Source of the DNA: Verrucomicrobiaceae bacterium
GTDB taxonomy: Bacteria; Verrucomicrobiota; Verrucomicrobiia; Verrucomicrobiales; Verrucomicrobiaceae
Reading direction: 5' to 3'
DNA: 64,000 nucleotides
NCBI GenBank assembly: GCA_027487315.1
Contig: JAIYDW010000114.1
Span: 1 to 64,000, forward strand
Part shown: piece by piece, positions 1-64,000 of the stretch
Layout: each line of letters opens with the position of its first letter
How positions within the stretch are numbered: the stretch's first letter is position 1
Notes under the pieces: model-generated
Told to the model about the DNA's origin: nothing
Databases searched by the model: none
The model's input: only the letters and a program-made list of their open reading frames with translations
Program-made: the position numbers and the translations under genes

Positions 1-189
1 GCTTGATCGAAGCGTGCCATTGGAGTCCTCAACTCCAAGCCAGCCTGCACCGCCTCCCGGGATGGTCAATGCCCAGCGGCCCAGAAAAGGGTTTTCAGAG
101 CCGTGCGAAAGGGAACTCAAACTCATGAGCGAGAGCGCAGCAAAAAATCGGAGGGTGACGAGATTAGGTTTGGGGAGCGATGATGGCAT
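1..189 (-). CDS. DUF1080-like secreted protein, N-terminal part (cut by window edge)
   Basis: Only the first 63 codons are present and the reading frame runs open off base 1. The start ATG is at 187-189 read leftward. Residues 1-30 form a signal-peptide-like segment with a hydrophobic stretch (FFAALSLMSL). It is followed by NPFLGRWALTIPGGGAGWLG at residues 33-52, which resembles the opening of verrucomicrobial and planctomycete DUF1080 (3-keto-disaccharide hydrolase, concanavalin-like fold) proteins. That family assignment rests on a short segment and on recalled family features. The gene is the last of a minus-strand row that includes the lipoprotein ending at 268, 78 bases upstream. The plus-strand frame covering the same bases has no recognisable content. 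The rest of the protein lies outside the window. Confidence 0.6.
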   Translation of the reverse strand, partial: MPSSLPKPNLVTLRFFAALSLMSLSSLSHGSENPFLGRWALTIPGGGAGWLGVEDSNGTLRSS

Positions 190-267
190 AGAGGGATTCA
201 AACGCGTTGGACACGAGAAATCATTCGCTGGATTGAGGAAAGTCAGGATGACCCTCGGAGGAGATCT

Positions 268-705
268 TTAGCGGAAGGTTGCTCGCTGGAGCATCCAGAA
301 GCGAGATGGTCCGGCGGGAACGGACGCCTGGATGGCCAGTCGCCTCCTGCGTTCAAAGTATTTCAATTGTCCAAGAGTGGCGGTGAGTTGTGTTCGTTGA
401 TTCGCTGAAAGAGAAGACTGCTTTAGCGCTGTTTCGACTTGTCGAACTGCGTCCAGGGAAAAAATGTGGGCATAAGCTGCCGACTGAGGAAATGCTTTTT
501 CGAGCTTTGCAGCAGGTACATTGCGGTGGACAACCACTTGAGCAGCGCGCCCGAATGCCTTTTCAGTTCCAGCGAATCGAGTGACTGGAAGAACCATCAC
601 ATGGGGTGGAGTGGCGGGAGGGCCCATGATTTGGCATTGGGTGAGAAGCAAGGCTGTGAGGCCGATTAATCCGATTCGGCAGATAAAACGAGCGTTCGTG
701 TGCAT
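268..705 (-). CDS. small putative lipoprotein, unknown function
   Basis: A 145-residue protein with a short positively charged start, a hydrophobic stretch (IGLIGLTALLL) and a Cys at residue 24 in LLTQC. That resembles a lipobox, although Gln before the Cys is not typical. The remainder is basic and Ala/Gln-rich with predicted helical character and no motif I recognise. Minus strand, 78 bases upstream of the DUF1080-like gene at the window edge and 77 bases downstream of the YiiX-like lipoprotein. I infer an envelope protein. Two plus-strand frames over the same bases lack any such signal and were not called. Confidence 0.55.
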   Translation of the reverse strand: MHTNARFICRIGLIGLTALLLTQCQIMGPPATPPHVMVLPVTRFAGTEKAFGRAAQVVVHRNVPAAKLEKAFPQSAAYAHIFSLDAVRQVETALKQSSLSANQRTQLTATLGQLKYFERRRRLAIQASVPAGPSRFWMLQRATFR

Positions 706-782
706 GCTAACTAAACGATTCGAAAGACGATCTCATTGTTGAATTCGACGGTGAGTACGCCTCGAGCGTGATATCTTGCTAC

Positions 783-2414
783 TCAAGGAGTGGCCTTCAT
801 CAACGAACTGAGCTTCTGTTCGGCGTTGATCCCTGTTGTGAGTATGGCATGACGACCCGTGCGCGTTGAGTCTTGTTCTGCGTAGGCGATGATTTCGAAA
901 TGCCTGCCGTCCTGAGAGAAGTGGTAGTTCAAGAGATCATCCGCACTTAGGGTTGGGTGACCGCCGCGTTTCGCCAGCGGCAGTTCGATCCCGCCTTTGC
1001 CATCCAAACCGCGATAAATGACTTCGGTGCATACTTGACGTGACGCGTCTGCAAAGTCGAAAAGAAAATCATAAGGGTCACCGTGAAAAGAAAAGATTTC
1101 GGCTAAGAAAGAAGCTCTCTCGGTTGCGCTAAGTTTAGGTCTCAAAACAGTCAGACGATTCACATGGGTATCCATGATGTGTTCGAGGCTGTTGAAGACG
1201 ACACCTTCGGCGACAGCTTCGATAACGTCAGCCTCTTTGCCATTGTCTAATTCGGCACGTTGCAGTGCCTGGGTAACTTCCATTTGTTCCATCTTGGCCA
1301 AGCCCGGAAGGCGGGAGGCGTCCAGGCCTGCGGCGAGTCGCTGCTGTGGCGAGCCGATGTAGGTGATTCCATGTTTGAATCGACCGGGAATGAAGACGTC
1401 GCTCATGTAACCTGCGGTGTAGGTGAGGATGATGTCTCCGGGTTGCAAGAGGCTCTTGATTTCATCGAATTGGTCATGGGAAAAGTCGATCACCTTAATC
1501 AGAGGATTTTTGATTCGACTGACGTTCTTGAAGAGGCCACACCGGGCTTGGTACTTCAGGTTTCCCCAGCGTCCTTCCGCCTTGCGCACGAGGTCAGCGG
1601 CCTTGGAGTGGGTTAGGGAGACTGCAAAAACCTTTCCTTGAAGAACCTCCAAGGCAGCTTTGGCTCGATGATAATAGCCGGGAATACTCGCCGTTAGTTT
1701 TGCATAGGACGGGCTTGTGGTTGTGAGCGTTTTCATCTCCGGTTGTTCGCGCGACACTTCGAAGAGGACCCAGGAGGCTTGGAGTCTTTGAGGTACTTCT
1801 TTTGAGGTAACGTGCAGCCGAAGTTTGTTGAAGGTGCCCGACGGGATCTCGGATCTGGGAAACGCCTCATTCAACTTGGCCACCACTACCGGGTCCCCGC
1901 GAAGTTCAGCAACCACTTCGGCGCGTTGGGCGATTAATAAAAACTGTGCGGCGGTAACCAGGGTATGCGCGGCTGTCTTGACTTTTTCATCGGGGAAGAG
2001 CGAATCGGGTTGTTGGCCACCAAGGGCGCCTGCGAGGTCTGCCAAAGCATCTTGCGCTGTCATGAAGCGAAACAGCAAGGTCTCAATGTGATTGCTTTCC
2101 TGAGCGTTCATGTAACCCCGACTCCGCCAAATGTCCCCGCTTTCCTGGTCGAACTTTCGAAAACTCTGCCGGATTTCCGACATTTGCTGGGATAGTCCCG
2201 CCACTTGTTGGGGTCCTGTTGCAACAGCGTCGAGAACCTCATGGGCGGCCGTGAAATGTGACGGACTGACTTCCTTAGAGCCTGAAGTGCTACACCCAAC
2301 GAGGATCTGGAGAGAGGCAAGCGCTAGAACCCACTGAAAGAATCCACTCAAATCGAGGTAGGATCCTGGGAGCATTCCCATTGGTAACCGAAGTTGAGCA
2401 AGATAAGGCTTCAT
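783..2414 (-). CDS. YiiX-like permuted papain-fold cysteine hydrolase, lipoprotein
   Basis: A 543-residue predicted lipoprotein: hydrophobic segment at residues 26-40, then a Cys at 41 in LVGC. Residues 50-300 are helical and of unknown role. The C-terminal part carries features of the YiiX/NlpC-P60-like permuted papain superfamily: LLQPGDIILTYT near 322-333, a His at 348 in RFKHGITYIG, and a Cys at 462 in VCTEVIYRGL. In this superfamily the His precedes the catalytic Cys in sequence. Family members hydrolyse amide or ester bonds, often in lipids or peptidoglycan, but the substrate here cannot be inferred. The protein is longer than a typical YiiX domain (about 200 residues) because of the N-terminal helical part. 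The start is uncertain, since a Met at residue 12 or 14 would also precede the signal. Confidence 0.7.
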   Translation of the reverse strand: MKPYLAQLRLPMGMLPGSYLDLSGFFQWVLALASLQILVGCSTSGSKEVSPSHFTAAHEVLDAVATGPQQVAGLSQQMSEIRQSFRKFDQESGDIWRSRGYMNAQESNHIETLLFRFMTAQDALADLAGALGGQQPDSLFPDEKVKTAAHTLVTAAQFLLIAQRAEVVAELRGDPVVVAKLNEAFPRSEIPSGTFNKLRLHVTSKEVPQRLQASWVLFEVSREQPEMKTLTTTSPSYAKLTASIPGYYHRAKAALEVLQGKVFAVSLTHSKAADLVRKAEGRWGNLKYQARCGLFKNVSRIKNPLIKVIDFSHDQFDEIKSLLQPGDIILTYTAGYMSDVFIPGRFKHGITYIGSPQQRLAAGLDASRLPGLAKMEQMEVTQALQRAELDNGKEADVIEAVAEGVVFNSLEHIMDTHVNRLTVLRPKLSATERASFLAEIFSFHGDPYDFLFDFADASRQVCTEVIYRGLDGKGGIELPLAKRGGHPTLSADDLLNYHFSQDGRHFEIIAYAEQDSTRTGRHAILTTGINAEQKLSSLMKATP

Positions 2415-2520
2415 TCAGGAAATGAAAATGGGGTCGGATGCAGCTGTTTTAAGAATTCATTGAGTGAGTTGGGCGCGGAGCCGCCTTTACTGGTTAACCC
2501 TACATGCACAAGTTTGAACA

Positions 2521-3489
2521 TTACTTGGCGAAACGCCTCTTGATCCTTGCAATCATGGGACCGATGACGTGATGGGCCAATGGATTGACGACGCTACCGA
2601 CTACCAGTCCTAGCACGGCTGCGATGCTGGCGCTGACGGCCCAGTTTAGGGCAGCATGCAGTGGAGGGATGAAATTGGCAATGGATTCGGCGGCGTGGTG
2701 TATGGCCTCTTCCGGTCCATGCATCCCTAACTCATGCAGGCCGTGGATTAGAATGCCTCCTCCCACCCAAAGCATTGCAATCATGCCGACAAAACTGAGT
2801 GTCTTTAGAAACAGTGGCATGCCTTTGACGATGCCAGACCCGAGAGCGCTGACAGCCGATTGAGTTGACTTGGCAAGTGCCACTCCCGCATCATCCGCTT
2901 TAACGATGATAGCCACAGCGCCATAGACGAGCAAAGTCATTCCGACACCGACTACCGCGAGTACACCTGCCTGCAGCCACAAAGGAGAAGAGGAAACGGA
3001 GGCGAGTGTGATTGCCATGATCTCAGCAGAGAGAATAAAATCCGTTTGGATGGCGCTTCCAACGCGCTCGTCCTCAAGTTGTTGTGCTGTCTGACTGGGC
3101 GAGGAATCGGATGAATCCTTGGCTCGATGTTCCGGGTGGATCAAATCGATGACTTTGTGGTAACCCTCGAGACAAAGGAAGGCGCCCCCTGCCATTAGGA
3201 GAGGAGTGATGACCCAGGGGGCAAAGAAGCTGAGAATCAAGGCTCCGGGTAAAAGCAGCAGTAGCTTGTTCTTGAGTGAACCGATGGCGATCTTGCGGAT
3301 GATGGGTAGTTCACGGTCCGCAGCGAGTCCGACCACGTAGCGCGGTGTGACAGCCGCATCGTCAATCACGATACCCGCTGCCTTACTGCTTGCTTTGGCC
3401 GCCTGGGCTCCGGCATCATCCAACGAGGCGGCGGCTACCTTGGTCAAGGCCACCAAATCATCCAGCAGAGCGATGAGACCTGTACTCAC
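2521..3489 (-). CDS. DUF808 family inner-membrane protein (YedI-like)
   Basis: A 322-residue polytopic membrane protein. The N-terminus, with LIALLDDLVALTKVAA followed by conserved Asp/Ala-rich helices and GLAADRELPIIRKIAIGSLK, matches what I know of DUF808 (E. coli YedI). Several hydrophobic segments follow (LLLLLPGALILSFFAPWVI, LWLQAGVLAVVGVGMTLLVY and others). The length equals the usual family length of about 300-320. Biochemical function of the family is unknown; a channel or transporter role is a guess. It lies 106 bases upstream of the YiiX-like gene in the same direction. An unpaired stretch of about 320 bases separates it from the first sulfatase. Confidence 0.85.
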   Translation of the reverse strand: MSTGLIALLDDLVALTKVAAASLDDAGAQAAKASSKAAGIVIDDAAVTPRYVVGLAADRELPIIRKIAIGSLKNKLLLLLPGALILSFFAPWVITPLLMAGGAFLCLEGYHKVIDLIHPEHRAKDSSDSSPSQTAQQLEDERVGSAIQTDFILSAEIMAITLASVSSSPLWLQAGVLAVVGVGMTLLVYGAVAIIVKADDAGVALAKSTQSAVSALGSGIVKGMPLFLKTLSFVGMIAMLWVGGGILIHGLHELGMHGPEEAIHHAAESIANFIPPLHAALNWAVSASIAAVLGLVVGSVVNPLAHHVIGPMIARIKRRFAK

Positions 3490-3813
3490 TGGGCGACCTT
3501 TCGTGGATTGGAGTTTTCGAATATAGGAAGTGTTGGAACCATAGGTTTCTGCGATTCAGGCTATGATAGCATCAGCATCTCCAGTGCCAAGAGTTTCTGG
3601 GAGGGCAATGCGTTCGAGGCTTTACGGGGGGCATCCCAGCTTGCTTGCAGGGCGTTTGCAGGACTGAGTCTTGGCATTTCGGGTGAGTGCTTATTGCCCT
3701 TGCGGATACGCTCCAGCCGCACTTTGGTGAATGGCGTGATTGTTGGATTTGCCTTCTGGGCCAAGATTGGCATAGGGAGTGATGCTCTGCCGAATTCAGC
3801 GCTTTCGAGGCAT
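3490..3813. other. gene-free stretch between DUF808 gene and first sulfatase
   Basis: About 324 bases. Three open frames cross it, all overlapping the sulfatase 3-prime end, and none has a recognisable domain or a convincing ribosome site. The minus frame reading down to 3561 has a fairly normal amino-acid composition (ANPTITPFTKVRLERIRKGN within it), so a decayed or novel short gene is possible. I see no terminator, repeat or RNA gene. The promoter of the DUF808 gene should lie near 3490-3560. Confidence 0.4.
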
Positions 3814-5811
3814 TCACGGCCACTGCTGCAATGTCTTTCCATTCGAGTCTGTGATGCGGAGTCCCTCGAGGCGCACGCTGCCTGGACCAGCGCATGGATC
3901 AAGTCGCAGGCCGTGAATGAGCCTGGCATCATCGAGTTTGATGGATAGCTCACGCCATTCTCCATCGTGGGTGACTTGGAAGACTTGGTGAAGGCCCTTG
4001 GGTAGGATGGTTTGGGCGTCATGGGTCCAATAGACTTCGCCTTTGCCAGTGGCATGGCTTTGCAGGCGAAACTTCAAGAGGTAGGGGCCGGGTGATTCGA
4101 TGGAGAGATGCTCAAAAGCGAGTCCTGGGTCGGCGCCCGTGCTGGTGAGAATAAGTTGAGGGCCTTCGACGGTGAGTTTGGTGTCTTTACGGGCACGGGG
4201 GAGGGCCTCTCCTGTTGGGGCTTTACTCGCCTTCTTTTTGCCTTTTCCATTGGGTTTGGTGGGCGCGGTCTTGTCGTATTGTGTCCAACTTGGATTGAGC
4301 TTTGGGGAGGCTGAAGTAGCGACCGGGGTGAGTTCTTTGCCTTTGGTCACGAGGATGTTTGCGGCCATGTCATGCCATTGGTTGCTCATGCGAGCGACCA
4401 TTTCGGGATGTTGTGCGGCGACGTTATGATTTTCGGTTCGGTCGGTTGGCATGTGGTAGAGTTCCCATGGCTGACTTTGGAAACTGACAAGCTTCCAGTC
4501 GCCATCGCGCAAACCTCGATCGCTGGCGAAGAGAAGATGAATGGGAGGGCGGGCTGTGATTTCGCCACCTGCAATGATGGGGGCGAGTGAAATGCCAGCA
4601 AGCGGTGACGGCTCGCGACCTGGAAAGGTGGCGGGTATGGTGGCTCCGGCAATATCGGCAAAGGTGGGCAAGACGTCGACGAGATGGGCGGGACTACTGA
4701 CGATGGTGCCGGGGTTCTGTTTCAAACCAGCGGGCCAGTGCAGGATGGCTGGCGAGGCGATGCCGCCTTCGAACTGGTTTTGCTTGTAAAGGCGGAAGGG
4801 CGAGTTGCGCGCCCAGGCCCAGCCGGTGCTGTCGCCCCAAGTTGTAGTGGGGAGGTAAGGTTCAGTCTGAGGTGTGGCACCGCCACGATGGAAGGGGCAG
4901 GCGCCATTGTCAGAGACGAAGAGAATCACCGTATTGACGAGGTCACCTGACTTTTCCAAGTCATCGATGAGGCGACCCATTTCCTGATCTATGCGATCAA
5001 TGAGGCCCGCGTAAGCGGTCATGAGGCGTGCCTCGGACTTCCGTTGCTCTTCTGTGAGCTTCGACCATTCGGGGACATGCTGGGGGCGGGGAGATTCAAC
5101 GGTGGCTTGAGGCAAGAGACCGATTTGTTTTTGTTTCGCAACCCGCGCGGCGCGGATGACGTCCCAGCCGACATCGTACCGCCCGAGGTATTTTTTGAAG
5201 TCCTGTTCCAGCGGTTGCAGCGGTGCGTGGGGGGCGTTGAAGGCGATGTACTGAAACCAAGGCTTCTTCACTGCTCGTGCCTCTTTGATGAATTCGATGG
5301 CGCGATCCACGTTTACGATCGTGGTGTAGAATTCTTTGACTGGAACTGTGTATGGCTGACCATTGAGGCGAAAGCTTTTGTCGCCGGTAAAGTAATTGGT
5401 GGCTCCGGAGAGGTGGCCAAAGTAGCGTTGGAAGCCGAAGTCAGTGGGTTCCTTATCGAGATGCCATTTGCCTGTCATCGCAGTGAAGTATCCGGCGGGC
5501 GCAAGAACTTCGGGGAGGATGACGGCTCGACTCAAGGTGGTGTCACCGGCTTGTCGGCACCAACGACCACTGAGGAGGCTGACACGGGAAGAGTGACACT
5601 TGGCGGTGTTATAGAATTGCGTGAAGCGAAGGCCATTGGCAGCGAGTTTATCGAGGTTTGGCGTGTCGATCTCACTGCCGTAGCATCCGAGATCGGAGAA
5701 GCCCATGTCATCGACCATGATGAGCAGGAAGTTGGGCTTGGTGTCGGCTGAGCAGAGGGGAGGCAGAGCCAGAGCGCAGGCAAGGGTAAGCAGATGTTGT
5801 ATTCTCATCAT
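3814..5811 (-). CDS. sulfatase (S1 family, formylglycine type) with C-terminal beta-sandwich
   Basis: A 665-residue exported arylsulfatase-type enzyme that hydrolyses sulfate esters using a formylglycine made from Cys72. The signal peptide is at residues 1-22. The metal-binding pair lies in MVDDMGFSD (Asp34-Asp35). The modification motif is CHSSRVSLLSGR with Cys72 and Arg76; the third motif position is Ser rather than Pro. Asp-Asn metal ligands follow in LFVSDNGACP. Residues 1-500 form the sulfatase domain. After a Lys/Pro-rich linker (GKGKKKASKAP) the last 120 residues form an extra domain with WRELSIKLDDARLIHGLRL, resembling the tail of the sulfatase at 53041-54798 and perhaps carbohydrate-binding. 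It is the last of three sulfatases in a row; the next one upstream ends 20 bases away. Substrate is unknown. Confidence 0.93.
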   Translation of the reverse strand: MMRIQHLLTLACALALPPLCSADTKPNFLLIMVDDMGFSDLGCYGSEIDTPNLDKLAANGLRFTQFYNTAKCHSSRVSLLSGRWCRQAGDTTLSRAVILPEVLAPAGYFTAMTGKWHLDKEPTDFGFQRYFGHLSGATNYFTGDKSFRLNGQPYTVPVKEFYTTIVNVDRAIEFIKEARAVKKPWFQYIAFNAPHAPLQPLEQDFKKYLGRYDVGWDVIRAARVAKQKQIGLLPQATVESPRPQHVPEWSKLTEEQRKSEARLMTAYAGLIDRIDQEMGRLIDDLEKSGDLVNTVILFVSDNGACPFHRGGATPQTEPYLPTTTWGDSTGWAWARNSPFRLYKQNQFEGGIASPAILHWPAGLKQNPGTIVSSPAHLVDVLPTFADIAGATIPATFPGREPSPLAGISLAPIIAGGEITARPPIHLLFASDRGLRDGDWKLVSFQSQPWELYHMPTDRTENHNVAAQHPEMVARMSNQWHDMAANILVTKGKELTPVATSASPKLNPSWTQYDKTAPTKPNGKGKKKASKAPTGEALPRARKDTKLTVEGPQLILTSTGADPGLAFEHLSIESPGPYLLKFRLQSHATGKGEVYWTHDAQTILPKGLHQVFQVTHDGEWRELSIKLDDARLIHGLRLDPCAGPGSVRLEGLRITDSNGKTLQQWP

Positions 5812-5831
5812 TTGAGGGAGCCAATTGTGAA

Positions 5832-7280
5832 TCAGTCGAATGCAGCGTCCGAGGCTAGCGCCATTTCCCGATCGTGTTCGGCCTTCGTCTTGCCTTGGGA
5901 ATTGACCTTTTTGCCTTTTTTGGCTGGCTTGCCTCGGGGGGTGAGCGAGAGGTCGAATTCATTTTTCTGAGCAACACCAGGGGTGCTGCGCCCGGTGCTG
6001 ATGTAGCGCTGCATGAGTATCTCGAGGTCTTTAGCGATCTCGCTGTTTGCGGCCAGAACGTCCTGGGTCTCACTCAAGTCAGTAGTCAGGTTGTAAAGTT
6101 TGCGGCTGCCGTCCTTCATAAAGATGAGTTTCCAAGGGCCCCGTCGAATCGCGAGGTCAGCGGAGGCCGACTGATGGATGGTTGCCTCACGAACTTCTGA
6201 TGTGGCCGTGCCGAGGAGTTCAGGGATCAGACTCACACTATCTTCGCCTGCCTCGTCGGGAAGGGTGGCGCCTGAGATCTCAGCGGCGGTGGCCATAAGG
6301 TCGTTTAGACAGACTGTGTGGTGGTTGATGGAACCAGGTTTTACTTTGCCAGGCCAACGAGCAATGAAAGGCACGCGATGCCCGCCCTCGTAAATGCTGC
6401 GTTTGGAATCTCGTAACGGCTTGTAGGAACGATGTTCGGCGCCGTTGTCACTGGTGGCGATGATGAGGGTGTTCTCGGCGAGGTTCTTTCGATCCAGCGC
6501 TTCAACAAGCTTTCCTAGCATCGCATCACCTTGGTAAAGCCAGTCACCGTATTGGGGATCACTTTTCACAAGGTCGTGGGCACCACTTTTACCGACGAAC
6601 TCTGCTGCCGGATCAATCGGCTCATGTGGGATTCCCAGGGGGAAGTAGAGAAAGAATGGTTCGTCGCTCTTGCGCTGTTCGAGCCAATCGATCGCTTTTT
6701 TGAGCATCAGCGGTTGATTTTCGACTGACTTCACATGGGTGACGACCTGATCCTGTTCGATGATCGTGCCGATGTTTCGGGCGTGGGTGAAGCCGTAGAA
6801 GTAATCAAAGCCGAGGGTGTTCGGGCCACCCGTCATGCGGGCACCGATGGGCACCTCTTTTTCACTACCGGGATTTTCCTTTCCCCAGTCCATGCCGAGG
6901 TGCCACTTACCCACACAGGCGGTTGCATAACCTTGCTGTTTGAGCATTGAAGCCACGGTCATGCGGTTCGGCGGGATGATGGGTTTGGAAAAGGTGGTGA
7001 GAACGCCAAACTGTCCCAGGCGTGCGGGATAACGACCTGTAAGCACACCGTAGCGCGTTGGTGTGCAAACGGCAGCAGCGGTGTGCGCGTCGGTGAACCG
7101 CATGCCCTCGGTCGCGAGTTTATCAAGGTTTGGCGTGCGCAGTGCTGAATTGAGTTGATAGCATTGTGGCTGGCTGTAACCCAGATCGTCGAAAAGCACG
7201 AAGATGATGTTGGGCTTGGCTTGAGCTGATAGCTGAGAGGCGAATGCCAAGAAAAGAAAAGTGATCAGGCCGGAACGCAT
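5832..7280 (-). CDS. sulfatase (S1 family)
   Basis: A 482-residue secreted sulfatase. The signal peptide ends at ASQLSAQA (residues 1-21). First metal ligands are in FVLFDDLGYSQ (Asp31-Asp32). The formylglycine motif is CTPTRYGVLTGRYPAR at Cys72-Arg76. A second metal site is in IIATSDNGAEHRSYK. The C-terminus is Lys-rich (GKPAKKGKKVNSQGK), a common feature of the sulfatases in this window and perhaps a flexible surface tail. Length is normal for the family. It is followed after 20 bases by the 3814-5811 sulfatase, so the two are probably co-transcribed. By motif layout it resembles arylsulfatase A / galactosamine-6-sulfatase types, but the sulfated sugar it acts on cannot be deduced here. Confidence 0.94.
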   Translation of the reverse strand: MRSGLITFLFLAFASQLSAQAKPNIIFVLFDDLGYSQPQCYQLNSALRTPNLDKLATEGMRFTDAHTAAAVCTPTRYGVLTGRYPARLGQFGVLTTFSKPIIPPNRMTVASMLKQQGYATACVGKWHLGMDWGKENPGSEKEVPIGARMTGGPNTLGFDYFYGFTHARNIGTIIEQDQVVTHVKSVENQPLMLKKAIDWLEQRKSDEPFFLYFPLGIPHEPIDPAAEFVGKSGAHDLVKSDPQYGDWLYQGDAMLGKLVEALDRKNLAENTLIIATSDNGAEHRSYKPLRDSKRSIYEGGHRVPFIARWPGKVKPGSINHHTVCLNDLMATAAEISGATLPDEAGEDSVSLIPELLGTATSEVREATIHQSASADLAIRRGPWKLIFMKDGSRKLYNLTTDLSETQDVLAANSEIAKDLEILMQRYISTGRSTPGVAQKNEFDLSLTPRGKPAKKGKKVNSQGKTKAEHDREMALASDAAFD

Positions 7281-7385
7281 GGTGCGTGGGTGAAACGCAG
7301 GTTTTGTTCAGACATCTCAGCAAAATGCGTGTTCATGGGCTTTCCATTGCCGAAACAGGTAAGGGTTGGGCACCGAGTGGAAAAC

Positions 7386-8972
7386 TTATTTGGTAGATGG
7401 AACGATGAATTCGTTGCGAGTCAGTTTGCCGTTTCCATCTCGATCAAAGTTCTTGTAGCGCGATTCTAGGTTGGATTCACCTTTGAGTCCGGAAGCGTAT
7501 TCTTCGAGGGAAAGGGTGTCGTCTTTGTTCGTGTCCCAGCGGAGGAAGGCTTTTACCCTTATCTCGGGAGTAATTTTGGATTTTTTGGCACTTGGCTTTG
7601 CTTGAGAAGGCGTCTGTTCGACGGAATGCTTGGTGATGCAGTCGGGACTGGGCGACGTGGGTAATGTTGCTTTCCAATCGAGCGCGAGTTTGGTCAGGCG
7701 GGCAACGATGTCGGGATGGGTTTGAGACATATCGATGGACTCGGCGCGGTCATTTTTGAGCTGATGCAATTCAAGGCGCTGGGCATCATCCGACATGACG
7801 AGTTTCCAATCGCCATCACGCACGGCGAGCCGGGGCCAATAGTCGGGTTCGGCCCGCATGCCGAGCCACTGCCAGAAAATGGGGCGGGTGCGGGGAATGT
7901 TTTGACCCTTGAAGGTGGCGATCAGGTTCTCACCATCGCAGGCGTAGTCGGCGGGTAAAGATATGCCTGCGGCGGCGCAGAGTGTGGGCAGCAAATCAAC
8001 GGCAGTAAGAACGGTGGCATCATTTTTGGTGCCTGCGGGTGTGTGGCCGGGCCAGCGGACGATGAAAGGCACACGCACACCGCCTTCAAACAAACTGCGC
8101 TTGCGACCTCGCAGGCCACTCGTTTCCCCAACGCTGTAATAGGTGCCGTAGCCGGTGACCTGGGCATCCAAGTCAACCTTTTGAGGCGAGTCTTTCGCTG
8201 CGGTGTGTTCTGGTCCGTTGTCGCTTGAGAACATCACGATGGTTTTTTCCTCTAATCCCTCTGATTTCAAAGCATCAAGGATTTGGCCAACAGCATTGTC
8301 GCCATCAGTGATGGCGGCGGCATAGACTTGTTTTTGCGGATCGAGATGCTTCCATTTTTGCATGGACTCAGATGTTGGAATGTGAGGCGTGTGGCTCTCG
8401 TGAATCCAAGCGTTGATAAAGAATGGCTTGTCTCGATTGGCCTTGATGAAAGCGATGGTGTTTGATGCGGTGGCATGCAAGTCGGCTGACTCCCAGTCCG
8501 CGCCACCGTTAAAAACGGCGGAGGTATCATAGCCATACGCTTCGGGTTTTGGCGCGCCTCGGGTCTCTCTGTTGGTCAGGTGCCACTTGCCGAAATGCGC
8601 GGTTTGATATCCGGCTTGTTTCAAAAAGCGAGGCAGGGACGGTGCCTTTGGGTCCAGCCAGTCGGGCATGCCACGTTCGTGATTCTGCTCAGGCGTGGCG
8701 AAATGCTGGTGCACAGAGAATCGCGCTGGGTAGGTTCCGGTGATCACGGCGGCGCGACTCGGGGAGCAGACAGGATTGAGAACGTTGAACTGCTGAAAGT
8801 CGGTGCCCTCGCTGGCGAGTCGATCCAGGTTCGGTGTTTCTAGCCAGGTGCTGCCATGGCAGGAAAGGTCACCCCAACCCCAGTCGTCGGCATAGATCAA
8901 GACAATGTTAGGTTTCGTTTCCGCCAGGAGGGAAGCCGAGAGGGCCAAGATGAATAGGATGAAAGATCGCAT
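7386..8972 (-). CDS. sulfatase with C-terminal EF-hand pair
   Basis: A 528-residue secreted sulfatase. Signal peptide at residues 1-18; metal ligands in LIYADDWGWGDL (Asp29-Asp30); formylglycine motif CSPSRAAVITGTYPAR with Cys69-Arg73; second metal motif in VMFSSDNGPEHT. After a Lys/Pro linker near residues 440-465, the tail carries two EF-hand-like calcium loops: DTNKDDTLSLEE from residue 480 and DRDGNGKLTRNE from residue 510. EF-hand tails on secreted enzymes are common in Planctomycetes and Verrucomicrobia. I infer that the tail binds calcium, for attachment or stabilisation outside the cell. It lies 105 bases upstream of the next sulfatase and 66 bases downstream of the FMN oxidoreductase. 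Confidence 0.94.
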   Translation of the reverse strand: MRSFILFILALSASLLAETKPNIVLIYADDWGWGDLSCHGSTWLETPNLDRLASEGTDFQQFNVLNPVCSPSRAAVITGTYPARFSVHQHFATPEQNHERGMPDWLDPKAPSLPRFLKQAGYQTAHFGKWHLTNRETRGAPKPEAYGYDTSAVFNGGADWESADLHATASNTIAFIKANRDKPFFINAWIHESHTPHIPTSESMQKWKHLDPQKQVYAAAITDGDNAVGQILDALKSEGLEEKTIVMFSSDNGPEHTAAKDSPQKVDLDAQVTGYGTYYSVGETSGLRGRKRSLFEGGVRVPFIVRWPGHTPAGTKNDATVLTAVDLLPTLCAAAGISLPADYACDGENLIATFKGQNIPRTRPIFWQWLGMRAEPDYWPRLAVRDGDWKLVMSDDAQRLELHQLKNDRAESIDMSQTHPDIVARLTKLALDWKATLPTSPSPDCITKHSVEQTPSQAKPSAKKSKITPEIRVKAFLRWDTNKDDTLSLEEYASGLKGESNLESRYKNFDRDGNGKLTRNEFIVPSTK

Positions 8973-9038
8973 GGAAAAAGTTTTGATACGCAGATTCGAT
9001 AACCCAATGTCAGCGAATGCCTGGTCAGGGCGAGTCGA

Positions 9039-10190
9039 TCATCCATTCACCAGGTGGTTAGGAAAGTCGGAAACGCGTTCACAAGCGATCTGCTCCATGA
9101 CTTGCTGCAACTGACGTTTGAGCATGATGATGGTGTGATCGCCGCCACTGGCACCGAGGGCGCCGACACCATACATGAAGGCACGTCCCATGAAGGCGAA
9201 CTTGGCTCCACTGGCAAGGGCGCAGGCGATGTCCGGTCCGCTGCGGACGCCACTATCGATCATGAGGGTGGTGCGGGTGCCGAATTCTTTGGCGAGAGAG
9301 GTAAGTGGTTTGATGGTGGATTGGCCGGCGTCGAGTTGACGGCCGCCGTGATTTGAAACGATGATACCGTCGGCGCCTAAGCGGATGGCTTTTTCGGCGT
9401 CGTCGGCGTTGACGATTCCCTTGACCACGAGCTTGCCTTGCCAGCGATCTCTGATGGCTTTGATTTTGTCCGTGTTAAGGCGGCCGGAGAAGGTCTTGTT
9501 CATAAACAGGCCGAGGTGTTTCATCGTGAGGCCTTTGGGGATGTAGGGCTTCATGGTTTTGAACTCGGGTGCTCCGGCTAAGAGTTGGCCGAAAGACCAA
9601 GTGGGGTGCATCATCATCTGGGTGATATTTCGCATCGACATTTTAGGAGGAATCGAGAGTCCATTGCGAATTTCCTTGGGGCGATAGGCGAAGGTGGGTG
9701 TGTCGGCAAGGATGACGAGCACTGGAAAGCCTGCGGCTTCGATGCGGGATAGCAATTTGTCCCGCAATTCCTTTTCAGCGGGATGATAGAGCTGGAACCA
9801 AGCGTTGCCTTCGGTGAGTTCGGCAACGGTTTCGATGCTTGCCGTGGCGACCGTGCTAAGGATGAAGGGGATGTTGTGCTGGCGAGCGGCTTTGGCCAGG
9901 ATTTCGGTTGCGCGCGGCCAGATGAGGCCTTGCAAGCCGATGGGGGCGATGCCAAACGGAGCGTCATAGGTTTTGCCCAAGAGTTCCGTTGTCGTCGATG
10001 CACCGGCGAAATCATTCAGGTACCAGGGTTTGAGTTGGATTTCCCGAATTTCCTCAGTGTTTCGACGGAGATTGACTTCCGAAAAGCAACCGCCTTCTAG
10101 GTATTCAAAGACAAAGCGAGGTGTGCGTTGGCGGGCGCGATCACGCAGGTGCTCGGTGGAAGGGTATTGAGAGTTGAAGGCGTCGGACAT
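9039..10190 (-). CDS. FMN-dependent alpha-hydroxy-acid oxidase/dehydrogenase (LldD-like)
   Basis: A 383-residue cytoplasmic TIM-barrel enzyme of the lactate oxidase / L-lactate dehydrogenase / glycolate oxidase family. Visible family motifs are FVFEYLEGG near residue 27 (FMN/substrate Tyr), APIGLQGLIWP, WFQLYHP, VVKGI (FMN Lys), SNHGGRQLDAG (catalytic His and substrate Arg) and DSGVRSGPDI with GRAFMYG (phosphate site). No signal peptide. The family oxidises (S)-2-hydroxy acids to 2-keto acids with FMN; which acid is not predictable. The usual substrate-loop DTP-x-x-G-R-R is altered to DTPTFAYRPKEIRN. It sits between sulfatases in one direction, so it may oxidise lactate or another hydroxy acid released from deoxysugar or uronate breakdown. 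Confidence 0.9.
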   Translation of the reverse strand: MSDAFNSQYPSTEHLRDRARQRTPRFVFEYLEGGCFSEVNLRRNTEEIREIQLKPWYLNDFAGASTTTELLGKTYDAPFGIAPIGLQGLIWPRATEILAKAARQHNIPFILSTVATASIETVAELTEGNAWFQLYHPAEKELRDKLLSRIEAAGFPVLVILADTPTFAYRPKEIRNGLSIPPKMSMRNITQMMMHPTWSFGQLLAGAPEFKTMKPYIPKGLTMKHLGLFMNKTFSGRLNTDKIKAIRDRWQGKLVVKGIVNADDAEKAIRLGADGIIVSNHGGRQLDAGQSTIKPLTSLAKEFGTRTTLMIDSGVRSGPDIACALASGAKFAFMGRAFMYGVGALGASGGDHTIIMLKRQLQQVMEQIACERVSDFPNHLVNG

Positions 10191-10263
10191 GCGCTGAATT
10201 ATTGGGTGAATTTAGTGGGAAACACAATGAAGGGTTCGAGGCTGGGTGGCATGCGGGGGTGCC

Positions 10264-11799
10264 TTAGTTGGGAGCCCTTTTTTGTGCGGTGGTTTGGAAT
10301 GGCAGGTCGGTGTCCTGAGTAAAGACGCGCCATTGGGCCATCTGATGCCGAAGACGTGCGACGATTTTGGCATGAGCGGCATCATCGATGAGGTTCTTTA
10401 CGGCCCAGGGGTCGGCGTCGAGGTCGTAGAGTTCTTCTTTTGGGGCGTCGGCAAGACAGAGCTGGCGTAGGAGCTCATACGGTAGAGGTTGGTCGGATTG
10501 ATGGCGGATGGCATCGTCATGCAGGTCGATGCCGTATTGAGGGCCTGGATCGCCGTATTCGCCGCTGCCGCTTCCGATTAAAAGGGCTTGTTCGGTCGGG
10601 CCTTTGAAGGTGTCTTGATAGACGTTGGCGATGTAGTAGTAGCGTCCATCGCAGACGGCGCGGCCCTTGGTGGGCTTTTGTCCCTTCGGTGCGGAGGAGG
10701 AGCCATGATTGGTCTCAGTCAGGATGGTGCTGCGATCCGGCAGCGTATCGGAGTTGCCTGAGAGGATGGGCCAGAGGGATCTGCCGTGGCAGACTGGCTG
10801 TGGTGCGATGCCGAAAGCTTCGAGGAAGGTGGGATTGAAGTCCATCTGTGAGATGGGGGTGCCGAGTGTGCGCCCCGTTTTGATGCCGGGTCCTTTGATG
10901 TAGCAGGGGACATGAGTGCCGGCGGGGTAGACGCTCGTTTTGCCACGGGCGACTGGGATGCCGTGATCACCGGTGAAGACGACGATCGTGTTGTCTGCCT
11001 GGCCGCTGGCTTCGAGTTTTTCCAGCATGGTGCCGACAAAAGCGTCCATGTTAAGAATGCAGGAATAGTATTGGGCGAGGTCGATGCGAGAGGCGGGTGT
11101 GTCTGGCAGCCATGGGAGCATTCGAATGACGCTGGGATCGACATCCGTGGGGGCGGAATTGCGGTCTTTGGGATTGGTCAGTTTCTTTTGAACGTGCCTC
11201 CAAAATGGAGCGTGGGTGTCCCCAGGATTGCACCAGAAGAGCCAAGGTTTTTCGCCTGCGGCTTTGATGACGGTGTCCAGATCACTGGTTTCGACGAAGG
11301 CATCGTAAGGGAAGTTGCGTGCGGGTTGCTGGTGCAGTTTGCCTGAGAGCGCGCAATAGATGCCGTTTGCCTTCATGGCTTGGATGAAATTGGGGATGCC
11401 TTCATGCATTCCGCCTGCGGCCAAAAAGGTGGGGTCATTTGCCTTGGTGATGGGATTTGGAAGAGGAATCCATTGCTCAGGTCCGCCGAGTTTGGGATGA
11501 TGGTTGTGGCAGTTGCGCCAGATGCCGTTGGTGTGCGGGATGAGTCCGCTATAGATGGCGGATTTGCTGGGTGAGCAGACGCTTTGGCCACAAAAGGCAC
11601 GTGTGAAATTCACGCTTTCCGCCGCGAGTTTGTCGAGGTTTGGCGTCTTTAGTCCAGCGATGTGGGAGTTTGGCTCACGGGCAGCGCGCTCGCTGGTGTA
11701 ATAGCCGAGATCTTCGACATAGATGAAGAGGATGTTGGGCTTTGCTGCGAGGGGTGAAGAGCAAAATGCGAAGAAGATGAGAGGAAGGAAATAACGCAT
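10264..11799 (-). CDS. divergent sulfatase (SGSH-like) with Lys in the formylglycine motif
   Basis: 511 residues from the ATG at 11799. I chose this start because it places a clean signal peptide (MRYFLPLIFFAFCSSPLAA) at the N-terminus; the frame extends to 11853, but that adds 18 polar residues before it. The fold resembles heparan N-sulfatase (N-sulfoglucosamine sulfohydrolase): GLKTPNLDKLAAESVNFTRA, the CSPSKSAIYSGLIPHTNG segment and VVFTGDHGIPVARGKTSVY with the second metal ligands. Two canonical positions differ: the modification motif reads C-S-P-S-K (Cys75, Lys79) instead of C-x-P-x-R, and the first metal pair reads VEDLGYY (Glu-Asp). It could still be an active sulfatase subfamily or a modified hydrolase. 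Followed by the FMN enzyme 73 bases on. Confidence 0.9.
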   Translation of the reverse strand: MRYFLPLIFFAFCSSPLAAKPNILFIYVEDLGYYTSERAAREPNSHIAGLKTPNLDKLAAESVNFTRAFCGQSVCSPSKSAIYSGLIPHTNGIWRNCHNHHPKLGGPEQWIPLPNPITKANDPTFLAAGGMHEGIPNFIQAMKANGIYCALSGKLHQQPARNFPYDAFVETSDLDTVIKAAGEKPWLFWCNPGDTHAPFWRHVQKKLTNPKDRNSAPTDVDPSVIRMLPWLPDTPASRIDLAQYYSCILNMDAFVGTMLEKLEASGQADNTIVVFTGDHGIPVARGKTSVYPAGTHVPCYIKGPGIKTGRTLGTPISQMDFNPTFLEAFGIAPQPVCHGRSLWPILSGNSDTLPDRSTILTETNHGSSSAPKGQKPTKGRAVCDGRYYYIANVYQDTFKGPTEQALLIGSGSGEYGDPGPQYGIDLHDDAIRHQSDQPLPYELLRQLCLADAPKEELYDLDADPWAVKNLIDDAAHAKIVARLRHQMAQWRVFTQDTDLPFQTTAQKRAPN

Positions 11800-11895
11800 G
11801 ACGTGACTTGAAACGGTCACTTTAGCCGCACATTCCAGCAAAGAGTGTGTCAAATCTAGCCGATGAGAGCCCGTTGGGTGGCATCCTGGTCGAGG

Positions 11896-13470
11896 TTACT
11901 TCCCGGTGACTGAATCGATCTCTGACAGTTCCTGCATTGCGCGTACGGCCAGCAGTTCGCAATTGAACCACATGGTTGGCCCACCCGACTTCATGAGCCA
12001 AGTCAGGTAACGGCCCGGTGCTCTTTTGTTATTCTGACTGCGGACCAACGTGCCGGCGAGCGCTTGAGCTTTTTGCAGGTGCAGGGCATCGCCGGTGACG
12101 CGATAGGCGGCGATGTAAGTGCGAATGAGCTTCGCGGAGCTTGCGCAGACTGGCGCGTAGCAGCGGTATTGCTCCAGCACGCAGGGGAGGAGCCAATTCT
12201 TCGACTTCGCGCTGGCTTGTCCATCTTCGTTCTGCCCGCCGGGGCGGTTTTCTGGCGGCTGATCCCAGATGACAAACTGATCCTCTGCAAAGCGCAACAG
12301 ATCGAGCGCCAGCCTCTGCTCATCAGATGTCGATTTGGCGCTGCTGAGCAAATGAATCGCGAAATCGCAGGCTTCGTGCTTCGTCAGGTTCTCATATGGG
12401 GGCAGTGGTTTCACGTCCTCGAACTGGCCCTGCCAGTTCCAAGTGCGCACCGGGTTTTGCATGATCCACGCTACTGCTTTGTTGCGCATGGCGTCAAAGC
12501 GTTGTTCCTGAGTGACTTTCGTGAGTTGATCGAGAAACTCGATGACCAACGTTGGAACCAACACGTTGTCAGTGGCTGCCTTGCCATCTTTCGGAGTTAC
12601 AAAAAGCAGCCAGCTTCCATCGTCGCGTTGCTGTTTTGCATAGGTTTCAGCGATTCGAATGGCTGCGTCGAGATACTTTGGGTCCTTTGTCGCTGCATGG
12701 ACAACCAGAAAATAACGCCCGGCCTCAGCGCCGCAGTTCGTCATGTAGTTTGCTGAATTCATGTGTCCGGTCATGCGCTCACGGAACTTCGTTGGATGAT
12801 ACGTCGGTGGATGAAACGCCCATGCGGACTCCGCGGGCAAGCAAATCGCCAGCAATGTGTCCGCCGCACGTCGAGCAGCCTGTAAAGCCTCTGCCGCGTC
12901 GGGAGGCTCAGGTTTCTGCATGGCATAGACAGCCAATGCCGAGGCAGCAGCTCCGATGATCTTCGACGGATAACGATAGAGATGGAACTGCTCGTCGATC
13001 TCGCCTGTTGTGAACCAGCATTTCAAGTCTGCCGAATGCACCAGCGCCTCCAGGGCTATGCGGGCGCTTTCGCCCCATTGTTGATCCGCATTGGCAGCTT
13101 CCGGCTTAAACACGGCTGCTCGATGAAACTCCCGCGTCATCTGTGCTCCTAGCGTCGTGCCCGCCGCGTTCAGTGCTTCGATACTCAGCGTCGTTTTGCC
13201 CGTCGGGATCTTCAGCCACACCGGTGAAAGATCTGCACTCGGAGTCTCTGCTTCGAAGACTAGCTTGTCACCGGACGCAGTGATAAGTTCGAAACGATAC
13301 GATTTGGCATTTTTGATCTCTTGGAAATCAAACGAGGGTGCAAACTGGAACTGCACAGCGTTTTGATTCCAAAATGGCACCCTTTTACGCACTGGTGTTT
13401 CCGATTCCTCAAGGGCTTGCTCAGCGAACAGTGGCGATGAGGCGATAAGAGCGAGGAGAACGTGCTTCAT
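11896..13470 (-). CDS. secreted alpha-barrel protein, putative glycan-active enzyme
   Basis: A 524-residue protein with signal peptide MKHVLLALIASSPLFAEQA. Residues 30-120 look like a beta-sandwich domain (RFELITASGDKLVFEAE, WLKIPTGKTTLSIEALNAAG). Residues 130-520 are rich in amphipathic helices with repeated aromatic and Gly motifs (GHMNSANYMTNCGAEAGRYF, RDDGSWLLFV, RAPGRYLTWLMKSGGPTMWF), which suggests an (alpha/alpha) toroid like those of polysaccharide lyases, epimerases and six-hairpin glycosidases. I do not recognise the exact family. Its ATG overlaps the stop of the upstream sulfatase (ATGA, 13467-13470), so the two are translationally coupled and probably act on the same glycan. Confidence 0.75.
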   Translation of the reverse strand: MKHVLLALIASSPLFAEQALEESETPVRKRVPFWNQNAVQFQFAPSFDFQEIKNAKSYRFELITASGDKLVFEAETPSADLSPVWLKIPTGKTTLSIEALNAAGTTLGAQMTREFHRAAVFKPEAANADQQWGESARIALEALVHSADLKCWFTTGEIDEQFHLYRYPSKIIGAAASALAVYAMQKPEPPDAAEALQAARRAADTLLAICLPAESAWAFHPPTYHPTKFRERMTGHMNSANYMTNCGAEAGRYFLVVHAATKDPKYLDAAIRIAETYAKQQRDDGSWLLFVTPKDGKAATDNVLVPTLVIEFLDQLTKVTQEQRFDAMRNKAVAWIMQNPVRTWNWQGQFEDVKPLPPYENLTKHEACDFAIHLLSSAKSTSDEQRLALDLLRFAEDQFVIWDQPPENRPGGQNEDGQASAKSKNWLLPCVLEQYRCYAPVCASSAKLIRTYIAAYRVTGDALHLQKAQALAGTLVRSQNNKRAPGRYLTWLMKSGGPTMWFNCELLAVRAMQELSEIDSVTGK

Positions 13471-14864
13471 GGTGAGGTCGTGGACTCGAGGTGGGCAGCG
13501 AGCCGCTCGCGCATTCTCGCCATGCGCTCGGCCTGAGCGGGTTGCTTGGCGAGGTTGTGGAGTTCTTCTGCATCGGTGCGGAGGTCGTAGAGGAGTTCTT
13601 CTCCGCCTTCCCAGGCGATGTAGCGGAAGGCATCCGTGCGTAGGCTGTGGCCGCGTTGTTTCGTGTGCGGGGCGATCATGGTGCTGATGGCCACCTGCTT
13701 TCCCTTTGCGGTCGGATCATTGAGCATGGGCTTGAGGCTGCGACCTTGGAGGTGCTTCGGCTTGGGCAATCCGGCGAGATCGCAGAGCGTGGGATAGATG
13801 TCCACCTGCTCGGCCAGGCCGCTGCGAGCTCCAGGCTTCACACCGGGTGCGGCGATGATGAGCGGCACATGGTTCGCACCTTCAAAGAGCGTTTGTTTGG
13901 CCCATAGGCCGTGTTCGCCGAGTTGGTAGCCGTGATCGCCTGTGAGTACGATGATGGTGTTTTCGTCGAGATGCAGTTCGCGGAGCTTGGCGAGCACGCG
14001 GGCGATTTGTGAGTCCACGAAGCTCGTGGAGGCCAGGTAGGCTTGCAGCGCATCGCGGGCCTCATCGCGAGTCGGTGCAGCGTAGCGGAAAACGTTGTTG
14101 TTGGGTCGCAGCGAGGCTTTGGGCAGTTGCGTGAGGTCTTCGCCACCCTCGCGATAAAACGGCGGCAGCGTGAGCTGGGTCTTGTCGATGGCCTCAAAGA
14201 ACGCTTTCGGAGCTACAAACGGCGTGTGAGGCCGGATGAAGCCCACGGCAAGGAAAAACGGCTTCGCTTTGAACTGCTCCAGCGTGGCTATGACATCATC
14301 GGCGATCGCGTAATCGGTGAAATCCGCCGCTGGCCGCGATGAGGCCGCGTAAGTGCGATTGTAGCTCTCGCCCTTGGCTTTGGAGCGCGGTTTGTCATCG
14401 GGATCGTTCTCTGTTTTGGCCTCGGCGAGAATTTCGTTGTCCTTGTGCAGCGCGGAGCCGAGCTCGACATCGAGCTTCGTCTTCGGATCAGGCACATGGA
14501 AGACCTTGCCGACGCGTCCGGTGGCATAGCCTTTGTTCTTGAAGTGCTGCGGCAGCGTCACCTCGTCCGCCAGCGCCTTCCGCAAGCTCGTGCTGAGATC
14601 CATCACGCCCGTCTTCTCTGGATAACAGCCCGTGAGAAACGAGCACCGCGACGGATTGCACAACGCGAACTGCGTGTAGGCGTGATCAAACCGCACCCCA
14701 CGCGCCGCCAACGCGTCCATCCCCGGCGTGCGAACGTGCGCATTGCCATAGCAGCCAAGCGTCGTCGTGAGGTCATCGACGATGATGAAGAGGACGTTCG
14801 GCTGCGCGGCAGAGAGCTTGACCGCGGTGACGAAGAAGATGATGAATGATAAAATTAGCCGCAT
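13467..14864 (-). CDS. sulfatase (iduronate-2-sulfatase-like)
   Basis: A 465-residue secreted sulfatase. Signal peptide at residues 1-20; metal ligands in FIIVDDLTTTLGCYG (Asp30-Asp31); formylglycine motif CNPSRCSFLTGCYPEKTGV with Cys69-Arg73. The layout GMDALAARGVRFDHAY before the motif, the later GYATGRVGKVFH, and VLTGDHGYQLGEHGLW with the metal ligands are typical of iduronate-2-sulfatase-type members. The real substrate may be another 2-sulfated uronic acid or sugar. It is coupled by a four-base overlap to the alpha-barrel protein downstream, and begins 26 bases after the DUF1501 gene ends. Confidence 0.93.
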   Translation of the reverse strand: MRLILSFIIFFVTAVKLSAAQPNVLFIIVDDLTTTLGCYGNAHVRTPGMDALAARGVRFDHAYTQFALCNPSRCSFLTGCYPEKTGVMDLSTSLRKALADEVTLPQHFKNKGYATGRVGKVFHVPDPKTKLDVELGSALHKDNEILAEAKTENDPDDKPRSKAKGESYNRTYAASSRPAADFTDYAIADDVIATLEQFKAKPFFLAVGFIRPHTPFVAPKAFFEAIDKTQLTLPPFYREGGEDLTQLPKASLRPNNNVFRYAAPTRDEARDALQAYLASTSFVDSQIARVLAKLRELHLDENTIIVLTGDHGYQLGEHGLWAKQTLFEGANHVPLIIAAPGVKPGARSGLAEQVDIYPTLCDLAGLPKPKHLQGRSLKPMLNDPTAKGKQVAISTMIAPHTKQRGHSLRTDAFRYIAWEGGEELLYDLRTDAEELHNLAKQPAQAERMARMRERLAAHLESTTSP

Positions 14865-14890
14865 GTGGGAGGTGATGAGGTAAACAAAAA

Positions 14891-16318
14891 CTACGCCAGC
14901 AGCTCCGTGACGACCTTCGGTCCTTCTTCGACGCCGGTGAGGCGGTAATCGAGGCCGGCGTAGCGATAGGTGAACTTGTGGTGATCGAAGCCGAGCAGGT
15001 GCAGGATGGTGGCGTGGAGATCGCGGATGTGGACGGGCTTTTCGGCGGCGGCGAAACCGAACTCATCAGTCGCACCGTGGATGTGACCGCGCTTCACGCC
15101 ACCTCCAGCGAGCCAGGTGGTGAAGCCGTAGGGGTTGTGGTCACGCCCGCGTTGCTTGCCAGCGTTGAGGCCGGGAGTCGGCAGCTCGACGACGGGCGTG
15201 CGACCAAACTCTCCACCCCAGATGACTAGGGTGTCATCAAACAAGCCTCGCTGCTTCAAATCAGTGAGCAGGGCGGCGATGGGCTGGTCCACCTTGGCGG
15301 CGAGTGGCTTGTGATCGAGCACATCGTCGTGGTTGTCCCAGGGTTGGCCATCGCCCGTCCAGAGCTGAAGGAAGCGCACGCCGCGCTCAAGCAATCGACG
15401 CGCGATGAGGCACTGACGGGCGAAGGAACCCTCGGGGCCAGGCTTCACGCCATACATCTGACGAACGGCCTCCGGCTCCTTCATGATGTCAAAGGCATCG
15501 CTGGCCTCCATCTGCATGCGGTAGGCGAGTTCGAAGCTCTGGATGCGGGCTTCGAGCTGGGTGTCCTTTTGCCGCTCGGCGAGGTGGCGCTGGTTGAAGG
15601 CCAGCAGCAAGTCGAGCTGCTCACGCTGCCGTTTGCTATCGAGTGAGCCGTTGCGGATGAACTCGACCAGCTTGTCCACGCTCTCGTGGTCGGTGTTGAC
15701 GTAGGCACCTTGGTAGGCGCTGGGGAGAAAGCCTGCCTGCCAGTTCTTGGTGCGGCGGATGGGCATGCCGCCTGGGCACATGGCGATGTAGCCGGGCAGG
15801 TTTTGATTCATGGAGCCGAGGCCGTAGGTGATCCAGGAGCCGAGGCTGGGACGATTGAGCCGCGCCTCGCCACAGTTGAGCAAACCGAGCGATGGCTCGT
15901 GGTTTGGCAGGTCCGTGTGCATGGAGCGGATGATGCAGAGATCGTCCGCGTGCTGCGCGGTCTTGGCGAACAGCTCGCTGATTTCGATGCCGCTTTTGCC
16001 GTATTTTTGAAACGCATACGGCGACTTCAAGCCCGCACCAGTGGGACGCTCGGTCTTCAACGGCGAGGGAATGGCCTTGCCGTCATATTGATCGAGAGAG
16101 GGCTTCGGGTCGAAGGTGTCCAGATGCGATGGACCACCGTTCATGAACAGATGCACCACACGTTTCGCCCTGGCAGGCAGTGGCGGCTGGCGTGCGGCGA
16201 GCGGGTTCAGTGAAATGGAAGATGTGTCCGCGAGCAGATCTCCAAGGCCCATGGCACCAAAGCCCATGCCGATGCGGCCGAGCATTTCGCGGCGAGTGAG
16301 GAAGGACGGTGGCAACAT
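14891..16318 (-). CDS. DUF1501 family protein, twin-arginine exported
   Basis: 475 residues from the ATG at 16318; a start at 16366 would overlap the upstream gene by 23 bases. The N-terminus has a twin-arginine export pattern (FLTRREMLGRIGMGFGA). The body shows DUF1501 hallmarks: RVVHLFMNGGPSHLDTFDPK, then FGRTP in VIWGGEFGRTPVVE, GGGVKRGHIHGATDEFG and the terminal ILHLLGFDHHKFTYRYAGLD. The family belongs to the alkaline-phosphatase-like / sulfatase superfamily, is very common in Planctomycetes and Verrucomicrobia, and its role is not experimentally settled. It nearly always sits beside a PSCyt1/DUF1549/DUF1553 gene, as here (25 bases upstream). Probably periplasmic. Confidence 0.92.
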   Translation of the reverse strand: MLPPSFLTRREMLGRIGMGFGAMGLGDLLADTSSISLNPLAARQPPLPARAKRVVHLFMNGGPSHLDTFDPKPSLDQYDGKAIPSPLKTERPTGAGLKSPYAFQKYGKSGIEISELFAKTAQHADDLCIIRSMHTDLPNHEPSLGLLNCGEARLNRPSLGSWITYGLGSMNQNLPGYIAMCPGGMPIRRTKNWQAGFLPSAYQGAYVNTDHESVDKLVEFIRNGSLDSKRQREQLDLLLAFNQRHLAERQKDTQLEARIQSFELAYRMQMEASDAFDIMKEPEAVRQMYGVKPGPEGSFARQCLIARRLLERGVRFLQLWTGDGQPWDNHDDVLDHKPLAAKVDQPIAALLTDLKQRGLFDDTLVIWGGEFGRTPVVELPTPGLNAGKQRGRDHNPYGFTTWLAGGGVKRGHIHGATDEFGFAAAEKPVHIRDLHATILHLLGFDHHKFTYRYAGLDYRLTGVEEGPKVVTELLA

Positions 16319-16343
16319 AAAAGCGCGACGTGTTGGAGAAGAG

Positions 16344-19067
16344 TTAGTCAGCAAACTGGAACTCATTGCCGATGAGGAGCACCTGCGCGAGTTGGGCGAG
16401 CGGGCTCTGAGGTGCTGGCGCTGGCGTGGCAGGGGCGCTGTTCACGAAGCGCAGCGCCATCTCGGCCTCGTCCGGCTTTGGCCCGCGCAGCAGCACACGT
16501 TGATAAAGTGCCTGAATGGTGCGTGCGTCCACGCTACCTCCCGTGCTGGACTGGAGCGTGGCAGCGAGCTTGCCCGACTGCGCCTGAATGAAGGGCGAGT
16601 TGATGAGGAACAAGGCCTGCTGCGGCACGGTCGTGACGGAGCGCTGAGGGCTGTGAATGTCAGGGTTCGCAAAGTCAAACATGGCGGGCACGCTGGCCTG
16701 CACTTCGCGGTCAATGAAGAGGTAGAGGCTGCGGCGGGTGTCCACCTCCGGCGCGGCGAGTGGTGTGGCGCGACCACCTGCATTTGCGACATTCAGCGAG
16801 CCGCAGACGGCGAGTGTGGAGTCGCGCATCTGCTCGTAGTCGAGCCGCAGGCGGTTGAAGCGCGAGAGCAGGGCGTTTTCCGCGTCCTTCACGTCTTTGT
16901 CCGGTGTGCTGGCGCAACTCTGCTGATAGGTGCGTGAGCTCAGGATGAGGCGTTGCAGCTTCTTCAAGCTCCAGCCTTCCTGCATGAAGGTGGCGGCGAG
17001 GTAATCGAGCAGCTCCGCCTGTTCCGGCCTCGGTGTCTGCATGCCAAAGTCGCTTGGCAGGCTCACCAGGGGCTTGCCAAAGTGCAGCATCCACACGCGG
17101 TTCACCATCACGCGGGCAGTGAGAGGATTCTCCTTGCTGGTAATGCTCTGGGCCAGCTCCAGCCTGCCGCTGCCCTTCGAGAACTTCTGCCCACCAAACA
17201 TCGTCAGGAAGCCGCGCGGTGCGAGTGCTCCCTGACGTGCCGGATTGCCACGGATGAAGATGTTCACGTCCGCTGGCTGCGGCCGATCCTGCATGGTCAT
17301 GGCGCGAAGAGGTGCGCCGGGATCTTCGACAGCGAGCTTCTTGATCTCATTATCAATCTCCTGCATGCGCAGGCTGTCCTTCACGTTGAAAAACTGGTCG
17401 ATGACATCCGCAGGCACCGACATCGGCGACGTGGGAGTTTGCAGTAGTCCGCGCATTTCCAGCCACGGCGGATTCTCCGGCACGAGACCGCTGACGCAGG
17501 CGAGGAACACCTCCTGATAGAGCGCGGCCACTTCACCAAAGCTTTTCATTGGTGGCCGCTTGGCGAGCTCATTGCGCAGCACTTCATTGGCACCGCTCTC
17601 GGGTTTGGCGAGACGCTGGGCCAGTTCCGGTGCCTTCGCTGCGAATTCGGGCTCCAATAGCTTGGCAAACTCTGTCCACGCGAGCATCACAGGGTGCGGT
17701 TTCGGCACCAGCGCGTAGGTCGTGAGGAAGTCGCGCCACTTCGTCGCTACGCTCTCGCGAAACATCTCCGTGGCTGCAGTTGCCTTGAATGCGTCCGGCG
17801 TCATCGCAGTCGCACGCTGGGCAAAGAGCAGGTAGTCGCGCAATTTGTCCGGCTTGCGCAGCTCGCTGAAAACCTCCTCGCGGAACGCCTTCTTTTTCAC
17901 CTCTACCGCCGCCACCTTCTGCTTAAACGCCGCCGCTGCCGCAGCATCTGGTGCTTCGCCGATGATCGGAAACTCCGGCGGCACGACGCAACTATTCATT
18001 ACGCTGTAGAGCGCATAGTAGTCTGCCGTCGGCACCGGATCATATTTGTGATCATGGCAGCGTGCGCAGGACACGGTGAGGCCCATCAAGCCGCGTGAGA
18101 TCACATCAATGCGGTCATCAATCTGCAAGGTGCCATCGCCCACGAAGCTGTCATTCACGGTGAGAAAACCAAGCGCCGCCAGCGAACCCACCGGTTTGCC
18201 GGGAGCCTGCAAATGATCCGCCGCGATCTGCTCCGTGATGAACTGGTCATAGGGCAGATCATCGTTGAGCGCCTTCACCACCCAGTCGCGGTAGGTGTGC
18301 GCATTCGGGAGACGATTGTCCGCGCCTGGACCCGCGTAGCCCCAAGTATCCGCGTAGCGAGCCACATCCAGCCACATGCGTCCGATGCGCTCACCATAGC
18401 GCGGAGAAGCCAGCAGCTTGTCGATCAATGCCGCCGCCGCATTCGGCAGGCCAGCCGCTGCCGCTAGTTTAAACTGCTCCACCTCCTCATAACTCGGTGG
18501 CAGCCCCGTGAGGCTCAAATGCAGCCTCCGGCACAGCACCGCCGCATCCGCCGGTGGCGCGAAATCGAGGCCCGCCTTTGCCAGCTTCACAGCGACCAGC
18601 GCATCCACCGAAGTCGGCGTTGCAGGTTTGGCGATGGGCTTGAAGGCCCAATGCTCCTGCCACTTGGGCTTGCTCTGAGTCACCACCGCTTCCTTCGGCC
18701 ACGGCAGCCCCATCTTCACCCACTGCACCAGCGCCTCGATCTGCGCCGCTGCGAGCTGCGGTTTTTTCGTTGGCATCGGCTCCACACCCGGCGCATGACG
18801 CACGGATTTGATCAAAGAACTCCCCCCAGGATCACCCGCGATGACGACCTTGCCCGCATCCGTGCCACGCAGCACCGCCTCCCTCGAATCCAGCCGCAGC
18901 CCACTCCTCGCCTTCTCAGCGCCATGGCATGAGTAGCAATGCTCCGCGAGCACCGGCCGCACATGCTTCTCAAAAAACACAACCTGCTCCGGGCTGAACA
19001 CCACCTCCTGCGCCCCGACGCTTGTCGATGCGATTCCAATCAGGGTGATGGTAAGAAGAGATTTCAT
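16344..19067 (-). CDS. PSCyt1-DUF1549-DUF1553 multidomain secreted cytochrome protein
   Basis: A 907-residue exported protein with signal peptide at residues 1-19. The first domain is a planctomycete-type cytochrome c (PSCyt1): CYSCHG at residues 44-49 gives two Cys and the His for covalent haem, and PMPTKKPQL supplies a likely axial Met. DUF1549 follows (residues about 150-360, with GLPPSYEEV, RYGERIGRMWLDVARYADTWGY and CARCHDHKYDPV, a second CxxCH). DUF1553 is C-terminal (about 620-870: LARVMVNRVWMLHFGKPLV, SDFGMQ, LILSSRTYQQS, DRE, FDFANPDIHSPQRSVTTVPQQALFLIN). The family has no settled reaction; two haem sites suggest electron transfer in the periplasm. Its stop lies just before the DUF1501 start, the usual partnership. 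Confidence 0.94.
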   Translation of the reverse strand: MKSLLTITLIGIASTSVGAQEVVFSPEQVVFFEKHVRPVLAEHCYSCHGAEKARSGLRLDSREAVLRGTDAGKVVIAGDPGGSSLIKSVRHAPGVEPMPTKKPQLAAAQIEALVQWVKMGLPWPKEAVVTQSKPKWQEHWAFKPIAKPATPTSVDALVAVKLAKAGLDFAPPADAAVLCRRLHLSLTGLPPSYEEVEQFKLAAAAGLPNAAAALIDKLLASPRYGERIGRMWLDVARYADTWGYAGPGADNRLPNAHTYRDWVVKALNDDLPYDQFITEQIAADHLQAPGKPVGSLAALGFLTVNDSFVGDGTLQIDDRIDVISRGLMGLTVSCARCHDHKYDPVPTADYYALYSVMNSCVVPPEFPIIGEAPDAAAAAAFKQKVAAVEVKKKAFREEVFSELRKPDKLRDYLLFAQRATAMTPDAFKATAATEMFRESVATKWRDFLTTYALVPKPHPVMLAWTEFAKLLEPEFAAKAPELAQRLAKPESGANEVLRNELAKRPPMKSFGEVAALYQEVFLACVSGLVPENPPWLEMRGLLQTPTSPMSVPADVIDQFFNVKDSLRMQEIDNEIKKLAVEDPGAPLRAMTMQDRPQPADVNIFIRGNPARQGALAPRGFLTMFGGQKFSKGSGRLELAQSITSKENPLTARVMVNRVWMLHFGKPLVSLPSDFGMQTPRPEQAELLDYLAATFMQEGWSLKKLQRLILSSRTYQQSCASTPDKDVKDAENALLSRFNRLRLDYEQMRDSTLAVCGSLNVANAGGRATPLAAPEVDTRRSLYLFIDREVQASVPAMFDFANPDIHSPQRSVTTVPQQALFLINSPFIQAQSGKLAATLQSSTGGSVDARTIQALYQRVLLRGPKPDEAEMALRFVNSAPATPAPAPQSPLAQLAQVLLIGNEFQFAD

Positions 19068-19151
19068 GAGTGCGGTGTATTTATAAGCCGCTCGATGCAG
19101 AGTTTTAACGCCTGATCATGTGACAAAACGGTATTTCATCAAAAGCAGCCA

Positions 19152-20099
19152 TCAGCGGCTTTGCACTTCCACGCGAATGTCGCGCAACACCAGGCCGAGC
19201 TTTCCACGACTTCCGGCTGGCGCATAGACCTCGGGGTTGATGTTGAAATGGATGAGACGGAGATCGGCGACGTTGTCGGAGACGGCGGCTGTGTCCGGAA
19301 ACTTTACTCGCATGGCTTGAATGGCGTTTCTCAGTTCAGCGGCCGTTACGCGGACGTCATAGTGCCGATACTCTGCAAACGGCTGCGAGGTGAAAAGAGC
19401 CGAATCTTTGCCTGGATGAATCCACTGGCTCTTCTTGTTCAGCGCCGAGTAGAGAATGGGAATCTGCGTGCCACCCTCCCAGCCATCGAAATGCACCGTA
19501 TCGGGGAACTGGCTCTCCGGACGCAGATCAAAGAGATTGGCGGCGAGCCAGAACTGCTTTTGCGAGCGTGTGTCGAGGAAGAGGAAGTTCGCGGTGATGT
19601 AAGGCTGCGCCTCTCCCTCGCGAGAAGCCGTGGGCACTTTCATGTCGAAGCTCATCACCAGCTCCGCGCTTACTTTGGCAAACGGCATCGGCGCTTTCGC
19701 GAAGTCCCACCACCAATACGCTGGTGTGATCGGCAGTAGCGAGCCGAGTGCAGGCCGTGGATGATCCGAATCAATCCAGATGCCGATCTCCCGTCCATGC
19801 ACCTGCACGGCGGTGCTGTTTTCTGCTGCCATCGGTCCGAATTGAAAGACTGCGGGCGCATTCACACCTGTGAATGCACCTGCATCCCACGCCTGCGACA
19901 CGATGGGCGTGGTCTTGCCGTAGTTCCCAATGCGCACATAAAACGTATCGCTGTCTGGATGCACCTCACCGATCACGCACGCGGCGGCGGCCTTGGCGTC
20001 GGTGAGTTCGGGCTGGTTGAAGATCGTGATCGAGCTTGGCTCACAGGCGAATGACGCGATGAGGATGCCTTGCGAGAGGAACAGCAGAATGAGTTTCAA
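19152..20099 (-). CDS. secreted protein of unknown family (paralogue of 29237-30193)
   Basis: A 315-residue protein with a signal peptide (LILLFLSQGILIASFA) and a beta-rich body. I know no family for it. Recognisable segments are GNYGKTTPIVSQAWDAGAFT, IGIWIDSDHPRPALGSLLPI and YWWWDFAKAPMPFAK near the middle, then DGWEGGTQIPILYSALN and the tail RLIHFNINPEVYAPAGSRGK. A close paralogue lies at 29237-30193, which shows this is a conserved family in the organism. The composition (Trp and Asp rich, beta strands) would suit a jelly-roll or carbohydrate-binding fold, but this is inference. It lies 84 bases upstream of the PSCyt1 gene and 107 bases downstream of the beta-helix gene. Confidence 0.75.
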   Translation of the reverse strand: MKLILLFLSQGILIASFACEPSSITIFNQPELTDAKAAAACVIGEVHPDSDTFYVRIGNYGKTTPIVSQAWDAGAFTGVNAPAVFQFGPMAAENSTAVQVHGREIGIWIDSDHPRPALGSLLPITPAYWWWDFAKAPMPFAKVSAELVMSFDMKVPTASREGEAQPYITANFLFLDTRSQKQFWLAANLFDLRPESQFPDTVHFDGWEGGTQIPILYSALNKKSQWIHPGKDSALFTSQPFAEYRHYDVRVTAAELRNAIQAMRVKFPDTAAVSDNVADLRLIHFNINPEVYAPAGSRGKLGLVLRDIRVEVQSR

Positions 20100-20138
20100 A
20101 ATTGGGTGAGGGGATGGGAGTTGGCCGCTTTGAAAGCA

Positions 20139-20198
20139 TCAGGCTTTCGGGAAAACCGCTAGGGCGAGGAGCAGCAGAGACAGCACGAGGACGATCAT
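20139..20198 (-). CDS. possible 19-residue hydrophobic microprotein
   Basis: Eight bases after the stop of the beta-helix gene, an ATG opens a 20-codon frame that encodes MIVLVLSLLLLALAVFPKA and a TGA. It would be a single membrane-spanning peptide. The stop overlaps a 6-bp inverted repeat (20132-20148). No clear ribosome site is seen apart from the proximity to the upstream stop. It may be chance; conservation in relatives would decide. Confidence 0.25.
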   Translation of the reverse strand: MIVLVLSLLLLALAVFPKA

Positions 20199-20206
20199 GG
20201 CGAAAT

Positions 20207-21970
20207 CTACTTGGCGGGTGGGGTGTTGGCTAACCACTCGCCTGTATTTGCGTTGAAAATCTTCTCCCCCGCATCCGCTGCCCGCACTTCCACGCTGCTG
20301 ACCTGGACGCCGAGCGTGCGCAGGTCGCTGGACTTGGGGTCGAGCTGTTGGGGCACCCAGCCGTGGCTGCGGAGTTCGAGTTCAATGTGATCCTGCGTCG
20401 TTGCGGGTAGCGCCGCAGTCAGCGTGTCGCCAGCCGTGAGCGGAGCCATTTGCGTTGCCTCAAGATACAGGCCCGCGGTGGGGTCGATCGTTTGGGGAAG
20501 AAAGTTACCCTTGATGGTGATCGTGCAAGGTTTGCCAGGGATAACAGGCAGGCGCAGACGTGCACTCACGCCGGTCCAGCGTGCTGTCAGCTCGGAGATT
20601 TGCCATGCACCCAATAGATAGCTGCGGTCGCCGGGCTGGCCGACGTGGATGCGGTAATGTGCGAGTGCTGCGTTCGTCCACTCGATCACGGGCGGCTCCT
20701 CGTTCAGCGCGCTCTGTGTGCGCCGACCGGCTTGGTTTTCGATGCGAAAGCCGCCCGACGCTTGGTTCCCATTGAGGATGGCTGACACAACCTTGCCGCC
20801 GATTTTCACGTTCGTGCTGCCGTCAACGAAAGTGCAACCCTGCACGATGGCCTTGCCCGCATCGAGTTGAATGGCGGGCGAGCCGAGATTGCCAATGTCC
20901 CAGTTCACGAAGTTGCAAGCGCTGGCAGTGAATTGTCCGGCGGTGCTACGCATCCACACGCAACGGTCGATTGGCCCCCAGAACGCGCAGTTAGCGAGGC
21001 TCACCTTGCCCATCACTTGCGGTGCGATTTCTAAGCACACAGAATCCGTGCTACCCCAGCGCCCGACGAACTCGCCATTGGTGATAAGCAAGCCCGCTGG
21101 CTGCGCCTGCTCGACGACGACCGCGCGCTGGCATGAGTCCGCGCCGAGGCCGCTGAAGTTGCCATTTGCGCTGCCTTCCTTCGATTCGGAGAACTTGTAG
21201 CCGATGCCGTAACCGAAGCAGAACGTGTTCAAAACGTAGTGCCAGTCGGTGCGGGCAAAATCAAAGGCGATGCCGTTTAAGTTCACCCACTTGCAATACG
21301 GATCATTTGGGTTGTAGGCGATGCCGAAGGGCCAGAAGTGGACGTTCTCGATGTGGCCAATGTCGAGGCAGTAATCCACATAGATGCCGCGCGAGGATGG
21401 ATAGCCGGTGACATTGCGCACGATGTGCCGTGGCGCATTGATGAGGCGGATGCCCACATACGGATTGAGCAGCAGGCACTCGCTGACGCCGACATTGATC
21501 GTGCCCACCGCATCCACACACGGTGGATACGGCACTGGCGGCACGTCCGTCTGCTTCCATTCCGGGTAAGTGATGATGAAGCCAGCGATGGCAGCATTGT
21601 CGCCCGCGAGATTGATAAACGGCAGCCCTTCCGCCGAGCCACGGCCCGCCATTGCTTCCAATACCGATCCCGTCAACGGCGCAGTCCTCGGCGACTTCAC
21701 CGTCGGCGGCACACGATAGATGCCTTGCAGCGTCACGTTCGCCGGAATGTTCAAGTTTCCCGCGATCCGAAACGATCCCGCAGGCACCGTCACCACGCCG
21801 CCGCCGGCCTTGCCCGTTTCATCGAGCAAGCGCTGAAAAATGGCGGTGTTGTCTGTGGCGCCGTCTGGCTTTGCGCCAGCGGTGATGACATCCCGGCTTG
21901 TGGGCGTGGTTTGTGAAAAAGCGCTGGTGGTGAGAAGGTAGGCGAGGAGGAGGATAGGCTTGGTTTGCAT
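20207..21970 (-). CDS. parallel beta-helix protein, pectate-lyase-3 type
   Basis: A 587-residue secreted protein with signal peptide MQTKPILLLAYLLTTSAFSQ. Residues 27-100 match the start of the pectate lyase superfamily 3 domain (DVITAGAKPDGATDNTAIFQ, then AGGGVVTVPAGSFRIAGNL and NVTLQGIYR). The body has the short Asn/Gly/Ile repeats of a right-handed beta-helix up to about residue 410. A C-terminal beta domain follows (residues 420-580, WTGVSARLRLPVIPGKPCTI). The family covers polygalacturonases, rhamnogalacturonan hydrolases and lyases; activity and substrate are unknown here. It is a clear paralogue of the 23068-24417 product. It lies 36 bases downstream of the TIM-barrel-like gene in the same direction. 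Confidence 0.85.
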   Translation of the reverse strand: MQTKPILLLAYLLTTSAFSQTTPTSRDVITAGAKPDGATDNTAIFQRLLDETGKAGGGVVTVPAGSFRIAGNLNIPANVTLQGIYRVPPTVKSPRTAPLTGSVLEAMAGRGSAEGLPFINLAGDNAAIAGFIITYPEWKQTDVPPVPYPPCVDAVGTINVGVSECLLLNPYVGIRLINAPRHIVRNVTGYPSSRGIYVDYCLDIGHIENVHFWPFGIAYNPNDPYCKWVNLNGIAFDFARTDWHYVLNTFCFGYGIGYKFSESKEGSANGNFSGLGADSCQRAVVVEQAQPAGLLITNGEFVGRWGSTDSVCLEIAPQVMGKVSLANCAFWGPIDRCVWMRSTAGQFTASACNFVNWDIGNLGSPAIQLDAGKAIVQGCTFVDGSTNVKIGGKVVSAILNGNQASGGFRIENQAGRRTQSALNEEPPVIEWTNAALAHYRIHVGQPGDRSYLLGAWQISELTARWTGVSARLRLPVIPGKPCTITIKGNFLPQTIDPTAGLYLEATQMAPLTAGDTLTAALPATTQDHIELELRSHGWVPQQLDPKSSDLRTLGVQVSSVEVRAADAGEKIFNANTGEWLANTPPAK

Positions 21971-22006
21971 TGGGCAAATGAGTCGGGTTAACGCAGGAAT
22001 TGAGGC

Positions 22007-23071
22007 TTATGGCTTGTTTGTCGGTGACAGCGCTGACTGCAAGAAGGCGCTCAACTGCTTCAAGCTCTCTTTTGCCTCGCCGGTCTGGGTGCCAGCAGGG
22101 ACTTGGTTTGAATCGCCGAGTGCAAAGGTGCCAGTCGGGAGGTTGAAGAAATACCACGCAGGTTCGAACTGGATCAGGCGGCAGTTTTTAGACAGGGCGC
22201 TCTGTGTCCAGGCGATGATCTCCTCAGGCTTCGTGTCCATGTAAGTAAAATTGTGCAGCCAGCTTTGGTTCGAGAGGCCGTAGCCTGAGGCTCCGTCTTT
22301 TGGGAAGGATTCGACGGCGGTGTGCCAGGTGCTGAGGCGTGGGATGGAGGCTTCGTTGGGCTCGTTGTTATTGTAGGTCACGGTGACGACGCCGGGATAC
22401 TTCCGCAGCAGGGCTTTGACCTGATCGGTGTAGTTCGGCATCTCCTTGTCCCACGGCGAAAATGGCATCCAGCCGAAGTCGGCCCACTGCACGAACATCT
22501 CGTGCTCTTTGGCGAAACGGATAAAACCCTCCGCGAGGTCAGGGCGGAAGAAGGTGTCGGCAGGCAGGATGTCGCCCGGGCGCTTCAGTTCCGGGTTCGT
22601 CGTCTTCATCGCCCGGATGCCGTAGTCCTGACCGAAGATCTCCATGAATCGCAAACCTACCAGCGACGCGCCATACGACTCCTTGAAGGCCGCGAGTTGC
22701 TCCACGGAGATGGATTGCCCATGACTCGAATCAAACGGCGCATTCGCCGGGCCATTCGCACCAAGCGTGAAGCTGTCTGAGGAATACACATCGAGCACAA
22801 ACGGCATCTTCTGCGCCACCAATGCATCCAGCATGAGCTTCAAGTGTTGCTTGTCTCTGATCATCGGGTTCAGCAGCACGCTGACTTCATACTGCGCCCG
22901 CAACGGCTCCAGAGCGGCCACCATTCGGTTCAGTGCTTCCACATTGCCATTTGATGCGATGCCGTTGCCGAAACCTTGGTCGATGGAGAAAACGAGGCGG
23001 GTTTTCAGTTCGGCGGCTAATGCCTGGCCGGTAAGAAGCATCAGGAGAGTGATGGCAAGGATGAGTTTCAT
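22007..23071 (-). CDS. secreted TIM-barrel-like protein, putative glycoside hydrolase
   Basis: A 354-residue protein with signal peptide MKLILAITLLMLLTGQALAA. It has alternating strand and helix segments with strand-end acids that suggest a TIM barrel (MPFVLDVYSSDS, SLVGLRFMEIFGQDYG, MFVQWADFGWMPFSPWD, VVTVTYNNNEPNEASIP, LIQFEPAWYFFNL). I do not recognise an established glycoside hydrolase family. GH98-like or other retaining enzymes are possible but unproven. The ATG overlaps the stop of the upstream beta-helix gene (23068-23071), so it is coupled with it, and the second beta-helix gene follows 36 bases downstream. The three therefore form a compact unit, presumably attacking the same polysaccharide. 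Confidence 0.7.
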   Translation of the reverse strand: MKLILAITLLMLLTGQALAAELKTRLVFSIDQGFGNGIASNGNVEALNRMVAALEPLRAQYEVSVLLNPMIRDKQHLKLMLDALVAQKMPFVLDVYSSDSFTLGANGPANAPFDSSHGQSISVEQLAAFKESYGASLVGLRFMEIFGQDYGIRAMKTTNPELKRPGDILPADTFFRPDLAEGFIRFAKEHEMFVQWADFGWMPFSPWDKEMPNYTDQVKALLRKYPGVVTVTYNNNEPNEASIPRLSTWHTAVESFPKDGASGYGLSNQSWLHNFTYMDTKPEEIIAWTQSALSKNCRLIQFEPAWYFFNLPTGTFALGDSNQVPAGTQTGEAKESLKQLSAFLQSALSPTNKP

Positions 23072-24417
23072 GATTCGCTGAGATTATCCCGCACCACGGT
23101 CTTGCCCTTTGCCTTGTTGATCACCATAAAGGCGGAGCGTGAGGTGTTGTCGCTGATGTTGGCGGAGAGGACGGATTCGTCGAGCAGCACATGATCGCGG
23201 GCGGCGTGGCCGTCGATGAAGTCGCAGCCGCGCACTTGGAGGCGACCGGACTTGGCGTGGATGAGAGTGCGGAGGGTGTTGCGTGGGTCGATGCAGTGGA
23301 TGTGGCAGTCGGTGAAGCTGACTTTGCCGCCGCCTTCGATGCGGGCGAGGGCGATGCCGTTCGCGGCCCACATGCTGCCGAACATGGCGCAGGCGGTGAA
23401 GGTGAGTGGAGCGTTGTTGGTGGCCTCGACGATGATGTCGCCGTAGATCTGCGAGTTCACAAAGCGGGTGCCCGCATGGCCGAGCATCTCCACGACATGC
23501 ACGGCCCGATTGCAGCCATCCGCTCCGCCGCCGGTGATCTGTGCGTTGCCGCCACCCTGATAAGCAGGGGCGGCGCTGGTGCAGGCGATGAATTGGAATC
23601 CGGTCTCGTAATCAATGCAGAAACAGTTCGTCAAATGTTGCCAGTCGGAGCGGCCGATGATGAAGGCTTTGCCCTCCTTTCGCCGAAACTCCGCCGCCGC
23701 TCCCGTGGCTCCCCAGAAGGGCCAGAAGTGGACGTTTTCCACACGCCCCACGTCGATACAGTGGTCGATGAAAAGTCCGCGATACAGCGGTGCGCCATTG
23801 AGATTGCGGATGAAGTGCCTGCCAGTGTGCCGCCCGCCGAAATCGACCGCCTGATAGGGATTCACGAGCAGCACGTCGATGATGGAGCAGTTGTCCGAGC
23901 CAGTGAGCAGCGAGCTGATCGTCCAAGGATAGGCGATGGGAGGATTCGTGTCCGTTTGATCGGGATAAAACACGGAGATGCCTTTGAGCGTCGCGTTGTA
24001 ATCGAGCTGGATGAACGGAGTGCCGCCCGCGTCGCCCTTGCCACTGAAGGCGAGCAACACCGAGCCATTCGGAGCGCTTTTACCAAGTGACTCCGCCGTC
24101 CAAGGAATCGTCGGCGGCGCGGTGAAGATGCCCTCCAGCGTGACGTTGCGCCTGAGGATCAGCGTGCCATTGAGCCGATACGTCCCCGCAGGCACAAACA
24201 CGATACCGCCACCGCTCGCCGAAGCCGCATCCATCGCTGCCTGAAACGCTGCGGTGTCATCGGTCGTCTGATCCGCTTTCGCCCCAAACGCCCGGACATT
24301 GAGCCGGTGTTCATCGCTTGATGAAATCTTTGATTCCGCCGCGAGTGACGTGCCGAGCATGGCGAGTCCAGCGGTGGTGAAGGCAGTGCGGCGGGTGATA
24401 GGGGAAGCGCATTTCAT
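23068..24417 (-). CDS. parallel beta-helix protein, pectate-lyase-3 type (paralogue)
   Basis: A 449-residue exported protein. The N-terminus TRRTAFTTAGLAMLGTSLAA looks like a twin-arginine-type signal. Residues 35-110 carry the pectate lyase 3 opening (NVRAFGAKADQTTDDTAAFQ, SGGGIVFVPAGTYRLNGTL and NVTLEGIFTAPP). The rest is a beta-helix with short repeats. It aligns by eye with the 20207-21970 product through the helix (VENVHFWPFW versus IENVHFWPFG) but lacks its C-terminal beta domain. Such paralogue pairs suggest related but distinct substrates or linkage positions. It lies upstream of, and overlaps by four bases, the TIM-barrel-like gene. Confidence 0.85.
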   Translation of the reverse strand: MKCASPITRRTAFTTAGLAMLGTSLAAESKISSSDEHRLNVRAFGAKADQTTDDTAAFQAAMDAASASGGGIVFVPAGTYRLNGTLILRRNVTLEGIFTAPPTIPWTAESLGKSAPNGSVLLAFSGKGDAGGTPFIQLDYNATLKGISVFYPDQTDTNPPIAYPWTISSLLTGSDNCSIIDVLLVNPYQAVDFGGRHTGRHFIRNLNGAPLYRGLFIDHCIDVGRVENVHFWPFWGATGAAAEFRRKEGKAFIIGRSDWQHLTNCFCIDYETGFQFIACTSAAPAYQGGGNAQITGGGADGCNRAVHVVEMLGHAGTRFVNSQIYGDIIVEATNNAPLTFTACAMFGSMWAANGIALARIEGGGKVSFTDCHIHCIDPRNTLRTLIHAKSGRLQVRGCDFIDGHAARDHVLLDESVLSANISDNTSRSAFMVINKAKGKTVVRDNLSES

Positions 24418-24553
24418 GGTTAGAAAATCGAGGACTTGGTTGAGTTTGCCTGCAACTCGATGTTTACGGCTTCAGTGTGCACAGCGTGACACTGAATGAA
24501 GCTTTGGTTGAGGTGGCCCAAAGGAATCAGCGCGTTTTGCCGGTAGAGCGTCT

Positions 24554-26998
24554 TCATTTGGGTGCGATTTGCTTTGCACGGAGCTGCTCCAATCGAGTGA
24601 GCACCTTTGGTGGCGGTGGTGCGGCGGAAGCTGGGGCTGTGGGTGTAGCAGCAACAACTGGCGCGGGCGCTGCGGCTGGAGGTGGGGCAGCTTTGGGTGG
24701 TGCATCCACGCGTAGGACGCCTGCAAAGGCGAGCCGTTGCAGCAGCGGGCCGGTGGGCGTTGGCATGCTGGATTGCACGAAGAGGTTACTGTGCTTGGTG
24801 ACGGCGGTTTCGGGTTTGGCGGGGATTTGGAAGATGAGATCGGTGGTGTTTTTGGTGAAGTTCACGGGGGCGATGACGAAGTCTGGCGGCAGGCCGTAAA
24901 GCATGGCGGTGGCCTCACCCTCAAAGGGCACGCGGTGGTCGAGCTTGCAGATGTAGGGCGCGGTCTGGCCTTGCTCGACGACGGTGAGCGCGGGCGTCGG
25001 GCTGAGGACCATGATCGGCGCGATGACGACTTCCGCGAATGGGGAGGCATTGTAGGCGACGCCGTCGCCGGTGTCTGACTGGCCGAGCACAGCGAGCTTC
25101 CAGGTGCCGACGGCAGCATCGCCAACGCTTAGCAGCGGGAAGGTGCATTCGTTTTGACTCTCAGGGATGGTTTGCTCTGCCAGGACTTCCATTCCAGGCG
25201 GTTTCCAGAGCAGGCGCACAATGATGGCCGCATTGTAGCCCTCTTTGCGTTTAGCCACCACTTTCAGGTCGAGCGCTCCCGCTTGCACAAGGGGGACAGT
25301 GGGCTTGACGATTTCGAGGGCGAACGGAGCCTGTTCGACTGCGGCGATAGGGAGCTTCGTTTCGATGCTGCGGAGGAGCGGGATGTTATTGCCTTCACGC
25401 ACGAGGTCAAAGACTTGCCGCACGCGGCCCACGGTCGTGTTCGCGGGATCGTTGTGCTTCATCGTGATCGTCATCGCGTGGCCTGAGAGCGGTGCGTCGG
25501 GTGCGGCTTCGAAAAGGGCGACCACACTGTTGTTGCCGGCTGGCACAGTGGCATCCACCAGGCCGACTCCGGGTGGCAAAGCATCACAGACGAGTGTCGC
25601 ATCACCGCTGGTGCCAGTGCGTGTGATGTTGAAGAGCTGGGCGAAACGTCCACCGCGGGGTACGGGGATGAATTGGCGGCCTTGGGTGTCGTTGATGTCA
25701 AAGTTCGGCGTGGAGAGCACGACCTCGGGTCGAGTGCTGGTGACTTCGATGCGATACACAAAGGCGGGGCCGCCGCGTTCTAGATGGTCTGTCACACGGA
25801 GGAAGTATTCACCATCAGCAGGTGCGGTGACTTTGATTTTGCTGTCCAACCGTGGCGCATCAGCCACGTCATCGTTTTCGGCAATGCCAACGCCTTGGGG
25901 ATTGAATAGCAGCAAAGTCACATCCAGCGGCGAGCCGATGGACTGCGCGTAAGTAGCGATCTCGATTTGTTGATCCTTCTTGAGCAGGAACTTGAAGAAA
26001 TCCTGATCGCCGGACTTCTCGATGATGCCATTCAGAGCAAATGGTAGCGGCAATGCGCACACGGTGGCTTTAGCGCTCTCATCATTCGGCTCTGTCTCTA
26101 TGGCGTTGTCGAAGTCCACGAGACGGAAAGGGTTGCCCGAAGGGGCTGATTGCAGCTTTGGCATCAATACAAAGGGCCACGCGGGCTGCGCTGGGAGCAC
26201 GACGTCTTCTTCAAACGATTCGCCATTGATGCTGAGGTAGCGTGCCTTGAGCGTGCTGCCCACCTTGCCACCCGCAGGAAAGACGACAGCAGGCCGACGG
26301 AAATCGCCGATGTGCAGCCGATACACACAACCGTCGTGGCCCAAATACGAAGACTCACGCACCAGAATGGTGTAGTCGCCGTCCGCAGGTGCGATGATGG
26401 AGGCGAACGGATCCTTGCCGAGGAGAGGTGTGTCATCGCAGGTCGCCAACTCGAAGTGCTGGCTATTCATGATGGCGATGAATGGATCAAACGCGGTGTA
26501 GCCGAGCCGCTGGCCTTCGAGTTCCACGGTGAGTGTTTGGCCTTTTTTCAGTGCGACACGGTAGTGGTCCACGTCCTCGTTGGTTACCACGCCCTCAATG
26601 GTTTGATTCAAAGCTACGATCTGTGGTGTGGCGAAGTCGGTATTCGGCTCCGCTTCAATGACGATCGGATACGTCCCCACCATCACCTGCCGCAGATGCG
26701 AAATGCCCGATGCCGTCCGCACACGCAACGAATGACACCCCAGCGGCACATCCGCCGCCACCGCCACGGTGACGATCACTGCTGCCGCCTCTTTCTTCTC
26801 GATGCTCTTCAGCGTGAACCCTGGCGAGTAAAAAATGAGACCCTCGAAGTCCGCCAGCCGTGTGCCATACACAGTGACCTTCGTTTCCGTGCCACGCTGC
26901 AGGCCCCTCGGAACGACTCCCGCGAAGTCAGGATACGCTGCATGAAGCGCGCTGGTGAGCAGGAGAAAAAGACAGATGAAACGAGGATGGTGGAGCAT
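24554..26998 (-). CDS. large secreted PPC-domain protein
   Basis: 814 residues from the ATG at 26998, chosen because it opens a signal peptide (FICLFLLLTSALHA). A TTG at 27037 and an ATG at 27031 are alternative in-frame starts. Near residue 20 PDFAGVVPRGLQRGTETKVT begins an IPT-like beta domain. Pre-peptidase C-terminal (PPC) type domains follow, with DVDHYRVALKKGQTLTVELE and PADGDYTILVRESSYLG near 150-240, then DQDFFKFLLKKDQQIEI with PADGEYFLRVTDHLERGG near 320-410. The C-terminus is an Ala/Pro-rich linker (APPPAAAPAPVVAATPTAPA). PPC domains assist export or binding in many bacteria. In Planctomycetes and Verrucomicrobia such proteins accompany DUF1501 and PSCyt1 genes, also present here. 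Probably periplasmic or surface-exposed. Confidence 0.85.
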   Translation of the reverse strand: MLHHPRFICLFLLLTSALHAAYPDFAGVVPRGLQRGTETKVTVYGTRLADFEGLIFYSPGFTLKSIEKKEAAAVIVTVAVAADVPLGCHSLRVRTASGISHLRQVMVGTYPIVIEAEPNTDFATPQIVALNQTIEGVVTNEDVDHYRVALKKGQTLTVELEGQRLGYTAFDPFIAIMNSQHFELATCDDTPLLGKDPFASIIAPADGDYTILVRESSYLGHDGCVYRLHIGDFRRPAVVFPAGGKVGSTLKARYLSINGESFEEDVVLPAQPAWPFVLMPKLQSAPSGNPFRLVDFDNAIETEPNDESAKATVCALPLPFALNGIIEKSGDQDFFKFLLKKDQQIEIATYAQSIGSPLDVTLLLFNPQGVGIAENDDVADAPRLDSKIKVTAPADGEYFLRVTDHLERGGPAFVYRIEVTSTRPEVVLSTPNFDINDTQGRQFIPVPRGGRFAQLFNITRTGTSGDATLVCDALPPGVGLVDATVPAGNNSVVALFEAAPDAPLSGHAMTITMKHNDPANTTVGRVRQVFDLVREGNNIPLLRSIETKLPIAAVEQAPFALEIVKPTVPLVQAGALDLKVVAKRKEGYNAAIIVRLLWKPPGMEVLAEQTIPESQNECTFPLLSVGDAAVGTWKLAVLGQSDTGDGVAYNASPFAEVVIAPIMVLSPTPALTVVEQGQTAPYICKLDHRVPFEGEATAMLYGLPPDFVIAPVNFTKNTTDLIFQIPAKPETAVTKHSNLFVQSSMPTPTGPLLQRLAFAGVLRVDAPPKAAPPPAAAPAPVVAATPTAPASAAPPPPKVLTRLEQLRAKQIAPK

Positions 26999-27033
26999 TG
27001 TGAGCTTCAGGTTTTGAGGGTGACATTCCATTT

Positions 27034-28005
27034 TCAATCCGAGTCCGTCGGCATCGGTTCGTTGCTGGTTTCACGCGCACTGCTCACCAGTGCTAAGCGC
27101 ACAAAGTCCACATAGTGCCCTGGAAACGCCGCAGGCACGGTCTTCAAAAGTGGCGGCGCTGAGGCGAGGCGAAAGGTTACTGCGACGAAATCTGTCTCCG
27201 GTGGCAACTCCACGCGCACTCCGCTGGCTTGCCACTTCGCGGGATCGTCATCGAAAACTATCCGCTTCATCGTGCGGACGATGTTCTCCCGCGCCAGCCA
27301 ACTCCTTGTCTCATCCGCCGGAACTGCGGATGGATCACCGCACAGTGCATATAGCTCGAAGGTTGCCGTGTAGTCCTGGCCCGCCGTATCCGCAACCGCA
27401 TTGAACCAAGCCGAGCACTTCAAATCTGCGCATCCATCCGCGAACTGCTCTTTGAAAGGACGCATGTCCACCAACTGAATGAACTCCCCGGACAGTGTCG
27501 CTCTGCCATTGGCATTCTTGCCCACGCTGCCGAGCACACGAAGCATGTGCATCCGATGAAGCGGTTCGATCCCATGCTCCGCCGAAACCACCGCGCATTT
27601 ATCCCCACTCCAAGTCGCCAAAGACGGTGATGCTCCACCCTTCAGCGGCTCCATCGGCTTCTCAAAACTCCCTTTCATGACTGGCAGCCAAATGCTCGAC
27701 GCTTGAGTTATGCGAGGCACCACATAGCCCCAAACCACCGACGCACTGAACAACCCGATAACCAATCCCGCCGCCGCCGCCGTGAGCGGACGCCAGGAGA
27801 GCCAGACGGAGCGTCGTGGAGTCACCACCGAGGGCAGCGATGCCCGCTCCCGCGCGATCTCGCACAGGCCAGAATCGATACCTGTCTCGACGATCAGCTT
27901 CCGCCGCAGCGCCGGGTCACTCGCCAGCAGACGCTCCAGCTCCGTCACGTCGGCATCAGTCGCCTCGCCATGCAGATAGCGTTGGATGAGTTCGTTCGGG
28001 TTCAT
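27034..28005 (-). CDS. membrane anti-sigma factor candidate (FecR-like)
   Basis: 323 residues from the ATG at 28005, which has a strong ribosome site (AGGAGG at 28015-28020 on the minus strand); the frame extends 11 codons further upstream. The N-terminal 60 residues resemble an anti-sigma domain (NELIQRYLHGEATDADVTEL, then LLASDPALRRKLI). One transmembrane helix lies around residues 73-95 (LTAAAAGLVIGLFSASVVWG). The C-terminal 220 residues are extracytoplasmic and beta-rich, as in FecR-like sensors, but with no domain I can name. It starts one base after the ECF sigma stop. I infer that it holds the sigma factor inactive at the membrane until an extracellular signal, perhaps a glycan, is sensed. 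Confidence 0.75.
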   Translation of the reverse strand: MNPNELIQRYLHGEATDADVTELERLLASDPALRRKLIVETGIDSGLCEIARERASLPSVVTPRRSVWLSWRPLTAAAAGLVIGLFSASVVWGYVVPRITQASSIWLPVMKGSFEKPMEPLKGGASPSLATWSGDKCAVVSAEHGIEPLHRMHMLRVLGSVGKNANGRATLSGEFIQLVDMRPFKEQFADGCADLKCSAWFNAVADTAGQDYTATFELYALCGDPSAVPADETRSWLARENIVRTMKRIVFDDDPAKWQASGVRVELPPETDFVAVTFRLASAPPLLKTVPAAFPGHYVDFVRLALVSSARETSNEPMPTDSD

Positions 28006-28006
28006 C

Positions 28007-28561
28007 TCAAAGAGCCTCCTTTTGCAGACGGGTTTCAATGCACGCCTCCAGTTTCTTCCGCAGCCGCCCCAGCAGCTTGTAGAGCGCGTTGGCCGATTTG
28101 CCCGCCTGCTCCGCCAGCTTCGTCATGCGGCCTTCACCTGAGTAGGGGGCCAGCAGCAGTTCCTGATGCGGCGGCGAAAAACCCTCCAGGCATGAGCGCA
28201 GCGCCTGCATGGACCGCTCCCGCTCTTCCGCATCAAACACTTCCGCCTCCTCCGCCAGCAATGCCAGCATCCCGTCGCTAAAGACATGCCGGTCACGCCG
28301 AAGCCGGTCGATGACCGAAAGACACTTGAAGCGAACCACCACCTTCGCCCACGGCAGAAAGCCCGCCTCGTCGCGGAGTTGATCAAACTTCTCCCACAGC
28401 GTCACGCTCGCCTCCTGGATCACTTCGTCCATCAGATGCCAATCCGGCAGCAACGACCGCGAATAGGCACGCAGGGCAGGCTCGTTCCTCATCAGCAGCC
28501 GCACAAAATCGCCCTGCGTCAGAGCGGGCGGTGGGTTCGGAGATGGTTCAGAAGGTCTCAT
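28007..28561 (-). CDS. ECF-type RNA polymerase sigma factor (Rhodopirellula/Verrucomicrobium type)
   Basis: 184 residues from the ATG at 28561; the longer frame to 28879 adds an unlike-protein stretch and was rejected. Region 2 is visible as FVRLLMRNEPALRAYSRSLL, DWHLMDEVIQEASVTLWEKF and FLPWAKVVVRFKCLSVIDRL. Region 4 is ALRSCLEGFSPPHQELLLAP then GRMTKLAEQAGKSANALYKL with a helix-turn-helix. The pattern DEVIQEASVTLWEKFD is typical of the TIGR02989-type family restricted to Planctomycetes and Verrucomicrobia. It lies directly upstream of the anti-sigma candidate. The degradation genes in the same direction (27 kb down to 3.8 kb) are plausible targets; this is inference from position. Confidence 0.9.
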   Translation of the reverse strand: MRPSEPSPNPPPALTQGDFVRLLMRNEPALRAYSRSLLPDWHLMDEVIQEASVTLWEKFDQLRDEAGFLPWAKVVVRFKCLSVIDRLRRDRHVFSDGMLALLAEEAEVFDAEERERSMQALRSCLEGFSPPHQELLLAPYSGEGRMTKLAEQAGKSANALYKLLGRLRKKLEACIETRLQKEAL

Positions 28562-28595
28562 GCATGAACTTATTCGCTGACCCGCCCGAACCTGC

Positions 28596-28623
28596 CGATT
28601 TTTTTCTAATCTCTCGATTTTTT
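28596..28623 (-). promoter_or_regulatory. AT-rich direct repeat upstream of the ECF sigma gene
   Basis: Two copies of CGATTTTTT (plus-strand reading, 28596 and 28615) lie 19 bases apart and 35-60 bases before the sigma start. This is the most AT-rich stretch in the 350-base gene-poor region 28562-28912, so it is a reasonable place for the promoter or an autoregulatory site. No -35/-10 pair can be assigned with confidence. Confidence 0.3.
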
Positions 28624-28796
28624 GTCCGCTCGCGAGATCCTCACCAGGCAATTCGGTTCGCTTTGTTCCTGCCGATGGATTCCCGGCTGCTGCCACTTTC
28701 ACGAGCCAGGCTGGACGTTGGTCCAACTCATCGTTTCCCGGAGTTTCAGCTATCGCCTCGGGAGGCGGGGTAGGTGTGGGGGTGATGATTTGGCTG

Positions 28797-28831
28797 GTGT
28801 GGAGCCGCGAATCGAACCCGAAGGCACTGGG
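28797..28831 (-). other. tRNA/tmRNA 3-prime-end-like fragment
   Basis: On the minus strand the sequence reads GGGTTCGATTCGCGGCTCCA followed by CACCA, which resembles the T-arm and acceptor end of a tRNA or tmRNA. The T-stem would have one mismatch. No partner 5-prime acceptor strand, D-arm or anticodon arm is present within 80 bases, and no tmRNA 5-prime end is present within 400. It may be a leftover attachment-site fragment or a coincidence. Confidence 0.25.
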
Positions 28832-28912
28832 GGGCTGGGTTTCTGCGGATACTATGGGACAACGAGACAACGTGACCAAAAACCGATTGCAGGCCGTTGA
28901 GGCTCCGTCAGC

Positions 28913-29146
28913 ATGACGGCTAAGTTACTCCCCACTCGCTCCAAAGAGGATCCCTGGCAGCTCAATACGGCTCCTGTAACGGCTGAGCTGACCATGCACA
29001 CGGACACGAACGAGGAAGGTGTGGCCTTGCTTGTCTGCACGGTGGGAAAGACGGTGTTGCACTACGATGCGCGGTGCATTGAGGATCTGCACGGGATGCT
29101 CAAGAAGCACGGCAACTGGATGGACCTCGGACGGTTTGCTGGTTAG
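28913..29146 (+). CDS. small orphan protein, unknown function
   Basis: A 77-residue plus-strand frame with normal soluble-protein composition. The first half is Thr-rich (TAPVTAELTMHTDTNEEG); the second half, VALLVCTVGKTVLHYDARCI then EDLHGMLKKHGNWMDLG, looks like an alpha-beta fold with a regular amphipathic helix. I do not recognise the family. It stands alone between divergently oriented minus-strand genes and has no obvious ribosome site upstream. The Met at residue 28 is an alternative start. Confidence 0.45.
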   Translation: MTAKLLPTRSKEDPWQLNTAPVTAELTMHTDTNEEGVALLVCTVGKTVLHYDARCIEDLHGMLKKHGNWMDLGRFAG

Positions 29147-29236
29147 GTTCCCTGTTCTTGGTTCATCAGCGCAGCACCGGAGGAATGCGCCCGGACGGAT
29201 CGACAAAAGAAGGGGGACAAGGGAATGGTTTCTTGA

Positions 29237-30193
29237 TCACCGGTGTAGCACTTCCACCCGCACATCCCGCAACGCCAAACCAAGTTGTCCCCGGCTTCCC
29301 TGCGGTGCAAAGACCTTGGGGTTGATATTGAAATGGATGAGATGGTAGTCTTGCGGGTCTTCGGAGGCTGTGGCGAGTTAGGGCATGGCTTTTTTCATCG
29401 CGAGGAGGGCGGCGCGGAGTTGGGGGGCAGTGACGCGAACTTCGATGTGGCGATAGTCGGCGAAGGGTTTGTCGGTGAACAAGGCGGAGCTGGGACCGGG
29501 ATTCAGCCACTGGCTTTGGCGATTGAGCGCTGAGTAAAGGATGGGCAATTGCGAGCCGCCTTCCCAGCCGTCCACATGCACGGTGTTCGGCAGCGTGGCC
29601 TCGCCGCGTGGATCGAAGAGTGAGGCGGCCAGCCAGAGCTGCTGCTGCGAGCGTGAGTCGCGGAAGAGGAAGTTCAGCGTGATGTAGGGGACGGCTTTGC
29701 CGGTTTGCGTGGCGGTGGGCACTTTGAGATCGAAGGACATGGCCAGTTCCGCACCTTCTTTCGCAAAAGGCATCGGCGCACGACTCAGATCCCCCCACCA
29801 GTAGGCGGGCGTGATGGGCAGCAGTGAACCGAGCGCGGGCCGTGGGTGATCGGAATCAATCCAGATGCCGATCTCGTGATCATGCAACTGCACGGCGGTC
29901 GTGATCGCATGGGGTGAAAGGCCAAACTGAAAGCCGGGCGGTGTTTTGAAGCCGGTGAAGGTGCTCGCGTCCCATGCCTGCGACACGATGGGAGTCGTTT
30001 TGCCGTAGTTGCCGAGGCACACATAGAAGCGCTCGCTCTGCGGATGCAACTCGCCGATCACGCGGGCGTCCACTTCCTTCGCGGTGATGTCCGGTTGACG
30101 GAAGACCGTCTCGATGACGCGTGTGTCAGACGACTTGGCAGCAAGGTTGCTCGCAGCCATCCAGGCGAAGATGAGAAGACGAAGGTTTTGCAT
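29237..30193 (-). pseudogene. paralogue of the 19152-20099 protein, interrupted by an in-frame TAA
   Basis: The intact first part gives 271 residues (29378-30193) with signal peptide LLIFAWMAASNLAA and the same signature segments as the 315-residue paralogue: GNYGKTTPIVSQAWDASTFT, IGIWIDSDHPRPALGSLLPI, YWWGDLSRAPMPFAK and DGWEGGSQLPILYSALN. It stops at TAA (29378-29380). Reading on in the same frame gives a further 46 codons that match the paralogue tail (YHLIHFNINPKVFAPQGSRG, then QLGLALRDVRVEVLHR), ending at TGA 29237-29239. The whole frame would be 318 codons, almost the paralogue length, so a single nonsense change (or sequence error, or readthrough) explains it. It lies 21 bases downstream of the DUF5690 gene. 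Confidence 0.8.
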
Positions 30194-30214
30194 GAGATGT
30201 CGATGGAGCGTCGG

Positions 30215-31501
30215 TCACGGATTCGTCGCAGCAGGTGCAGGATCATTTGAGACCTTTGGCAGGTGCTTGAAGCAAAACGCAAACGATAGGAGCAACAGCA
30301 CCAGAGTGGAGAGCAGCAGCCCGGAAGCTGTCGTCACGAAGAAGCCGAGGAAGTGCTCGCGCCCAGGAAACAGACCGCGACCGAGCATTACACCGACGTA
30401 GCCGAGGTAACCAATGGCATCGGCGAGATACATGAGGAAGCCAAGGTTTCCGCGTTCGCGCGTCAGGGCGATGAACCGCTCAAAGATGGTGGTGTGCACG
30501 GCGACGTAGGGCACATACATCCCCACGCCGAGGAGCACCATGAAAGCGAATGGCGGAAGGATGCTCCGGTGATGCGCCCACAGCGCCAGCAGCCCGAGGC
30601 CGAGCCCGGCGATGGAAAGCATCAGCCCGGTGAAGAAGGCGCGGCGATTGTCCTTCACGAGCACGAGCGCCCCATTGGAGATGACGACGACGAGCGTGAC
30701 CCACAGCTCGGATTGAGTGAAGACAGCGGGTTGCGATGCATGACCGAGACCGCCCCAGATCTCAGGAGCGAAGTCGGCACGCAGGCTGCGCAGGATGGTG
30801 ATGAGGAGATAGGCCAGCACGATGCCCAACAATCCGAGACCATGACGCCTCAGCAGGGTGATGCGCTCGGCTGAGGTCATGGGAGTGCGGCGGGAGCGTG
30901 CGGTTTCATCGTCCTGAGTGGGCGGAGGGATTTGCTTGAGCATCCACACAAACACCAAGAGCGGTGCCAGAAACAGCAGTCCGGCGGTGAATGGCATCCA
31001 GCGCTCGGTGATGCCGCTTTGCAAAAGCAGCGCACCGGCTGACTTCGACACGCCGTCGGCAAGGATGAAGCTGGCGCACAATCCGGCGACGAATACCTCG
31101 GTCATGCACCGGCCTTCCACAAAACCGAGCACCAGCCCGAAGACCATGCCGAGGGCGAGGCCGTTGATGAATAGGCAGGCGGCATCAAGCGGTGCAGGTA
31201 CAATGGCAAAGATCAGCAGCACGAGATGCGCGACGGCGATAAGTACGAGAAAGGCGCGAGCGCGGCCAGTGGCTGTCATTTCGGCGATGACTTTGATGCC
31301 GATGAACTTCGATAGCATGTAGCCGATCACCTGCGCCGTCACGAGCCATGCCTTGGTCTCAGCGCCATCGAATCCAGCGGCGGTGAAAGGCTTGCGAAAG
31401 CCATACATGCACGCATACGCGCCGAAAGCGGCCAGCACGCACCACAGCGTGAGGAACCAGGGCCGCGCCATCCAGCGCATGAGCAACGGCTGATGACTCA
31501 T
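30215..31501 (-). CDS. DUF5690 family MFS-like membrane transporter
   Basis: A 428-residue integral membrane protein with about 12 hydrophobic segments (WFLTLWCVLAAFGAYACMYG, VLIAVAHLVLLIFAIVP, LLGIVLAYLLITILRSL and others). The motif ACMYGFRKPFTAAGFDG at residues 29-45 and AQVIGYMLSKFIGIKVIAEM are typical of DUF5690 proteins. The arrangement is reminiscent of organophosphate:phosphate antiporters, where a conserved Arg in the first helix binds phosphate, but I cannot prove the relation. Its ATG overlaps the stop of the PhnZ-like gene (ATGA, 31498-31501), so the two are co-translated. I infer that it imports a phosphonate or related anion for the cluster. Confidence 0.85.
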   Translation of the reverse strand: MSHQPLLMRWMARPWFLTLWCVLAAFGAYACMYGFRKPFTAAGFDGAETKAWLVTAQVIGYMLSKFIGIKVIAEMTATGRARAFLVLIAVAHLVLLIFAIVPAPLDAACLFINGLALGMVFGLVLGFVEGRCMTEVFVAGLCASFILADGVSKSAGALLLQSGITERWMPFTAGLLFLAPLLVFVWMLKQIPPPTQDDETARSRRTPMTSAERITLLRRHGLGLLGIVLAYLLITILRSLRADFAPEIWGGLGHASQPAVFTQSELWVTLVVVISNGALVLVKDNRRAFFTGLMLSIAGLGLGLLALWAHHRSILPPFAFMVLLGVGMYVPYVAVHTTIFERFIALTRERGNLGFLMYLADAIGYLGYVGVMLGRGLFPGREHFLGFFVTTASGLLLSTLVLLLLSFAFCFKHLPKVSNDPAPAATNP

Positions 31502-32073
31502 GAGGCGGAGCGGACAAAGGTTTGCAGCAGCGGGATGAATGAGTCGAGTTCCGGCGTCGCCATGTCGGGCACTTTACCCATGTCATCGTAGCGTCGCACG
31601 CGCACGGCGAGGTCAAAGTGCGGTTCGCTTTCGAACTCGCGCGCCTCGTCCGCGTTCATCGGGCCACCTTGCAAATGAAGGCTGTATTGTGAGGCATCGG
31701 AGAGTCCGTCGAGGTAGCCGGGCTCCCTCCGGCAGAGATAACGCTTCGCCGCGACGTGCAGTTGGCATGCATCGACGATTTCATCAGTGAACAAGTCCTT
31801 CAATTTGTTGTAGCCGATGTGCTCATGCCGGGCATCCACGCCATGATTCGCGATGTCTTCACCGAACTGATGACAAAGGTGCCCGTAGTCATGCAATAAC
31901 GCAGCAGCGACGACGACCGGCGGCTCGCCCGCTTCCTGAGCGAAGGTCGCGCATTGTAGCGCGTGCTGAAGTTCGGTCACGTTTTCACCATAATGACGAT
32001 GACCGTGCTCACGATACGTTCGCAGCACGTCGTCGAGGTTGGTTGGATTCATGGTGTTCTGCGGTCGTGTCAT
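31498..32073 (-). CDS. PhnZ-like HD-domain oxygenase of phosphonate operons
   Basis: A 191-residue HD/HDIG protein of the phosphonate-operon type (TIGR03276). Likely diiron ligands are visible: His37 in ELQHALQCATFA, His61-Asp62 in ALLHDYGHLCHQFGED, a His in ARHEHIGYNKLKD and His106 in VDACQLHVAAKRYL. The substrate-pocket region YGENVTELQ precedes them, and LQGGPMNADEAREFE is also family-like. Known PhnZ cleaves (R)-2-amino-1-hydroxyethylphosphonate to glycine and phosphate using O2. The partner hydroxylase PhnY is not in this window. A start at 32052 (MNPTNLDDVL) would suit the family N-terminus equally well. It is divergent from mtnB across 132 bases. Confidence 0.85.
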   Translation of the reverse strand: MTRPQNTMNPTNLDDVLRTYREHGHRHYGENVTELQHALQCATFAQEAGEPPVVVAAALLHDYGHLCHQFGEDIANHGVDARHEHIGYNKLKDLFTDEIVDACQLHVAAKRYLCRREPGYLDGLSDASQYSLHLQGGPMNADEAREFESEPHFDLAVRVRRYDDMGKVPDMATPELDSFIPLLQTFVRSAS

Positions 32074-32093
32074 CCTGCTCTAGCAAGTTGAAT

Positions 32094-32176
32094 GGAGCAA
32101 CACTTCCTTAGCCTCCGCTGGTTTAGAGGCAACGGTTTCGTCACATTCAGCAGCTCCCCAAAAAGCAAACCTCAGC
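32094..32176 (+). promoter_or_regulatory. structured, pseudoknot-capable leader of the mtn operon
   Basis: Upstream of mtnB the transcript can form a closing stem GGAGC (32094-32098) with GCTCC (32153-32157). This encloses a hairpin GCCTC/GAGGC (32111-32115 with 32126-32130, 10-base loop) and a small ACG/CGT hairpin. The loop GCTGGTTT (32117-32124) can pair with downstream AAACC plus AGC (32167-32171 and 32174-32176, two bases bulged). Nested stem plus loop-to-tail pseudoknot is the architecture of metabolite riboswitches such as SAM classes, but I cannot match it to a class. The divergent promoters of mtnB and the PhnZ-like gene must also lie in 32074-32205. Confidence 0.4.
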
Positions 32177-32205
32177 CAAAGATAAAGTCATATCATTTTA
32201 TTGCC

Positions 32206-32847
32206 GTGTCCGAACTCTCAGCTCACACTGATCAAATCCACGATCTCATCGAGACCGGTCGAGATCTCCATCGCCGGGGCTGGTCGCTCGGCACGAGCAG
32301 CAACTACAGCGTCGTCGTCAGTCGCGAGCCGCTAACGCTGCTCATGACCGGCAGCGGATTCGACAAAGGCAGGCTCCAGCCCGAGCAGTTCCTCCTTGTC
32401 GATGAAAACGCCGCCGCCGTGGGCGAAACGACGCTCAAACCCAGTGCTGAGGCTCTGCTGCACACCGCACTGGCCAAGCACGTAGCCGGGGCCGTGCTCC
32501 ACACCCACTCCGTGGCCGCCACCGTGCTCAGCGAGCATTTTTTGAAGGACGGCGCTTTACGCATCGCAGGCTACGAGATGCTCAAGGGCCTCGCCGGCAT
32601 TACCACGCACGAAGCGGAGGCCGTGATCGAGATTTATCCAAACACGCAAGACATCGCCAGCCTCGCCCGCGTGATCGAATCCCGCCTCGACGATGCCGCG
32701 AACCCGCTGCGCCACGGCTTCCTCATGGCTGGGCACGGCCTTTACACCTGGGGCGAGAACCTCGCCGCCGCACGCAGGCAGATTGAGGTGCTGGAGTTTC
32801 TCTTCGAAGTCGTCACACAGAAGCGCCTGCTCACGGGCTCGTTTTAA
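32206..32847 (+). CDS. mtnB: methylthioribulose-1-phosphate dehydratase
   Basis: 213 residues from the GTG at 32206, beginning VSELSAHTDQIHDLIETGRD; the frame open from ATG 32092 adds an unusual basic stretch that overlaps the leader structure. This class II aldolase-type zinc enzyme dehydrates 5-methylthioribulose 1-phosphate in methionine salvage. Zinc ligands are visible in GAVLHTHSVAATV (His-x-His) and MAGHGLYTWG (third His), with family motifs RGWSLGTSSNYSVV, LLMTGSGFDKGRL and PSAEALLH (catalytic Glu). It is the first gene of a tight plus-strand operon mtnB-mtnD-mtnC-mtnA. The following gene starts 15 bases later. Confidence 0.9.
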   Translation: MSELSAHTDQIHDLIETGRDLHRRGWSLGTSSNYSVVVSREPLTLLMTGSGFDKGRLQPEQFLLVDENAAAVGETTLKPSAEALLHTALAKHVAGAVLHTHSVAATVLSEHFLKDGALRIAGYEMLKGLAGITTHEAEAVIEIYPNTQDIASLARVIESRLDDAANPLRHGFLMAGHGLYTWGENLAAARRQIEVLEFLFEVVTQKRLLTGSF

Positions 32848-32862
32848 ACCGCACTTACCCTC

Positions 32863-33456
32863 ATGGCCATCCTCCGCATCCCATCCAAAGACCGCGTCAT
32901 TGATGACGTGGACGCGATCCGCAGCTTCCTCCTGCCGCATGGCATTCACTACGACCGCTGGCCGGTCGCAGGCCGCATCGACCGCGATGCCTCGCAAGAG
33001 GAAATCCTCGCCGCGTATGAACCCGAAGTCACGGCGCTGAAGGAACGCGGCGGCTACATCACCGCCGATGTCGTCAACGTCACACCCGACGTGCCGAACC
33101 TTCAGGAGATGCTCGACAAATTCAACCAAGAGCACCGCCACGCAGAGGACGAGGTGCGGTTCATCGTCAAAGGCAGCGGTATCTTCTACATCAATCCTGA
33201 AAACGGTGATCCCGTCTATTCCATCGAGGTGCAGGAGGGCGATCTCATCAACGTACCCGCTGGCACGAAGCACTGGTTTGACCTCTGCGCCGACCGCTGC
33301 ATCCGCGCCATCCGCCTCTTCAAAGAGAAAGCCGGGTGGACGCCGCTCTACACGGGCGACGGCATCGCCAGCAGCTATCAGCCGCTTTGCTTTGGGCCGA
33401 ACTACCTCGCCGCCAAAGGCATCCACATCGAGCAAGCCGTCACCCTCACCGCATGA
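32863..33456 (+). CDS. mtnD: acireductone dioxygenase
   Basis: A 197-residue cupin that oxidises acireductone with O2 to the methionine keto-acid precursor and formate (Fe form). The metal ligands are plain: His91, His93 and Glu97 in HRHAEDEVRF, and His137 in VPAGTKHWFDL. Other family motifs are YITADVVNVTPDVPNL and GSGIFYINPENGDPVY. The length is normal for the family (about 180-200). The stop overlaps the mtnC ATG (ATGA at 33453-33456). No signal peptide; cytoplasmic. Confidence 0.95.
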   Translation: MAILRIPSKDRVIDDVDAIRSFLLPHGIHYDRWPVAGRIDRDASQEEILAAYEPEVTALKERGGYITADVVNVTPDVPNLQEMLDKFNQEHRHAEDEVRFIVKGSGIFYINPENGDPVYSIEVQEGDLINVPAGTKHWFDLCADRCIRAIRLFKEKAGWTPLYTGDGIASSYQPLCFGPNYLAAKGIHIEQAVTLTA

Positions 33457-34139
33457 TCGAGTTTCACGGCAAACTCATCCTGCTCGACATCGAAGGCACC
33501 GTCTCGCCGCTCGCCTTTGTGCATGACGTGATGTTTCCGTATGCACGAAAGCACGTCGCCGCCTGGCTCGGGGCGCATTGGGGCCATGAGGTCATCGCCC
33601 AGCTTGTCCGCGATGCTGGCGTGACCTCCTTTCTCAATGCGCTCGATGCCGAAGCCGCCGTGCATCGCCTCATGGATGCCGATGCGAAAGTCACCGGCCT
33701 GAAGCAGCTCCAGGGCCTCATCTGGGAGCAAGGCTTCCGCACCGGCGACCTGCGCAGCACCCTCTTCGACGACGTCGTGCCCGCGCTCGACCACTGGCGT
33801 GAAAACGACCGCGAAGTCCGCATCTACTCCTCCGGCAGCATCCACGCGCAGCAGCTCTTCTTCGCCCACACCACCGCAGGCGACCTCACTCCGCGCCTCT
33901 CCGGCTACTACGACACCACCACCGGCTCCAAACGCGAACCCGCCAGCTATACCGCCATCGCCGCCGATTGCGCCCTGCCGCCAAATGACATTCTTTTCAT
34001 CAGCGACCTCGTTGATGAATTGAACGCAGCCCAATCCGCCGGCATGATGACTGCCCTCGCCCTCCGCCCCGGAAACAAACCGCAGCCGGAGAGCGGGCAT
34101 CCAGACATCACTTCCTTTTCAGAAATCATCCTCGCATGA
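33453..34139 (+). CDS. mtnC: enolase-phosphatase E1
   Basis: 228 residues from the ATG at 33453. This HAD-superfamily enzyme enolises and dephosphorylates 2,3-diketo-5-methylthiopentyl-1-phosphate to acireductone, the substrate of mtnD. Visible are the nucleophile motif LILLDIEGTVSPLAFVHDVM, then IYSSGSIHAQQLFF (motif II Ser) and the motif III-IV region ILFISDLVDELNAAQSAG. The length matches the family. Its start overlaps the mtnD stop by four bases and its stop overlaps the mtnA start in the same way (ATGA, 34136-34139), showing tight coupling of the salvage steps. Confidence 0.95.
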   Translation: MIEFHGKLILLDIEGTVSPLAFVHDVMFPYARKHVAAWLGAHWGHEVIAQLVRDAGVTSFLNALDAEAAVHRLMDADAKVTGLKQLQGLIWEQGFRTGDLRSTLFDDVVPALDHWRENDREVRIYSSGSIHAQQLFFAHTTAGDLTPRLSGYYDTTTGSKREPASYTAIAADCALPPNDILFISDLVDELNAAQSAGMMTALALRPGNKPQPESGHPDITSFSEIILA

Positions 34140-35230
34140 ATATCCACGGTCAGCCGCACCGCTCCATCGAAGCCGATCACACTCGGCGCATCGCACGCAT
34201 CGTCGATCAGACCTTTCTGCCGCATCAGGTCGCATGGCGGGAACTGGAGACGATGGAGGATGCGGTGGAGGCGATCAAAGTCATGCGCGTGCGTGGTGCG
34301 CCGCTGATCGGGGCGACGGCGGCGTTTGGGCTGTTCTTTGCACTGCGAGATGAAGCCTCGGACGCGGCTTTGCAGCACGCTTACGAGACGCTGCATGCCA
34401 CGCGGCCCACGGCGATCAATCTGCGCTGGGCGCTGGATCGGGTGAGGCGGGTCGTTTTGCCTCTCGCCGTCGAAAAACGGGCCGAAGCGGCTTGGAACGA
34501 GGCTTTGAGCATCTGCGATGAAGATGTGCAAACCAACCACGCCATTGGCAAGCATGCGCTGGAGCTGTTCAAAGCCATTCAGGCGAAGAAGGCTGATCCC
34601 ACCGCGCCGCTGAATGTCATGACGCATTGCAACGCGGGCTGGATCGCCTGCGTGGATTGGGGCACCGCCATCTCGCCCATCTATCAGGCGCATGATGCGG
34701 GCCTAAACGTCCACGTCTGGGTTAGCGAGACCCGACCCCGCGGCCAGGGAGCCTCGCTCACGGCCTGGGAGCTTCGTGAGCATGGCGTGCCGCACACCTT
34801 GATCGTCGATAACAACGCGGGGCATCTGCTTCAGCGTGGCCTTGTCGATCTCGTCATCGTGGGTGCAGATCGTGTCACCGCACAGGGCGATGTGGCGAAC
34901 AAGATCGGCACTTACCTCAAAGCACTCGCCGCCAAAGCGCATGATGTGCCCTTTTACGTCGCTCTACCCGTGAGCACCATCGACTGGACCATCACCGATG
35001 GCATCCGCGACATCCCCATCGAGCAACGCAGCGCCCGTGAGGTCACCCACATGCCGGGATTGAATGCCGAAGGCCTGCGCGAAGAGGTGCTCATCACTCC
35101 CGCCGGCACTCAGGCACGCAACGATGGCTTCGATGTGACGCCTGCGGCTCTCGTCACCGCCGTGATCACTGAGCACGGCGTGTTTGAAGCGAACGCGCCA
35201 TCTCTCGCGAAGCTCAAGGCAGCTTCGTGA
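34136..35230 (+). CDS. mtnA: methylthioribose-1-phosphate isomerase
   Basis: A 364-residue enzyme converting 5-methylthioribose 1-phosphate to methylthioribulose 1-phosphate, the step before mtnB. The catalytic Cys165 lies in MTHCNAGWIACVDWGTA and the catalytic Asp245 in VIVGADRVTAQGDVANKIGT. Also typical are MRVRGAPLIGATAAFGL and HVWVSETRPRGQGASLTAWE. Fourth gene of the operon. It ends only five bases before the end of the convergent zinc alcohol dehydrogenase gene, so no separate terminator is present between the two. The first salvage step (MTA phosphorylase or MTA nucleosidase/MTR kinase) was not found in the window. Confidence 0.96.
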   Translation: MNIHGQPHRSIEADHTRRIARIVDQTFLPHQVAWRELETMEDAVEAIKVMRVRGAPLIGATAAFGLFFALRDEASDAALQHAYETLHATRPTAINLRWALDRVRRVVLPLAVEKRAEAAWNEALSICDEDVQTNHAIGKHALELFKAIQAKKADPTAPLNVMTHCNAGWIACVDWGTAISPIYQAHDAGLNVHVWVSETRPRGQGASLTAWELREHGVPHTLIVDNNAGHLLQRGLVDLVIVGADRVTAQGDVANKIGTYLKALAAKAHDVPFYVALPVSTIDWTITDGIRDIPIEQRSAREVTHMPGLNAEGLREEVLITPAGTQARNDGFDVTPAALVTAVITEHGVFEANAPSLAKLKAAS

Positions 35231-35235
35231 TGCGC

Positions 35236-36255
35236 TTACATTGAGATGGCGACCCGCGCCCAGCGACGAGTCGCTGACAACGCAAAGCCTTCGTCTAACT
35301 CCGCCAGTGACAGCGGCGGACTGACGAGCGAAGCCAAGGGCAGCGTCGATTGCGTGAGAAAAGCCACGGCCTTGTCGAGATGACGCGGCGCGTAGTTGTG
35401 AAAGCCACGCACACTCACGCAGCCGCGAATGATGGCCTCGCCTGTTATGTTCAACGCAGAATCGGGATGCACCATGCCGACAAAAAGGTAGTGCCCGCCG
35501 GGGCGCAACATCCGCAGACCTTCGTTCACGATGGAAGGTACGCCCGCCGCCTCGATCACCACGTCCGAGCACTTGGCCGGCACATCCGCACTTAGCATCG
35601 CCTCGCCGCCAAACTCCGCGACACGCTCGAGCCGCGCTTCATCCGTATCCACAACGATCACACGCTCGACACCCGCAGCCCGCAGCAACGCACATCCGTG
35701 CAGCCCCAGCAAACCGGCACCCTGCACCACCGCGACATGGCACGGCAATGGCAGATGCTCGGTGACATTGGCCATTGTCGCGAGCGAGCAGTTCGCCGCT
35801 GCCGCCACGGCATCGGCTACATTCTCTGGCACCTCCACGAGATGCGTCCCGGCTCGCAGAACAATGTGCGTGGCATAGGTGCCATGCAGCCCGCTGGCCT
35901 CATGCAGCGTGGTGTGACCATATTTGAAAACACGCTCGCACTTCTGCGGCAGATCCCACTGCGTGCAGGCCGCGCACTGCCCGCAACCATCCGCCGAGCT
36001 CCAGGTAACACGTCTGCCCATCCATCGCTCGCGCCCGGCACCTGCCGCGATCACACGCCCCACGCCTTCATGCCCGAGCACGCAAGGCGTTGGCTCCATG
36101 CGCCTACCGGAGTGTGTGTGCAGGTCAGAACCGCAAATCGTCGCCAGCGCGATCTTCACTATCAGCTCACCTGCATTAAGCGCCGATGGCAAAGGCAGCT
36201 CAGCGATGCGGAAGGGTGCTCCTGCTTGGTCGAAGATGGCGGCGTGGGCGTTCAT
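35236..36255 (-). CDS. zinc alcohol dehydrogenase of phosphonate clusters (HpnZ-like)
   Basis: A 339-residue medium-chain dehydrogenase/reductase. Catalytic zinc site: TICGSDLHTHSG and GHEGVGRV. Structural zinc Cys cluster: CGQCAACTQWDLPQKC with RVFKYGHTTL, which is characteristic of the TIGR03366 phosphonate-associated dehydrogenases. The nucleotide-binding segment is GAGLLGLHGCALLRAAGVER. Substrate is unproven; in such clusters it may oxidise or reduce an aldehyde intermediate. The start ATG overlaps the phnX stop (36252-36255), so the two are coupled. The gene stops five bases from mtnA on the opposite strand. Confidence 0.87.
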   Translation of the reverse strand: MNAHAAIFDQAGAPFRIAELPLPSALNAGELIVKIALATICGSDLHTHSGRRMEPTPCVLGHEGVGRVIAAGAGRERWMGRRVTWSSADGCGQCAACTQWDLPQKCERVFKYGHTTLHEASGLHGTYATHIVLRAGTHLVEVPENVADAVAAAANCSLATMANVTEHLPLPCHVAVVQGAGLLGLHGCALLRAAGVERVIVVDTDEARLERVAEFGGEAMLSADVPAKCSDVVIEAAGVPSIVNEGLRMLRPGGHYLFVGMVHPDSALNITGEAIIRGCVSVRGFHNYAPRHLDKAVAFLTQSTLPLASLVSPPLSLAELDEGFALSATRRWARVAISM

Positions 36256-37031
36256 GCACCTTGGGCTTCAATCCAAGCAGGCAGTTCCGCGATGCTCTTT
36301 AGCACCGCATCCGCTCCGGCTTCTTTGAGACGCTTTTCAGCCAAATCGACTCTTTCCTGCCGTTCCTCGGTTGAGAGCGATTGCAGCGCTTCCAAGCTCA
36401 GTCCCACTTCGTTGCCGCACTCGCTCAGACCGATGCAGATCATGCCCGCGTTGCGCCCTTCGGCCATGTCGGCGGGTGTGTCGCCGACTTTGATGCAACG
36501 CGACAGCGGATACACGCCGCATTGTTCCGCGATGCGGAAGCATGCCCACGGGGCAGGACGGCCTTGCGGCACTTCATCAGCACAGATCACCACTTCAGCG
36601 TCAATGCCCGATGCGCGGGCGACTGGCTCAAGCACATCCATCATCGCGCGAATGTAGCCCGTCGTGCTGCCGATGCGGATGCCACGCTCGCGCAGCCAAT
36701 GCAATGCTTCAACAGCACCCGGAATCGGTGCCGCATGAACGAGCAACTCGGCGGGCAGCAGTCGCGCAAAGTCGTCATAGATGGCCTGCACGAGTGTTTC
36801 GTCGGGCTCGCCCTTCAGCTCTGATCGCACGCGCGTAGCGATCTCGGGGTAGTGAAGGATTTCGCGAACATGATCGCGTTTGTGCGCCCCCATCGGCTTA
36901 CGAGCGGTTTCGTCGCTAATCGGCAGGCCCGCGTTTTCAAACGCACGATGAAATGCCGCGAGCGGCGCACAGCAGCCGAAGTCCACCAGGGTTCCAGCCC
37001 AGTCGAAGATGATGAGGCCAAGCAGGTTCAT
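36252..37031 (-). CDS. phnX: phosphonoacetaldehyde hydrolase
   Basis: A 259-residue HAD-family phosphatase that cleaves the C-P bond of phosphonoacetaldehyde to acetaldehyde and phosphate. The nucleophile Asp10 lies in FDWAGTLVDFG; the signature Lys51 in ARKPMGAHKRDHV matches the Schiff-base Lys of known PhnX. STTGYIRAMMDVL and CIKVGDTPADMAEGRNAG complete the HAD motifs. The canonical FDWAGTTVD reads WAGTLVD here, a small change. The start ATG overlaps the stop of the FAD oxidoreductase upstream (37028-37031), consistent with handing over the aldehyde that the oxidoreductase makes. Confidence 0.93.
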   Translation of the reverse strand: MNLLGLIIFDWAGTLVDFGCCAPLAAFHRAFENAGLPISDETARKPMGAHKRDHVREILHYPEIATRVRSELKGEPDETLVQAIYDDFARLLPAELLVHAAPIPGAVEALHWLRERGIRIGSTTGYIRAMMDVLEPVARASGIDAEVVICADEVPQGRPAPWACFRIAEQCGVYPLSRCIKVGDTPADMAEGRNAGMICIGLSECGNEVGLSLEALQSLSTEERQERVDLAEKRLKEAGADAVLKSIAELPAWIEAQGA

Positions 37032-38149
37032 GAGTTCCAGGATTGAATCGTTCGTTGGGCCAGACCCCAGCTCAGCGTCATGCCGAGACCTCCCATCGCG
37101 GTGACCATGGTCACACGCTCACGCGGATGCAGCACCACCTGCGTTTGGCCGATTTTGCTCTTCAAGTAGATGCCCTGCCAACGAGAGGCGATGCGCAGGT
37201 CAGGGATGATCGCAAAGTCTCGCAGCGCACCGAGGATGAGTTCATCCACCTCCGGTTGGCTGCCAGGCGGCAGGTCCAGGCCATACTCGTGCGAGTCGCC
37301 CAGCGTGAGTGTGCCATCGTGATGCTGTGCCGCGATGACATGTACGCCCCAGCGATGATGCTCCGGCAACTCTGACTCCAGACGTGTGCGTAACTTGGAC
37401 GTGCTCGGACATTCCCGGAAGGCTGGGTAGTGGCACAGTGTCAGGTCGCTGACAAAAATAGCCCCGAGGTCAAAGCTTGCTGGCTGCGGCACCGTGCGCA
37501 TCATTTGCAGACGGCATGGTTGAATTTGCGCCGAAGTCAGTTCCTCTGGGAAAAAAAGCCGCATCTCCTCACCCGCAGCGATGACGAGCTGATCGAAGGC
37601 AAACGTCTGACCATCCGCCGTGTCCACGCTGTCCGCATGGATCTTCACCGCAGGCGTGCCGAAGTGAATCGTCACCCCGAGCTGCCTCGCGTAATCCGTC
37701 AGCGCCGGGATGGCCGTTGGCGTGTGGATGACTGTTTCCTCGCGGCTGAACAAAGCCCCGCGCAGCCCCTGCGGATTCGCTGCCGGAAAGCGTCGCGTGA
37801 CTTCCTCTGCCTCCAGTAATTCAAAGTCGCCATTCGCCGTGCTGAACTCATTCAGCACACTCCACGCCTCTTCGCGATAGGCGAGACTTAGCGAACCTTT
37901 GTCACTGTGCCAGATGCCCGCGGCTGCCGCGATCTGCTTCCACCGCGTCACCCCAAACAGCGCCTGATCACGCTCCGGCCCGAACGCACAGCCAATCGGC
38001 CACAGCGTGCCGAAGTTCCGAATCGAAGCCCCCAGCGCACGGCCATCGCGCTCCAGGATCGTGACGCTATGCCCGGCCTCTCTCGCGGTGACGGCATGAG
38101 TTAGACCTATAACGCCTGCGCCGATGATGAGAACTCGCTGTGATGCCAT
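37028..38149 (-). CDS. FAD-dependent amine/imine oxidoreductase of phosphonate operons (PbfC/TIGR03364-like)
   Basis: A 373-residue DAO-type flavoprotein. The dinucleotide-binding motif GAGVIGLTHAVTAREAG is at residues 10-26. The following ASIRNFGTLWPIGCAFG is the hallmark of the phosphonate-associated TIGR03364 family. The C-terminus has TAMGGLGMTLSWGLAQR. Recent work on this family (called PbfC) describes oxidation of N-methyl-2-aminoethylphosphonate or 2-aminoethylphosphonate to phosphonoacetaldehyde; I am relying on memory for that. That product is the phnX substrate, encoded just downstream with a four-base overlap. It therefore probably replaces PhnW, which is absent. First gene of the phosphonate run on the minus strand. 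Confidence 0.88.
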   Translation of the reverse strand: MASQRVLIIGAGVIGLTHAVTAREAGHSVTILERDGRALGASIRNFGTLWPIGCAFGPERDQALFGVTRWKQIAAAAGIWHSDKGSLSLAYREEAWSVLNEFSTANGDFELLEAEEVTRRFPAANPQGLRGALFSREETVIHTPTAIPALTDYARQLGVTIHFGTPAVKIHADSVDTADGQTFAFDQLVIAAGEEMRLFFPEELTSAQIQPCRLQMMRTVPQPASFDLGAIFVSDLTLCHYPAFRECPSTSKLRTRLESELPEHHRWGVHVIAAQHHDGTLTLGDSHEYGLDLPPGSQPEVDELILGALRDFAIIPDLRIASRWQGIYLKSKIGQTQVVLHPRERVTMVTAMGGLGMTLSWGLAQRTIQSWNS

Positions 38150-38213
38150 GCGTGGAATGGAAGGGCCGAATCAGTAGCTCACGAGTCGCCGATGTCCAGT
38201 GTCCGCGAGCTTG

Positions 38214-38232
38214 AAAACCGGCCTCGGCTTTT
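38214..38232 (-). terminator. hairpin terminator after the 38239-39552 gene
   Basis: On the minus strand AAAA, a bulged G, CCG, the loop AGGC, CGG, then TTTT: seven base pairs with a terminal T run. It begins seven bases after the stop of the TIM-barrel-like gene. It could also work for plus-strand transcripts because the A run faces the other way, but no plus gene ends here. It separates the glycan genes from the phosphonate genes. Confidence 0.5.
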
Positions 38233-38238
38233 GATGCT

Positions 38239-39552
38239 TCATTGGCTCATCCGGCGTTGCGCGGGACTGCTCGCTCCAAGGAAATCATGAATGGCTTTTG
38301 CGATGCCAGGGAACGCGGCCATGCTTTCCCAGTTGAAGACGCAGACATAGCGGCAGCGCGGATCGGAGAGCGTGTTCGTCAAGGCATCGCGCCAGGCCTT
38401 CGCATCGCCGGAGGGAAGCCAATACTCGCAGGCGGCCCAGTGCGGGGCGTCGGAACGGGCGAGATTGCGCTGCACGCCGGTGTCGTTACGTGGATCGGCG
38501 GCGTGCTTGTAAAAGCTCCACGCCGGACAGGCGTCGGGATTCATGGGCGCATCGTAAAGCAGCTCGCCATCCTTCCAGCCGACGCCGTGGGCGAAGAGTT
38601 TGTCACGCGGGACACCGAGCTGCGCAGCCTCGCGGCAGAGCGTGGCGAGATAGCGCTGGCAGACATCGCGCAGGTCGCTTTCGACGAGACTGCCGCTGCT
38701 GCGAATGCCGGAGGTCTTCACCGCTGCATAGCCGATCTGCGCCCGGCCACGCGAGAGAACCTTCTCCGCATCGAAGGGCAGCACCGGATCATCCGCCGCA
38801 GGGTTGGCGAGCAAGTCGTTACCGCGTTCATAATGATACGCACTGCCGCCGATGGAGGTCTCGTGCCCGAGCTTGATGCCGATGAGCAGATGCTTCTTCT
38901 TTACTGGGAGCTTGCCGTGCCACTCCAGGACAATGGGCACCAGTCGCTGCAACTCCGCTTTGCACGCCTCAACATAACGCGGACTCGCCAGATTCGGCTG
39001 TGGCAGCACACGCACCTGCTTCCCCCAGTCACGCCACGCGATCTTGATCGCCTGCTCGGGCGACCAGCCGGTCCACTCGACGTTCTCGCGATTCGCTGGA
39101 TCGTAGCCGAGCTTTGTCGCGTCCCACCAGTTCCAAAGATCCGGCCGCGCCTCCCACCATTGCTCCGTGTCGATCTGCACCACGATGGGAGTGTTCGTCT
39201 GCTCCGCGGCATCAAGAAACACCCGCAACGCCTGCACCGTGGTCTCCGGCGGCGTGCGAAAGACCGAGAAAATGTGACTCACCGCCGTCTGCACCCGTTT
39301 GCCCGGCGCATTCGGAAACTGCGCCAGCACTTCGTCGAATGCCTTCCGCCCCAGCGATTCCGGTTGCCCCTGATACATGCCCTGGCCTGGGGCACGATTG
39401 AAGACGATGTATTGCTCCGGCTCGGCAGCTTGAAGACTGATCCCGCAACACATGACCATGCAGCATCGCACTATCTTGGTTTGGAAAGAGATGGCCGGAT
39501 ACATTTCCATTGCACTGCATCTGGTGGGCGCCATTTTATTTGGCGAAATCAT
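38239..39552 (-). CDS. putative secreted TIM-barrel glycan hydrolase-like protein
   Basis: 437 residues from the ATG at 39552, chosen because it shares one base with the stop of the upstream beta-propeller gene (TGATG), a common coupling; ATGs at 39534, 39510 and 39504 are other options. The hydrophobic N-terminal segment (MVMCCGISLQAAEPEQY) suggests export. The body shows TIM-barrel-like strand ends (TPIVVQIDTEQWWEARPDLW, VLEWHGKLPVKKKHLLIGIK, YVCVFNWESMAAFPGIAKA) with Trp- and Glu-rich loops, as in glycoside hydrolases. Family not recognised. A plus-strand frame of 506 codons over the same region was judged a shadow. The gene is the last before a hairpin terminator. Confidence 0.7.
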   Translation of the reverse strand: MISPNKMAPTRCSAMEMYPAISFQTKIVRCCMVMCCGISLQAAEPEQYIVFNRAPGQGMYQGQPESLGRKAFDEVLAQFPNAPGKRVQTAVSHIFSVFRTPPETTVQALRVFLDAAEQTNTPIVVQIDTEQWWEARPDLWNWWDATKLGYDPANRENVEWTGWSPEQAIKIAWRDWGKQVRVLPQPNLASPRYVEACKAELQRLVPIVLEWHGKLPVKKKHLLIGIKLGHETSIGGSAYHYERGNDLLANPAADDPVLPFDAEKVLSRGRAQIGYAAVKTSGIRSSGSLVESDLRDVCQRYLATLCREAAQLGVPRDKLFAHGVGWKDGELLYDAPMNPDACPAWSFYKHAADPRNDTGVQRNLARSDAPHWAACEYWLPSGDAKAWRDALTNTLSDPRCRYVCVFNWESMAAFPGIAKAIHDFLGASSPAQRRMSQ

Positions 39553-40538
39553 CAAGGCTTGCTCTTCGCTTCTTCGATCAGCGGATACATCACGAAAGCG
39601 AAGCGTTTGCTGTCGGGGGACCAACTGTTGACGTTGATGGTGCCTTGGCCGCCGTTGAAGGGGATGATGTCGGCTTGTTCGCTGCCATCAGGCCGCATGC
39701 GGCGGAGGATGACTGCTTTGTCGGCGGGATGCTTCACGGTGCCGGGTGGAAAGCTGAGATAGACGATCCATTTTCCATCGGGCGAGATGTGTGGAAACCA
39801 ATTCACGCGCTCGTCATGGGTGAGTTGCTCGATGCCGGTGCCGTCGGGTTTCATGCGGTAACACTGGGCGTGGCCGGGAATTTTGGCGTTGAGTTCGGAG
39901 TTGAAGTAGAGCCACTTTCCATCGGGCGAATACTCGGGGCCGTCGTCGGGCGCGGGTGTATCGGTCAGACGTGTGTCGGGACCTCCGGTGGCGGGGATGG
40001 TGTAGAGATCGGAGCGTCCCCAGGGATCATCACCCACTTTGCTTACGCCGACGTAAGCCAGCGTTTTGCCATCAGGCGTGATACCGTGGAGGAAGTATTT
40101 GAATCCCATGTCTGCCGGATGCTCGTTGGTGAGTCGCTTTGGCGTGCCGCCTTCGAAGGGCAAAGCATAAAGATGACTCTTCGCGGTGATGTAGATCGTC
40201 TTGCCATCGGGAGAGAGGATGTGGTCGTTGCTCGTGACCTTGATGTCGCCCGTGGGAATCTTTTCCGGCTGCGTGCTGCCATCAGCGGCGATGCGCACCA
40301 GCGCTTTCTCACCTGCAAGCGTGCCGTTGCAAACGAGCCAATTGCCATCGGGTGTCCAATTGGGTGCCTGGATGTCAGCGGTTTCGAAGAGCACACGCGG
40401 ATCGGAGCCATCAATGCCGATGGTCATGAGCCGAGCGATGTGCTGAGGCTGAGCTTTGTCCTGTGCTTGCGCAGGAATGAAGCTGCCACTCAGCAGCGCT
40501 GATGTGGTGAAAAGGCTAACAAAGAAAGTGCGGTGCAT
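39552..40538 (-). CDS. secreted TolB/PD40-like beta-propeller protein
   Basis: A 328-residue exported protein (signal peptide LFTTSALLSGSFIPAQA) with six PD40-type repeats, each centred on an SPDG or similar turn: TPDGNWLVCNG, SPDGKTIYITAK, TPDGKTLAYVGVS, SPDGKWLYFNSE, SPDGKWIVYLSF and SPDSKRFAFVMY. The spacing of about 45-60 residues indicates a six-bladed propeller. Family members bind proteins or oligosaccharides and may act as lyase or peptidase scaffolds; function here is unknown. It lies eight bases downstream of the jelly-roll gene, and its stop overlaps the next start. Confidence 0.85.
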   Translation of the reverse strand: MHRTFFVSLFTTSALLSGSFIPAQAQDKAQPQHIARLMTIGIDGSDPRVLFETADIQAPNWTPDGNWLVCNGTLAGEKALVRIAADGSTQPEKIPTGDIKVTSNDHILSPDGKTIYITAKSHLYALPFEGGTPKRLTNEHPADMGFKYFLHGITPDGKTLAYVGVSKVGDDPWGRSDLYTIPATGGPDTRLTDTPAPDDGPEYSPDGKWLYFNSELNAKIPGHAQCYRMKPDGTGIEQLTHDERVNWFPHISPDGKWIVYLSFPPGTVKHPADKAVILRRMRPDGSEQADIIPFNGGQGTINVNSWSPDSKRFAFVMYPLIEEAKSKP

Positions 40539-40546
40539 GAGCGGTC

Positions 40547-41284
40547 TTATTTGGAAGTCTTGGTGAGCGTGACGTGATCAAACACCGACGTCGTCAGCGA
40601 GTCCGTCGTGTGGGAGGTGGATGCGAGGCCGATCAGGGCATCGGCTTTCAGGTCTATCTTAATCGTGCCGGTGAGCCACCACGTTTCGCCATCGAGGGAT
40701 TCGTAGCCGGTGAACTCATGGCCTCGGCGCACCAGCTTGAGCCAGCAGGGAAACTTTTCTTTGGGCACGCTGGGTGGTGGCGCGGCGGCATTGGGCATCA
40801 CGCGCACCGTCTTGTTGTCCGTCGCTTCGCGATACAAAAACTGCGTGCCGTCCACAGGCGTGATGGTCTGCGCGACCCGACGGGATCCACCTTCGAGCGA
40901 TTCACGAATGCAAAGGCTGGCCTTCGCATGCTTGTTGTTGCCTGGGTTTCCCATGCTCGCCACTCGTGCGACGAAGACGAAGTCACCTTGCATCGGCTGC
41001 CAGACGAAATGCCCTCCGTCCATCGGCCCCCAGATGTCCATCGTGCCTTCCAGCGTGAACACGCCATCCGCGTGCTTCGCCGAGCCTGCGAGCGTTCCGC
41101 CCTTCCCGAAAAGTGCGTTTTTTCCAAACTTCTCCACAGGCACAGGCGGCACTGCTTTGCCGACTTGCCCGCTGCCGATGTCTTGATGCTTCCACGGCTT
41201 TGGAAACGCGGGCGTGTCGGCGGCGTGGAGCGGGGTGAGTGACGAAGCGAAGAGAAGTGTGGAGGCGAGTAATCTGAGGTTCAT
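40547..41284 (-). CDS. secreted concanavalin-like (jelly-roll) protein, DUF1349-like
   Basis: A 245-residue protein with signal peptide MNLRLLASTLLFASSLTPLHAA. A jelly-roll fold is suggested by GVFTLEGTMDIWGPMDGGHF, GDFVFVARVASMG, KASLCIRESLEGGSR, WLKLVRRGHEFTGYESLDGE and IGLASTSHTTD near the C-terminus, typical of concanavalin-like lectin/DUF1349 domains. The final beta strand FDHVTLTKTSK fits. It could be a carbohydrate-binding or lyase-accessory protein. It sits between the TIM-barrel gene and the propeller gene with short gaps (30 and 8 bases), so is probably in the same transcript. Confidence 0.75.
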   Translation of the reverse strand: MNLRLLASTLLFASSLTPLHAADTPAFPKPWKHQDIGSGQVGKAVPPVPVEKFGKNALFGKGGTLAGSAKHADGVFTLEGTMDIWGPMDGGHFVWQPMQGDFVFVARVASMGNPGNNKHAKASLCIRESLEGGSRRVAQTITPVDGTQFLYREATDNKTVRVMPNAAAPPPSVPKEKFPCWLKLVRRGHEFTGYESLDGETWWLTGTIKIDLKADALIGLASTSHTTDSLTTSVFDHVTLTKTSK

Positions 41285-41314
41285 GAGGGGTATCGTTTTG
41301 TTTGGAGTTAGAAG

Positions 41315-42391
41315 TCAGCGCAGGAAGGCCTTCGGTGGGAGCTTCGTTTCAAGGCCGCCAGCGGGGTCACCTGCCAGATCGGGCTCAGCGAGCAGCTTGA
41401 TCACGTCTGGGTTCAGGCGTGTGGGATCCATGAACCAGAAGACGTAGTTGAGCTTGAGTTGGGTTTGAGCCATTTGCAGGTGATCGCGGACAGGGAATGG
41501 GATTTCATCGCCAGGCACGACCTTGCCGAGATGCACGCGCCCCCAGCCGGACTGTTTCTTGGCGGCCAAAGAATAGTTTTCCTTCTGCACCGCTGCGCCC
41601 ATCGGCACGGTTCCGGCGAGCTTCAGATACAGGCGATACACACCCGTCTTCGGATCGCTCAGACGACTTCCTTCGCGCGGATACACATCAGGGCCGCCCA
41701 TGCCGACACCGATCTCTTTGGCATAGTCACTCAACTCATCGATGAGCGTCTCCGGGAAGTTCATGTATTGGATGACGACTGTGTTTGGAAACGCGTGACG
41801 CAGCGCGAATACCTGCCGTTTGAGCGCCGCGAGGTAGGCTTTCTCGTTGTAAGGTTCGATGCCCTTCGGTGGCGACTCCGCCAACTTGGCCAATTGCCCA
41901 GGTGGGCCGAGCGCGGTCTCCGGCAGATTGACGGCCTCCAGGTTCGGGTCGTGATCAAACGCCTTGCCAAACGCGGCGAGCATTGCCTCAAAACGTGCGA
42001 TCACATTGCTGTTCCAGATGACCAGTTCGGATTCGCCATAGACGCCACCGCCGTATTCATCGCCGGTTAGGTAGTCGGGCACGCTGCGGCCTTTGACGAA
42101 AAACTTCTTGTATGAAAACTGCACGACGAGCTGTCGGCCATGCTTCTTTGCCAAGGCGAGATCGGTCTTCAGTGTGGAGAAATCGTAGACGTCTTTGGCC
42201 GATTCAAAGTCCCGCCAAGTATAGACCTTCTGAACTCCGCGAAAGTGCGGCAGTGTGAGCAGTTCTTCGGTCAGTTCTGATTTCCCGATGAAGATGTAGT
42301 GGCCAGGGTGCCATTTCACGCCGGGCGATTCATCGGCGCGGAGTAAGCCCGCGGCAACGAGGAAACAGAGGAGGATTGATCTAATGTTCAC
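41315..42391 (-). CDS. secreted TIM-barrel-like protein, putative glycoside hydrolase
   Basis: 358 residues from a GTG at 42391 giving a signal peptide (VNIRSILLCFLVAAGLLRAD). The open frame reaches 42559 but would overlap the upstream gene and adds a Ser/Arg-rich start. Sequence features are beta-strand ends such as RQLVVQFSYKKFFVKGRSVP, the possible catalytic segments YGGGVYGESELVIWNSNV and NLEAVNLPETALGPPG, and YVFWFMDPTRLNPDV. They suggest a (beta/alpha)8 barrel similar in spirit to GH5/GH42-type proteins, but I cannot name the family. In this run it follows the alpha-barrel gene by 34 bases. Confidence 0.7.
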   Translation of the reverse strand: MNIRSILLCFLVAAGLLRADESPGVKWHPGHYIFIGKSELTEELLTLPHFRGVQKVYTWRDFESAKDVYDFSTLKTDLALAKKHGRQLVVQFSYKKFFVKGRSVPDYLTGDEYGGGVYGESELVIWNSNVIARFEAMLAAFGKAFDHDPNLEAVNLPETALGPPGQLAKLAESPPKGIEPYNEKAYLAALKRQVFALRHAFPNTVVIQYMNFPETLIDELSDYAKEIGVGMGGPDVYPREGSRLSDPKTGVYRLYLKLAGTVPMGAAVQKENYSLAAKKQSGWGRVHLGKVVPGDEIPFPVRDHLQMAQTQLKLNYVFWFMDPTRLNPDVIKLLAEPDLAGDPAGGLETKLPPKAFLR

Positions 42392-42425
42392 AAATTGTTT
42401 AGGTGCTGGATTGAAGGCGGACCTT

Positions 42426-43703
42426 TTAGAGCGGCAGTTCCTTGAGCCGCCACCACGCCGCCTCGACCCAGAAAAACTGCGAGTAGTAGAGCTTGGCATA
42501 GTCGTAGCGCACGATGACCCGTTCCACATCGGCGGCACGTTGCCGTAAGATGGCGGCATCCGGCGCGAGCGTTACGATCCACGCGGCAGCGGCGGGCTCG
42601 CGCACAAAGCGGCTTTCCATTCCGCGACGCGGCGATGCTTTCTGAAAGACGCTCAACTGCTGCATCGAGAGTTCCTGCGCTTCGGTCTCGGTCTTTTGCG
42701 GCCTCCAGAGCGGCATCATCGTAGCTCGCCAGTCCATGTTGAAGGTGCTCGGATCGTTGGGATCAAACTTCTCCGCCAGAGGCAGGCTCTTTGCGGCGAG
42801 ATCCGCGCTCGCCTGGAGACCTCGGCCTAATGCGATACGCACGGATTCTTCCTTCTCCATCTCCCACAAAGCGCGCATCGACGCGACGGAGACGCCTGAT
42901 GTCCACGAGTGAGGCTTCCCATCCTCGAAAACCATGCCCCTCTCACATACTTCGAGGCGAGTGAGCTTGTCCTTGCCACCGCGCTCGATCAACGCCGCGC
43001 GATAGAGAGTGTCCCACTTCGCATCGCCGGTGACCTGATGCATCATCTTTGCCACGAAGAGCAGACGCGGTGCACCTTCGAAGGAGAAGCCGGCGAAGCT
43101 GCCACGCTTCTCGAACGGCGGTTCCGCAGGCATCGCCCACTTCAGGTCCACGATCACATCGGCGGTCTCAACGAGTTTCTCCACGATGCGTTCGCGCTCT
43201 TCTTTCGTCGCGAGACCCGCATTCAAATAGCGCCAGAGCCCAAGAAACCATGGCAAGGTCTGGTCGTTCGATCCCATCGCGTAGTGCGATTTCCCATCGG
43301 TGCTGACGCCACGCCCGACGAAGCCCTTCACTTCGCTGATGGAATTGAGAAAAAGCAGCCCCTCCATCAATCGCCTCGCCTCGGCCGCGTCGGCGGGAGA
43401 CTTTGTGTGCCGCCAGCGGTTCACCGTAGCATCCATGTAGAGGCCGTTGAACATCGCACCGTTCTCGATGGGTGCCCACCAACCGAGTGCGTTTGGCTTA
43501 CCTTCGCGACACTCCTCAGGTGTGGGCAAGCTTACCGAACCATCGAGGTCAGTGAAGTCCAGAATCACTCCATGCTTGTCGACAAACCTCCGCCACATCT
43601 CCGAGTGCGCCTGCTCCACGCTTTGGGTCGCCTCCGTCAATTCGGCAGCGTGTGACAGAGGATTACAGGTGAGGAGAGACAGGATGATAAACGTGTATTT
43701 CAT
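42426..43703 (-). CDS. secreted alpha-helical barrel protein, unknown family
   Basis: A 425-residue exported protein (signal MKYTFIILSLLTCNPLSHAA). Helix-rich with aromatic-Gly loops (GWWAPIENGAMFNGLYMDAT, SHYAMGSNDQTLPWFLGLWR, GSFAGFSFEGAPRLLFVAK, FWVEAAWWRLKELPL), which suggests an (alpha/alpha) toroid fold, as in many polysaccharide lyases and glycoside hydrolases. No catalytic signature I can identify with confidence. First of a five-gene minus-strand run (42426, 41315, 40547, 39552, 38239). A gap of 155 bases separates it from the sulfatase at 43859, with nothing notable in it. Confidence 0.7.
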   Translation of the reverse strand: MKYTFIILSLLTCNPLSHAAELTEATQSVEQAHSEMWRRFVDKHGVILDFTDLDGSVSLPTPEECREGKPNALGWWAPIENGAMFNGLYMDATVNRWRHTKSPADAAEARRLMEGLLFLNSISEVKGFVGRGVSTDGKSHYAMGSNDQTLPWFLGLWRYLNAGLATKEERERIVEKLVETADVIVDLKWAMPAEPPFEKRGSFAGFSFEGAPRLLFVAKMMHQVTGDAKWDTLYRAALIERGGKDKLTRLEVCERGMVFEDGKPHSWTSGVSVASMRALWEMEKEESVRIALGRGLQASADLAAKSLPLAEKFDPNDPSTFNMDWRATMMPLWRPQKTETEAQELSMQQLSVFQKASPRRGMESRFVREPAAAAWIVTLAPDAAILRQRAADVERVIVRYDYAKLYYSQFFWVEAAWWRLKELPL

Positions 43704-43858
43704 ATGGGTTACTGGATCAAGGTTGGCTCGTATTCACCGATTGTTCTTGGTGGTAGTATTGGCATCCGCTGTGGTTGATTTACTTGCGTTGGGCGGTAGG
43801 GCAAGGGGAGTTGGCTCTGTCTGCTTGATTTGGTTGGAGGTTTCTTGGCGGATGAGAG

Positions 43859-45235
43859 CTACTTCTTCAATTGCTGCTGCAAAGGCGTCACGGCGGCTTT
43901 CAGGTAGGTGGCGTAGCGCTGGCGGAGTTCTTTGACCTTCTCGGGGTGCGCGACGGCGAGGTCTTGGGTTTCGCTGGGGTCATCGCGGAGGTTGAAGAGT
44001 TCGGTTTTTGGGGCTGTGCGGTTCTCCTTTTTCGACTTCTTGTCGCCCTGCTTTCGCTCGCCGGTTTCGAGATCGACGCTCGGCGTAACGCCGTCGTTGC
44101 CGTTGAGGATGAGTTTCCAGTCGCCCATGCGAATCGCTCCGTCGTTGGAGGTGATGGCATTGAGCAGGATGTCCTCGTGCGGTGAGGGTTTTCCCTCGGT
44201 GAGCACGGGCAGGATGTCGCGACCATCGAGCGGGAGTTTTTGCTCTAAGCTGCCGCCAGCGGTGTTCACGAAGGTGGGGAAGAGATCGACGATGTGCAGT
44301 GGCTCGGTGATGACGGTGCCCGGCGGGATGTGACCGGGCCATGCGGCGAGCGCGGGCGAGCGGATGCCGCCTTCGTAGAGCGAGGATTTGAAGGCCCGGT
44401 AAGGCAGATTACGACCTGGTGGCATGCCGCCGTTATCACTGGAGAAAACGATGAGCGTGTTCTCCCGGCGCCCCGTTTCTTCCAGAGCGGTGAAGATTGT
44501 GCCGCAACCGTCATCGACTGCGGTTAGCGCAGCGGCGAGTGTGGCGCGTTGCTCGTTCATCGCGGGTTGATAGGAGGCGACAGCTTCCTTGCTCGGGGCT
44601 TGCAGCGGCCCATGCACCCCGGTGAAGGGCACATAGAGGAAGAGCGGCTTGTCCTTTGGCTGTCGACGGATGATTGCAGCGGCTTCGTCGGCCTCCAATG
44701 TGGTCGCATAACCTTCCTCAACGACGAGTTCGCCATTCCGACGCCAGTCCAGCTCGCCGTTTTTGAAGTAGTTGTGATGCGTGAAGTAGTCTATACCTTC
44801 GAGATGGCCGAGCGAGTGATCAAAGCCGCGTGCCTTCGGCCAATACGCTTTGTCGAAGTGCCCGACGTGCCATTTGCCGCAGATCGCGGTGGTGTAGCCC
44901 GCGTCGTGCAGCGCATTGGCGATGGTGCGCTCCTCTAGCGGCATGCCGTATTTCGATTGCTGCCGGAGCACGTTCAACTGCATGCCCGAGCGAATCGGAT
45001 AGCGCCCGGTGAGAAACGCCACGCGCGTCGGTGTGCAAACCGGCATCACATAGAAGTGCTCCAGCTTCGCACCACTCGCCGCGAGTTTGTCGAGGTGCGG
45101 CGTCTTGATGTCACTGCCATGCCAGCCGACATCGGCATTGCCAAGATCATCGGCGAGGAGGAAGACGATGTCGGGAGGCGGCGCGGCGAAGAGCGTGGAG
45201 CCAAGAGTGAGGAGGGTGAAAAGGAGGCGTGTCAT
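43859..45235 (-). CDS. sulfatase (S1 family)
   Basis: A 458-residue secreted sulfatase. Signal peptide MTRLLFTLLTLGSTLFAA; metal ligands in FLLADDLGNADVGWHG (Asp29-Asp30); formylglycine motif CTPTRVAFLTGRYPIRSGMQ with Cys67-Arg71; second metal site VFSSDNGGMPPGRNL; KWHVGHFDKAYWPKARGFDH around residue 120. The layout resembles arylsulfatase B-type enzymes (N-acetylgalactosamine-4-sulfatases), with the GMQLNVLRQQSKYGMPLEER segment after the motif. It is preceded by a GH-like gene with a six-base gap, hence probably co-transcribed. Confidence 0.94.
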   Translation of the reverse strand: MTRLLFTLLTLGSTLFAAPPPDIVFLLADDLGNADVGWHGSDIKTPHLDKLAASGAKLEHFYVMPVCTPTRVAFLTGRYPIRSGMQLNVLRQQSKYGMPLEERTIANALHDAGYTTAICGKWHVGHFDKAYWPKARGFDHSLGHLEGIDYFTHHNYFKNGELDWRRNGELVVEEGYATTLEADEAAAIIRRQPKDKPLFLYVPFTGVHGPLQAPSKEAVASYQPAMNEQRATLAAALTAVDDGCGTIFTALEETGRRENTLIVFSSDNGGMPPGRNLPYRAFKSSLYEGGIRSPALAAWPGHIPPGTVITEPLHIVDLFPTFVNTAGGSLEQKLPLDGRDILPVLTEGKPSPHEDILLNAITSNDGAIRMGDWKLILNGNDGVTPSVDLETGERKQGDKKSKKENRTAPKTELFNLRDDPSETQDLAVAHPEKVKELRQRYATYLKAAVTPLQQQLKK

Positions 45236-45241
45236 GATGAC

Positions 45242-46687
45242 TTACTGCTTTGGTTCGCCACTTGACCGATGCAGCCCCTCGCACTTCGCGATGGCGGCTT
45301 TTAGGGGCGTGAGGATGGGCTGGATGGGGCGCTCGTGATCATCAATAAAACCTTCGCGGTAGAGCACGCCGCGTTGCTCGTAGCTGGCGATTTCTTTGGC
45401 GTTGCCTTTCTTCACGGCGTCGATGTAGGGCTTGCGGAGGCCGCGCATGTAGCCGCAGTGATGCCAGCCGATGAACCAGGGTTGGGCGAAGAGCTTCTTC
45501 AGCGTCTCGTCGTAGGTTTGGCCGAGCGATTGAAAAAACGCGGGGTTCTCGCCGCGCAGGGAGTTGTCGGGCCAGAAGGGCTTGCAGGTGGTGTCGCCAT
45601 TGATGATCGGCAGGCCGCTCTCGCGATGCACGGTGGTGAGCGTGGCCACCTGCTCATCGGCGGGGCCGTAGTATTGCACGCTGATGACATCCACAAAGCC
45701 GCGCATGGCCTTGAGACTGTTCGCGAGCTGCACGGGGAACTTGCGGTCGCGATTCATGTTCAGTTTATCGCCGAGGATGAGATGCGTGGTGTCGTGCTGT
45801 CGGATGCTGTGATGCCGCTCCGCATACCAGCGGCGAATGAGGATGGAAAGGAAGGCGCGACTGTCGGCGCCGGCTGCTTTGGCATCGCCCAGCTCACGCC
45901 ACTGCGTGCAGGCCGCGAGTTCCTCCCACGTCGCCGCTTTCACCGCATAAACCGCCGCCGCCTTGGCCGGATCGGCATGGCGCTTCTGCAAAAGCTCGAT
46001 CCACGCCTGCTTTCCCGCCGCTGTGGCAGGCAGCGACATCAGCGCATGAACCCACGGATGAAGCTGCCACTGCGCAGGCGAGAGTTTGGCAAATGCCGCA
46101 CTGCTCGCATCATCCTCCACCGTCCACGGCGGGCCGTCGGTGTAGGCGTAGCCGAGCAATCGCGAGTCCTGCGCACGCGGCTTCACGAGCTGATCCGCCA
46201 CCTCATCGAGCTGAACTCGAAATGCCTCGCTAAAAACATCCATGGGCCGTTTCGCAAAGCTGGCGACGAGTTCCGACCGCTTCATGTTCCAGCCCCACGA
46301 CACCGGAATCGCCAACTGGCAAACATAGTAGCCGCCAACGGCCTCCTGCAGGCTGCGCGAGAGCGGATTGTGAAACCCAAGCGTGTTGAAGCCCCAGTCC
46401 TTGAAGTTCGCCGCCACATTCGCCGACCACTTTTTCACCGCCGCCGATTCTTCATTAAAAGAGCCATCTTTGGCAAAGATCTCGCCGCCATAGGTCTCGC
46501 GCACAAACTCGGTATTGCGCGGACTCTGCCAATAAAGCGGCTCCACATGATTCGCGCCGATGGAGAGAAAGTTTGCGCCTGTGGGCGAGCGAAACCACCA
46601 CACGCCGTTTTCTTGCTTGACGGTGACTGCCTTGTCCTGAGCACTGACAGACAGGGTGAGGGCGATGAAGATGGCGAGAGCTTTCAT
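45242..46687 (-). CDS. secreted agarase-like glycoside hydrolase (GH50-like TIM barrel)
   Basis: A 481-residue exported protein (signal MKALAIFIALTLSVSAQ). It opens with NGVWWFRSPTGANFLSIGAN and FKDWGFNTLGFHNP, a pattern shared with GH50-type beta-agarases, and shows a (beta/alpha)8-like sequence with acidic strand ends in LGYAYTDGPPWTVEDD, VDVISVQYYGPADEQVATL, GLPIINGDTTCKPFW and GWHHCGYMRGLRKPY. The activity could be on agar or another galactan, but this is weak inference. The 712-codon plus-strand frame overlapping it is an antisense shadow. It directly precedes the 43859-45235 sulfatase. Confidence 0.72.
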   Translation of the reverse strand: MKALAIFIALTLSVSAQDKAVTVKQENGVWWFRSPTGANFLSIGANHVEPLYWQSPRNTEFVRETYGGEIFAKDGSFNEESAAVKKWSANVAANFKDWGFNTLGFHNPLSRSLQEAVGGYYVCQLAIPVSWGWNMKRSELVASFAKRPMDVFSEAFRVQLDEVADQLVKPRAQDSRLLGYAYTDGPPWTVEDDASSAAFAKLSPAQWQLHPWVHALMSLPATAAGKQAWIELLQKRHADPAKAAAVYAVKAATWEELAACTQWRELGDAKAAGADSRAFLSILIRRWYAERHHSIRQHDTTHLILGDKLNMNRDRKFPVQLANSLKAMRGFVDVISVQYYGPADEQVATLTTVHRESGLPIINGDTTCKPFWPDNSLRGENPAFFQSLGQTYDETLKKLFAQPWFIGWHHCGYMRGLRKPYIDAVKKGNAKEIASYEQRGVLYREGFIDDHERPIQPILTPLKAAIAKCEGLHRSSGEPKQ

Positions 46688-46705
46688 GGCGTGGTTGCCT
46701 TCGAT

Positions 46706-48136
46706 TTACTTGGCTTGCTGACGCCTTTTGGGATGCTCGGGTTTTGGTTCGGCGGCATTGGGCCAGCAGGGGCCATCGTCAAAGAAGTGCGCACCAGTGC
46801 CGGGGCCGGTGAAGTCGCCGAGGTCGGCGCGGGATTCGTCGGCGAGTTGGGTGAGGAGCTTCACGACGGCAGGCTGTTTTGCGGCGAGGTTGGTGGATTC
46901 AGTCGGGTCGGTGGAGAGTTGGTAGAGTTGGGTCTTGGGCAAGAATTCGATGTGGCTGGTCACAAAATTTGGCATGTAGGGCATCTCGCCGCCGGCGGGG
47001 CGGGCGAAGACGAGTTTGAAGTCCTTGTGCCGCAAGGCGGTGAGGCGTGCGCCGTTGTGGTAGAGGAAGGTTTCTCGCGGGCTGGGAGCGTTGGGTTGGG
47101 TGAGGAAATCGGTGAGGTCGAAGCCGTCGAGCTTAGCGCCCGGGAGTTTCGTTCCGGAAAGGGCGGCGAAGGTGGGCAGCAGGTCGATAGTGGCGGCGAT
47201 GCCGTCGCTGGTTTCACCGGCGCGGACTTTGCCGGGCCAGCGCACGATGCCGGGGACACGCCAACCGCCCTCCCAAGTGGTCATTTTGGCTCCGCGAAAG
47301 GGTGCCGGGCTGCCGCCGTGGTCACCGATTTGTTTGTCGGTCCACGGGCCGTTGTCGCTGGTGAAGACGACGAGCGTGTTGTCATCGAGGCCGAGTTTTT
47401 TCAGCTTGGCGAAGATATCGCCGATGGCGGAGTCGAGTTCTTCGATGGCGTCGCCATACAAGCCGCGCTGTGACTTGCCGCGAAACGTCTCCGACACGCC
47501 GAGCGGCACATGCGGCATATGGTAGGCGAGGTAAAGGAAGAAGGGGTCGTCTTTGCTGCTGCGGATGAACTCCAGCGCCTCGCGGGTGCAATCGGCGGTG
47601 AGCGTATTCATATCGGCCTGGGTCTTGATGGTGCGCACGACCTCGCCGGGTTTGCGCATGAAGGGCACGACGGCCCCGGGTTGGATGTCGCGGGTGGCTC
47701 CATTGAAAGCGGGAGTGAAGTAGCTGTGCTGAAAGCCTTGTGCGATGGGGTCGCAGCCCGCGCTCATGCCGAGATGCCATTTGCCGACGATGCCGGTGCG
47801 ATAGCCAGCATCGCGTAGAATTTCGGCGATGAAGATTTCCTTTGTGTGTGGCAGCGTGTGGCCATTTTTGCCGTTTTGCACCTCGCCGATGCGAAGGGGG
47901 TAACAGCCGGTCATGAGCGCCGCGCGACTCGGACCGCAAATCGGCTGCGCATAGAAGCTGGTGAGCTTCAAGCCCTCCGAAGCCATCTTGTCGAGATGTG
48001 GCGTGCGGATGTCTTTCGCGCCGAAGCTGCCGAGATCGCCGTAGCCGAGGTCATCGGCGAGGATGATGAGGATGTTTGGCTGCGCTGCCTGGAGCGTGCA
48101 GCACAGGGCGAACAGGATGAAAAGGACGCGAGTCAT
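46706..48136 (-). CDS. sulfatase (S1 family)
   Basis: 476 residues from the ATG at 48136; a TTG at 48148 opens the same frame but would add only four residues before the signal peptide MTRVLFILFALCCTLQAAQ. Metal ligands in IILADDLGYGDLGSFG (Asp28-Asp29); formylglycine motif CGPSRAALMTGCYPLRIGEV with Cys67-Arg71; second metal region VFTSDNGPWTDKQIGDHG. C-terminal KPEHPKRRQQAK is basic. It resembles arylsulfatase A-type sulfatases. It ends 18 bases before the GH50-like gene starts and begins 18 bases after the next sulfatase ends, so the run looks like one transcript. Confidence 0.94.
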   Translation of the reverse strand: MTRVLFILFALCCTLQAAQPNILIILADDLGYGDLGSFGAKDIRTPHLDKMASEGLKLTSFYAQPICGPSRAALMTGCYPLRIGEVQNGKNGHTLPHTKEIFIAEILRDAGYRTGIVGKWHLGMSAGCDPIAQGFQHSYFTPAFNGATRDIQPGAVVPFMRKPGEVVRTIKTQADMNTLTADCTREALEFIRSSKDDPFFLYLAYHMPHVPLGVSETFRGKSQRGLYGDAIEELDSAIGDIFAKLKKLGLDDNTLVVFTSDNGPWTDKQIGDHGGSPAPFRGAKMTTWEGGWRVPGIVRWPGKVRAGETSDGIAATIDLLPTFAALSGTKLPGAKLDGFDLTDFLTQPNAPSPRETFLYHNGARLTALRHKDFKLVFARPAGGEMPYMPNFVTSHIEFLPKTQLYQLSTDPTESTNLAAKQPAVVKLLTQLADESRADLGDFTGPGTGAHFFDDGPCWPNAAEPKPEHPKRRQQAK

Positions 48137-48154
48137 GAGATGAACCAATCTGGG

Positions 48155-49585
48155 CTATCTGGCACCTGCGGACATCCACCAGCGCTTCTCATTGAAGTCG
48201 GGATTTGGGGTGGGGAGCTTGGCTTTGGTGCGTTTTAGCCAGGCGTTGAGGGCGTTGTTGAGGTGGGTGGTTTTTTTTGGGCGGTCGGTGGCGAGGTTGT
48301 GGGTTTCGTTGGGGTCTTCGCGGAGGTTGAAGACTTCGGTGCGGGGGCCGACGACGAGTTTGCCGTAGGGTTTGTCGTCGGGGGTGAAGCCGGTGGTGTC
48401 GAGATAGTCGCCGAACCAGTGGATGAGCTTCCAATCGCCCTCGCGGATGACGGCGCAGGGCGTGCGGCCGTAGTTTGTGGTGTAGGTGGGCATGTGCCAG
48501 AACAAGGCGGGGCGCTGGAGCGGGCCTGTTTGCGTGAGCAGAGGGAGGAGGCTTTCGCCGTCGAGTGGATGCGCTGTGGTCGGTGGCGCGTCGGCGAGCG
48601 CGGCAAATGTTGGATAAAAATCCACGGCATGCACGGGAGTATCGCATTCGCTGCCAGCTTTCACCTTTGCTGGCCAGCGCATGATGAGAGGGACGCGGAT
48701 GCCGCCTTCGTAGGGGGAGCCTTTGCCTTCGCGAAGCGGGGCGTTGTTTGTCACGCGGGAGAGGCCGCCGTTGTCGCTGGTGAAGATGACGAGGGTGTTG
48801 TCGCTGAGTTTGAGTTCATCGAGTTTAGCGAGAAGGCGGCCCACTTCATTATCGAGATGCTCCAGCATGGCGAGGTAGTTCGCGATGGGGCGTTCGGTGG
48901 AGCTGCCTTCATCGTTTGCCGACCGTTTGTAGCCTCGGGCGACATGTTTCGCAATCAATGCCTCCGGCGCTTCCAGCTTCGTGTGCGGGCTGAAATGGGC
49001 AGCGAAGGCAAACCAGGGCTTGCTGCGATTCGATTCGATGAAGCCAATGATGTCATCGGTGATGGCGGTGACGGTTTTGTCCTCGTGATGTTCGTTGCCA
49101 TTCGCCGGACCGGCGAAATCGAAGCCGTAGGAGTTGAAATAGCCTTCGCGCTTCCGCAGGGCTGCGACGGCGTAGTTGTGCGCGATGTGCCACTTGCCAC
49201 TGATGACAGTGGTGTAGCCCGCTTGGCGCAAGGTGGTCGCCAGCGTGGCTGTTTCCGGTCCCATCGCATCTTTCGCCTCGGCGGAACGCATGGGTGCAAA
49301 CGAGGGCTCCTTTTCGTTCAGCACCTTGAATACACCCGTGCGAGCGCCGTATTGTCCGGAGAGAAAGGCGGCACGCGTGGGCGAGCATTGCGCATCGGCA
49401 TACGCTTGGGTGAAGCGCATGCCTTGGGCTGCGAGGCGGTCGAGATGCGGCGTTTGCAGGTCTTTGTTGCCGTAGCAGCTCAACGCATTCCAGCCCATGT
49501 CATCTGCAAGGATGTGGAGGATGTTGGGCTGCGCGGCGAAGAGCGAAGGGCAGAGGGTGAGGAGGATGAGAAGGCGGCGGATCAT
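48155..49585 (-). CDS. sulfatase (S1 family)
   Basis: A 476-residue secreted sulfatase. Signal peptide MIRRLLILLTLCPSLFAAQ; metal ligands in LADDMGWNALSCYGN (Asp28-Asp29); formylglycine motif CSPTRAAFLSGQYGARTGVF with Cys67-Arg71; second metal region VIFTSDNGGLSRVTN. Family-typical GKWHIAHNYAVAALRKREGY follows near residue 130. C-terminal NPDFNEKRWWMSAGAR is shared in spirit with the sulfatase at 54863 (NPDFDPNAKPKAK). It lies downstream of the PcRGLX-like lyase gene by 72 bases. Substrate not deducible. Confidence 0.94.
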   Translation of the reverse strand: MIRRLLILLTLCPSLFAAQPNILHILADDMGWNALSCYGNKDLQTPHLDRLAAQGMRFTQAYADAQCSPTRAAFLSGQYGARTGVFKVLNEKEPSFAPMRSAEAKDAMGPETATLATTLRQAGYTTVISGKWHIAHNYAVAALRKREGYFNSYGFDFAGPANGNEHHEDKTVTAITDDIIGFIESNRSKPWFAFAAHFSPHTKLEAPEALIAKHVARGYKRSANDEGSSTERPIANYLAMLEHLDNEVGRLLAKLDELKLSDNTLVIFTSDNGGLSRVTNNAPLREGKGSPYEGGIRVPLIMRWPAKVKAGSECDTPVHAVDFYPTFAALADAPPTTAHPLDGESLLPLLTQTGPLQRPALFWHMPTYTTNYGRTPCAVIREGDWKLIHWFGDYLDTTGFTPDDKPYGKLVVGPRTEVFNLREDPNETHNLATDRPKKTTHLNNALNAWLKRTKAKLPTPNPDFNEKRWWMSAGAR

Positions 49586-49657
49586 CGGAAGAGGTAAATA
49601 GCTAACAGAAAATGGGGGTGGCAGATATCAGAATCCATTTTGTGCCCCCATTTGCTG

Positions 49658-50689
49658 TCAGTTGTTTTGAACGCTGACAACCACAAGCGGACGGATCATT
49701 GCCAGCGGACTCGTGACTGCGGTGACGGGTATGGGCTGGCCGACGACGTGGAAATAGACAGTGAGGTCGCGGCGTGTGGCGGCGATGTGGATGCGACCCT
49801 CGGCGGTGAGTTTCACTTCGGTATCGTGGTCAGCCTTCATGACACCAAACGCCGCGACTCGCTCCGCATCCGCGAGGTGACCACAGCCGTCGAAGGTTGG
49901 AGCGGTGGCGAAAACTGTGGCGGGAGCAGTGAGGATGTCCCAGGTGCTGCTGCGATGTTGGATCATCACAGTCTGACTTAGCTGGCTCATGTTGCCATAC
50001 AGCCAGCTTCCAGCCCCGAAGTCCCAGAGCAACGGAAGCTTGGTGAGGTTGAAATGCGCATCGACAGCGAGTTCGCGTTCGTCATCGGCATGTTGGGTGA
50101 TCTTCACCCAGGATTTGGTGTTTACGTATTCGAGCTGCACGGGGCCGAACTTCAGCGTGACGTTGAAAGGGCCGCGCTTCACGATCTCGACATTGCCGGG
50201 TTGGAGAGTCGTGCAGATCCCATCGGGGCCGATGAACTCGTTTTCACCGAACGCGATGGAGGTGAGGAGAGGCTTTCCATCGCGACGAATGCGGTGACAA
50301 ATGGCTGCGGAGGCGACGACGATTTCGTCGTCTGTCTCGGTGACGGATAAACCTGCGCGGAGTGTCTGCTTGGGGTCTTTGCCGACCTCCACACGGTAGG
50401 TCAGCGTTTCCATTGGCCCGGGACTCGGCGAGAAATCGACATCGAGTCCACGCACGCTGCCATCGGGCCACTTTGACATTGCGGTGAACTGCGCGGGCAC
50501 TTCTTGGCCATTAGCGGCGAGCAACCGGACCTTGTCCGCATCTGCGATCATGCCTTCGGCACTCTCCAGCGAGGCCGTCACCGGATACCCAAAGCGCCGC
50601 AAACCTGCCGTCTCGCTCACGGTGAATGTGATCGTTTGCGCCATGGTGGACGTGGCGAAGGCCCAGAGGAAAAGCAGGCGGTGGATCAT
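49658..50689 (-). CDS. PcRGLX/YetA-like secreted lyase-type protein
   Basis: 343 residues from the ATG at 50689, which opens a signal peptide (MIHRLLFLWAFATSTMAQ); the frame runs to 50743. Residues 22-90, RRFGYPVTASLESAEGMIAD, KVRLLAANGQEVPAQF and SKWPDGSVRGLDVDFSPSPG, match the N-terminal domain of PcRGLX (exo-rhamnogalacturonan lyase) and YetA-like proteins. The rest has beta-sandwich-like segments. The length is shorter than full PcRGLX enzymes, so it may be only the N-terminal part, acting alone or with a partner. The nearby PL6-like gene supports a lyase cluster. Confidence 0.72.
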   Translation of the reverse strand: MIHRLLFLWAFATSTMAQTITFTVSETAGLRRFGYPVTASLESAEGMIADADKVRLLAANGQEVPAQFTAMSKWPDGSVRGLDVDFSPSPGPMETLTYRVEVGKDPKQTLRAGLSVTETDDEIVVASAAICHRIRRDGKPLLTSIAFGENEFIGPDGICTTLQPGNVEIVKRGPFNVTLKFGPVQLEYVNTKSWVKITQHADDERELAVDAHFNLTKLPLLWDFGAGSWLYGNMSQLSQTVMIQHRSSTWDILTAPATVFATAPTFDGCGHLADAERVAAFGVMKADHDTEVKLTAEGRIHIAATRRDLTVYFHVVGQPIPVTAVTSPLAMIRPLVVVSVQNN

Positions 50690-50765
50690 CGGAAGAAGAG
50701 AGGCGCTAACAGAAAAAGGGGGGAGCATATGAGAGACATCCATTTGCTGTCAGCTACGTTTTTGT

Positions 50766-52085
50766 TCATGGCTCAAAAGTGTTCCCGGACTCGTGCAGCT
50801 CTCTGGGCAGTTCGCCACTTGCATCATTGGCGATAAAATCAAAGGCGCTGCCATTACCCATGCCTGCGAACCCATTTTCGCGCACGATGATGTTCTTCGG
50901 CAACAGCGGATACTCTTTTCGGGCGTAGATGCCGACGGCGATGCGCTTGTCGCAGTGCTCGAAGCGATTGCGGATGATGAGAATGTCGCGCGTGCGACCA
51001 TAGCCGCTGAGTTGGTCGGTTTCGCCGTAGGTTTCGAGATCGGCGGCCATGAGGGAGATGGGCCAGGCGTAGTAATCCTTGGGCTTTTTCAGATCGCGGA
51101 AGGTGTTGCCGATTAAAACATGGCCGTCACCTTGCAAGCGCACGCCGCCGGTGTTTTCGCGGCCCTGTCCGTCGAAGACATTGTCCTGCACAAGCACCCG
51201 ACGAGCGGTGCGCAGGCAAAGCACGCCCTGGCTGGCGATGAATCGATTCCCGCGCACGACGATGTCGGAGGCCTTGAGCGTGATGAGTTCGTTCTCGCCA
51301 TCGCAGCGCTCAAAGGTGTTTCCCTGGATGAGCGAGCCGGTGGCGGCCGCACGCTCGCCGCTCCAGCCAATTTGCAGGATCTCGTAGCCGTTTTGATCGT
51401 CGATCTTGGGGCGGTCGACGAAGTGGTTGTTGAGCACGTGCAGTTGTTGCAGCCCGTCTTTCGGCAATTCCGCGGCGCCAAGCATTTGTCCGATGTGCTT
51501 TAAGCCGCTGAAGGTTGAGTTGGATACGGTGTTGCCACGACCACGCATACTCATGAGCCAGAGGTGCAGCTTGGGCCAGTCCGCAGGGTTGGTGGAACCA
51601 CACTTCTCAAAGCGAAGACGGTTGAAGACGCAGTGATTGGCTGGTTTTTCCGCGCCATTGCCCACCCGGAAGAGCACCTCGTTGTTCTTCGTCACCGTCA
51701 CGCCCTGAAAAGCCAAGTCGTGTACGATGAGATGCTGGCCATGAAACGTCACCGCTGATTCGCCAGTGAAAACCACGCCTCCCGGGTTCTCCGGACGAAT
51801 GACAATCGGCTTCTCCTCCGTGCCATGACCTTCAAACGTGAATCGCGCCTCTTTCCAAGCCGTGCCCGCGAGCACGAGCTGATCGCCTGGCTTGAGCTTG
51901 CCGGACAAAGCTCGCACTTCGACGGCAGCGCGGGCCACATGCTCCTGACCGTTGCCAAAGTCGCCGGATTCGAGCTTAGCGAGTCGCGGATCAACGGGGC
52001 GCTCAAGATCCAGTCGGAGTGTCTTTGGCAGTTCGGCTGACAGGACACCTATGCTCCAAAGGGAAAGGCAAAGCGCGGCTCTCAT
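50766..52085 (-). CDS. PL6-like polysaccharide lyase (alginate lyase / chondroitinase B type)
   Basis: A 439-residue secreted right-handed beta-helix protein. Signal peptide ALCLSLWSIGVLSAE. Family-typical segments: KPIVIRPENPGGVVFTGESA, HNHFVD-like loops (LNNHFVDRPKIDDQNGYEIL), then RCDGENELITLKASDIVVRG and NRFIASQGVLCLRTARRVLV with QDNVFDGQG, which form the calcium/substrate groove in PL6 enzymes. Lys and Arg in those loops would serve as base and acid. The substrate could be alginate, dermatan/chondroitin or another uronan. The start ATG overlaps the stop of the upstream DUF1080-like gene (52082-52085). Confidence 0.85.
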   Translation of the reverse strand: MRAALCLSLWSIGVLSAELPKTLRLDLERPVDPRLAKLESGDFGNGQEHVARAAVEVRALSGKLKPGDQLVLAGTAWKEARFTFEGHGTEEKPIVIRPENPGGVVFTGESAVTFHGQHLIVHDLAFQGVTVTKNNEVLFRVGNGAEKPANHCVFNRLRFEKCGSTNPADWPKLHLWLMSMRGRGNTVSNSTFSGLKHIGQMLGAAELPKDGLQQLHVLNNHFVDRPKIDDQNGYEILQIGWSGERAAATGSLIQGNTFERCDGENELITLKASDIVVRGNRFIASQGVLCLRTARRVLVQDNVFDGQGRENTGGVRLQGDGHVLIGNTFRDLKKPKDYYAWPISLMAADLETYGETDQLSGYGRTRDILIIRNRFEHCDKRIAVGIYARKEYPLLPKNIIVRENGFAGMGNGSAFDFIANDASGELPRELHESGNTFEP

Positions 52086-52831
52086 GGCTTCACTTCAGGG
52101 GTGAGTCTCGTTTTGTTCTTTGCCCAGTCCGCATTCGGCAGCGCCTCCCACACACGCAGATTGCGAAAGCTGGCTTCCGTGCCCGCGCCGAGCATGAGGC
52201 TGTGCTTGGCTGTGCTGATGAGCGGGTTGCTCAGCGTGATGCTTTGACCATTCAGCGTGCCAACGACCTCATCGCCCTTGATTTCCAGCACGACGGTGTG
52301 CCACTCGTTGAGCTTGATCGGCTTTAACAGCTTCACTGTGGGGCCCTTCTCCCGCTGTTTGGTGGCCGGATTGATCTTCTCCGTGTCATAAGGTGTCAAA
52401 AAGAGCCCGCCTTGCCCAAGGCTGAGTGAGATGACGTAATCTTTGGCGTCCGTGGCCTTCAGAAACAGCGAGCGATACTTCCGCCCCTCGTCCGGCACGT
52501 CGTTGAGACGCACCTCACACTGGATGATCACATCTTGAAACGTCATGCCCAACGAAGCCGTGGCTGGATGATTCGCGCCGGGCGTCTCGATACCGCGAAA
52601 CGCCCCGTTCACGATCTCCCAACGTCCGCCTTTGCCGCCTGTGACGCTGCTGTTGTAACGCCAGCCTTTGAATCCACTTGCAAAGCCCACCGGTTTGCCC
52701 GTGAACGGCGCTGGTGCTTCGGTAAAATCCTCGCTAGCGAGCAGGTGGCCCCGCGTCGTGCTCAGCGTGGCCGGATCGCTCGAGAGAGCGAGGCGGGTGA
52801 GCATGAAGAAGAGGAGAAAGGAGCGTTTCAT
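52082..52831 (-). CDS. DUF1080-like secreted protein (concanavalin-like fold)
   Basis: 249 residues from the ATG at 52831, which gives a signal peptide (MKRSFLLFFMLTRLALSSD); the frame extends upstream through unlikely sequence to 52921. The DUF1080 / 3-keto-disaccharide hydrolase-type pattern is seen: LASEDFTEAPAPFTGKPVGF, GRWEIVNGAFRGIETPGANH, TFQDVIIQCEVRLND, SLFLKATDAKDYVISLS, EWHTVVLEIKGDEVVGTLNG and HSLMLGAGTEASFRNLRVWE. The family is known for 3-keto-glycoside hydrolysis in some members, but many remain untested. It is coupled by overlap to the PL6-like gene, so probably serves the same glycan. Confidence 0.8.
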   Translation of the reverse strand: MKRSFLLFFMLTRLALSSDPATLSTTRGHLLASEDFTEAPAPFTGKPVGFASGFKGWRYNSSVTGGKGGRWEIVNGAFRGIETPGANHPATASLGMTFQDVIIQCEVRLNDVPDEGRKYRSLFLKATDAKDYVISLSLGQGGLFLTPYDTEKINPATKQREKGPTVKLLKPIKLNEWHTVVLEIKGDEVVGTLNGQSITLSNPLISTAKHSLMLGAGTEASFRNLRVWEALPNADWAKNKTRLTPEVKP

Positions 52832-53040
52832 GGGATTCAGATCAGTGGTAAGCCAATCAGAGTGCGGATTTATCCATGGAAGCAAGGACATGCATCGCCG
52901 TCTCAGCCCTAAATTTGCCATGACAGCACCGCGTTGGAGGGTTCTGCATCACCCAGAACTGAGCCGAGACCCCTGAGTGCGCTAGAGCAGTTGAGAGCAT
53001 TTTAACAAAAGAGGAATGGCCGAGTTGCGGAAGCGATGGC

Positions 53041-54798
53041 TCATTTGGATCGTGATGTGGAGATGAGATTCAGGGTGCGAACCTCGGCACCACCCGCAGG
53101 CAAATGCACACGCACGTGGATGACGCGGCCAGTGGTCGGGATTTGGAGCGTGTGCGTTTGCCAATCCGACGTGGCTTGCAGCGGAAAGGTGAGGCGATTG
53201 GCGGGGAAAAAGTCTTTGTCGTCGTTCAACCGCCAGGCGATGGCGCCCTGGCCGGTGGCGGCGGTTTTGAGGGTGATTTGGGCGGTGACGGGACCGGCGA
53301 GCTTGAGCTTGGATTTGGTTATGAAGGTGGGTTTGTTGGCTTGGTCCGGGGTGAGGATGAGGAGACCGTCTTTGGCGGTGAGTTTGCCGTTGCGGGCTTC
53401 CCAGCCGTTGGTTTCGGAGGCGGTGGTGGTGGGTGCTTCGGCGCGTGGGGCGATGGTTTTGCCTTCGAGGTAGTGATCGAAGTAATCGTTCCAAGTGGGG
53501 GCCATGGGGCCGAGGGCCATGCCGGGTGGGTTGAGTGTGTCGGCCCAGGTTTTGAACTTGGAGCGGAGGCGGGTGGCGATCTCGGGGTGCTGCGCGGCGA
53601 GGTTGTGCTTTTCTTCGCGGTCGGTGCTGAGGTCGTAGAGGTATTCGCGCTCGCCACCGCGGAGGAGTTTCCACTTGCCCTCGCGAACGGCGCTCTGGGC
53701 CATCCAGCGCCAGAAGAGGGCGTCGTGTGGAGGCTCTTTGTTTTCGCCGGTGAGGTGGGGGAGGAGGTTAATGCCGTCGAAAGCACTTTGATCGCCAATC
53801 GAAGCTACGGCAGAGGCGGTCGCGGCGAAATCGAGCGCGGTGACGGGATGCTCGTAGATTTGACCGCTGGGGATCGTGCCGGGCCAGGCGATGAGGAAGG
53901 GGGTGGACATGCCGCCTTCGGAGAGCATGCCTTTTTCGCCATTGAGCGGGGTGTTGAGGCTGCCGTCCCAGCCGCCGGGATCGCCATTGAGAGGAGAGTC
54001 CACCTTATGGATCTTTAGTGGGGCGCCGTTGTCGCCGATGAGGAAAATGAGCGTCTTTTCGGTGAGGTTGTGCTTCTTCAAGGTGCTGGTGATGAGGCCG
54101 ACGCCGTCATCAATGGCGCTGAGCATGGCGAGTGCGGCGCGGCGGCGCTCGGGCATTTCGCCGGGAAAGCGGTCCATGTAGCGCTTTGGCGCATCCAGCG
54201 GCGTATGCGGGGCGCGGTAGGCGACGTAGAGGAAGAAGGGCTGGTCCCGATAGCGTTCGATGATGGATGCGGCGGCTTTGGAACAGCCTTCGAGGTGATA
54301 CTCGGTTGGTGGCAGATCACTCATCGGGCGGTCTTGGCCATCGAGCGTGATGTTGGCTGAAAATGGACGCTGTGCGTTTTGGGAGAAGACGTGCTTGAAG
54401 CCGTGCTGTGTGATCGCCTCGGTCGGCCCGAGGTGCCATTTGCCGAATTGCGCCGTGGCGTAGCCGGCGTTTTGCAGGCGTGTGGCGATGGTGGTTTCCT
54501 TGTTGAAGCCGTCGAGCGCGGAGCCGTTGTTATCGAGATCGAAGCGACCCTGGAAGCGTCCGGTCATGACGCCGCCACGTGAGGGCACGCACTGCGGGGC
54601 GGTGCTGTAGCCGTGGGTCGCTACGACGCCGCTGCGGGCGAGGGCATCGAGATGGGGTGTTTTGATATCGTTTACCACACCATGGATGCCGAGGTCGGCG
54701 TGGCCATGGTCGTCAGTGTAGATGAGGATGATGTTGGGCCTTGCCGCGAAGAGCGCGGGGCAGAGTGCGAAGAGAATGAGGTGGAGAACAGGACGCAT
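53041..54798 (-). CDS. sulfatase with C-terminal beta-sandwich domain
   Basis: 585 residues from the ATG at 54798, which gives a signal peptide (MRPVLHLILFALCPALFAA); the open frame continues upstream to 55371 inside another gene, without sense. Metal ligands in LIYTDDHGHADLGIHG (Asp29-Asp30); formylglycine motif CVPSRGGVMTGRFQGRFDLD with Cys70-Arg74; second metal site IFLIGDNGAPLKI. The last 120 residues (GLLILTPDQANKPTFITKSK, ending VHLPAGGAEVRTLNLIST) form an extra domain like that of the sulfatase at 3814-5811, perhaps glycan-binding. The gene is followed by a gap to the DUF1080 gene at 52831. Confidence 0.94.
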   Translation of the reverse strand: MRPVLHLILFALCPALFAARPNIILIYTDDHGHADLGIHGVVNDIKTPHLDALARSGVVATHGYSTAPQCVPSRGGVMTGRFQGRFDLDNNGSALDGFNKETTIATRLQNAGYATAQFGKWHLGPTEAITQHGFKHVFSQNAQRPFSANITLDGQDRPMSDLPPTEYHLEGCSKAAASIIERYRDQPFFLYVAYRAPHTPLDAPKRYMDRFPGEMPERRRAALAMLSAIDDGVGLITSTLKKHNLTEKTLIFLIGDNGAPLKIHKVDSPLNGDPGGWDGSLNTPLNGEKGMLSEGGMSTPFLIAWPGTIPSGQIYEHPVTALDFAATASAVASIGDQSAFDGINLLPHLTGENKEPPHDALFWRWMAQSAVREGKWKLLRGGEREYLYDLSTDREEKHNLAAQHPEIATRLRSKFKTWADTLNPPGMALGPMAPTWNDYFDHYLEGKTIAPRAEAPTTTASETNGWEARNGKLTAKDGLLILTPDQANKPTFITKSKLKLAGPVTAQITLKTAATGQGAIAWRLNDDKDFFPANRLTFPLQATSDWQTHTLQIPTTGRVIHVRVHLPAGGAEVRTLNLISTSRSK

Positions 54799-54862
54799 GC
54801 TGCGGCGTGAAACGTTGCCGTGGGCGGAACATGTCAGCAAATACTGTGTCTGATTTGGCAGG

Positions 54863-56275
54863 CTACTTTTTCTTCCCTTTCTTCGGCGCTTTGGCTTTGG
54901 GTTTAGCGTTCGGATCGAAGTCGGGATTGGGTTTTGGCATGAGGGCACCGACTTGAGTGCGCCAGGCAACGAGTTTGGCGTGCAGTTCTTTGGTTTTGTC
55001 CGGTTGCTGCGGGGCGAGGTTGGTTTTTTCGCTGAGGTCTTGGGAGAGATTGTAGAGTTCGAGGGCGCCATCTTCATACCACTCGATGAGCTTCCAATCG
55101 CCATCGCGGATGACGCCGTTGGGCGAGCCGCCTTGGTTGGCGTAGTGGGGGTAGTGCCAGAAGAGGGGTTGGCTGCGGGAGCGGGTTTCGCCTTTGAGCA
55201 AGGGGGTGAAGCTTTCACCGTCGAGGTGTTGATCGGGTTTTGGAGGCAGGCCAGCGAGGTCGAGCAGGGTGGGATAAAAGTCGGTGCTGATGACGGGTGA
55301 GTTGCAGGTGGTATTGGGAGGGGTGGTGCCCGGGGCGACGACGATGAGGGGTTCGCGCACGCCGCCTTCATAGGGCCAGCCTTTGCCGGCGCGCAGGGGG
55401 AGATTGGAAGTGGGGGAGCCTTCGGCGGTGGAGAGGCCGCCGTTGTCGGACATGAAGACGACGATGGTTTTGCCAGTCAGGCCGTTCTTTTCCAGGGAAG
55501 CGATGATCCTGCCGATACCGGAGTCGAGTTGTTCGATCATGGCGGCGTAGGCGGCTTGATTCTGGACGAGGCGGACTTGGTTTTTGCCTTCCTGGCCCCA
55601 CTGGTCGGCTGGGGCGTCCTTTGCTTTTGCTTCCCATTTGGCGACAAGGTCGGCACGGGCTCCGATGGGCACGTGGGGGGCGTTGAAGGGGAGGTAGGCG
55701 AAGAAGGGGCGATCTTTGTTTTGTTCGATGAAGGCTATGGCGTCGTCACAAATACGGTCGGTCTTTTTGGGGTCATCGGCGCGTTTTTCGGTGCTCGTTT
55801 TGGGTCCGGTGGCAGCGCTGGCATCGGTAGTGAAACCTTGATCCTTGGGTAGGAAGCCCTCGTTGCCTAAGTGCCACTTGCCTGACATGAAGGTGGCATA
55901 TCCGGCCTCTTTGAAGGCCTCGGCGATGGTGATTTCTGAGAGGGCCAATTCGTTGGCGTTGGCTGCGGGCAGCAGCTTTCCGGCACGGCCACCGGGGATG
56001 AAGTTGGTGATGCCGAAGCGTGGTGGATACTTGCCGGTCATGATGCTGCCGCGAGTGGGGGAGCAGACGCAGCAGGCCGCGTAGCCACTGGTGAATTTCA
56101 TGCCGCGTTTGGCGAGGGAGTCGATGTTGGGGGTATCGTAGAAGGTGTCGGGATTGAACGCGCGAATGTCTCGTTGGCCGAGGTCATCGGCGAGGAGGAA
56201 GAGGATGTTGGGTTTATCCGCTGCAAGGAGCGAAGAGCAGAGAGTGAAGAGGACGAGAGAGGTGAGGCGTTTCAT
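54863..56275 (-). CDS. sulfatase (S1 family)
   Basis: 470 residues from the ATG at 56275 (signal MKRLTSLVLFTLCSSLLAAD); the frame continues to 56410 through the palindromic repeat region and was rejected. Metal ligands in LLADDLGQRDIRAFNPD (Asp30-Asp31); formylglycine motif CSPTRGSIMTGKYPPRFG with Cys71-Arg75; second metal site VVFMSDNGGLSTAEG. The C-terminus ends in a Lys-rich tail (PNAKPKAKAPKKGKKK). Arylsulfatase A-like overall. The sulfatase downstream starts 64 bases after its stop. It diverges from the ATPase gene over 269 bases that hold the repeats. Confidence 0.94.
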   Translation of the reverse strand: MKRLTSLVLFTLCSSLLAADKPNILFLLADDLGQRDIRAFNPDTFYDTPNIDSLAKRGMKFTSGYAACCVCSPTRGSIMTGKYPPRFGITNFIPGGRAGKLLPAANANELALSEITIAEAFKEAGYATFMSGKWHLGNEGFLPKDQGFTTDASAATGPKTSTEKRADDPKKTDRICDDAIAFIEQNKDRPFFAYLPFNAPHVPIGARADLVAKWEAKAKDAPADQWGQEGKNQVRLVQNQAAYAAMIEQLDSGIGRIIASLEKNGLTGKTIVVFMSDNGGLSTAEGSPTSNLPLRAGKGWPYEGGVREPLIVVAPGTTPPNTTCNSPVISTDFYPTLLDLAGLPPKPDQHLDGESFTPLLKGETRSRSQPLFWHYPHYANQGGSPNGVIRDGDWKLIEWYEDGALELYNLSQDLSEKTNLAPQQPDKTKELHAKLVAWRTQVGALMPKPNPDFDPNAKPKAKAPKKGKKK

Positions 56276-56409
56276 GGAGCGCCGTCTCCAACGAAGGACT
56301 TTGATGGAGTGTTGCAGAGAGCTTGGTTTTCGGGCAGGAAGCGACTTGATGAGATGGGCGGAGTCCCAGAAGGCGGCGATTTGGTGCTCTCTGAGCGCGC
56401 GAATATTCA

Positions 56410-56532
56410 AGCACTAAATCAACGAAATGTCGAATTGGTGCTGTGTTTTTTGAGGGAGAAGGGAGCACGAAATTGACGAAATGTCGAATTGGTGCTGTAA
56501 TGGGGGTGGTTTTATTGAGCACGAAATCGACA
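56410..56532. repeat. palindromic repeat array with exact 54-base period upstream of the ATPase gene
   Basis: Two near-identical 33-base units (56410-56442 and 56464-56496) and a partial third (from 56518) start exactly 54 bases apart, each separated by 21 bases of unlike sequence. Each full unit starts AGCAC and ends GTGCT (inverted arms), with inner arms around an AAT core, so it is an imperfect palindrome. The shared core is ACGAAATGTCGAATTGGTGC. They lie 13-135 bases before the ATPase start and 135-257 bases before the sulfatase start. They may be binding sites for a dimeric regulator, or a REP-like repeat. In one minus-strand frame they translate as an 18-residue repeat, probably meaningless. 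Confidence 0.85.
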
Positions 56533-56544
56533 TCTGATCTTACC

Positions 56545-57990
56545 ATGCCTGCGCAATTTCCCTTTCATGGACGCCGCTATTATGCGGATCAGTTTGAGCG
56601 TTTGTTTCGGAAGCCCAAGGCATCCCTGGTGGTTGTGCAGGGGAGGAGGCGTATTGGAAAGAGTGCCTTTGTCACGCACTGTGGGCAGACGTATGCGCAG
56701 CACTTTCTGAAGTTTGAAGGACTCGGTCCGCGCGAGGGCGGTGGTGTGGTCGAGCAGTTGGCGGCTTTTGCTGAGCAGCTTGCCGCCCAGACAAAACTGC
56801 CGCGCATGACACTGGAAACTTGGCCCCAGGCTTTTCAGCTTCTTGCCAGCATGCTGCCTGCCCAAGGGAAAGTCGTGCTGTTGTTCGATGAGATTTCATG
56901 GATGGCCTCAGGAGACAAGGACTTTGCCGGTCATCTCAAAATCGCCTGGGATAATCTCTTCAGCACAAGACAGAATCTCGTCGTGGTATTGTGTGGATCT
57001 GTGTCGTCTTGGATTGAGGAGAATTTGCTCAAGAATACAGGTTTCGTGGGACGCACCACGTGGGTCTTTACTCTGCCGCCGATGCCTTTGCCGGAGTGCG
57101 TGCCGTTTTGGCGAGGGAAGGCAGCGCGCATTTCGACGCTGGAGAAAATCAAGACACTGGCTGTGACGGGTGGCGTGCCGCGTTATCTGGAAGAGATCGA
57201 TCCCGCGCAGACTGCAGAGCAAAACATCCATCGGCTATGCTTTGATGCAGGCGGGCTATTGTTTCGTGAACTTGAGGATTTGTTTAGCAGCGTCTTCAAT
57301 CGGCGGGCGGAGCGCTATCGAGAGATCTGCAAGGCGCTTTGCGGACCTGCAAAGACCCTGACGGAGCTTTCGAATGACCTCAAGATTGGCCGTGGGGGCA
57401 TTCTTTCCGAAGCGCTGGCGGAGTTGGACAGCGCGGGCTTCATCACTGCTGATTTGCCATTTTCACCACTCGGCGGTGTGGAGAAGCGCATTGCCAAATA
57501 CCGGCTGAGCGACAACTACACGCGCTTTTACCTGCGCTATGTGGCACCGGAGAAAAGACGCATCGCTGGCGGACTGTATCGTCAGCGGGCGCTGGAGACA
57601 CTGCCACAATGGGACGCGATCATGGGGCTTCAGTTTGAGAACCTCGTGCTCACGAATCGGGATCCGTTGCTGCGGCACATCGGGCTTGCCAACACGCCCA
57701 TTCTCAATGCAGGCCCGTATTTTCAGGGGAAAACGTTACGTGCCGAGAGTTGTCAGATCGACATGCTCCTGCGCACGAAAAAATCTCTCTATGTCGTGGA
57801 GATCAAATTGCGGGATCGAATCTTGCCCACTTGCATGGCCGATGTGCAGGAGAAGATTCGCCGTCTCAAGTTACCCAAAGGCACACCCTGCCGCAGCGTG
57901 CTTGTCTATCACGGTGCGCTAGACGCCAGCATCCCGGACGAAGATTATTTTGATTATCTCGTGCCGTTTGAGCGGTTGTTTGAGGCTTGA
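56545..57990 (+). CDS. AAA ATPase with DUF234-type C-terminal nuclease-like domain
   Basis: 481 residues from the ATG at 56545; an upstream extension to 56443 would include the repeats. A P-loop (VQGRRRIGKSAF, residues 31-42) and Walker B (KVVLLFDEISWM, Asp115-Glu116) define the archaeal-type ATPase (STAND-like) family. A winged-helix region follows (TLTELSNDLKIGRGGILSEA). The C-terminal DUF234-type part has QIDMLLRTKKSLYVVEIKLR, which fits a PD-(D/E)xK nuclease core (Asp, then Glu-x-Lys). Such ATPases are widespread, often accessory or mobile, and their role is unknown; a DNA-defence or transposition link is speculation. It is alone in a plus-strand unit with the Whirly-like gene after it. 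Confidence 0.88.
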   Translation: MPAQFPFHGRRYYADQFERLFRKPKASLVVVQGRRRIGKSAFVTHCGQTYAQHFLKFEGLGPREGGGVVEQLAAFAEQLAAQTKLPRMTLETWPQAFQLLASMLPAQGKVVLLFDEISWMASGDKDFAGHLKIAWDNLFSTRQNLVVVLCGSVSSWIEENLLKNTGFVGRTTWVFTLPPMPLPECVPFWRGKAARISTLEKIKTLAVTGGVPRYLEEIDPAQTAEQNIHRLCFDAGGLLFRELEDLFSSVFNRRAERYREICKALCGPAKTLTELSNDLKIGRGGILSEALAELDSAGFITADLPFSPLGGVEKRIAKYRLSDNYTRFYLRYVAPEKRRIAGGLYRQRALETLPQWDAIMGLQFENLVLTNRDPLLRHIGLANTPILNAGPYFQGKTLRAESCQIDMLLRTKKSLYVVEIKLRDRILPTCMADVQEKIRRLKLPKGTPCRSVLVYHGALDASIPDEDYFDYLVPFERLFEA

Positions 57991-58045
57991 GAGTTGTGTT
58001 GGGATGGGTCTTTTTGCTTTACAGCGGGAGGAGGCTGATTTTAGC

Positions 58046-58513
58046 GTGGGTGTGCGTATGAATGAGAAAGCCGCCTCCGCCGCCAAGCCCAATGCTGAGT
58101 ATGCGATCTACAAGCCAAACGGTCGCGGAAACGGAGGGGTGATTCGATTTGAGTTCAACCGCACCAAGGGAGCGGTTTTTGTGGATGCGGCGACGCAGAG
58201 CGGGGAGAAGCAGTTCGATTGGGAGTCAAAGATCACGATGAAATGGGGACTCAATGATCTGGGGGTTGTGCTGGCCACGCTGCAGGGGCGTCAGGATCAA
58301 GCGAAGCTGTTTCACCAATCGGACAAGGCGAACAGTGCCTTCGAGTTGAGCTTTCGGGACGACCCGCAGAAGGCGCCTTTTTTCATGAGCATGTCCCGGC
58401 AGGAAGCGGCTTCGAAGAGTGTGAAGAAGGTGACGATTCCGGTGATGTATGCGGAGGCGGCGATTCTGGAGACGGCGCTGCGGGCTGCGATCACGCGGTT
58501 GATCGGGTGGTGA
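58046..58513 (+). CDS. Whirly-like putative single-strand DNA-binding protein
   Basis: 155 residues from the GTG at 58046, which sits 11 bases after a strong GGGAGGAGG ribosome site (58026-58034); the ATG at 58058 is the other candidate and the frame extends to 57950. The pattern AEYAIYKPNGRGNGGVIRFE then WGLNDLGVVLATLQGRQDQA and KLFHQSDKANSAFELSF resembles bacterial proteins with the Whirly/MRP fold (two beta-sheets around helices) that bind single-stranded nucleic acid. That assignment is by eye. Basic and acidic residues alternate in strands, with KKVTIPVMYAEAAILETALR at the C-terminal helix. It could act in repair or transcription. It lies 55 bases after the ATPase gene, same strand, perhaps unrelated. 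Confidence 0.6.
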   Translation: MGVRMNEKAASAAKPNAEYAIYKPNGRGNGGVIRFEFNRTKGAVFVDAATQSGEKQFDWESKITMKWGLNDLGVVLATLQGRQDQAKLFHQSDKANSAFELSFRDDPQKAPFFMSMSRQEAASKSVKKVTIPVMYAEAAILETALRAAITRLIGW

Positions 58514-58555
58514 GTGGCGGGTCGAAGGTTTCGGGATGTGCGCGATTTGGGGAAG

Positions 58556-59596
58556 TCAGGCGGCCAAGTGGGTGGTGGGGCTGAGTTGGTCCAGGAGGGT
58601 GTTGATTTGGGTCTTGAGATGGGGGTTTTGGTCGAGGTTTTCGATGAAGCGGGGAGGGATTTGGGAAGCGCCTGTGGCGACACCTAGGAGGGCGCCGACG
58701 ACGGTGCCGCGGTGGCAGTTGTCGCCTCCGACGTTGGTGTTGGCGATGAGGCCGGCTTCGAAGTCGCTGGCATATTTCCAGGCGAGGTAGAGGGAGGCGG
58801 GGAAGGCTTCGTTGATGTAACAGGCGGGACTGACGCGACGACCGATGACGACGTGGTCGGGATCGCGGGACCAGAGCTCGGCTTTGCGTTTGGAGAACCA
58901 GGTGGTGCCGTGGGTGAGGATGGCTTCGCGCAGGGGTGTGCCGTGGATGACGGCGCAGGTCATTTTGACCAGGGCATCGGCGGCGGAGAGGACTTCGGGG
59001 GCGCGATGGGTGAGTGCGACATGAGTGCGGACGGCTTGTTGAGCGGCGGGGAGATCGCCAGCGAAGTAGGCGCAGAGGAGTCCGACGTGGGAGAGACCGC
59101 CGATGTGGATGTCGTTGGCGGCGCACTTGTGAGGGGCGGTGCCGCGAGCGTAGGCGGTGAAGAAGCGGCGGTGGCACTCTTCGATGTAGGTGTCCCGGTG
59201 TTGGCCGGGAGTGAGCATGAAGTGGAGGTAGCGCTGGAGATAGTCGTTGGCGTCGTAGCCTTTGCAGGCGAGCAGGGAGTCGAGGAGGACTTTGGCGAGT
59301 TGGAGGTTGAGGGTGTTTTGTCCTGCACGCAGGAATTGATGGTAGTGGATGCCGTGCTGGCCCCAGTAGGGAGCTTGGTCATGCAGGATGTCGCCGCGTT
59401 CGTTGAGACGGGTGTAGTGAGAGCGCCAGAGGATGCTGCCGGGGTGGGTTGGTTTTGGAGGGAGGTAGTCGCGCACGAGGCCGTAGTCTTGGAGCAGGGC
59501 AGTGCGGTCGTAGTACCAGTGAACGGGCATGGCGAGAGCGTCTGCGATGAAAGGGCCCCAGATTAAGCCTGTTAACTGATCGTTTGTTGAAAGCAC
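58556..59596 (-). CDS. ADP-ribosylglycohydrolase (DraG/ARH family)
   Basis: A 346-residue cytoplasmic alpha-helical enzyme. N-terminal GLIWGPFIADALAMPVHWYY corresponds to the family opening (GxxxGDALG-like), and residues near 285-305, NTNVGGDNCHRGTVVGALLG, form the second metal/ADP-ribose-binding motif. The length fits (about 300-360). The family removes ADP-ribose from modified proteins or small molecules (or hydrolyses O-acetyl-ADP-ribose); the substrate is unknown. Some motif residues differ from the standard (Pro-Phe in GPFIADALAMP), so activity is likely but not certain. It lies convergent to the Whirly-like gene (42 bases apart) and 66 bases downstream of the cytochrome P450. Confidence 0.85.
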   Translation of the reverse strand: MLSTNDQLTGLIWGPFIADALAMPVHWYYDRTALLQDYGLVRDYLPPKPTHPGSILWRSHYTRLNERGDILHDQAPYWGQHGIHYHQFLRAGQNTLNLQLAKVLLDSLLACKGYDANDYLQRYLHFMLTPGQHRDTYIEECHRRFFTAYARGTAPHKCAANDIHIGGLSHVGLLCAYFAGDLPAAQQAVRTHVALTHRAPEVLSAADALVKMTCAVIHGTPLREAILTHGTTWFSKRKAELWSRDPDHVVIGRRVSPACYINEAFPASLYLAWKYASDFEAGLIANTNVGGDNCHRGTVVGALLGVATGASQIPPRFIENLDQNPHLKTQINTLLDQLSPTTHLAA

Positions 59597-59662
59597 GGAC
59601 CTTGATTCGTGTGTGGCGTCGGAACGGACGCAATCATGGGGCGTGTCTTTTTGGTGGATGGG

Positions 59663-60805
59663 CTATCGCGGGGTCAGAGAGACAGTGAGGGAGTCGTAGC
59701 CGAGGGTGCGGTCGAAGGTGGCTTCGTGTTCGGTGCGTTCCTGGGCGTGGAGGATGGTGATGGATTGGACGCATTCGCAGCAGAGGCGGAGGAGGGTGCG
59801 GAGGATGAGGCGGGCGTGGGGGGCGCCGAGGCAGAGGTGGGTGCCGAAGCCGAAGGAGAGGTGGGGGTTGGGTTTGCGATCAAGGCGGACTTCGGTTGGG
59901 GAGGGGAAGGCGGATTCGTCGAAGTTGGCGGAGGCCCAGGTGAGGGAGATGCGGTCGCCGGCTTTGACGGTGGTGCCATTCACTTCGGTATCGACCGGGC
60001 AGACGCGGCCGATGTGGGTGAGGGGCATGAAGACGCGGAAGAACTCCTCGCTGGCGAGGGTGATGCGCTTGGGGTCTGCGCGAAGGAATTCGAGGGCTTC
60101 GGGGTGTTGGGCGAGATGGCCGAGGGCGCAGGCGATGGTGTGGATGATGGTGTCGCGTCCGCCGGCGAAGGCGAGGTTGGCGAAGCCCATGCATTCTTCA
60201 CGGGTGAGTTTGCGGCCTTGGTAGGTGGCCTGGGTGAGGGCGCTGAAGAAGTCGGGGCCGGGGTGGGCCTCGGCGGCGTCGAATTTTTGATGGAGGTAGT
60301 CTTCGAGGACAGTGCCGGTTTTGAACTCGCCCCCGGTGACTTTGAAGACGTGGATGCCCCAACCGATCCAGGTTTCGGCTTCGGATTCGGGGGTGTTGAG
60401 GAGGTAGGTGAGGGCGCGGGATTGGATGGGGAGGGCGAAGTCGTTGACGATTTCGATGGAGGGCTGCTGGAGGGCGTCGGTGAGCATGCCGCTGATGAGG
60501 GCCTCGACTTGGGCGATCATGGCCGGGTCTTTGGCGCGCTGGAAGAAGGGTTCGACGATGTCGCGGTATTCGGTGTGTTCGGGGGGATTGGTTTCGATGG
60601 GGAGTTGGCGCATGGAGCGCACGTCTTCCTCAGAGGGGATGGGGACGCGGAAGGGGGCGTCGGAGCTGAAGGTGTGCCAGTCTTTGGCGGCTTTGCGGAC
60701 GTCCTCGTGGCGGAGGATCATGGTGATGTTTTCGCCGTGGAAGGGGCATTGCATGATGCCGGATTCGGTGCGGGCTTTTTGGAAGGGGTCTGAGAAGGCG
60801 GACAT
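59663..60805 (-). CDS. cytochrome P450
   Basis: 380 residues from the ATG at 60805 (MSAFSDPFQK); the frame reaches 60982 through the heptamer repeats and was rejected. Family features: I-helix oxygen motif LAFAGGRDTIIH (residues 211-222), ExxR in SEEFFRVF (Glu254, Arg257), and haem-ligand motif SFGFGTHLCLGAPHAR with Cys325. Soluble class I bacterial P450 type, needing a ferredoxin and reductase that are not nearby. Substrate unknown. It is divergent from the DUF2071 gene across 155 bases that include the heptamer array. Confidence 0.94.
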   Translation of the reverse strand: MSAFSDPFQKARTESGIMQCPFHGENITMILRHEDVRKAAKDWHTFSSDAPFRVPIPSEEDVRSMRQLPIETNPPEHTEYRDIVEPFFQRAKDPAMIAQVEALISGMLTDALQQPSIEIVNDFALPIQSRALTYLLNTPESEAETWIGWGIHVFKVTGGEFKTGTVLEDYLHQKFDAAEAHPGPDFFSALTQATYQGRKLTREECMGFANLAFAGGRDTIIHTIACALGHLAQHPEALEFLRADPKRITLASEEFFRVFMPLTHIGRVCPVDTEVNGTTVKAGDRISLTWASANFDESAFPSPTEVRLDRKPNPHLSFGFGTHLCLGAPHARLILRTLLRLCCECVQSITILHAQERTEHEATFDRTLGYDSLTVSLTPR

Positions 60806-60822
60806 GGGGAGAATAGAGAATA

Positions 60823-60913
60823 GAGAGTGGAGAGTGGAGAGTGGAGAGTGGAGAGTGGAGAGTGGAGAGTGGAGAGTGGAGAGTGGAGAGTGGAGAGTGG
60901 AGAGTGGAGAGTG
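60823..60913. repeat. 13 perfect tandem copies of a 7-base unit between divergent genes
   Basis: GAGAGTG is repeated 13 times without a break (60823-60913, 91 bases). The array starts 18 bases upstream of the P450 start and ends 48 bases before the DUF2071 start. It is an unusually long, uninterrupted short tandem repeat. Slippage at such an array would change promoter spacing or the 5-prime untranslated length by 7 bases. Frames that cross it (SPLSTLHSPLSTLHS on the minus strand) are artefacts. Confidence 0.95.
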
Positions 60914-60960
60914 GGATGCGGGGCGTCTGTTAGGTAGGTTGGAAGCGTTGAGGATAAAGG

Positions 60961-61704
60961 ATGAAGATTCAAAAACCGACATTGGAACAGAGGCTGGCGG
61001 CTCGGGAGGGTGGTGTGGGTTCGGCGGTGATGTACCAACGGTGGAGTGAGTTGTTGTTTTTGCATTGGCGTTGGGATGTGGGGGATTTGCAGAGGAGGTT
61101 GCCGCCCGGGTTGCATGTGGACACGCATGAGGGGGAGGCGTGGTTGGGGGTGGTGCCGTTTTTTATGGATCGGGTGCGACCGAGGTTTTTGCCGGCGGTG
61201 CCGTGGCTGTCGTGGTTTCGGGAACTGAATGTGCGGACGTATGTACATGATGATCAGGGTCGGCCCGGGGTTTGGTTTTTCTCATTGGACTGCGAACAAC
61301 CGGTGGCGGTGCGGCTGGCGAGGGGGCTTTTTCGGCTGCCGTATTTTGATGCGGCGATGAAGGCGGAGCGACGTGAGGGGCGGGTTCGGTATGCGTGTCG
61401 CCGGCGTTCGGAGGGTGAGACGAGCGGCTTTGAGTATGAATTGGGGGAGGCTTTGCCGAAGGCGGAGCCGGGGTCGCTGGCGTTTTGGCTGGTGGAGCGG
61501 TATGTGTTGTTCGCGGAGACGCGGGATGGGTTGCGACTGGGGAGGGTGAGTCATGAGCCGTATCCGTTGACGGAGGTGACGCTGGGGCAGTGGGATGCGC
61601 TGCCGCTGAAGTGGGATGGGTTTGTGATGCCGGGGCGGGCGCCGGATCATGTGGCGGGATCGCGCGGGGTGGATGTGCGGGTGGGGGCGCTGGAGCGATT
61701 GTAG
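60961..61704 (+). CDS. DUF2071 family protein (YqjF-like)
   Basis: A 247-residue soluble protein. Family pattern: MYQRWSELLFLHWRWDVGDL at the start, RLPPGLHVDTHEGEAWLGVV, then ELNVRTYVHDDQGRPGVWFF and SLDCEQPVAVRLARGLFRLP, and near the end VSHEPYPLTEVTLGQWDALP. DUF2071 belongs to the acetoacetate decarboxylase-like fold; enzymatic role unknown. A GAGG ribosome site lies eight bases before the start ATG. The gene is G-rich on the sense strand, and its upstream region holds the heptamer repeat. Confidence 0.88.
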   Translation: MKIQKPTLEQRLAAREGGVGSAVMYQRWSELLFLHWRWDVGDLQRRLPPGLHVDTHEGEAWLGVVPFFMDRVRPRFLPAVPWLSWFRELNVRTYVHDDQGRPGVWFFSLDCEQPVAVRLARGLFRLPYFDAAMKAERREGRVRYACRRRSEGETSGFEYELGEALPKAEPGSLAFWLVERYVLFAETRDGLRLGRVSHEPYPLTEVTLGQWDALPLKWDGFVMPGRAPDHVAGSRGVDVRVGALERL

Positions 61705-61854
61705 AGGCCGGTCTGATCGGTTTTTGAAGTTGATGGCGGCTCGAGCGAACGGGTGAGGTTTCTGGAGTCGTGGCGGTCAAGTTGCTTGACAGCATGGGGG
61801 GACAACGCTTTTTGGGGGGCTGTCTGCCATGGAGGTGGATGAGATCCGCTTCCC
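61705..61854. other. intergenic region with a possible promoter for the 61855 gene
   Basis: TTGACA at 61786-61791 is a consensus -35 element. The -10 region 17 bases later (61809-61814) is only TTTTTG, so the assignment is weak. A short CCG/CGG hairpin followed by five T near 61708-61725 could end the DUF2071 transcript but has only a three-pair stem. Nothing else is seen. Confidence 0.3.
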
Positions 61855-62817
61855 ATGAAAACCGTTTTATTGTTCTGCTTTGCCAATCTGTTGGTGGTGT
61901 CCGTTTTGAAGGCGGATCAAGAGGTGAGTTTTCCGCTGGATGCGCCCTTGATCGACATGGCGTTTCCGGATGAGTGGGAAGTGAAGCCGAAGCAGGGGGT
62001 GATTTATGCGCATCCGAAGGAGGATGCGAGTTACTTCATGTCGCTCTCGACTTTGGAGGCGACGAGCGCGGATCCTGAGGCGGCGATGCTGGAGGCGAAG
62101 ACGGGGATTGAGGAGCTGTTCAAGAACGTGAGGTACCAGGAGCCACAGACGCTTGAGGCGGATGGTTTGGACGTCATGCTGGTGAATGCGAAGGGCAAGG
62201 ATGAGGATGGGGTGGCGAACATTACTTTGTGGATGATCGCCAAGAAGGGGGTGGAGACGGTGGTGATGCTGAAGTGTGTGTCGTCCCAGGCGGCGTTTGA
62301 GAAGTATGGGGAACTGGGGGGTGAGATCATCAACACGATCGCTGCGCATGGGGAAGCGGGTGAGGGTGAGCTGGTGACCTACAGTTATCCGGATGAGGCG
62401 AATGCGGCCTTCACGATGCAGTTTCCGGCAGATTGGGGAATGGATGCGGATGAGAAGGGGGCGTATTTGCTGGCACCGGACAAGCAGTTCACGCTGAATG
62501 TGATTCCGATTGCGATGGAACACATTGAGGACGGGATGGTGAACATCACGAAGCAGGTGAGCGCCAAGTATGACAGTGTGGTCTGGAATGAGGGGGGGGA
62601 GCCGCAGGTTCACATCGATGAGGCGACAGGGCAGACTTTGATCACGAGTGAAGGGGTGGCGAAGGGGGGCGGGATTGAGCACAAGGTGAGCGTCTATCAA
62701 TTTGCGAAAAAAGGGGCGGAGAAGTTTTTCGTTCTGAGTGCGTGGTCACCGGCGGACATGGCGGAGGAGAAAGGTGAGCAGGTGTTGGCCATTTTGGAGT
62801 CGATCAAACTGAAATGA
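61855..62817 (+). CDS. secreted protein with a duplicated domain, unknown function
   Basis: A 320-residue exported protein (signal MKTVLLFCFANLLVVSVLKA). Two copies of a domain follow: residues about 30-165 (MAFPDEWEVKPKQGVIYAHP, VETVVMLKCVSSQAAFEKYG) and about 170-320 (MQFPADWGMDADEKGAYLLA, EKFFVLSAWSPADMAEEKGE). Each starts with a Phe-Pro-x-x-Trp strand and ends with an Ala/Glu-rich helix. It resembles DcrB/PsbP-like periplasmic proteins in outline, but I do not claim membership. Acidic overall (about 18 percent Asp and Glu). The following membrane-protein genes begin 46 bases after its stop. Confidence 0.7.
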   Translation: MKTVLLFCFANLLVVSVLKADQEVSFPLDAPLIDMAFPDEWEVKPKQGVIYAHPKEDASYFMSLSTLEATSADPEAAMLEAKTGIEELFKNVRYQEPQTLEADGLDVMLVNAKGKDEDGVANITLWMIAKKGVETVVMLKCVSSQAAFEKYGELGGEIINTIAAHGEAGEGELVTYSYPDEANAAFTMQFPADWGMDADEKGAYLLAPDKQFTLNVIPIAMEHIEDGMVNITKQVSAKYDSVVWNEGGEPQVHIDEATGQTLITSEGVAKGGGIEHKVSVYQFAKKGAEKFFVLSAWSPADMAEEKGEQVLAILESIKLK

Positions 62818-62863
62818 TCAGGAGGGCCTGGGTTGGCTGGATTCAGGACTTCAAGGAGACACG

Positions 62864-63271
62864 ATGAGTGAAGACGTCACGGTTGCCGACGCAGTGCCAA
62901 AGGTGAAGGCCGGGAGTGTGTTTGGGGGAGTGGCGTTCATGGTTTTCTGGGCGGTGGGGCATGTGGTGTTGTTTTATGGGCTGGCGGTGAGCGGGATTTT
63001 GATCGACGTGTTTTTGGCGATTCTGAAGTCGGTCATGCTGCCGGGGAAGGCGTCGACTGGGGCGCATGAGATGTTGGGATGGGAGGGGACTTTGAGGGCA
63101 GGGTTGATCGTGGCGGGGGTGGCGGGGATTCCCGGGGGGATGGCGATGTTTGGCGGGGAGCGGCGGAAGTTGCTGGGGCGATTGTTTTGGCTGGTGCTGG
63201 GTGTGGGGGTGGTGTTGGAACTGGTGGCGGTGTTCCTTTTGGTGAGAAACGCTTTCACGATTCCAGCATGA
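62864..63271 (+). CDS. small membrane protein, two or three transmembrane segments
   Basis: A 135-residue protein with three hydrophobic stretches (VAFMVFWAVGHVVLFYGLAV, LIVAGVAGIPGGMAMFG and LFWLVLGVGVVLELVAVFLL). An AGGAG ribosome site lies ten bases before the ATG. It is a paralogue of the next gene (shared AGVAGIPGG and AGLAGIPGG loops and a GHV segment in the first helix). Function unknown. The stop overlaps the next start (ATGA 63268-63271). Confidence 0.7.
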   Translation: MSEDVTVADAVPKVKAGSVFGGVAFMVFWAVGHVVLFYGLAVSGILIDVFLAILKSVMLPGKASTGAHEMLGWEGTLRAGLIVAGVAGIPGGMAMFGGERRKLLGRLFWLVLGVGVVLELVAVFLLVRNAFTIPA

Positions 63272-63636
63272 GCGAGGTGACTCCAGTTCCGGCGGTGGCG
63301 AAGGGGGTGAGCGGGTGGATGGTGGTGCTGGGGTTGCTGTTCATTGCGGTGTGGATTGTTGGGCATGTGATTTGGGCGACGATGGCGTTGATGGGGACGG
63401 TGATGGCGAATGACTCGGGGGCGGCGTCATCGGAGGCGCATGTGTCGCTGATGGGAGGGGTGCTTGGGGGGCAGGTGGTGGCGGGTTTGGCGGGGATTCC
63501 GGGGGGGTTGGCTTTTTTCTGGCGGGGGGCGCGCAAGGGGCTGTGGGTTTTGTTTGGTGTGTTGTTTGTTTCCGGTGCCGTCTGGCAAATTTTGGCGTTT
63601 AAATCGTTTGTCAGTGCAGCCTCTACTAGCCCATGA
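63268..63636 (+). CDS. small membrane protein, paralogue of the preceding gene
   Basis: 122 residues from the ATG at 63268. Three hydrophobic stretches (WMVVLGLLFIAVWIVGHVIW, VVAGLAGIPGGLAFF and GLWVLFGVLFVSGAVWQILA). The central glycine-rich helix and the GHV motif match the preceding protein. The ATG overlaps its stop and its own stop overlaps the next start (ATGA 63633-63636), so three genes form a translationally coupled chain. Unknown function. It may result from tandem duplication. Confidence 0.7.
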   Translation: MSEVTPVPAVAKGVSGWMVVLGLLFIAVWIVGHVIWATMALMGTVMANDSGAASSEAHVSLMGGVLGGQVVAGLAGIPGGLAFFWRGARKGLWVLFGVLFVSGAVWQILAFKSFVSAASTSP

Positions 63637-64000
63637 AAATCTCTGTCTTTTTAGTCCTGTTGAGCAGTCGTTTGGTTTTAGCAGCGGAACCGCAGATGCT
63701 GTTTTTTGCGAAGGAGACAGCGAAGGAGTTCACGCATGTGGCGCTGAGGATTGAAGGGGATCAGGTGACCGGGACGCAGGTTTGGCAGCCGAGGGAGGCG
63801 CATGGGGCGGCGGGGACACTGGATGGGATTTTGACGGGAGGGGGGATCATCCAGGTGGTGTATCAATACACAATTGAGGGTTCCGAGCAGGAGGAGGAAC
63901 AGGTGTTTAAGTTGGAGGGAGACAAGTTGTATCCGGGCGAGGGAGAGTTGGTTGAGGGGGAAGGTGGGCGGTTGAATTTGAAGGCGCCCAACCAGGTGGA
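63633..64000 (+). CDS. secreted protein, N-terminal part (cut by window end)
   Basis: Open frame from ATG 63633 to the window edge, 122 codons visible. Signal peptide MKISVFLVLLSSRLVLAAEP, then a beta-rich acidic segment (PQMLFFAKETAKEFTHVALR, GTLDGILTGGGIIQVVYQY and EEEQVFKLEGDKLYPGEGEL). Family not recognised. Translationally coupled to the preceding membrane protein gene. Confidence 0.65.
   Translation, partial: MKISVFLVLLSSRLVLAAEPQMLFFAKETAKEFTHVALRIEGDQVTGTQVWQPREAHGAAGTLDGILTGGGIIQVVYQYTIEGSEQEEEQVFKLEGDKLYPGEGELVEGEGGRLNLKAPNQV

Follow-up and report, generated by a model that had tools for sequence, protein, structure and literature searches.

The ATPase gene and its upstream array

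The window, i.e. the whole stretch of 64,000 nt analysed here, harbours on its plus strand a gene (56545–57990) encoding a protein of 481 aa in which an AAA+/STAND ATPase, a winged helix and a PD-(D/E)XK nuclease are combined, corresponding to the PADLOC candidate PDC-S27. The PDC-S27 profile matches ORF residues 43–458 with an E-value of 4.4e-76, while the Pfam scores narrowly miss their curated cut-offs (ATPase_2, 32.0 against 33.2 bits; DUF234, 19.1 against 22.5 bits) and the protein is therefore referred to as DUF234-type, not as a curated Pfam member. An AlphaFold2 model made with 16 sequences (mean pLDDT 88.8) predicts an AAA+/STAND core, a winged helix at about residues 255–330 (57307–57534, plus strand) with a putative recognition helix at residues 285–296, which together with Arg283 is encoded at 57391–57432 (plus strand), and a PD-(D/E)XK nuclease-like domain, placed by conserved residues and by the model at 57610–57924 (plus strand). 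A Foldseek search with the model returned two archaeal AAA+ ATPases first, followed by DNA-bound Orc1/Cdc6 and NLR/STAND proteins, and a sequence-profile search against solved structures gave no useful match. The Walker residues K39, D115 and E116 and the nuclease residues E365, D406 and E419 are invariant in all 120 homologues compared, K421 being found in 118 of the 120, and since these residues are kept the window protein probably retains both its ATPase and its nuclease activity.

Divergently from this gene a sulfatase gene is located on the minus strand (54863–56275, ATG at 56275), a neighbour regarded as lying outside the system; the neighbouring genes vary among relatives. Between the two start codons lies an array (56377–56532) with its 3' edge 12 bp upstream of the ATPase ATG at 56545 and its other edge about 100 bp from the sulfatase start. 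It consists of six half-sites of alternating orientation, TGTCGAATTGGTGCT-type and the inverse AGCACGAAATYGACA, the separation of which alternates between variable spacers of 21 nt and short linkers. In the first unit, half-site 1, CGATTTGGTGCT (56377–56388, plus), is followed by spacer 1 (56389–56409) and the inverted half-site 2, AGCACTAAATCAACG (56410–56424, minus); the second holds half-site 3, TGTCGAATTGGTGCT (56428–56442, plus), spacer 2 (56443–56463) and the inverted half-site 4, AGCACGAAATTGACG (56464–56478, minus); and the third holds half-site 5, again TGTCGAATTGGTGCT (56482–56496, plus), spacer 3 (56497–56517) and the inverted half-site 6, AGCACGAAATCGACA (56518–56532, minus). The array has a clean start and a clean end.

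The motif TTGGTGCT starts at 56381, 56435 and 56489 and the motif AGCACKAAAT at 56410, 56464 and 56518, both at a period of exactly 54 bp and with no further copy in the window, which bears out the 54-base period that the preliminary description had read from the second set of positions. That description had counted two palindromes and a partial third, which covers half-sites 2 to 6, and had overlooked half-site 1, whose TTGGTGCT stands in register with the other two, so that three complete units are present. The two 33-base imperfect palindromes themselves were found as described, with 11 of 16 arm positions paired (22 of 33 letters) and with a predicted folding much stronger than that of shuffled sequences (z -4.6 and -4.9); folding of the whole array is also predicted to be strong. 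The window reaches a four-half-site score of 61, whereas upstream regions of this kind did not exceed 48 in 368 dinucleotide shuffles. No further copy of the array was found in the 5.87-Mb assembly.

Two other interpretations of the repeats were considered and rejected. A coding repeat of 18 residues on the minus strand (ORF 56214–56546, 54 being 3 x 18) was without family match and is disfavoured by the periods of 53, 55 and 56 bp in relatives, which are not multiples of three. A CRISPR array was rejected as there are only 2–3 units, the 21-nt spacers are kept between the genomes G000 and G002 and no cas gene was seen in the neighbourhood read.

Elsewhere in the window a tandem heptamer, GGAGAGT, is repeated 15.3 times at 60808–60914, near the start of a minus-strand gene that by eye looks cytochrome-P450-like, and a large set of related sulfatase genes, with sulfatase motifs recurring as direct repeats, occupies 4475–14000 and 43900–56275.

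Linkage of the array to the ATPase gene

In relatives that probably belong to Verrucomicrobiaceae as well the same array, with two or three units at the 54-bp period, is situated directly before the homologous ATPase gene while the neighbours change. The preliminary description had placed the palindromes in the divergent promoter of the sulfatase and the ATPase gene; the position between the two start codons holds, but the proximity to the sulfatase is a coincidence, as in relatives the array tracks the ATPase gene. The search of the genome and its relatives proposed in that description, where randomly spaced copies would have pointed to a dispersed repeat, thus returned copies that keep the 54-bp period beside the ATPase gene.

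A scan of 84,980 species with the pattern CGATTTNGTGC-N(13-33)-GCACNAAATCG revealed 40 loci. In 24 of these the gap is 23 or 24, and 20 of the 24 abut an ATPase gene of this family, the remainder being one locus that abuts an internally deleted remnant of it (L034), one at a contig end (L043) and two without such a gene (L037 and L059). None of the 16 loci with other gaps abuts such a gene. The carriers, mostly metagenome-assembled, belong to Verrucomicrobia, Planctomycetes, Lentisphaerae, Parachlamydiaceae, Archangium and one gammaproteobacterium; a pattern scan of viral contigs was negative. The distribution is patchy (21 of 68 genomes of the family and 31 of 388 of the phylum). Between G000 and G002 the spacers of the array are conserved as well.

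Some single cases were noted in the course of this work. In the remnant (L034:1704, also L074, genome G012) an array unit precedes an ATPase gene whose start is joined to about residue 295. In Brevifollis gellanilyticus (L024; L064:1985-2089 and 3548-3706) one ATPase gene is flanked by arrays of the window type, with three units on the 5' side and two on the 3' side. Three genomes of one family of the phylum (G488, G492 and G495) hold up to 56 first-look candidates of the ATPase family each. Palindromes are also seen upstream of remote homologues in Bacteroidota (Emticicia plasmid, L381), in a gut phage scaffold (L383) and in an archaeon (Halomarina plasmid, L384). In four of six plasmid and phage records compared, a palindrome upstream of the gene scores higher than the best shuffled sequence.

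Conserved geometry and private palindrome sequences

For a wider comparison 214 upstream regions were collected, and the analysis was carried out on those belonging to 198 genes of 36% identity or more, a sample that is biased toward the phylum of the window and often comes from draft or metagenome-assembled genomes. A four-site array whose score exceeds the 99th percentile of both the shuffled and the intragenic controls precedes 129 of the 198 genes, and in 112 of these 129 arrays the period is 53–56 bp, the null being flat from 36 to 79; a few "arrays" show odd periods of 60–74 bp. A palindrome above the null is present upstream of 172 of the 198 genes and inside the gene in only one of 198, and most genes without the complete array retain a single palindrome. 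With registers that were called automatically, a few of them wrongly, core-to-core distances were 27–29 bp in 113 of 120 cases and, across the other gap, 25–28 bp in 105 of 120.

The palindrome sequences themselves vary widely among genes, as in TTTCCCCTAA, TGTCACATTATT, GGCGTGAAA and GGTTCACCTAA. Unsupervised alignment gave the half-site consensus NNGGCACGAAATYG, in which the C at position 4 (counted from 0) is nearly invariant. Paralogues within one genome share the 9-nt core in just 2 of 96 pairs, while orthologues above 70% identity share it in 26 of 35.

Coevolution of the palindrome with the predicted recognition helix

The relation between protein and site was analysed in 120 protein-site pairs, where each of 156 windows along the protein was correlated with the similarity of the palindromes, as a partial correlation in which the remainder of the protein was controlled for. 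The highest-ranking of the 156 covers residues 283–297, the predicted recognition helix. A second peak, at residues 70–105 of the ATPase domain (about 56752–56859), may reflect another contact with the DNA or a surface used in oligomerisation.

Mutual information, calculated on 50 representatives below 65% identity, gave two leading residue-base pairs, residue 283 with half-site position 6, at z 11.8, and residue 286 with position 2, at z 7.5. Arg or Lys at 283 goes with C at position 6 in 83 of 85 cases overall and in 31 of 32 cluster representatives, Asn283 with T in four of five, Ala or Pro283 mostly with A and Ser or Met283 with G; His286 accompanies G in 23 of 23 cases and Ile287 accompanies T at position 3 in eight of nine. 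In a tree from which the winged helix had been left out there are eight class changes at residue 283, seven of them on a branch where position 6 changes too (hypergeometric P about 1e-10), and shared ancestry is therefore an unlikely cause of the match. When 1363 such shared-branch tests of residue classes were compared R283 ranked first (1e-6), the next one being at 1e-3; for residue 286 (P 0.009) and residue 287 (P 0.0015) the tendency is similar but weaker.

These comparisons indicate that the product of the ATPase gene is the probable reader of the palindrome, by way of its winged helix. Recognition sites of the ATPase had been among the possibilities named in the preliminary description, and it is this one that is supported by the linkage throughout the family and by the coevolution, both seen at the level of sequence.

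Promoter position and proposed function

Of 97 cases in the clade below 50% identity, 49 have a σ70-like promoter with a score of at least 9.5 between the array and the ATG, compared to 3 of 97 shuffled sequences, and where the register could be called the edge of the last half-site is mostly located 8–10 bp upstream of the -35 box. As the promoter is downstream of the array in this clade the array is left outside the mRNA, which favours recognition of the DNA over a role as RNA. When a clear σ70 promoter was looked for in the clade of the window none was found; here the array reaches up to the start codon.

We propose that the array is a cis-acting DNA platform to which the protein encoded directly downstream would bind, with the recognition helix of the winged helix reading each half-site. 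With half-sites alternating every 26–28 bp several protomers could assemble on the 54-bp repeat, and we infer that such assembly would be ATP-dependent. Binding would most likely govern the expression of the gene itself, since the array overlaps or adjoins the promoter of the gene, and for the window type repression is our guess. A palindrome of its own could also insulate each paralogue from the others. That the array is a self-read binding platform of the adjacent nuclease-ATPase, most likely autoregulatory, is on sequence comparison the reading that we hold to be probable, with a good deal of room for doubt. The regulatory array suggested in the preliminary description is compatible with this, as the array adjoins the promoter or the start codon of the ATPase gene. 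Counting against a platform that serves as operator only are the second, 3' array of Brevifollis (L024) and the palindromes at both ends of the gene in a distant clade. The second correlation peak in the ATPase domain and the weaker shared-branch signals of residues 286 and 287 also weigh against the proposal, as does, for autoregulation, the result of the promoter search in the clade of the window.

Palindromes at both ends of the gene in a distant clade

The distant clade, at 27–31% identity and likewise matching PDC-S27, has the gene's own palindrome at both ends in 10 of 16 cases, and here the palindromes may serve as termini or attachment sites for a small cassette that is moved or excised by its own nuclease-ATPase, comparable to RAYT/REP systems and gene cassettes; for the clade of the window the 5' array would then be the end that was retained. 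In six genomes (G031, G435, G438, G443, G456 and G458) TTCTTCCTAT-N19-ATAGGAAGAA bounds the gene on either side, at a distance of exactly 1452 bp, and does not recur elsewhere; the genome of the window itself has a degenerate copy at C68:2088-2126. One orthologous locus of this clade (comprising L326, L331, L333, L339, L340 and L345) is filled, with palindrome, gene and palindrome, in G456, G458 and G438, holds a solo palindrome between orthologous flanks in G436 and a solo palindrome of different sequence in G030, and has none in G439 and G457. This filled, solo and empty pattern is what insertion at the palindromes, or excision between them, would leave; yet recombination between the two palindromes yields the same solo site without transposition. 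It was an apparent excess of inverted repeats downstream of the gene in the distant clade that had pointed to the arrangement at both ends.

For the clade of the window, array and gene are absent together, in one compact piece, at the sites of G458 and G453 that are orthologous, and the patchy distribution (21 of 68 and 31 of 388 genomes, as above) may be counted toward mobility. In G453, however, the missing stretch corresponds to about 54855–58057 and includes a second sulfatase, so that it does not delimit the array and the gene as a unit, and no target duplication is evident at the empty sites of this clade. Apart from Brevifollis L024 the 3' end of the gene is without a palindrome in the window clade: a search of the 3' side for the gene's own palindrome was positive in 11 of 187 cases, ten of them from the distant clade, against one in the shuffled control. 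Sampled paralogues within a genome are at most 65% identical, so that no recent copies were seen, and the palindromes overlap or adjoin promoters. Taking both sides together we regard a cassette with the palindromes as its ends as rather unlikely, yet as a rival to be taken seriously.

The two functions may also coincide. It is a tentative suggestion that these genes are a widespread family of horizontally moving single-gene cassettes of an AAA+ nuclease, in which a private palindrome read by the winged helix is self-operator and cassette boundary at once and in which the code from residue to base can be deciphered. If so, they would represent an autonomous element or an immune device that needs neither a transposase nor a guide RNA nor a partner protein.

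Other explanations for the array

An action of the array as RNA, in transcribed hairpins that would serve as guide, as antitoxin RNA or as leader (CRISPR-like, TIGR-like or type III antitoxin-like), would fit the strong predicted folding of the 33-mers and of the whole array as well as the fixed length of the variable 21-nt spacers, but one palindrome of the window has mismatched arms (AATTGG against ATTTCG), the base changes track the DNA-reading helix, the spacers are kept between G000 and G002 and there is no cas-type partner in the neighbourhood. With the promoter located downstream of the array in the clade where promoters are recognisable, we consider such a role very improbable. Slightly more improbable still are operators of an unrelated regulator for the divergent sulfatase: the array is indeed placed in the intergenic region common to both genes, but in relatives it accompanies the ATPase gene while the divergent neighbour changes, its sequence tracks the ATPase's own helix, and the linkage data refute this as the main reading. 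An ordinary dispersed, REP-like repeat, which the preliminary description had listed and for which palindromic units with unlike spacers might speak, or a chance tandem duplication can practically be dismissed, as the array has a single location in the genome and its place, period and linkage are conserved across several phyla.

Comparison with known systems

PDC-S27 has been reported with 3503 archaeal and 4562 bacterial instances and is treated as a candidate, validation being pending for most PDCs (PMC12988326). In the literature searched on PDC-S27 and on ATPase-DUF234 proteins, which extended to few subscription titles and thus gives weak evidence of absence, no palindromes, arrays or self-recognition were found, and with the same limited weight no described counterpart of a self-addressed nuclease-ATPase array was found.

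A similar arrangement is that of RAYT genes, each tied to its own palindrome, with coevolution of palindrome and protein and with flanking REPs (PMC2817692). The likeness, i.e. a private palindrome, coevolution and, in the distant clade, a gene flanked by two palindromes, is one of arrangement only: RAYTs are HUH (tyrosine) transposases whereas the present protein is an AAA+/winged helix/PD-(D/E)XK protein without the HUH hallmark, and REPs reach high copy numbers whereas here only the array, or in the distant clade a pair of copies for each element, is present.

Archaeal Orc1/Cdc6 proteins, among the structural neighbours of the model, share the AAA+ ATPase and the winged helix, and their binding sites are repeated boxes close to the genes that encode them. 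They differ in having no nuclease domain and in their function at origins, and the similarity, at about 12–16% identity, is at the level of the fold only. STAND/NLR-type regulators such as MalT, IniR and plant NLR proteins share the STAND-like ATPase fold; the ATPase domain of IniR has been compared with SSO1545 (PMC5760070) and the NB-ARC domain of Rx1 binds DNA (PMC4599002). To our knowledge neither a PD-(D/E)XK domain nor family-wide private palindromes are present in MalT, IniR or plant NLR proteins.

A private palindromic operator before the gene of its reader is familiar from controllers of restriction-modification systems and from toxin-antitoxin genes. There a small separate regulator binds, while here the effector-like ATPase-nuclease carries the reading domain itself, and in place of such operators an array with a 54-bp period is found. 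A self-regulated private operator is thus of a known kind, and it is the self-addressed nuclease cassette that would be new, a reading that we put forward with reserve.

ATPase-DUF234 genes of the archaeal type, of which there are thousands, are listed among the candidates for defence, and comparison alone would here supply them with a putative DNA ligand. Given the half-site consensus, the fixed geometry and a residue, 283, that predicts a base, binding, autoregulation and activation of the nuclease become testable with short synthetic DNA. With palindromes at both ends of the gene, the distant clade also prompts one to ask whether these genes form a self-maintaining element, and the more than 100 natural pairs of protein and site would provide a large collection of winged helices that read DNA orthogonally to one another.
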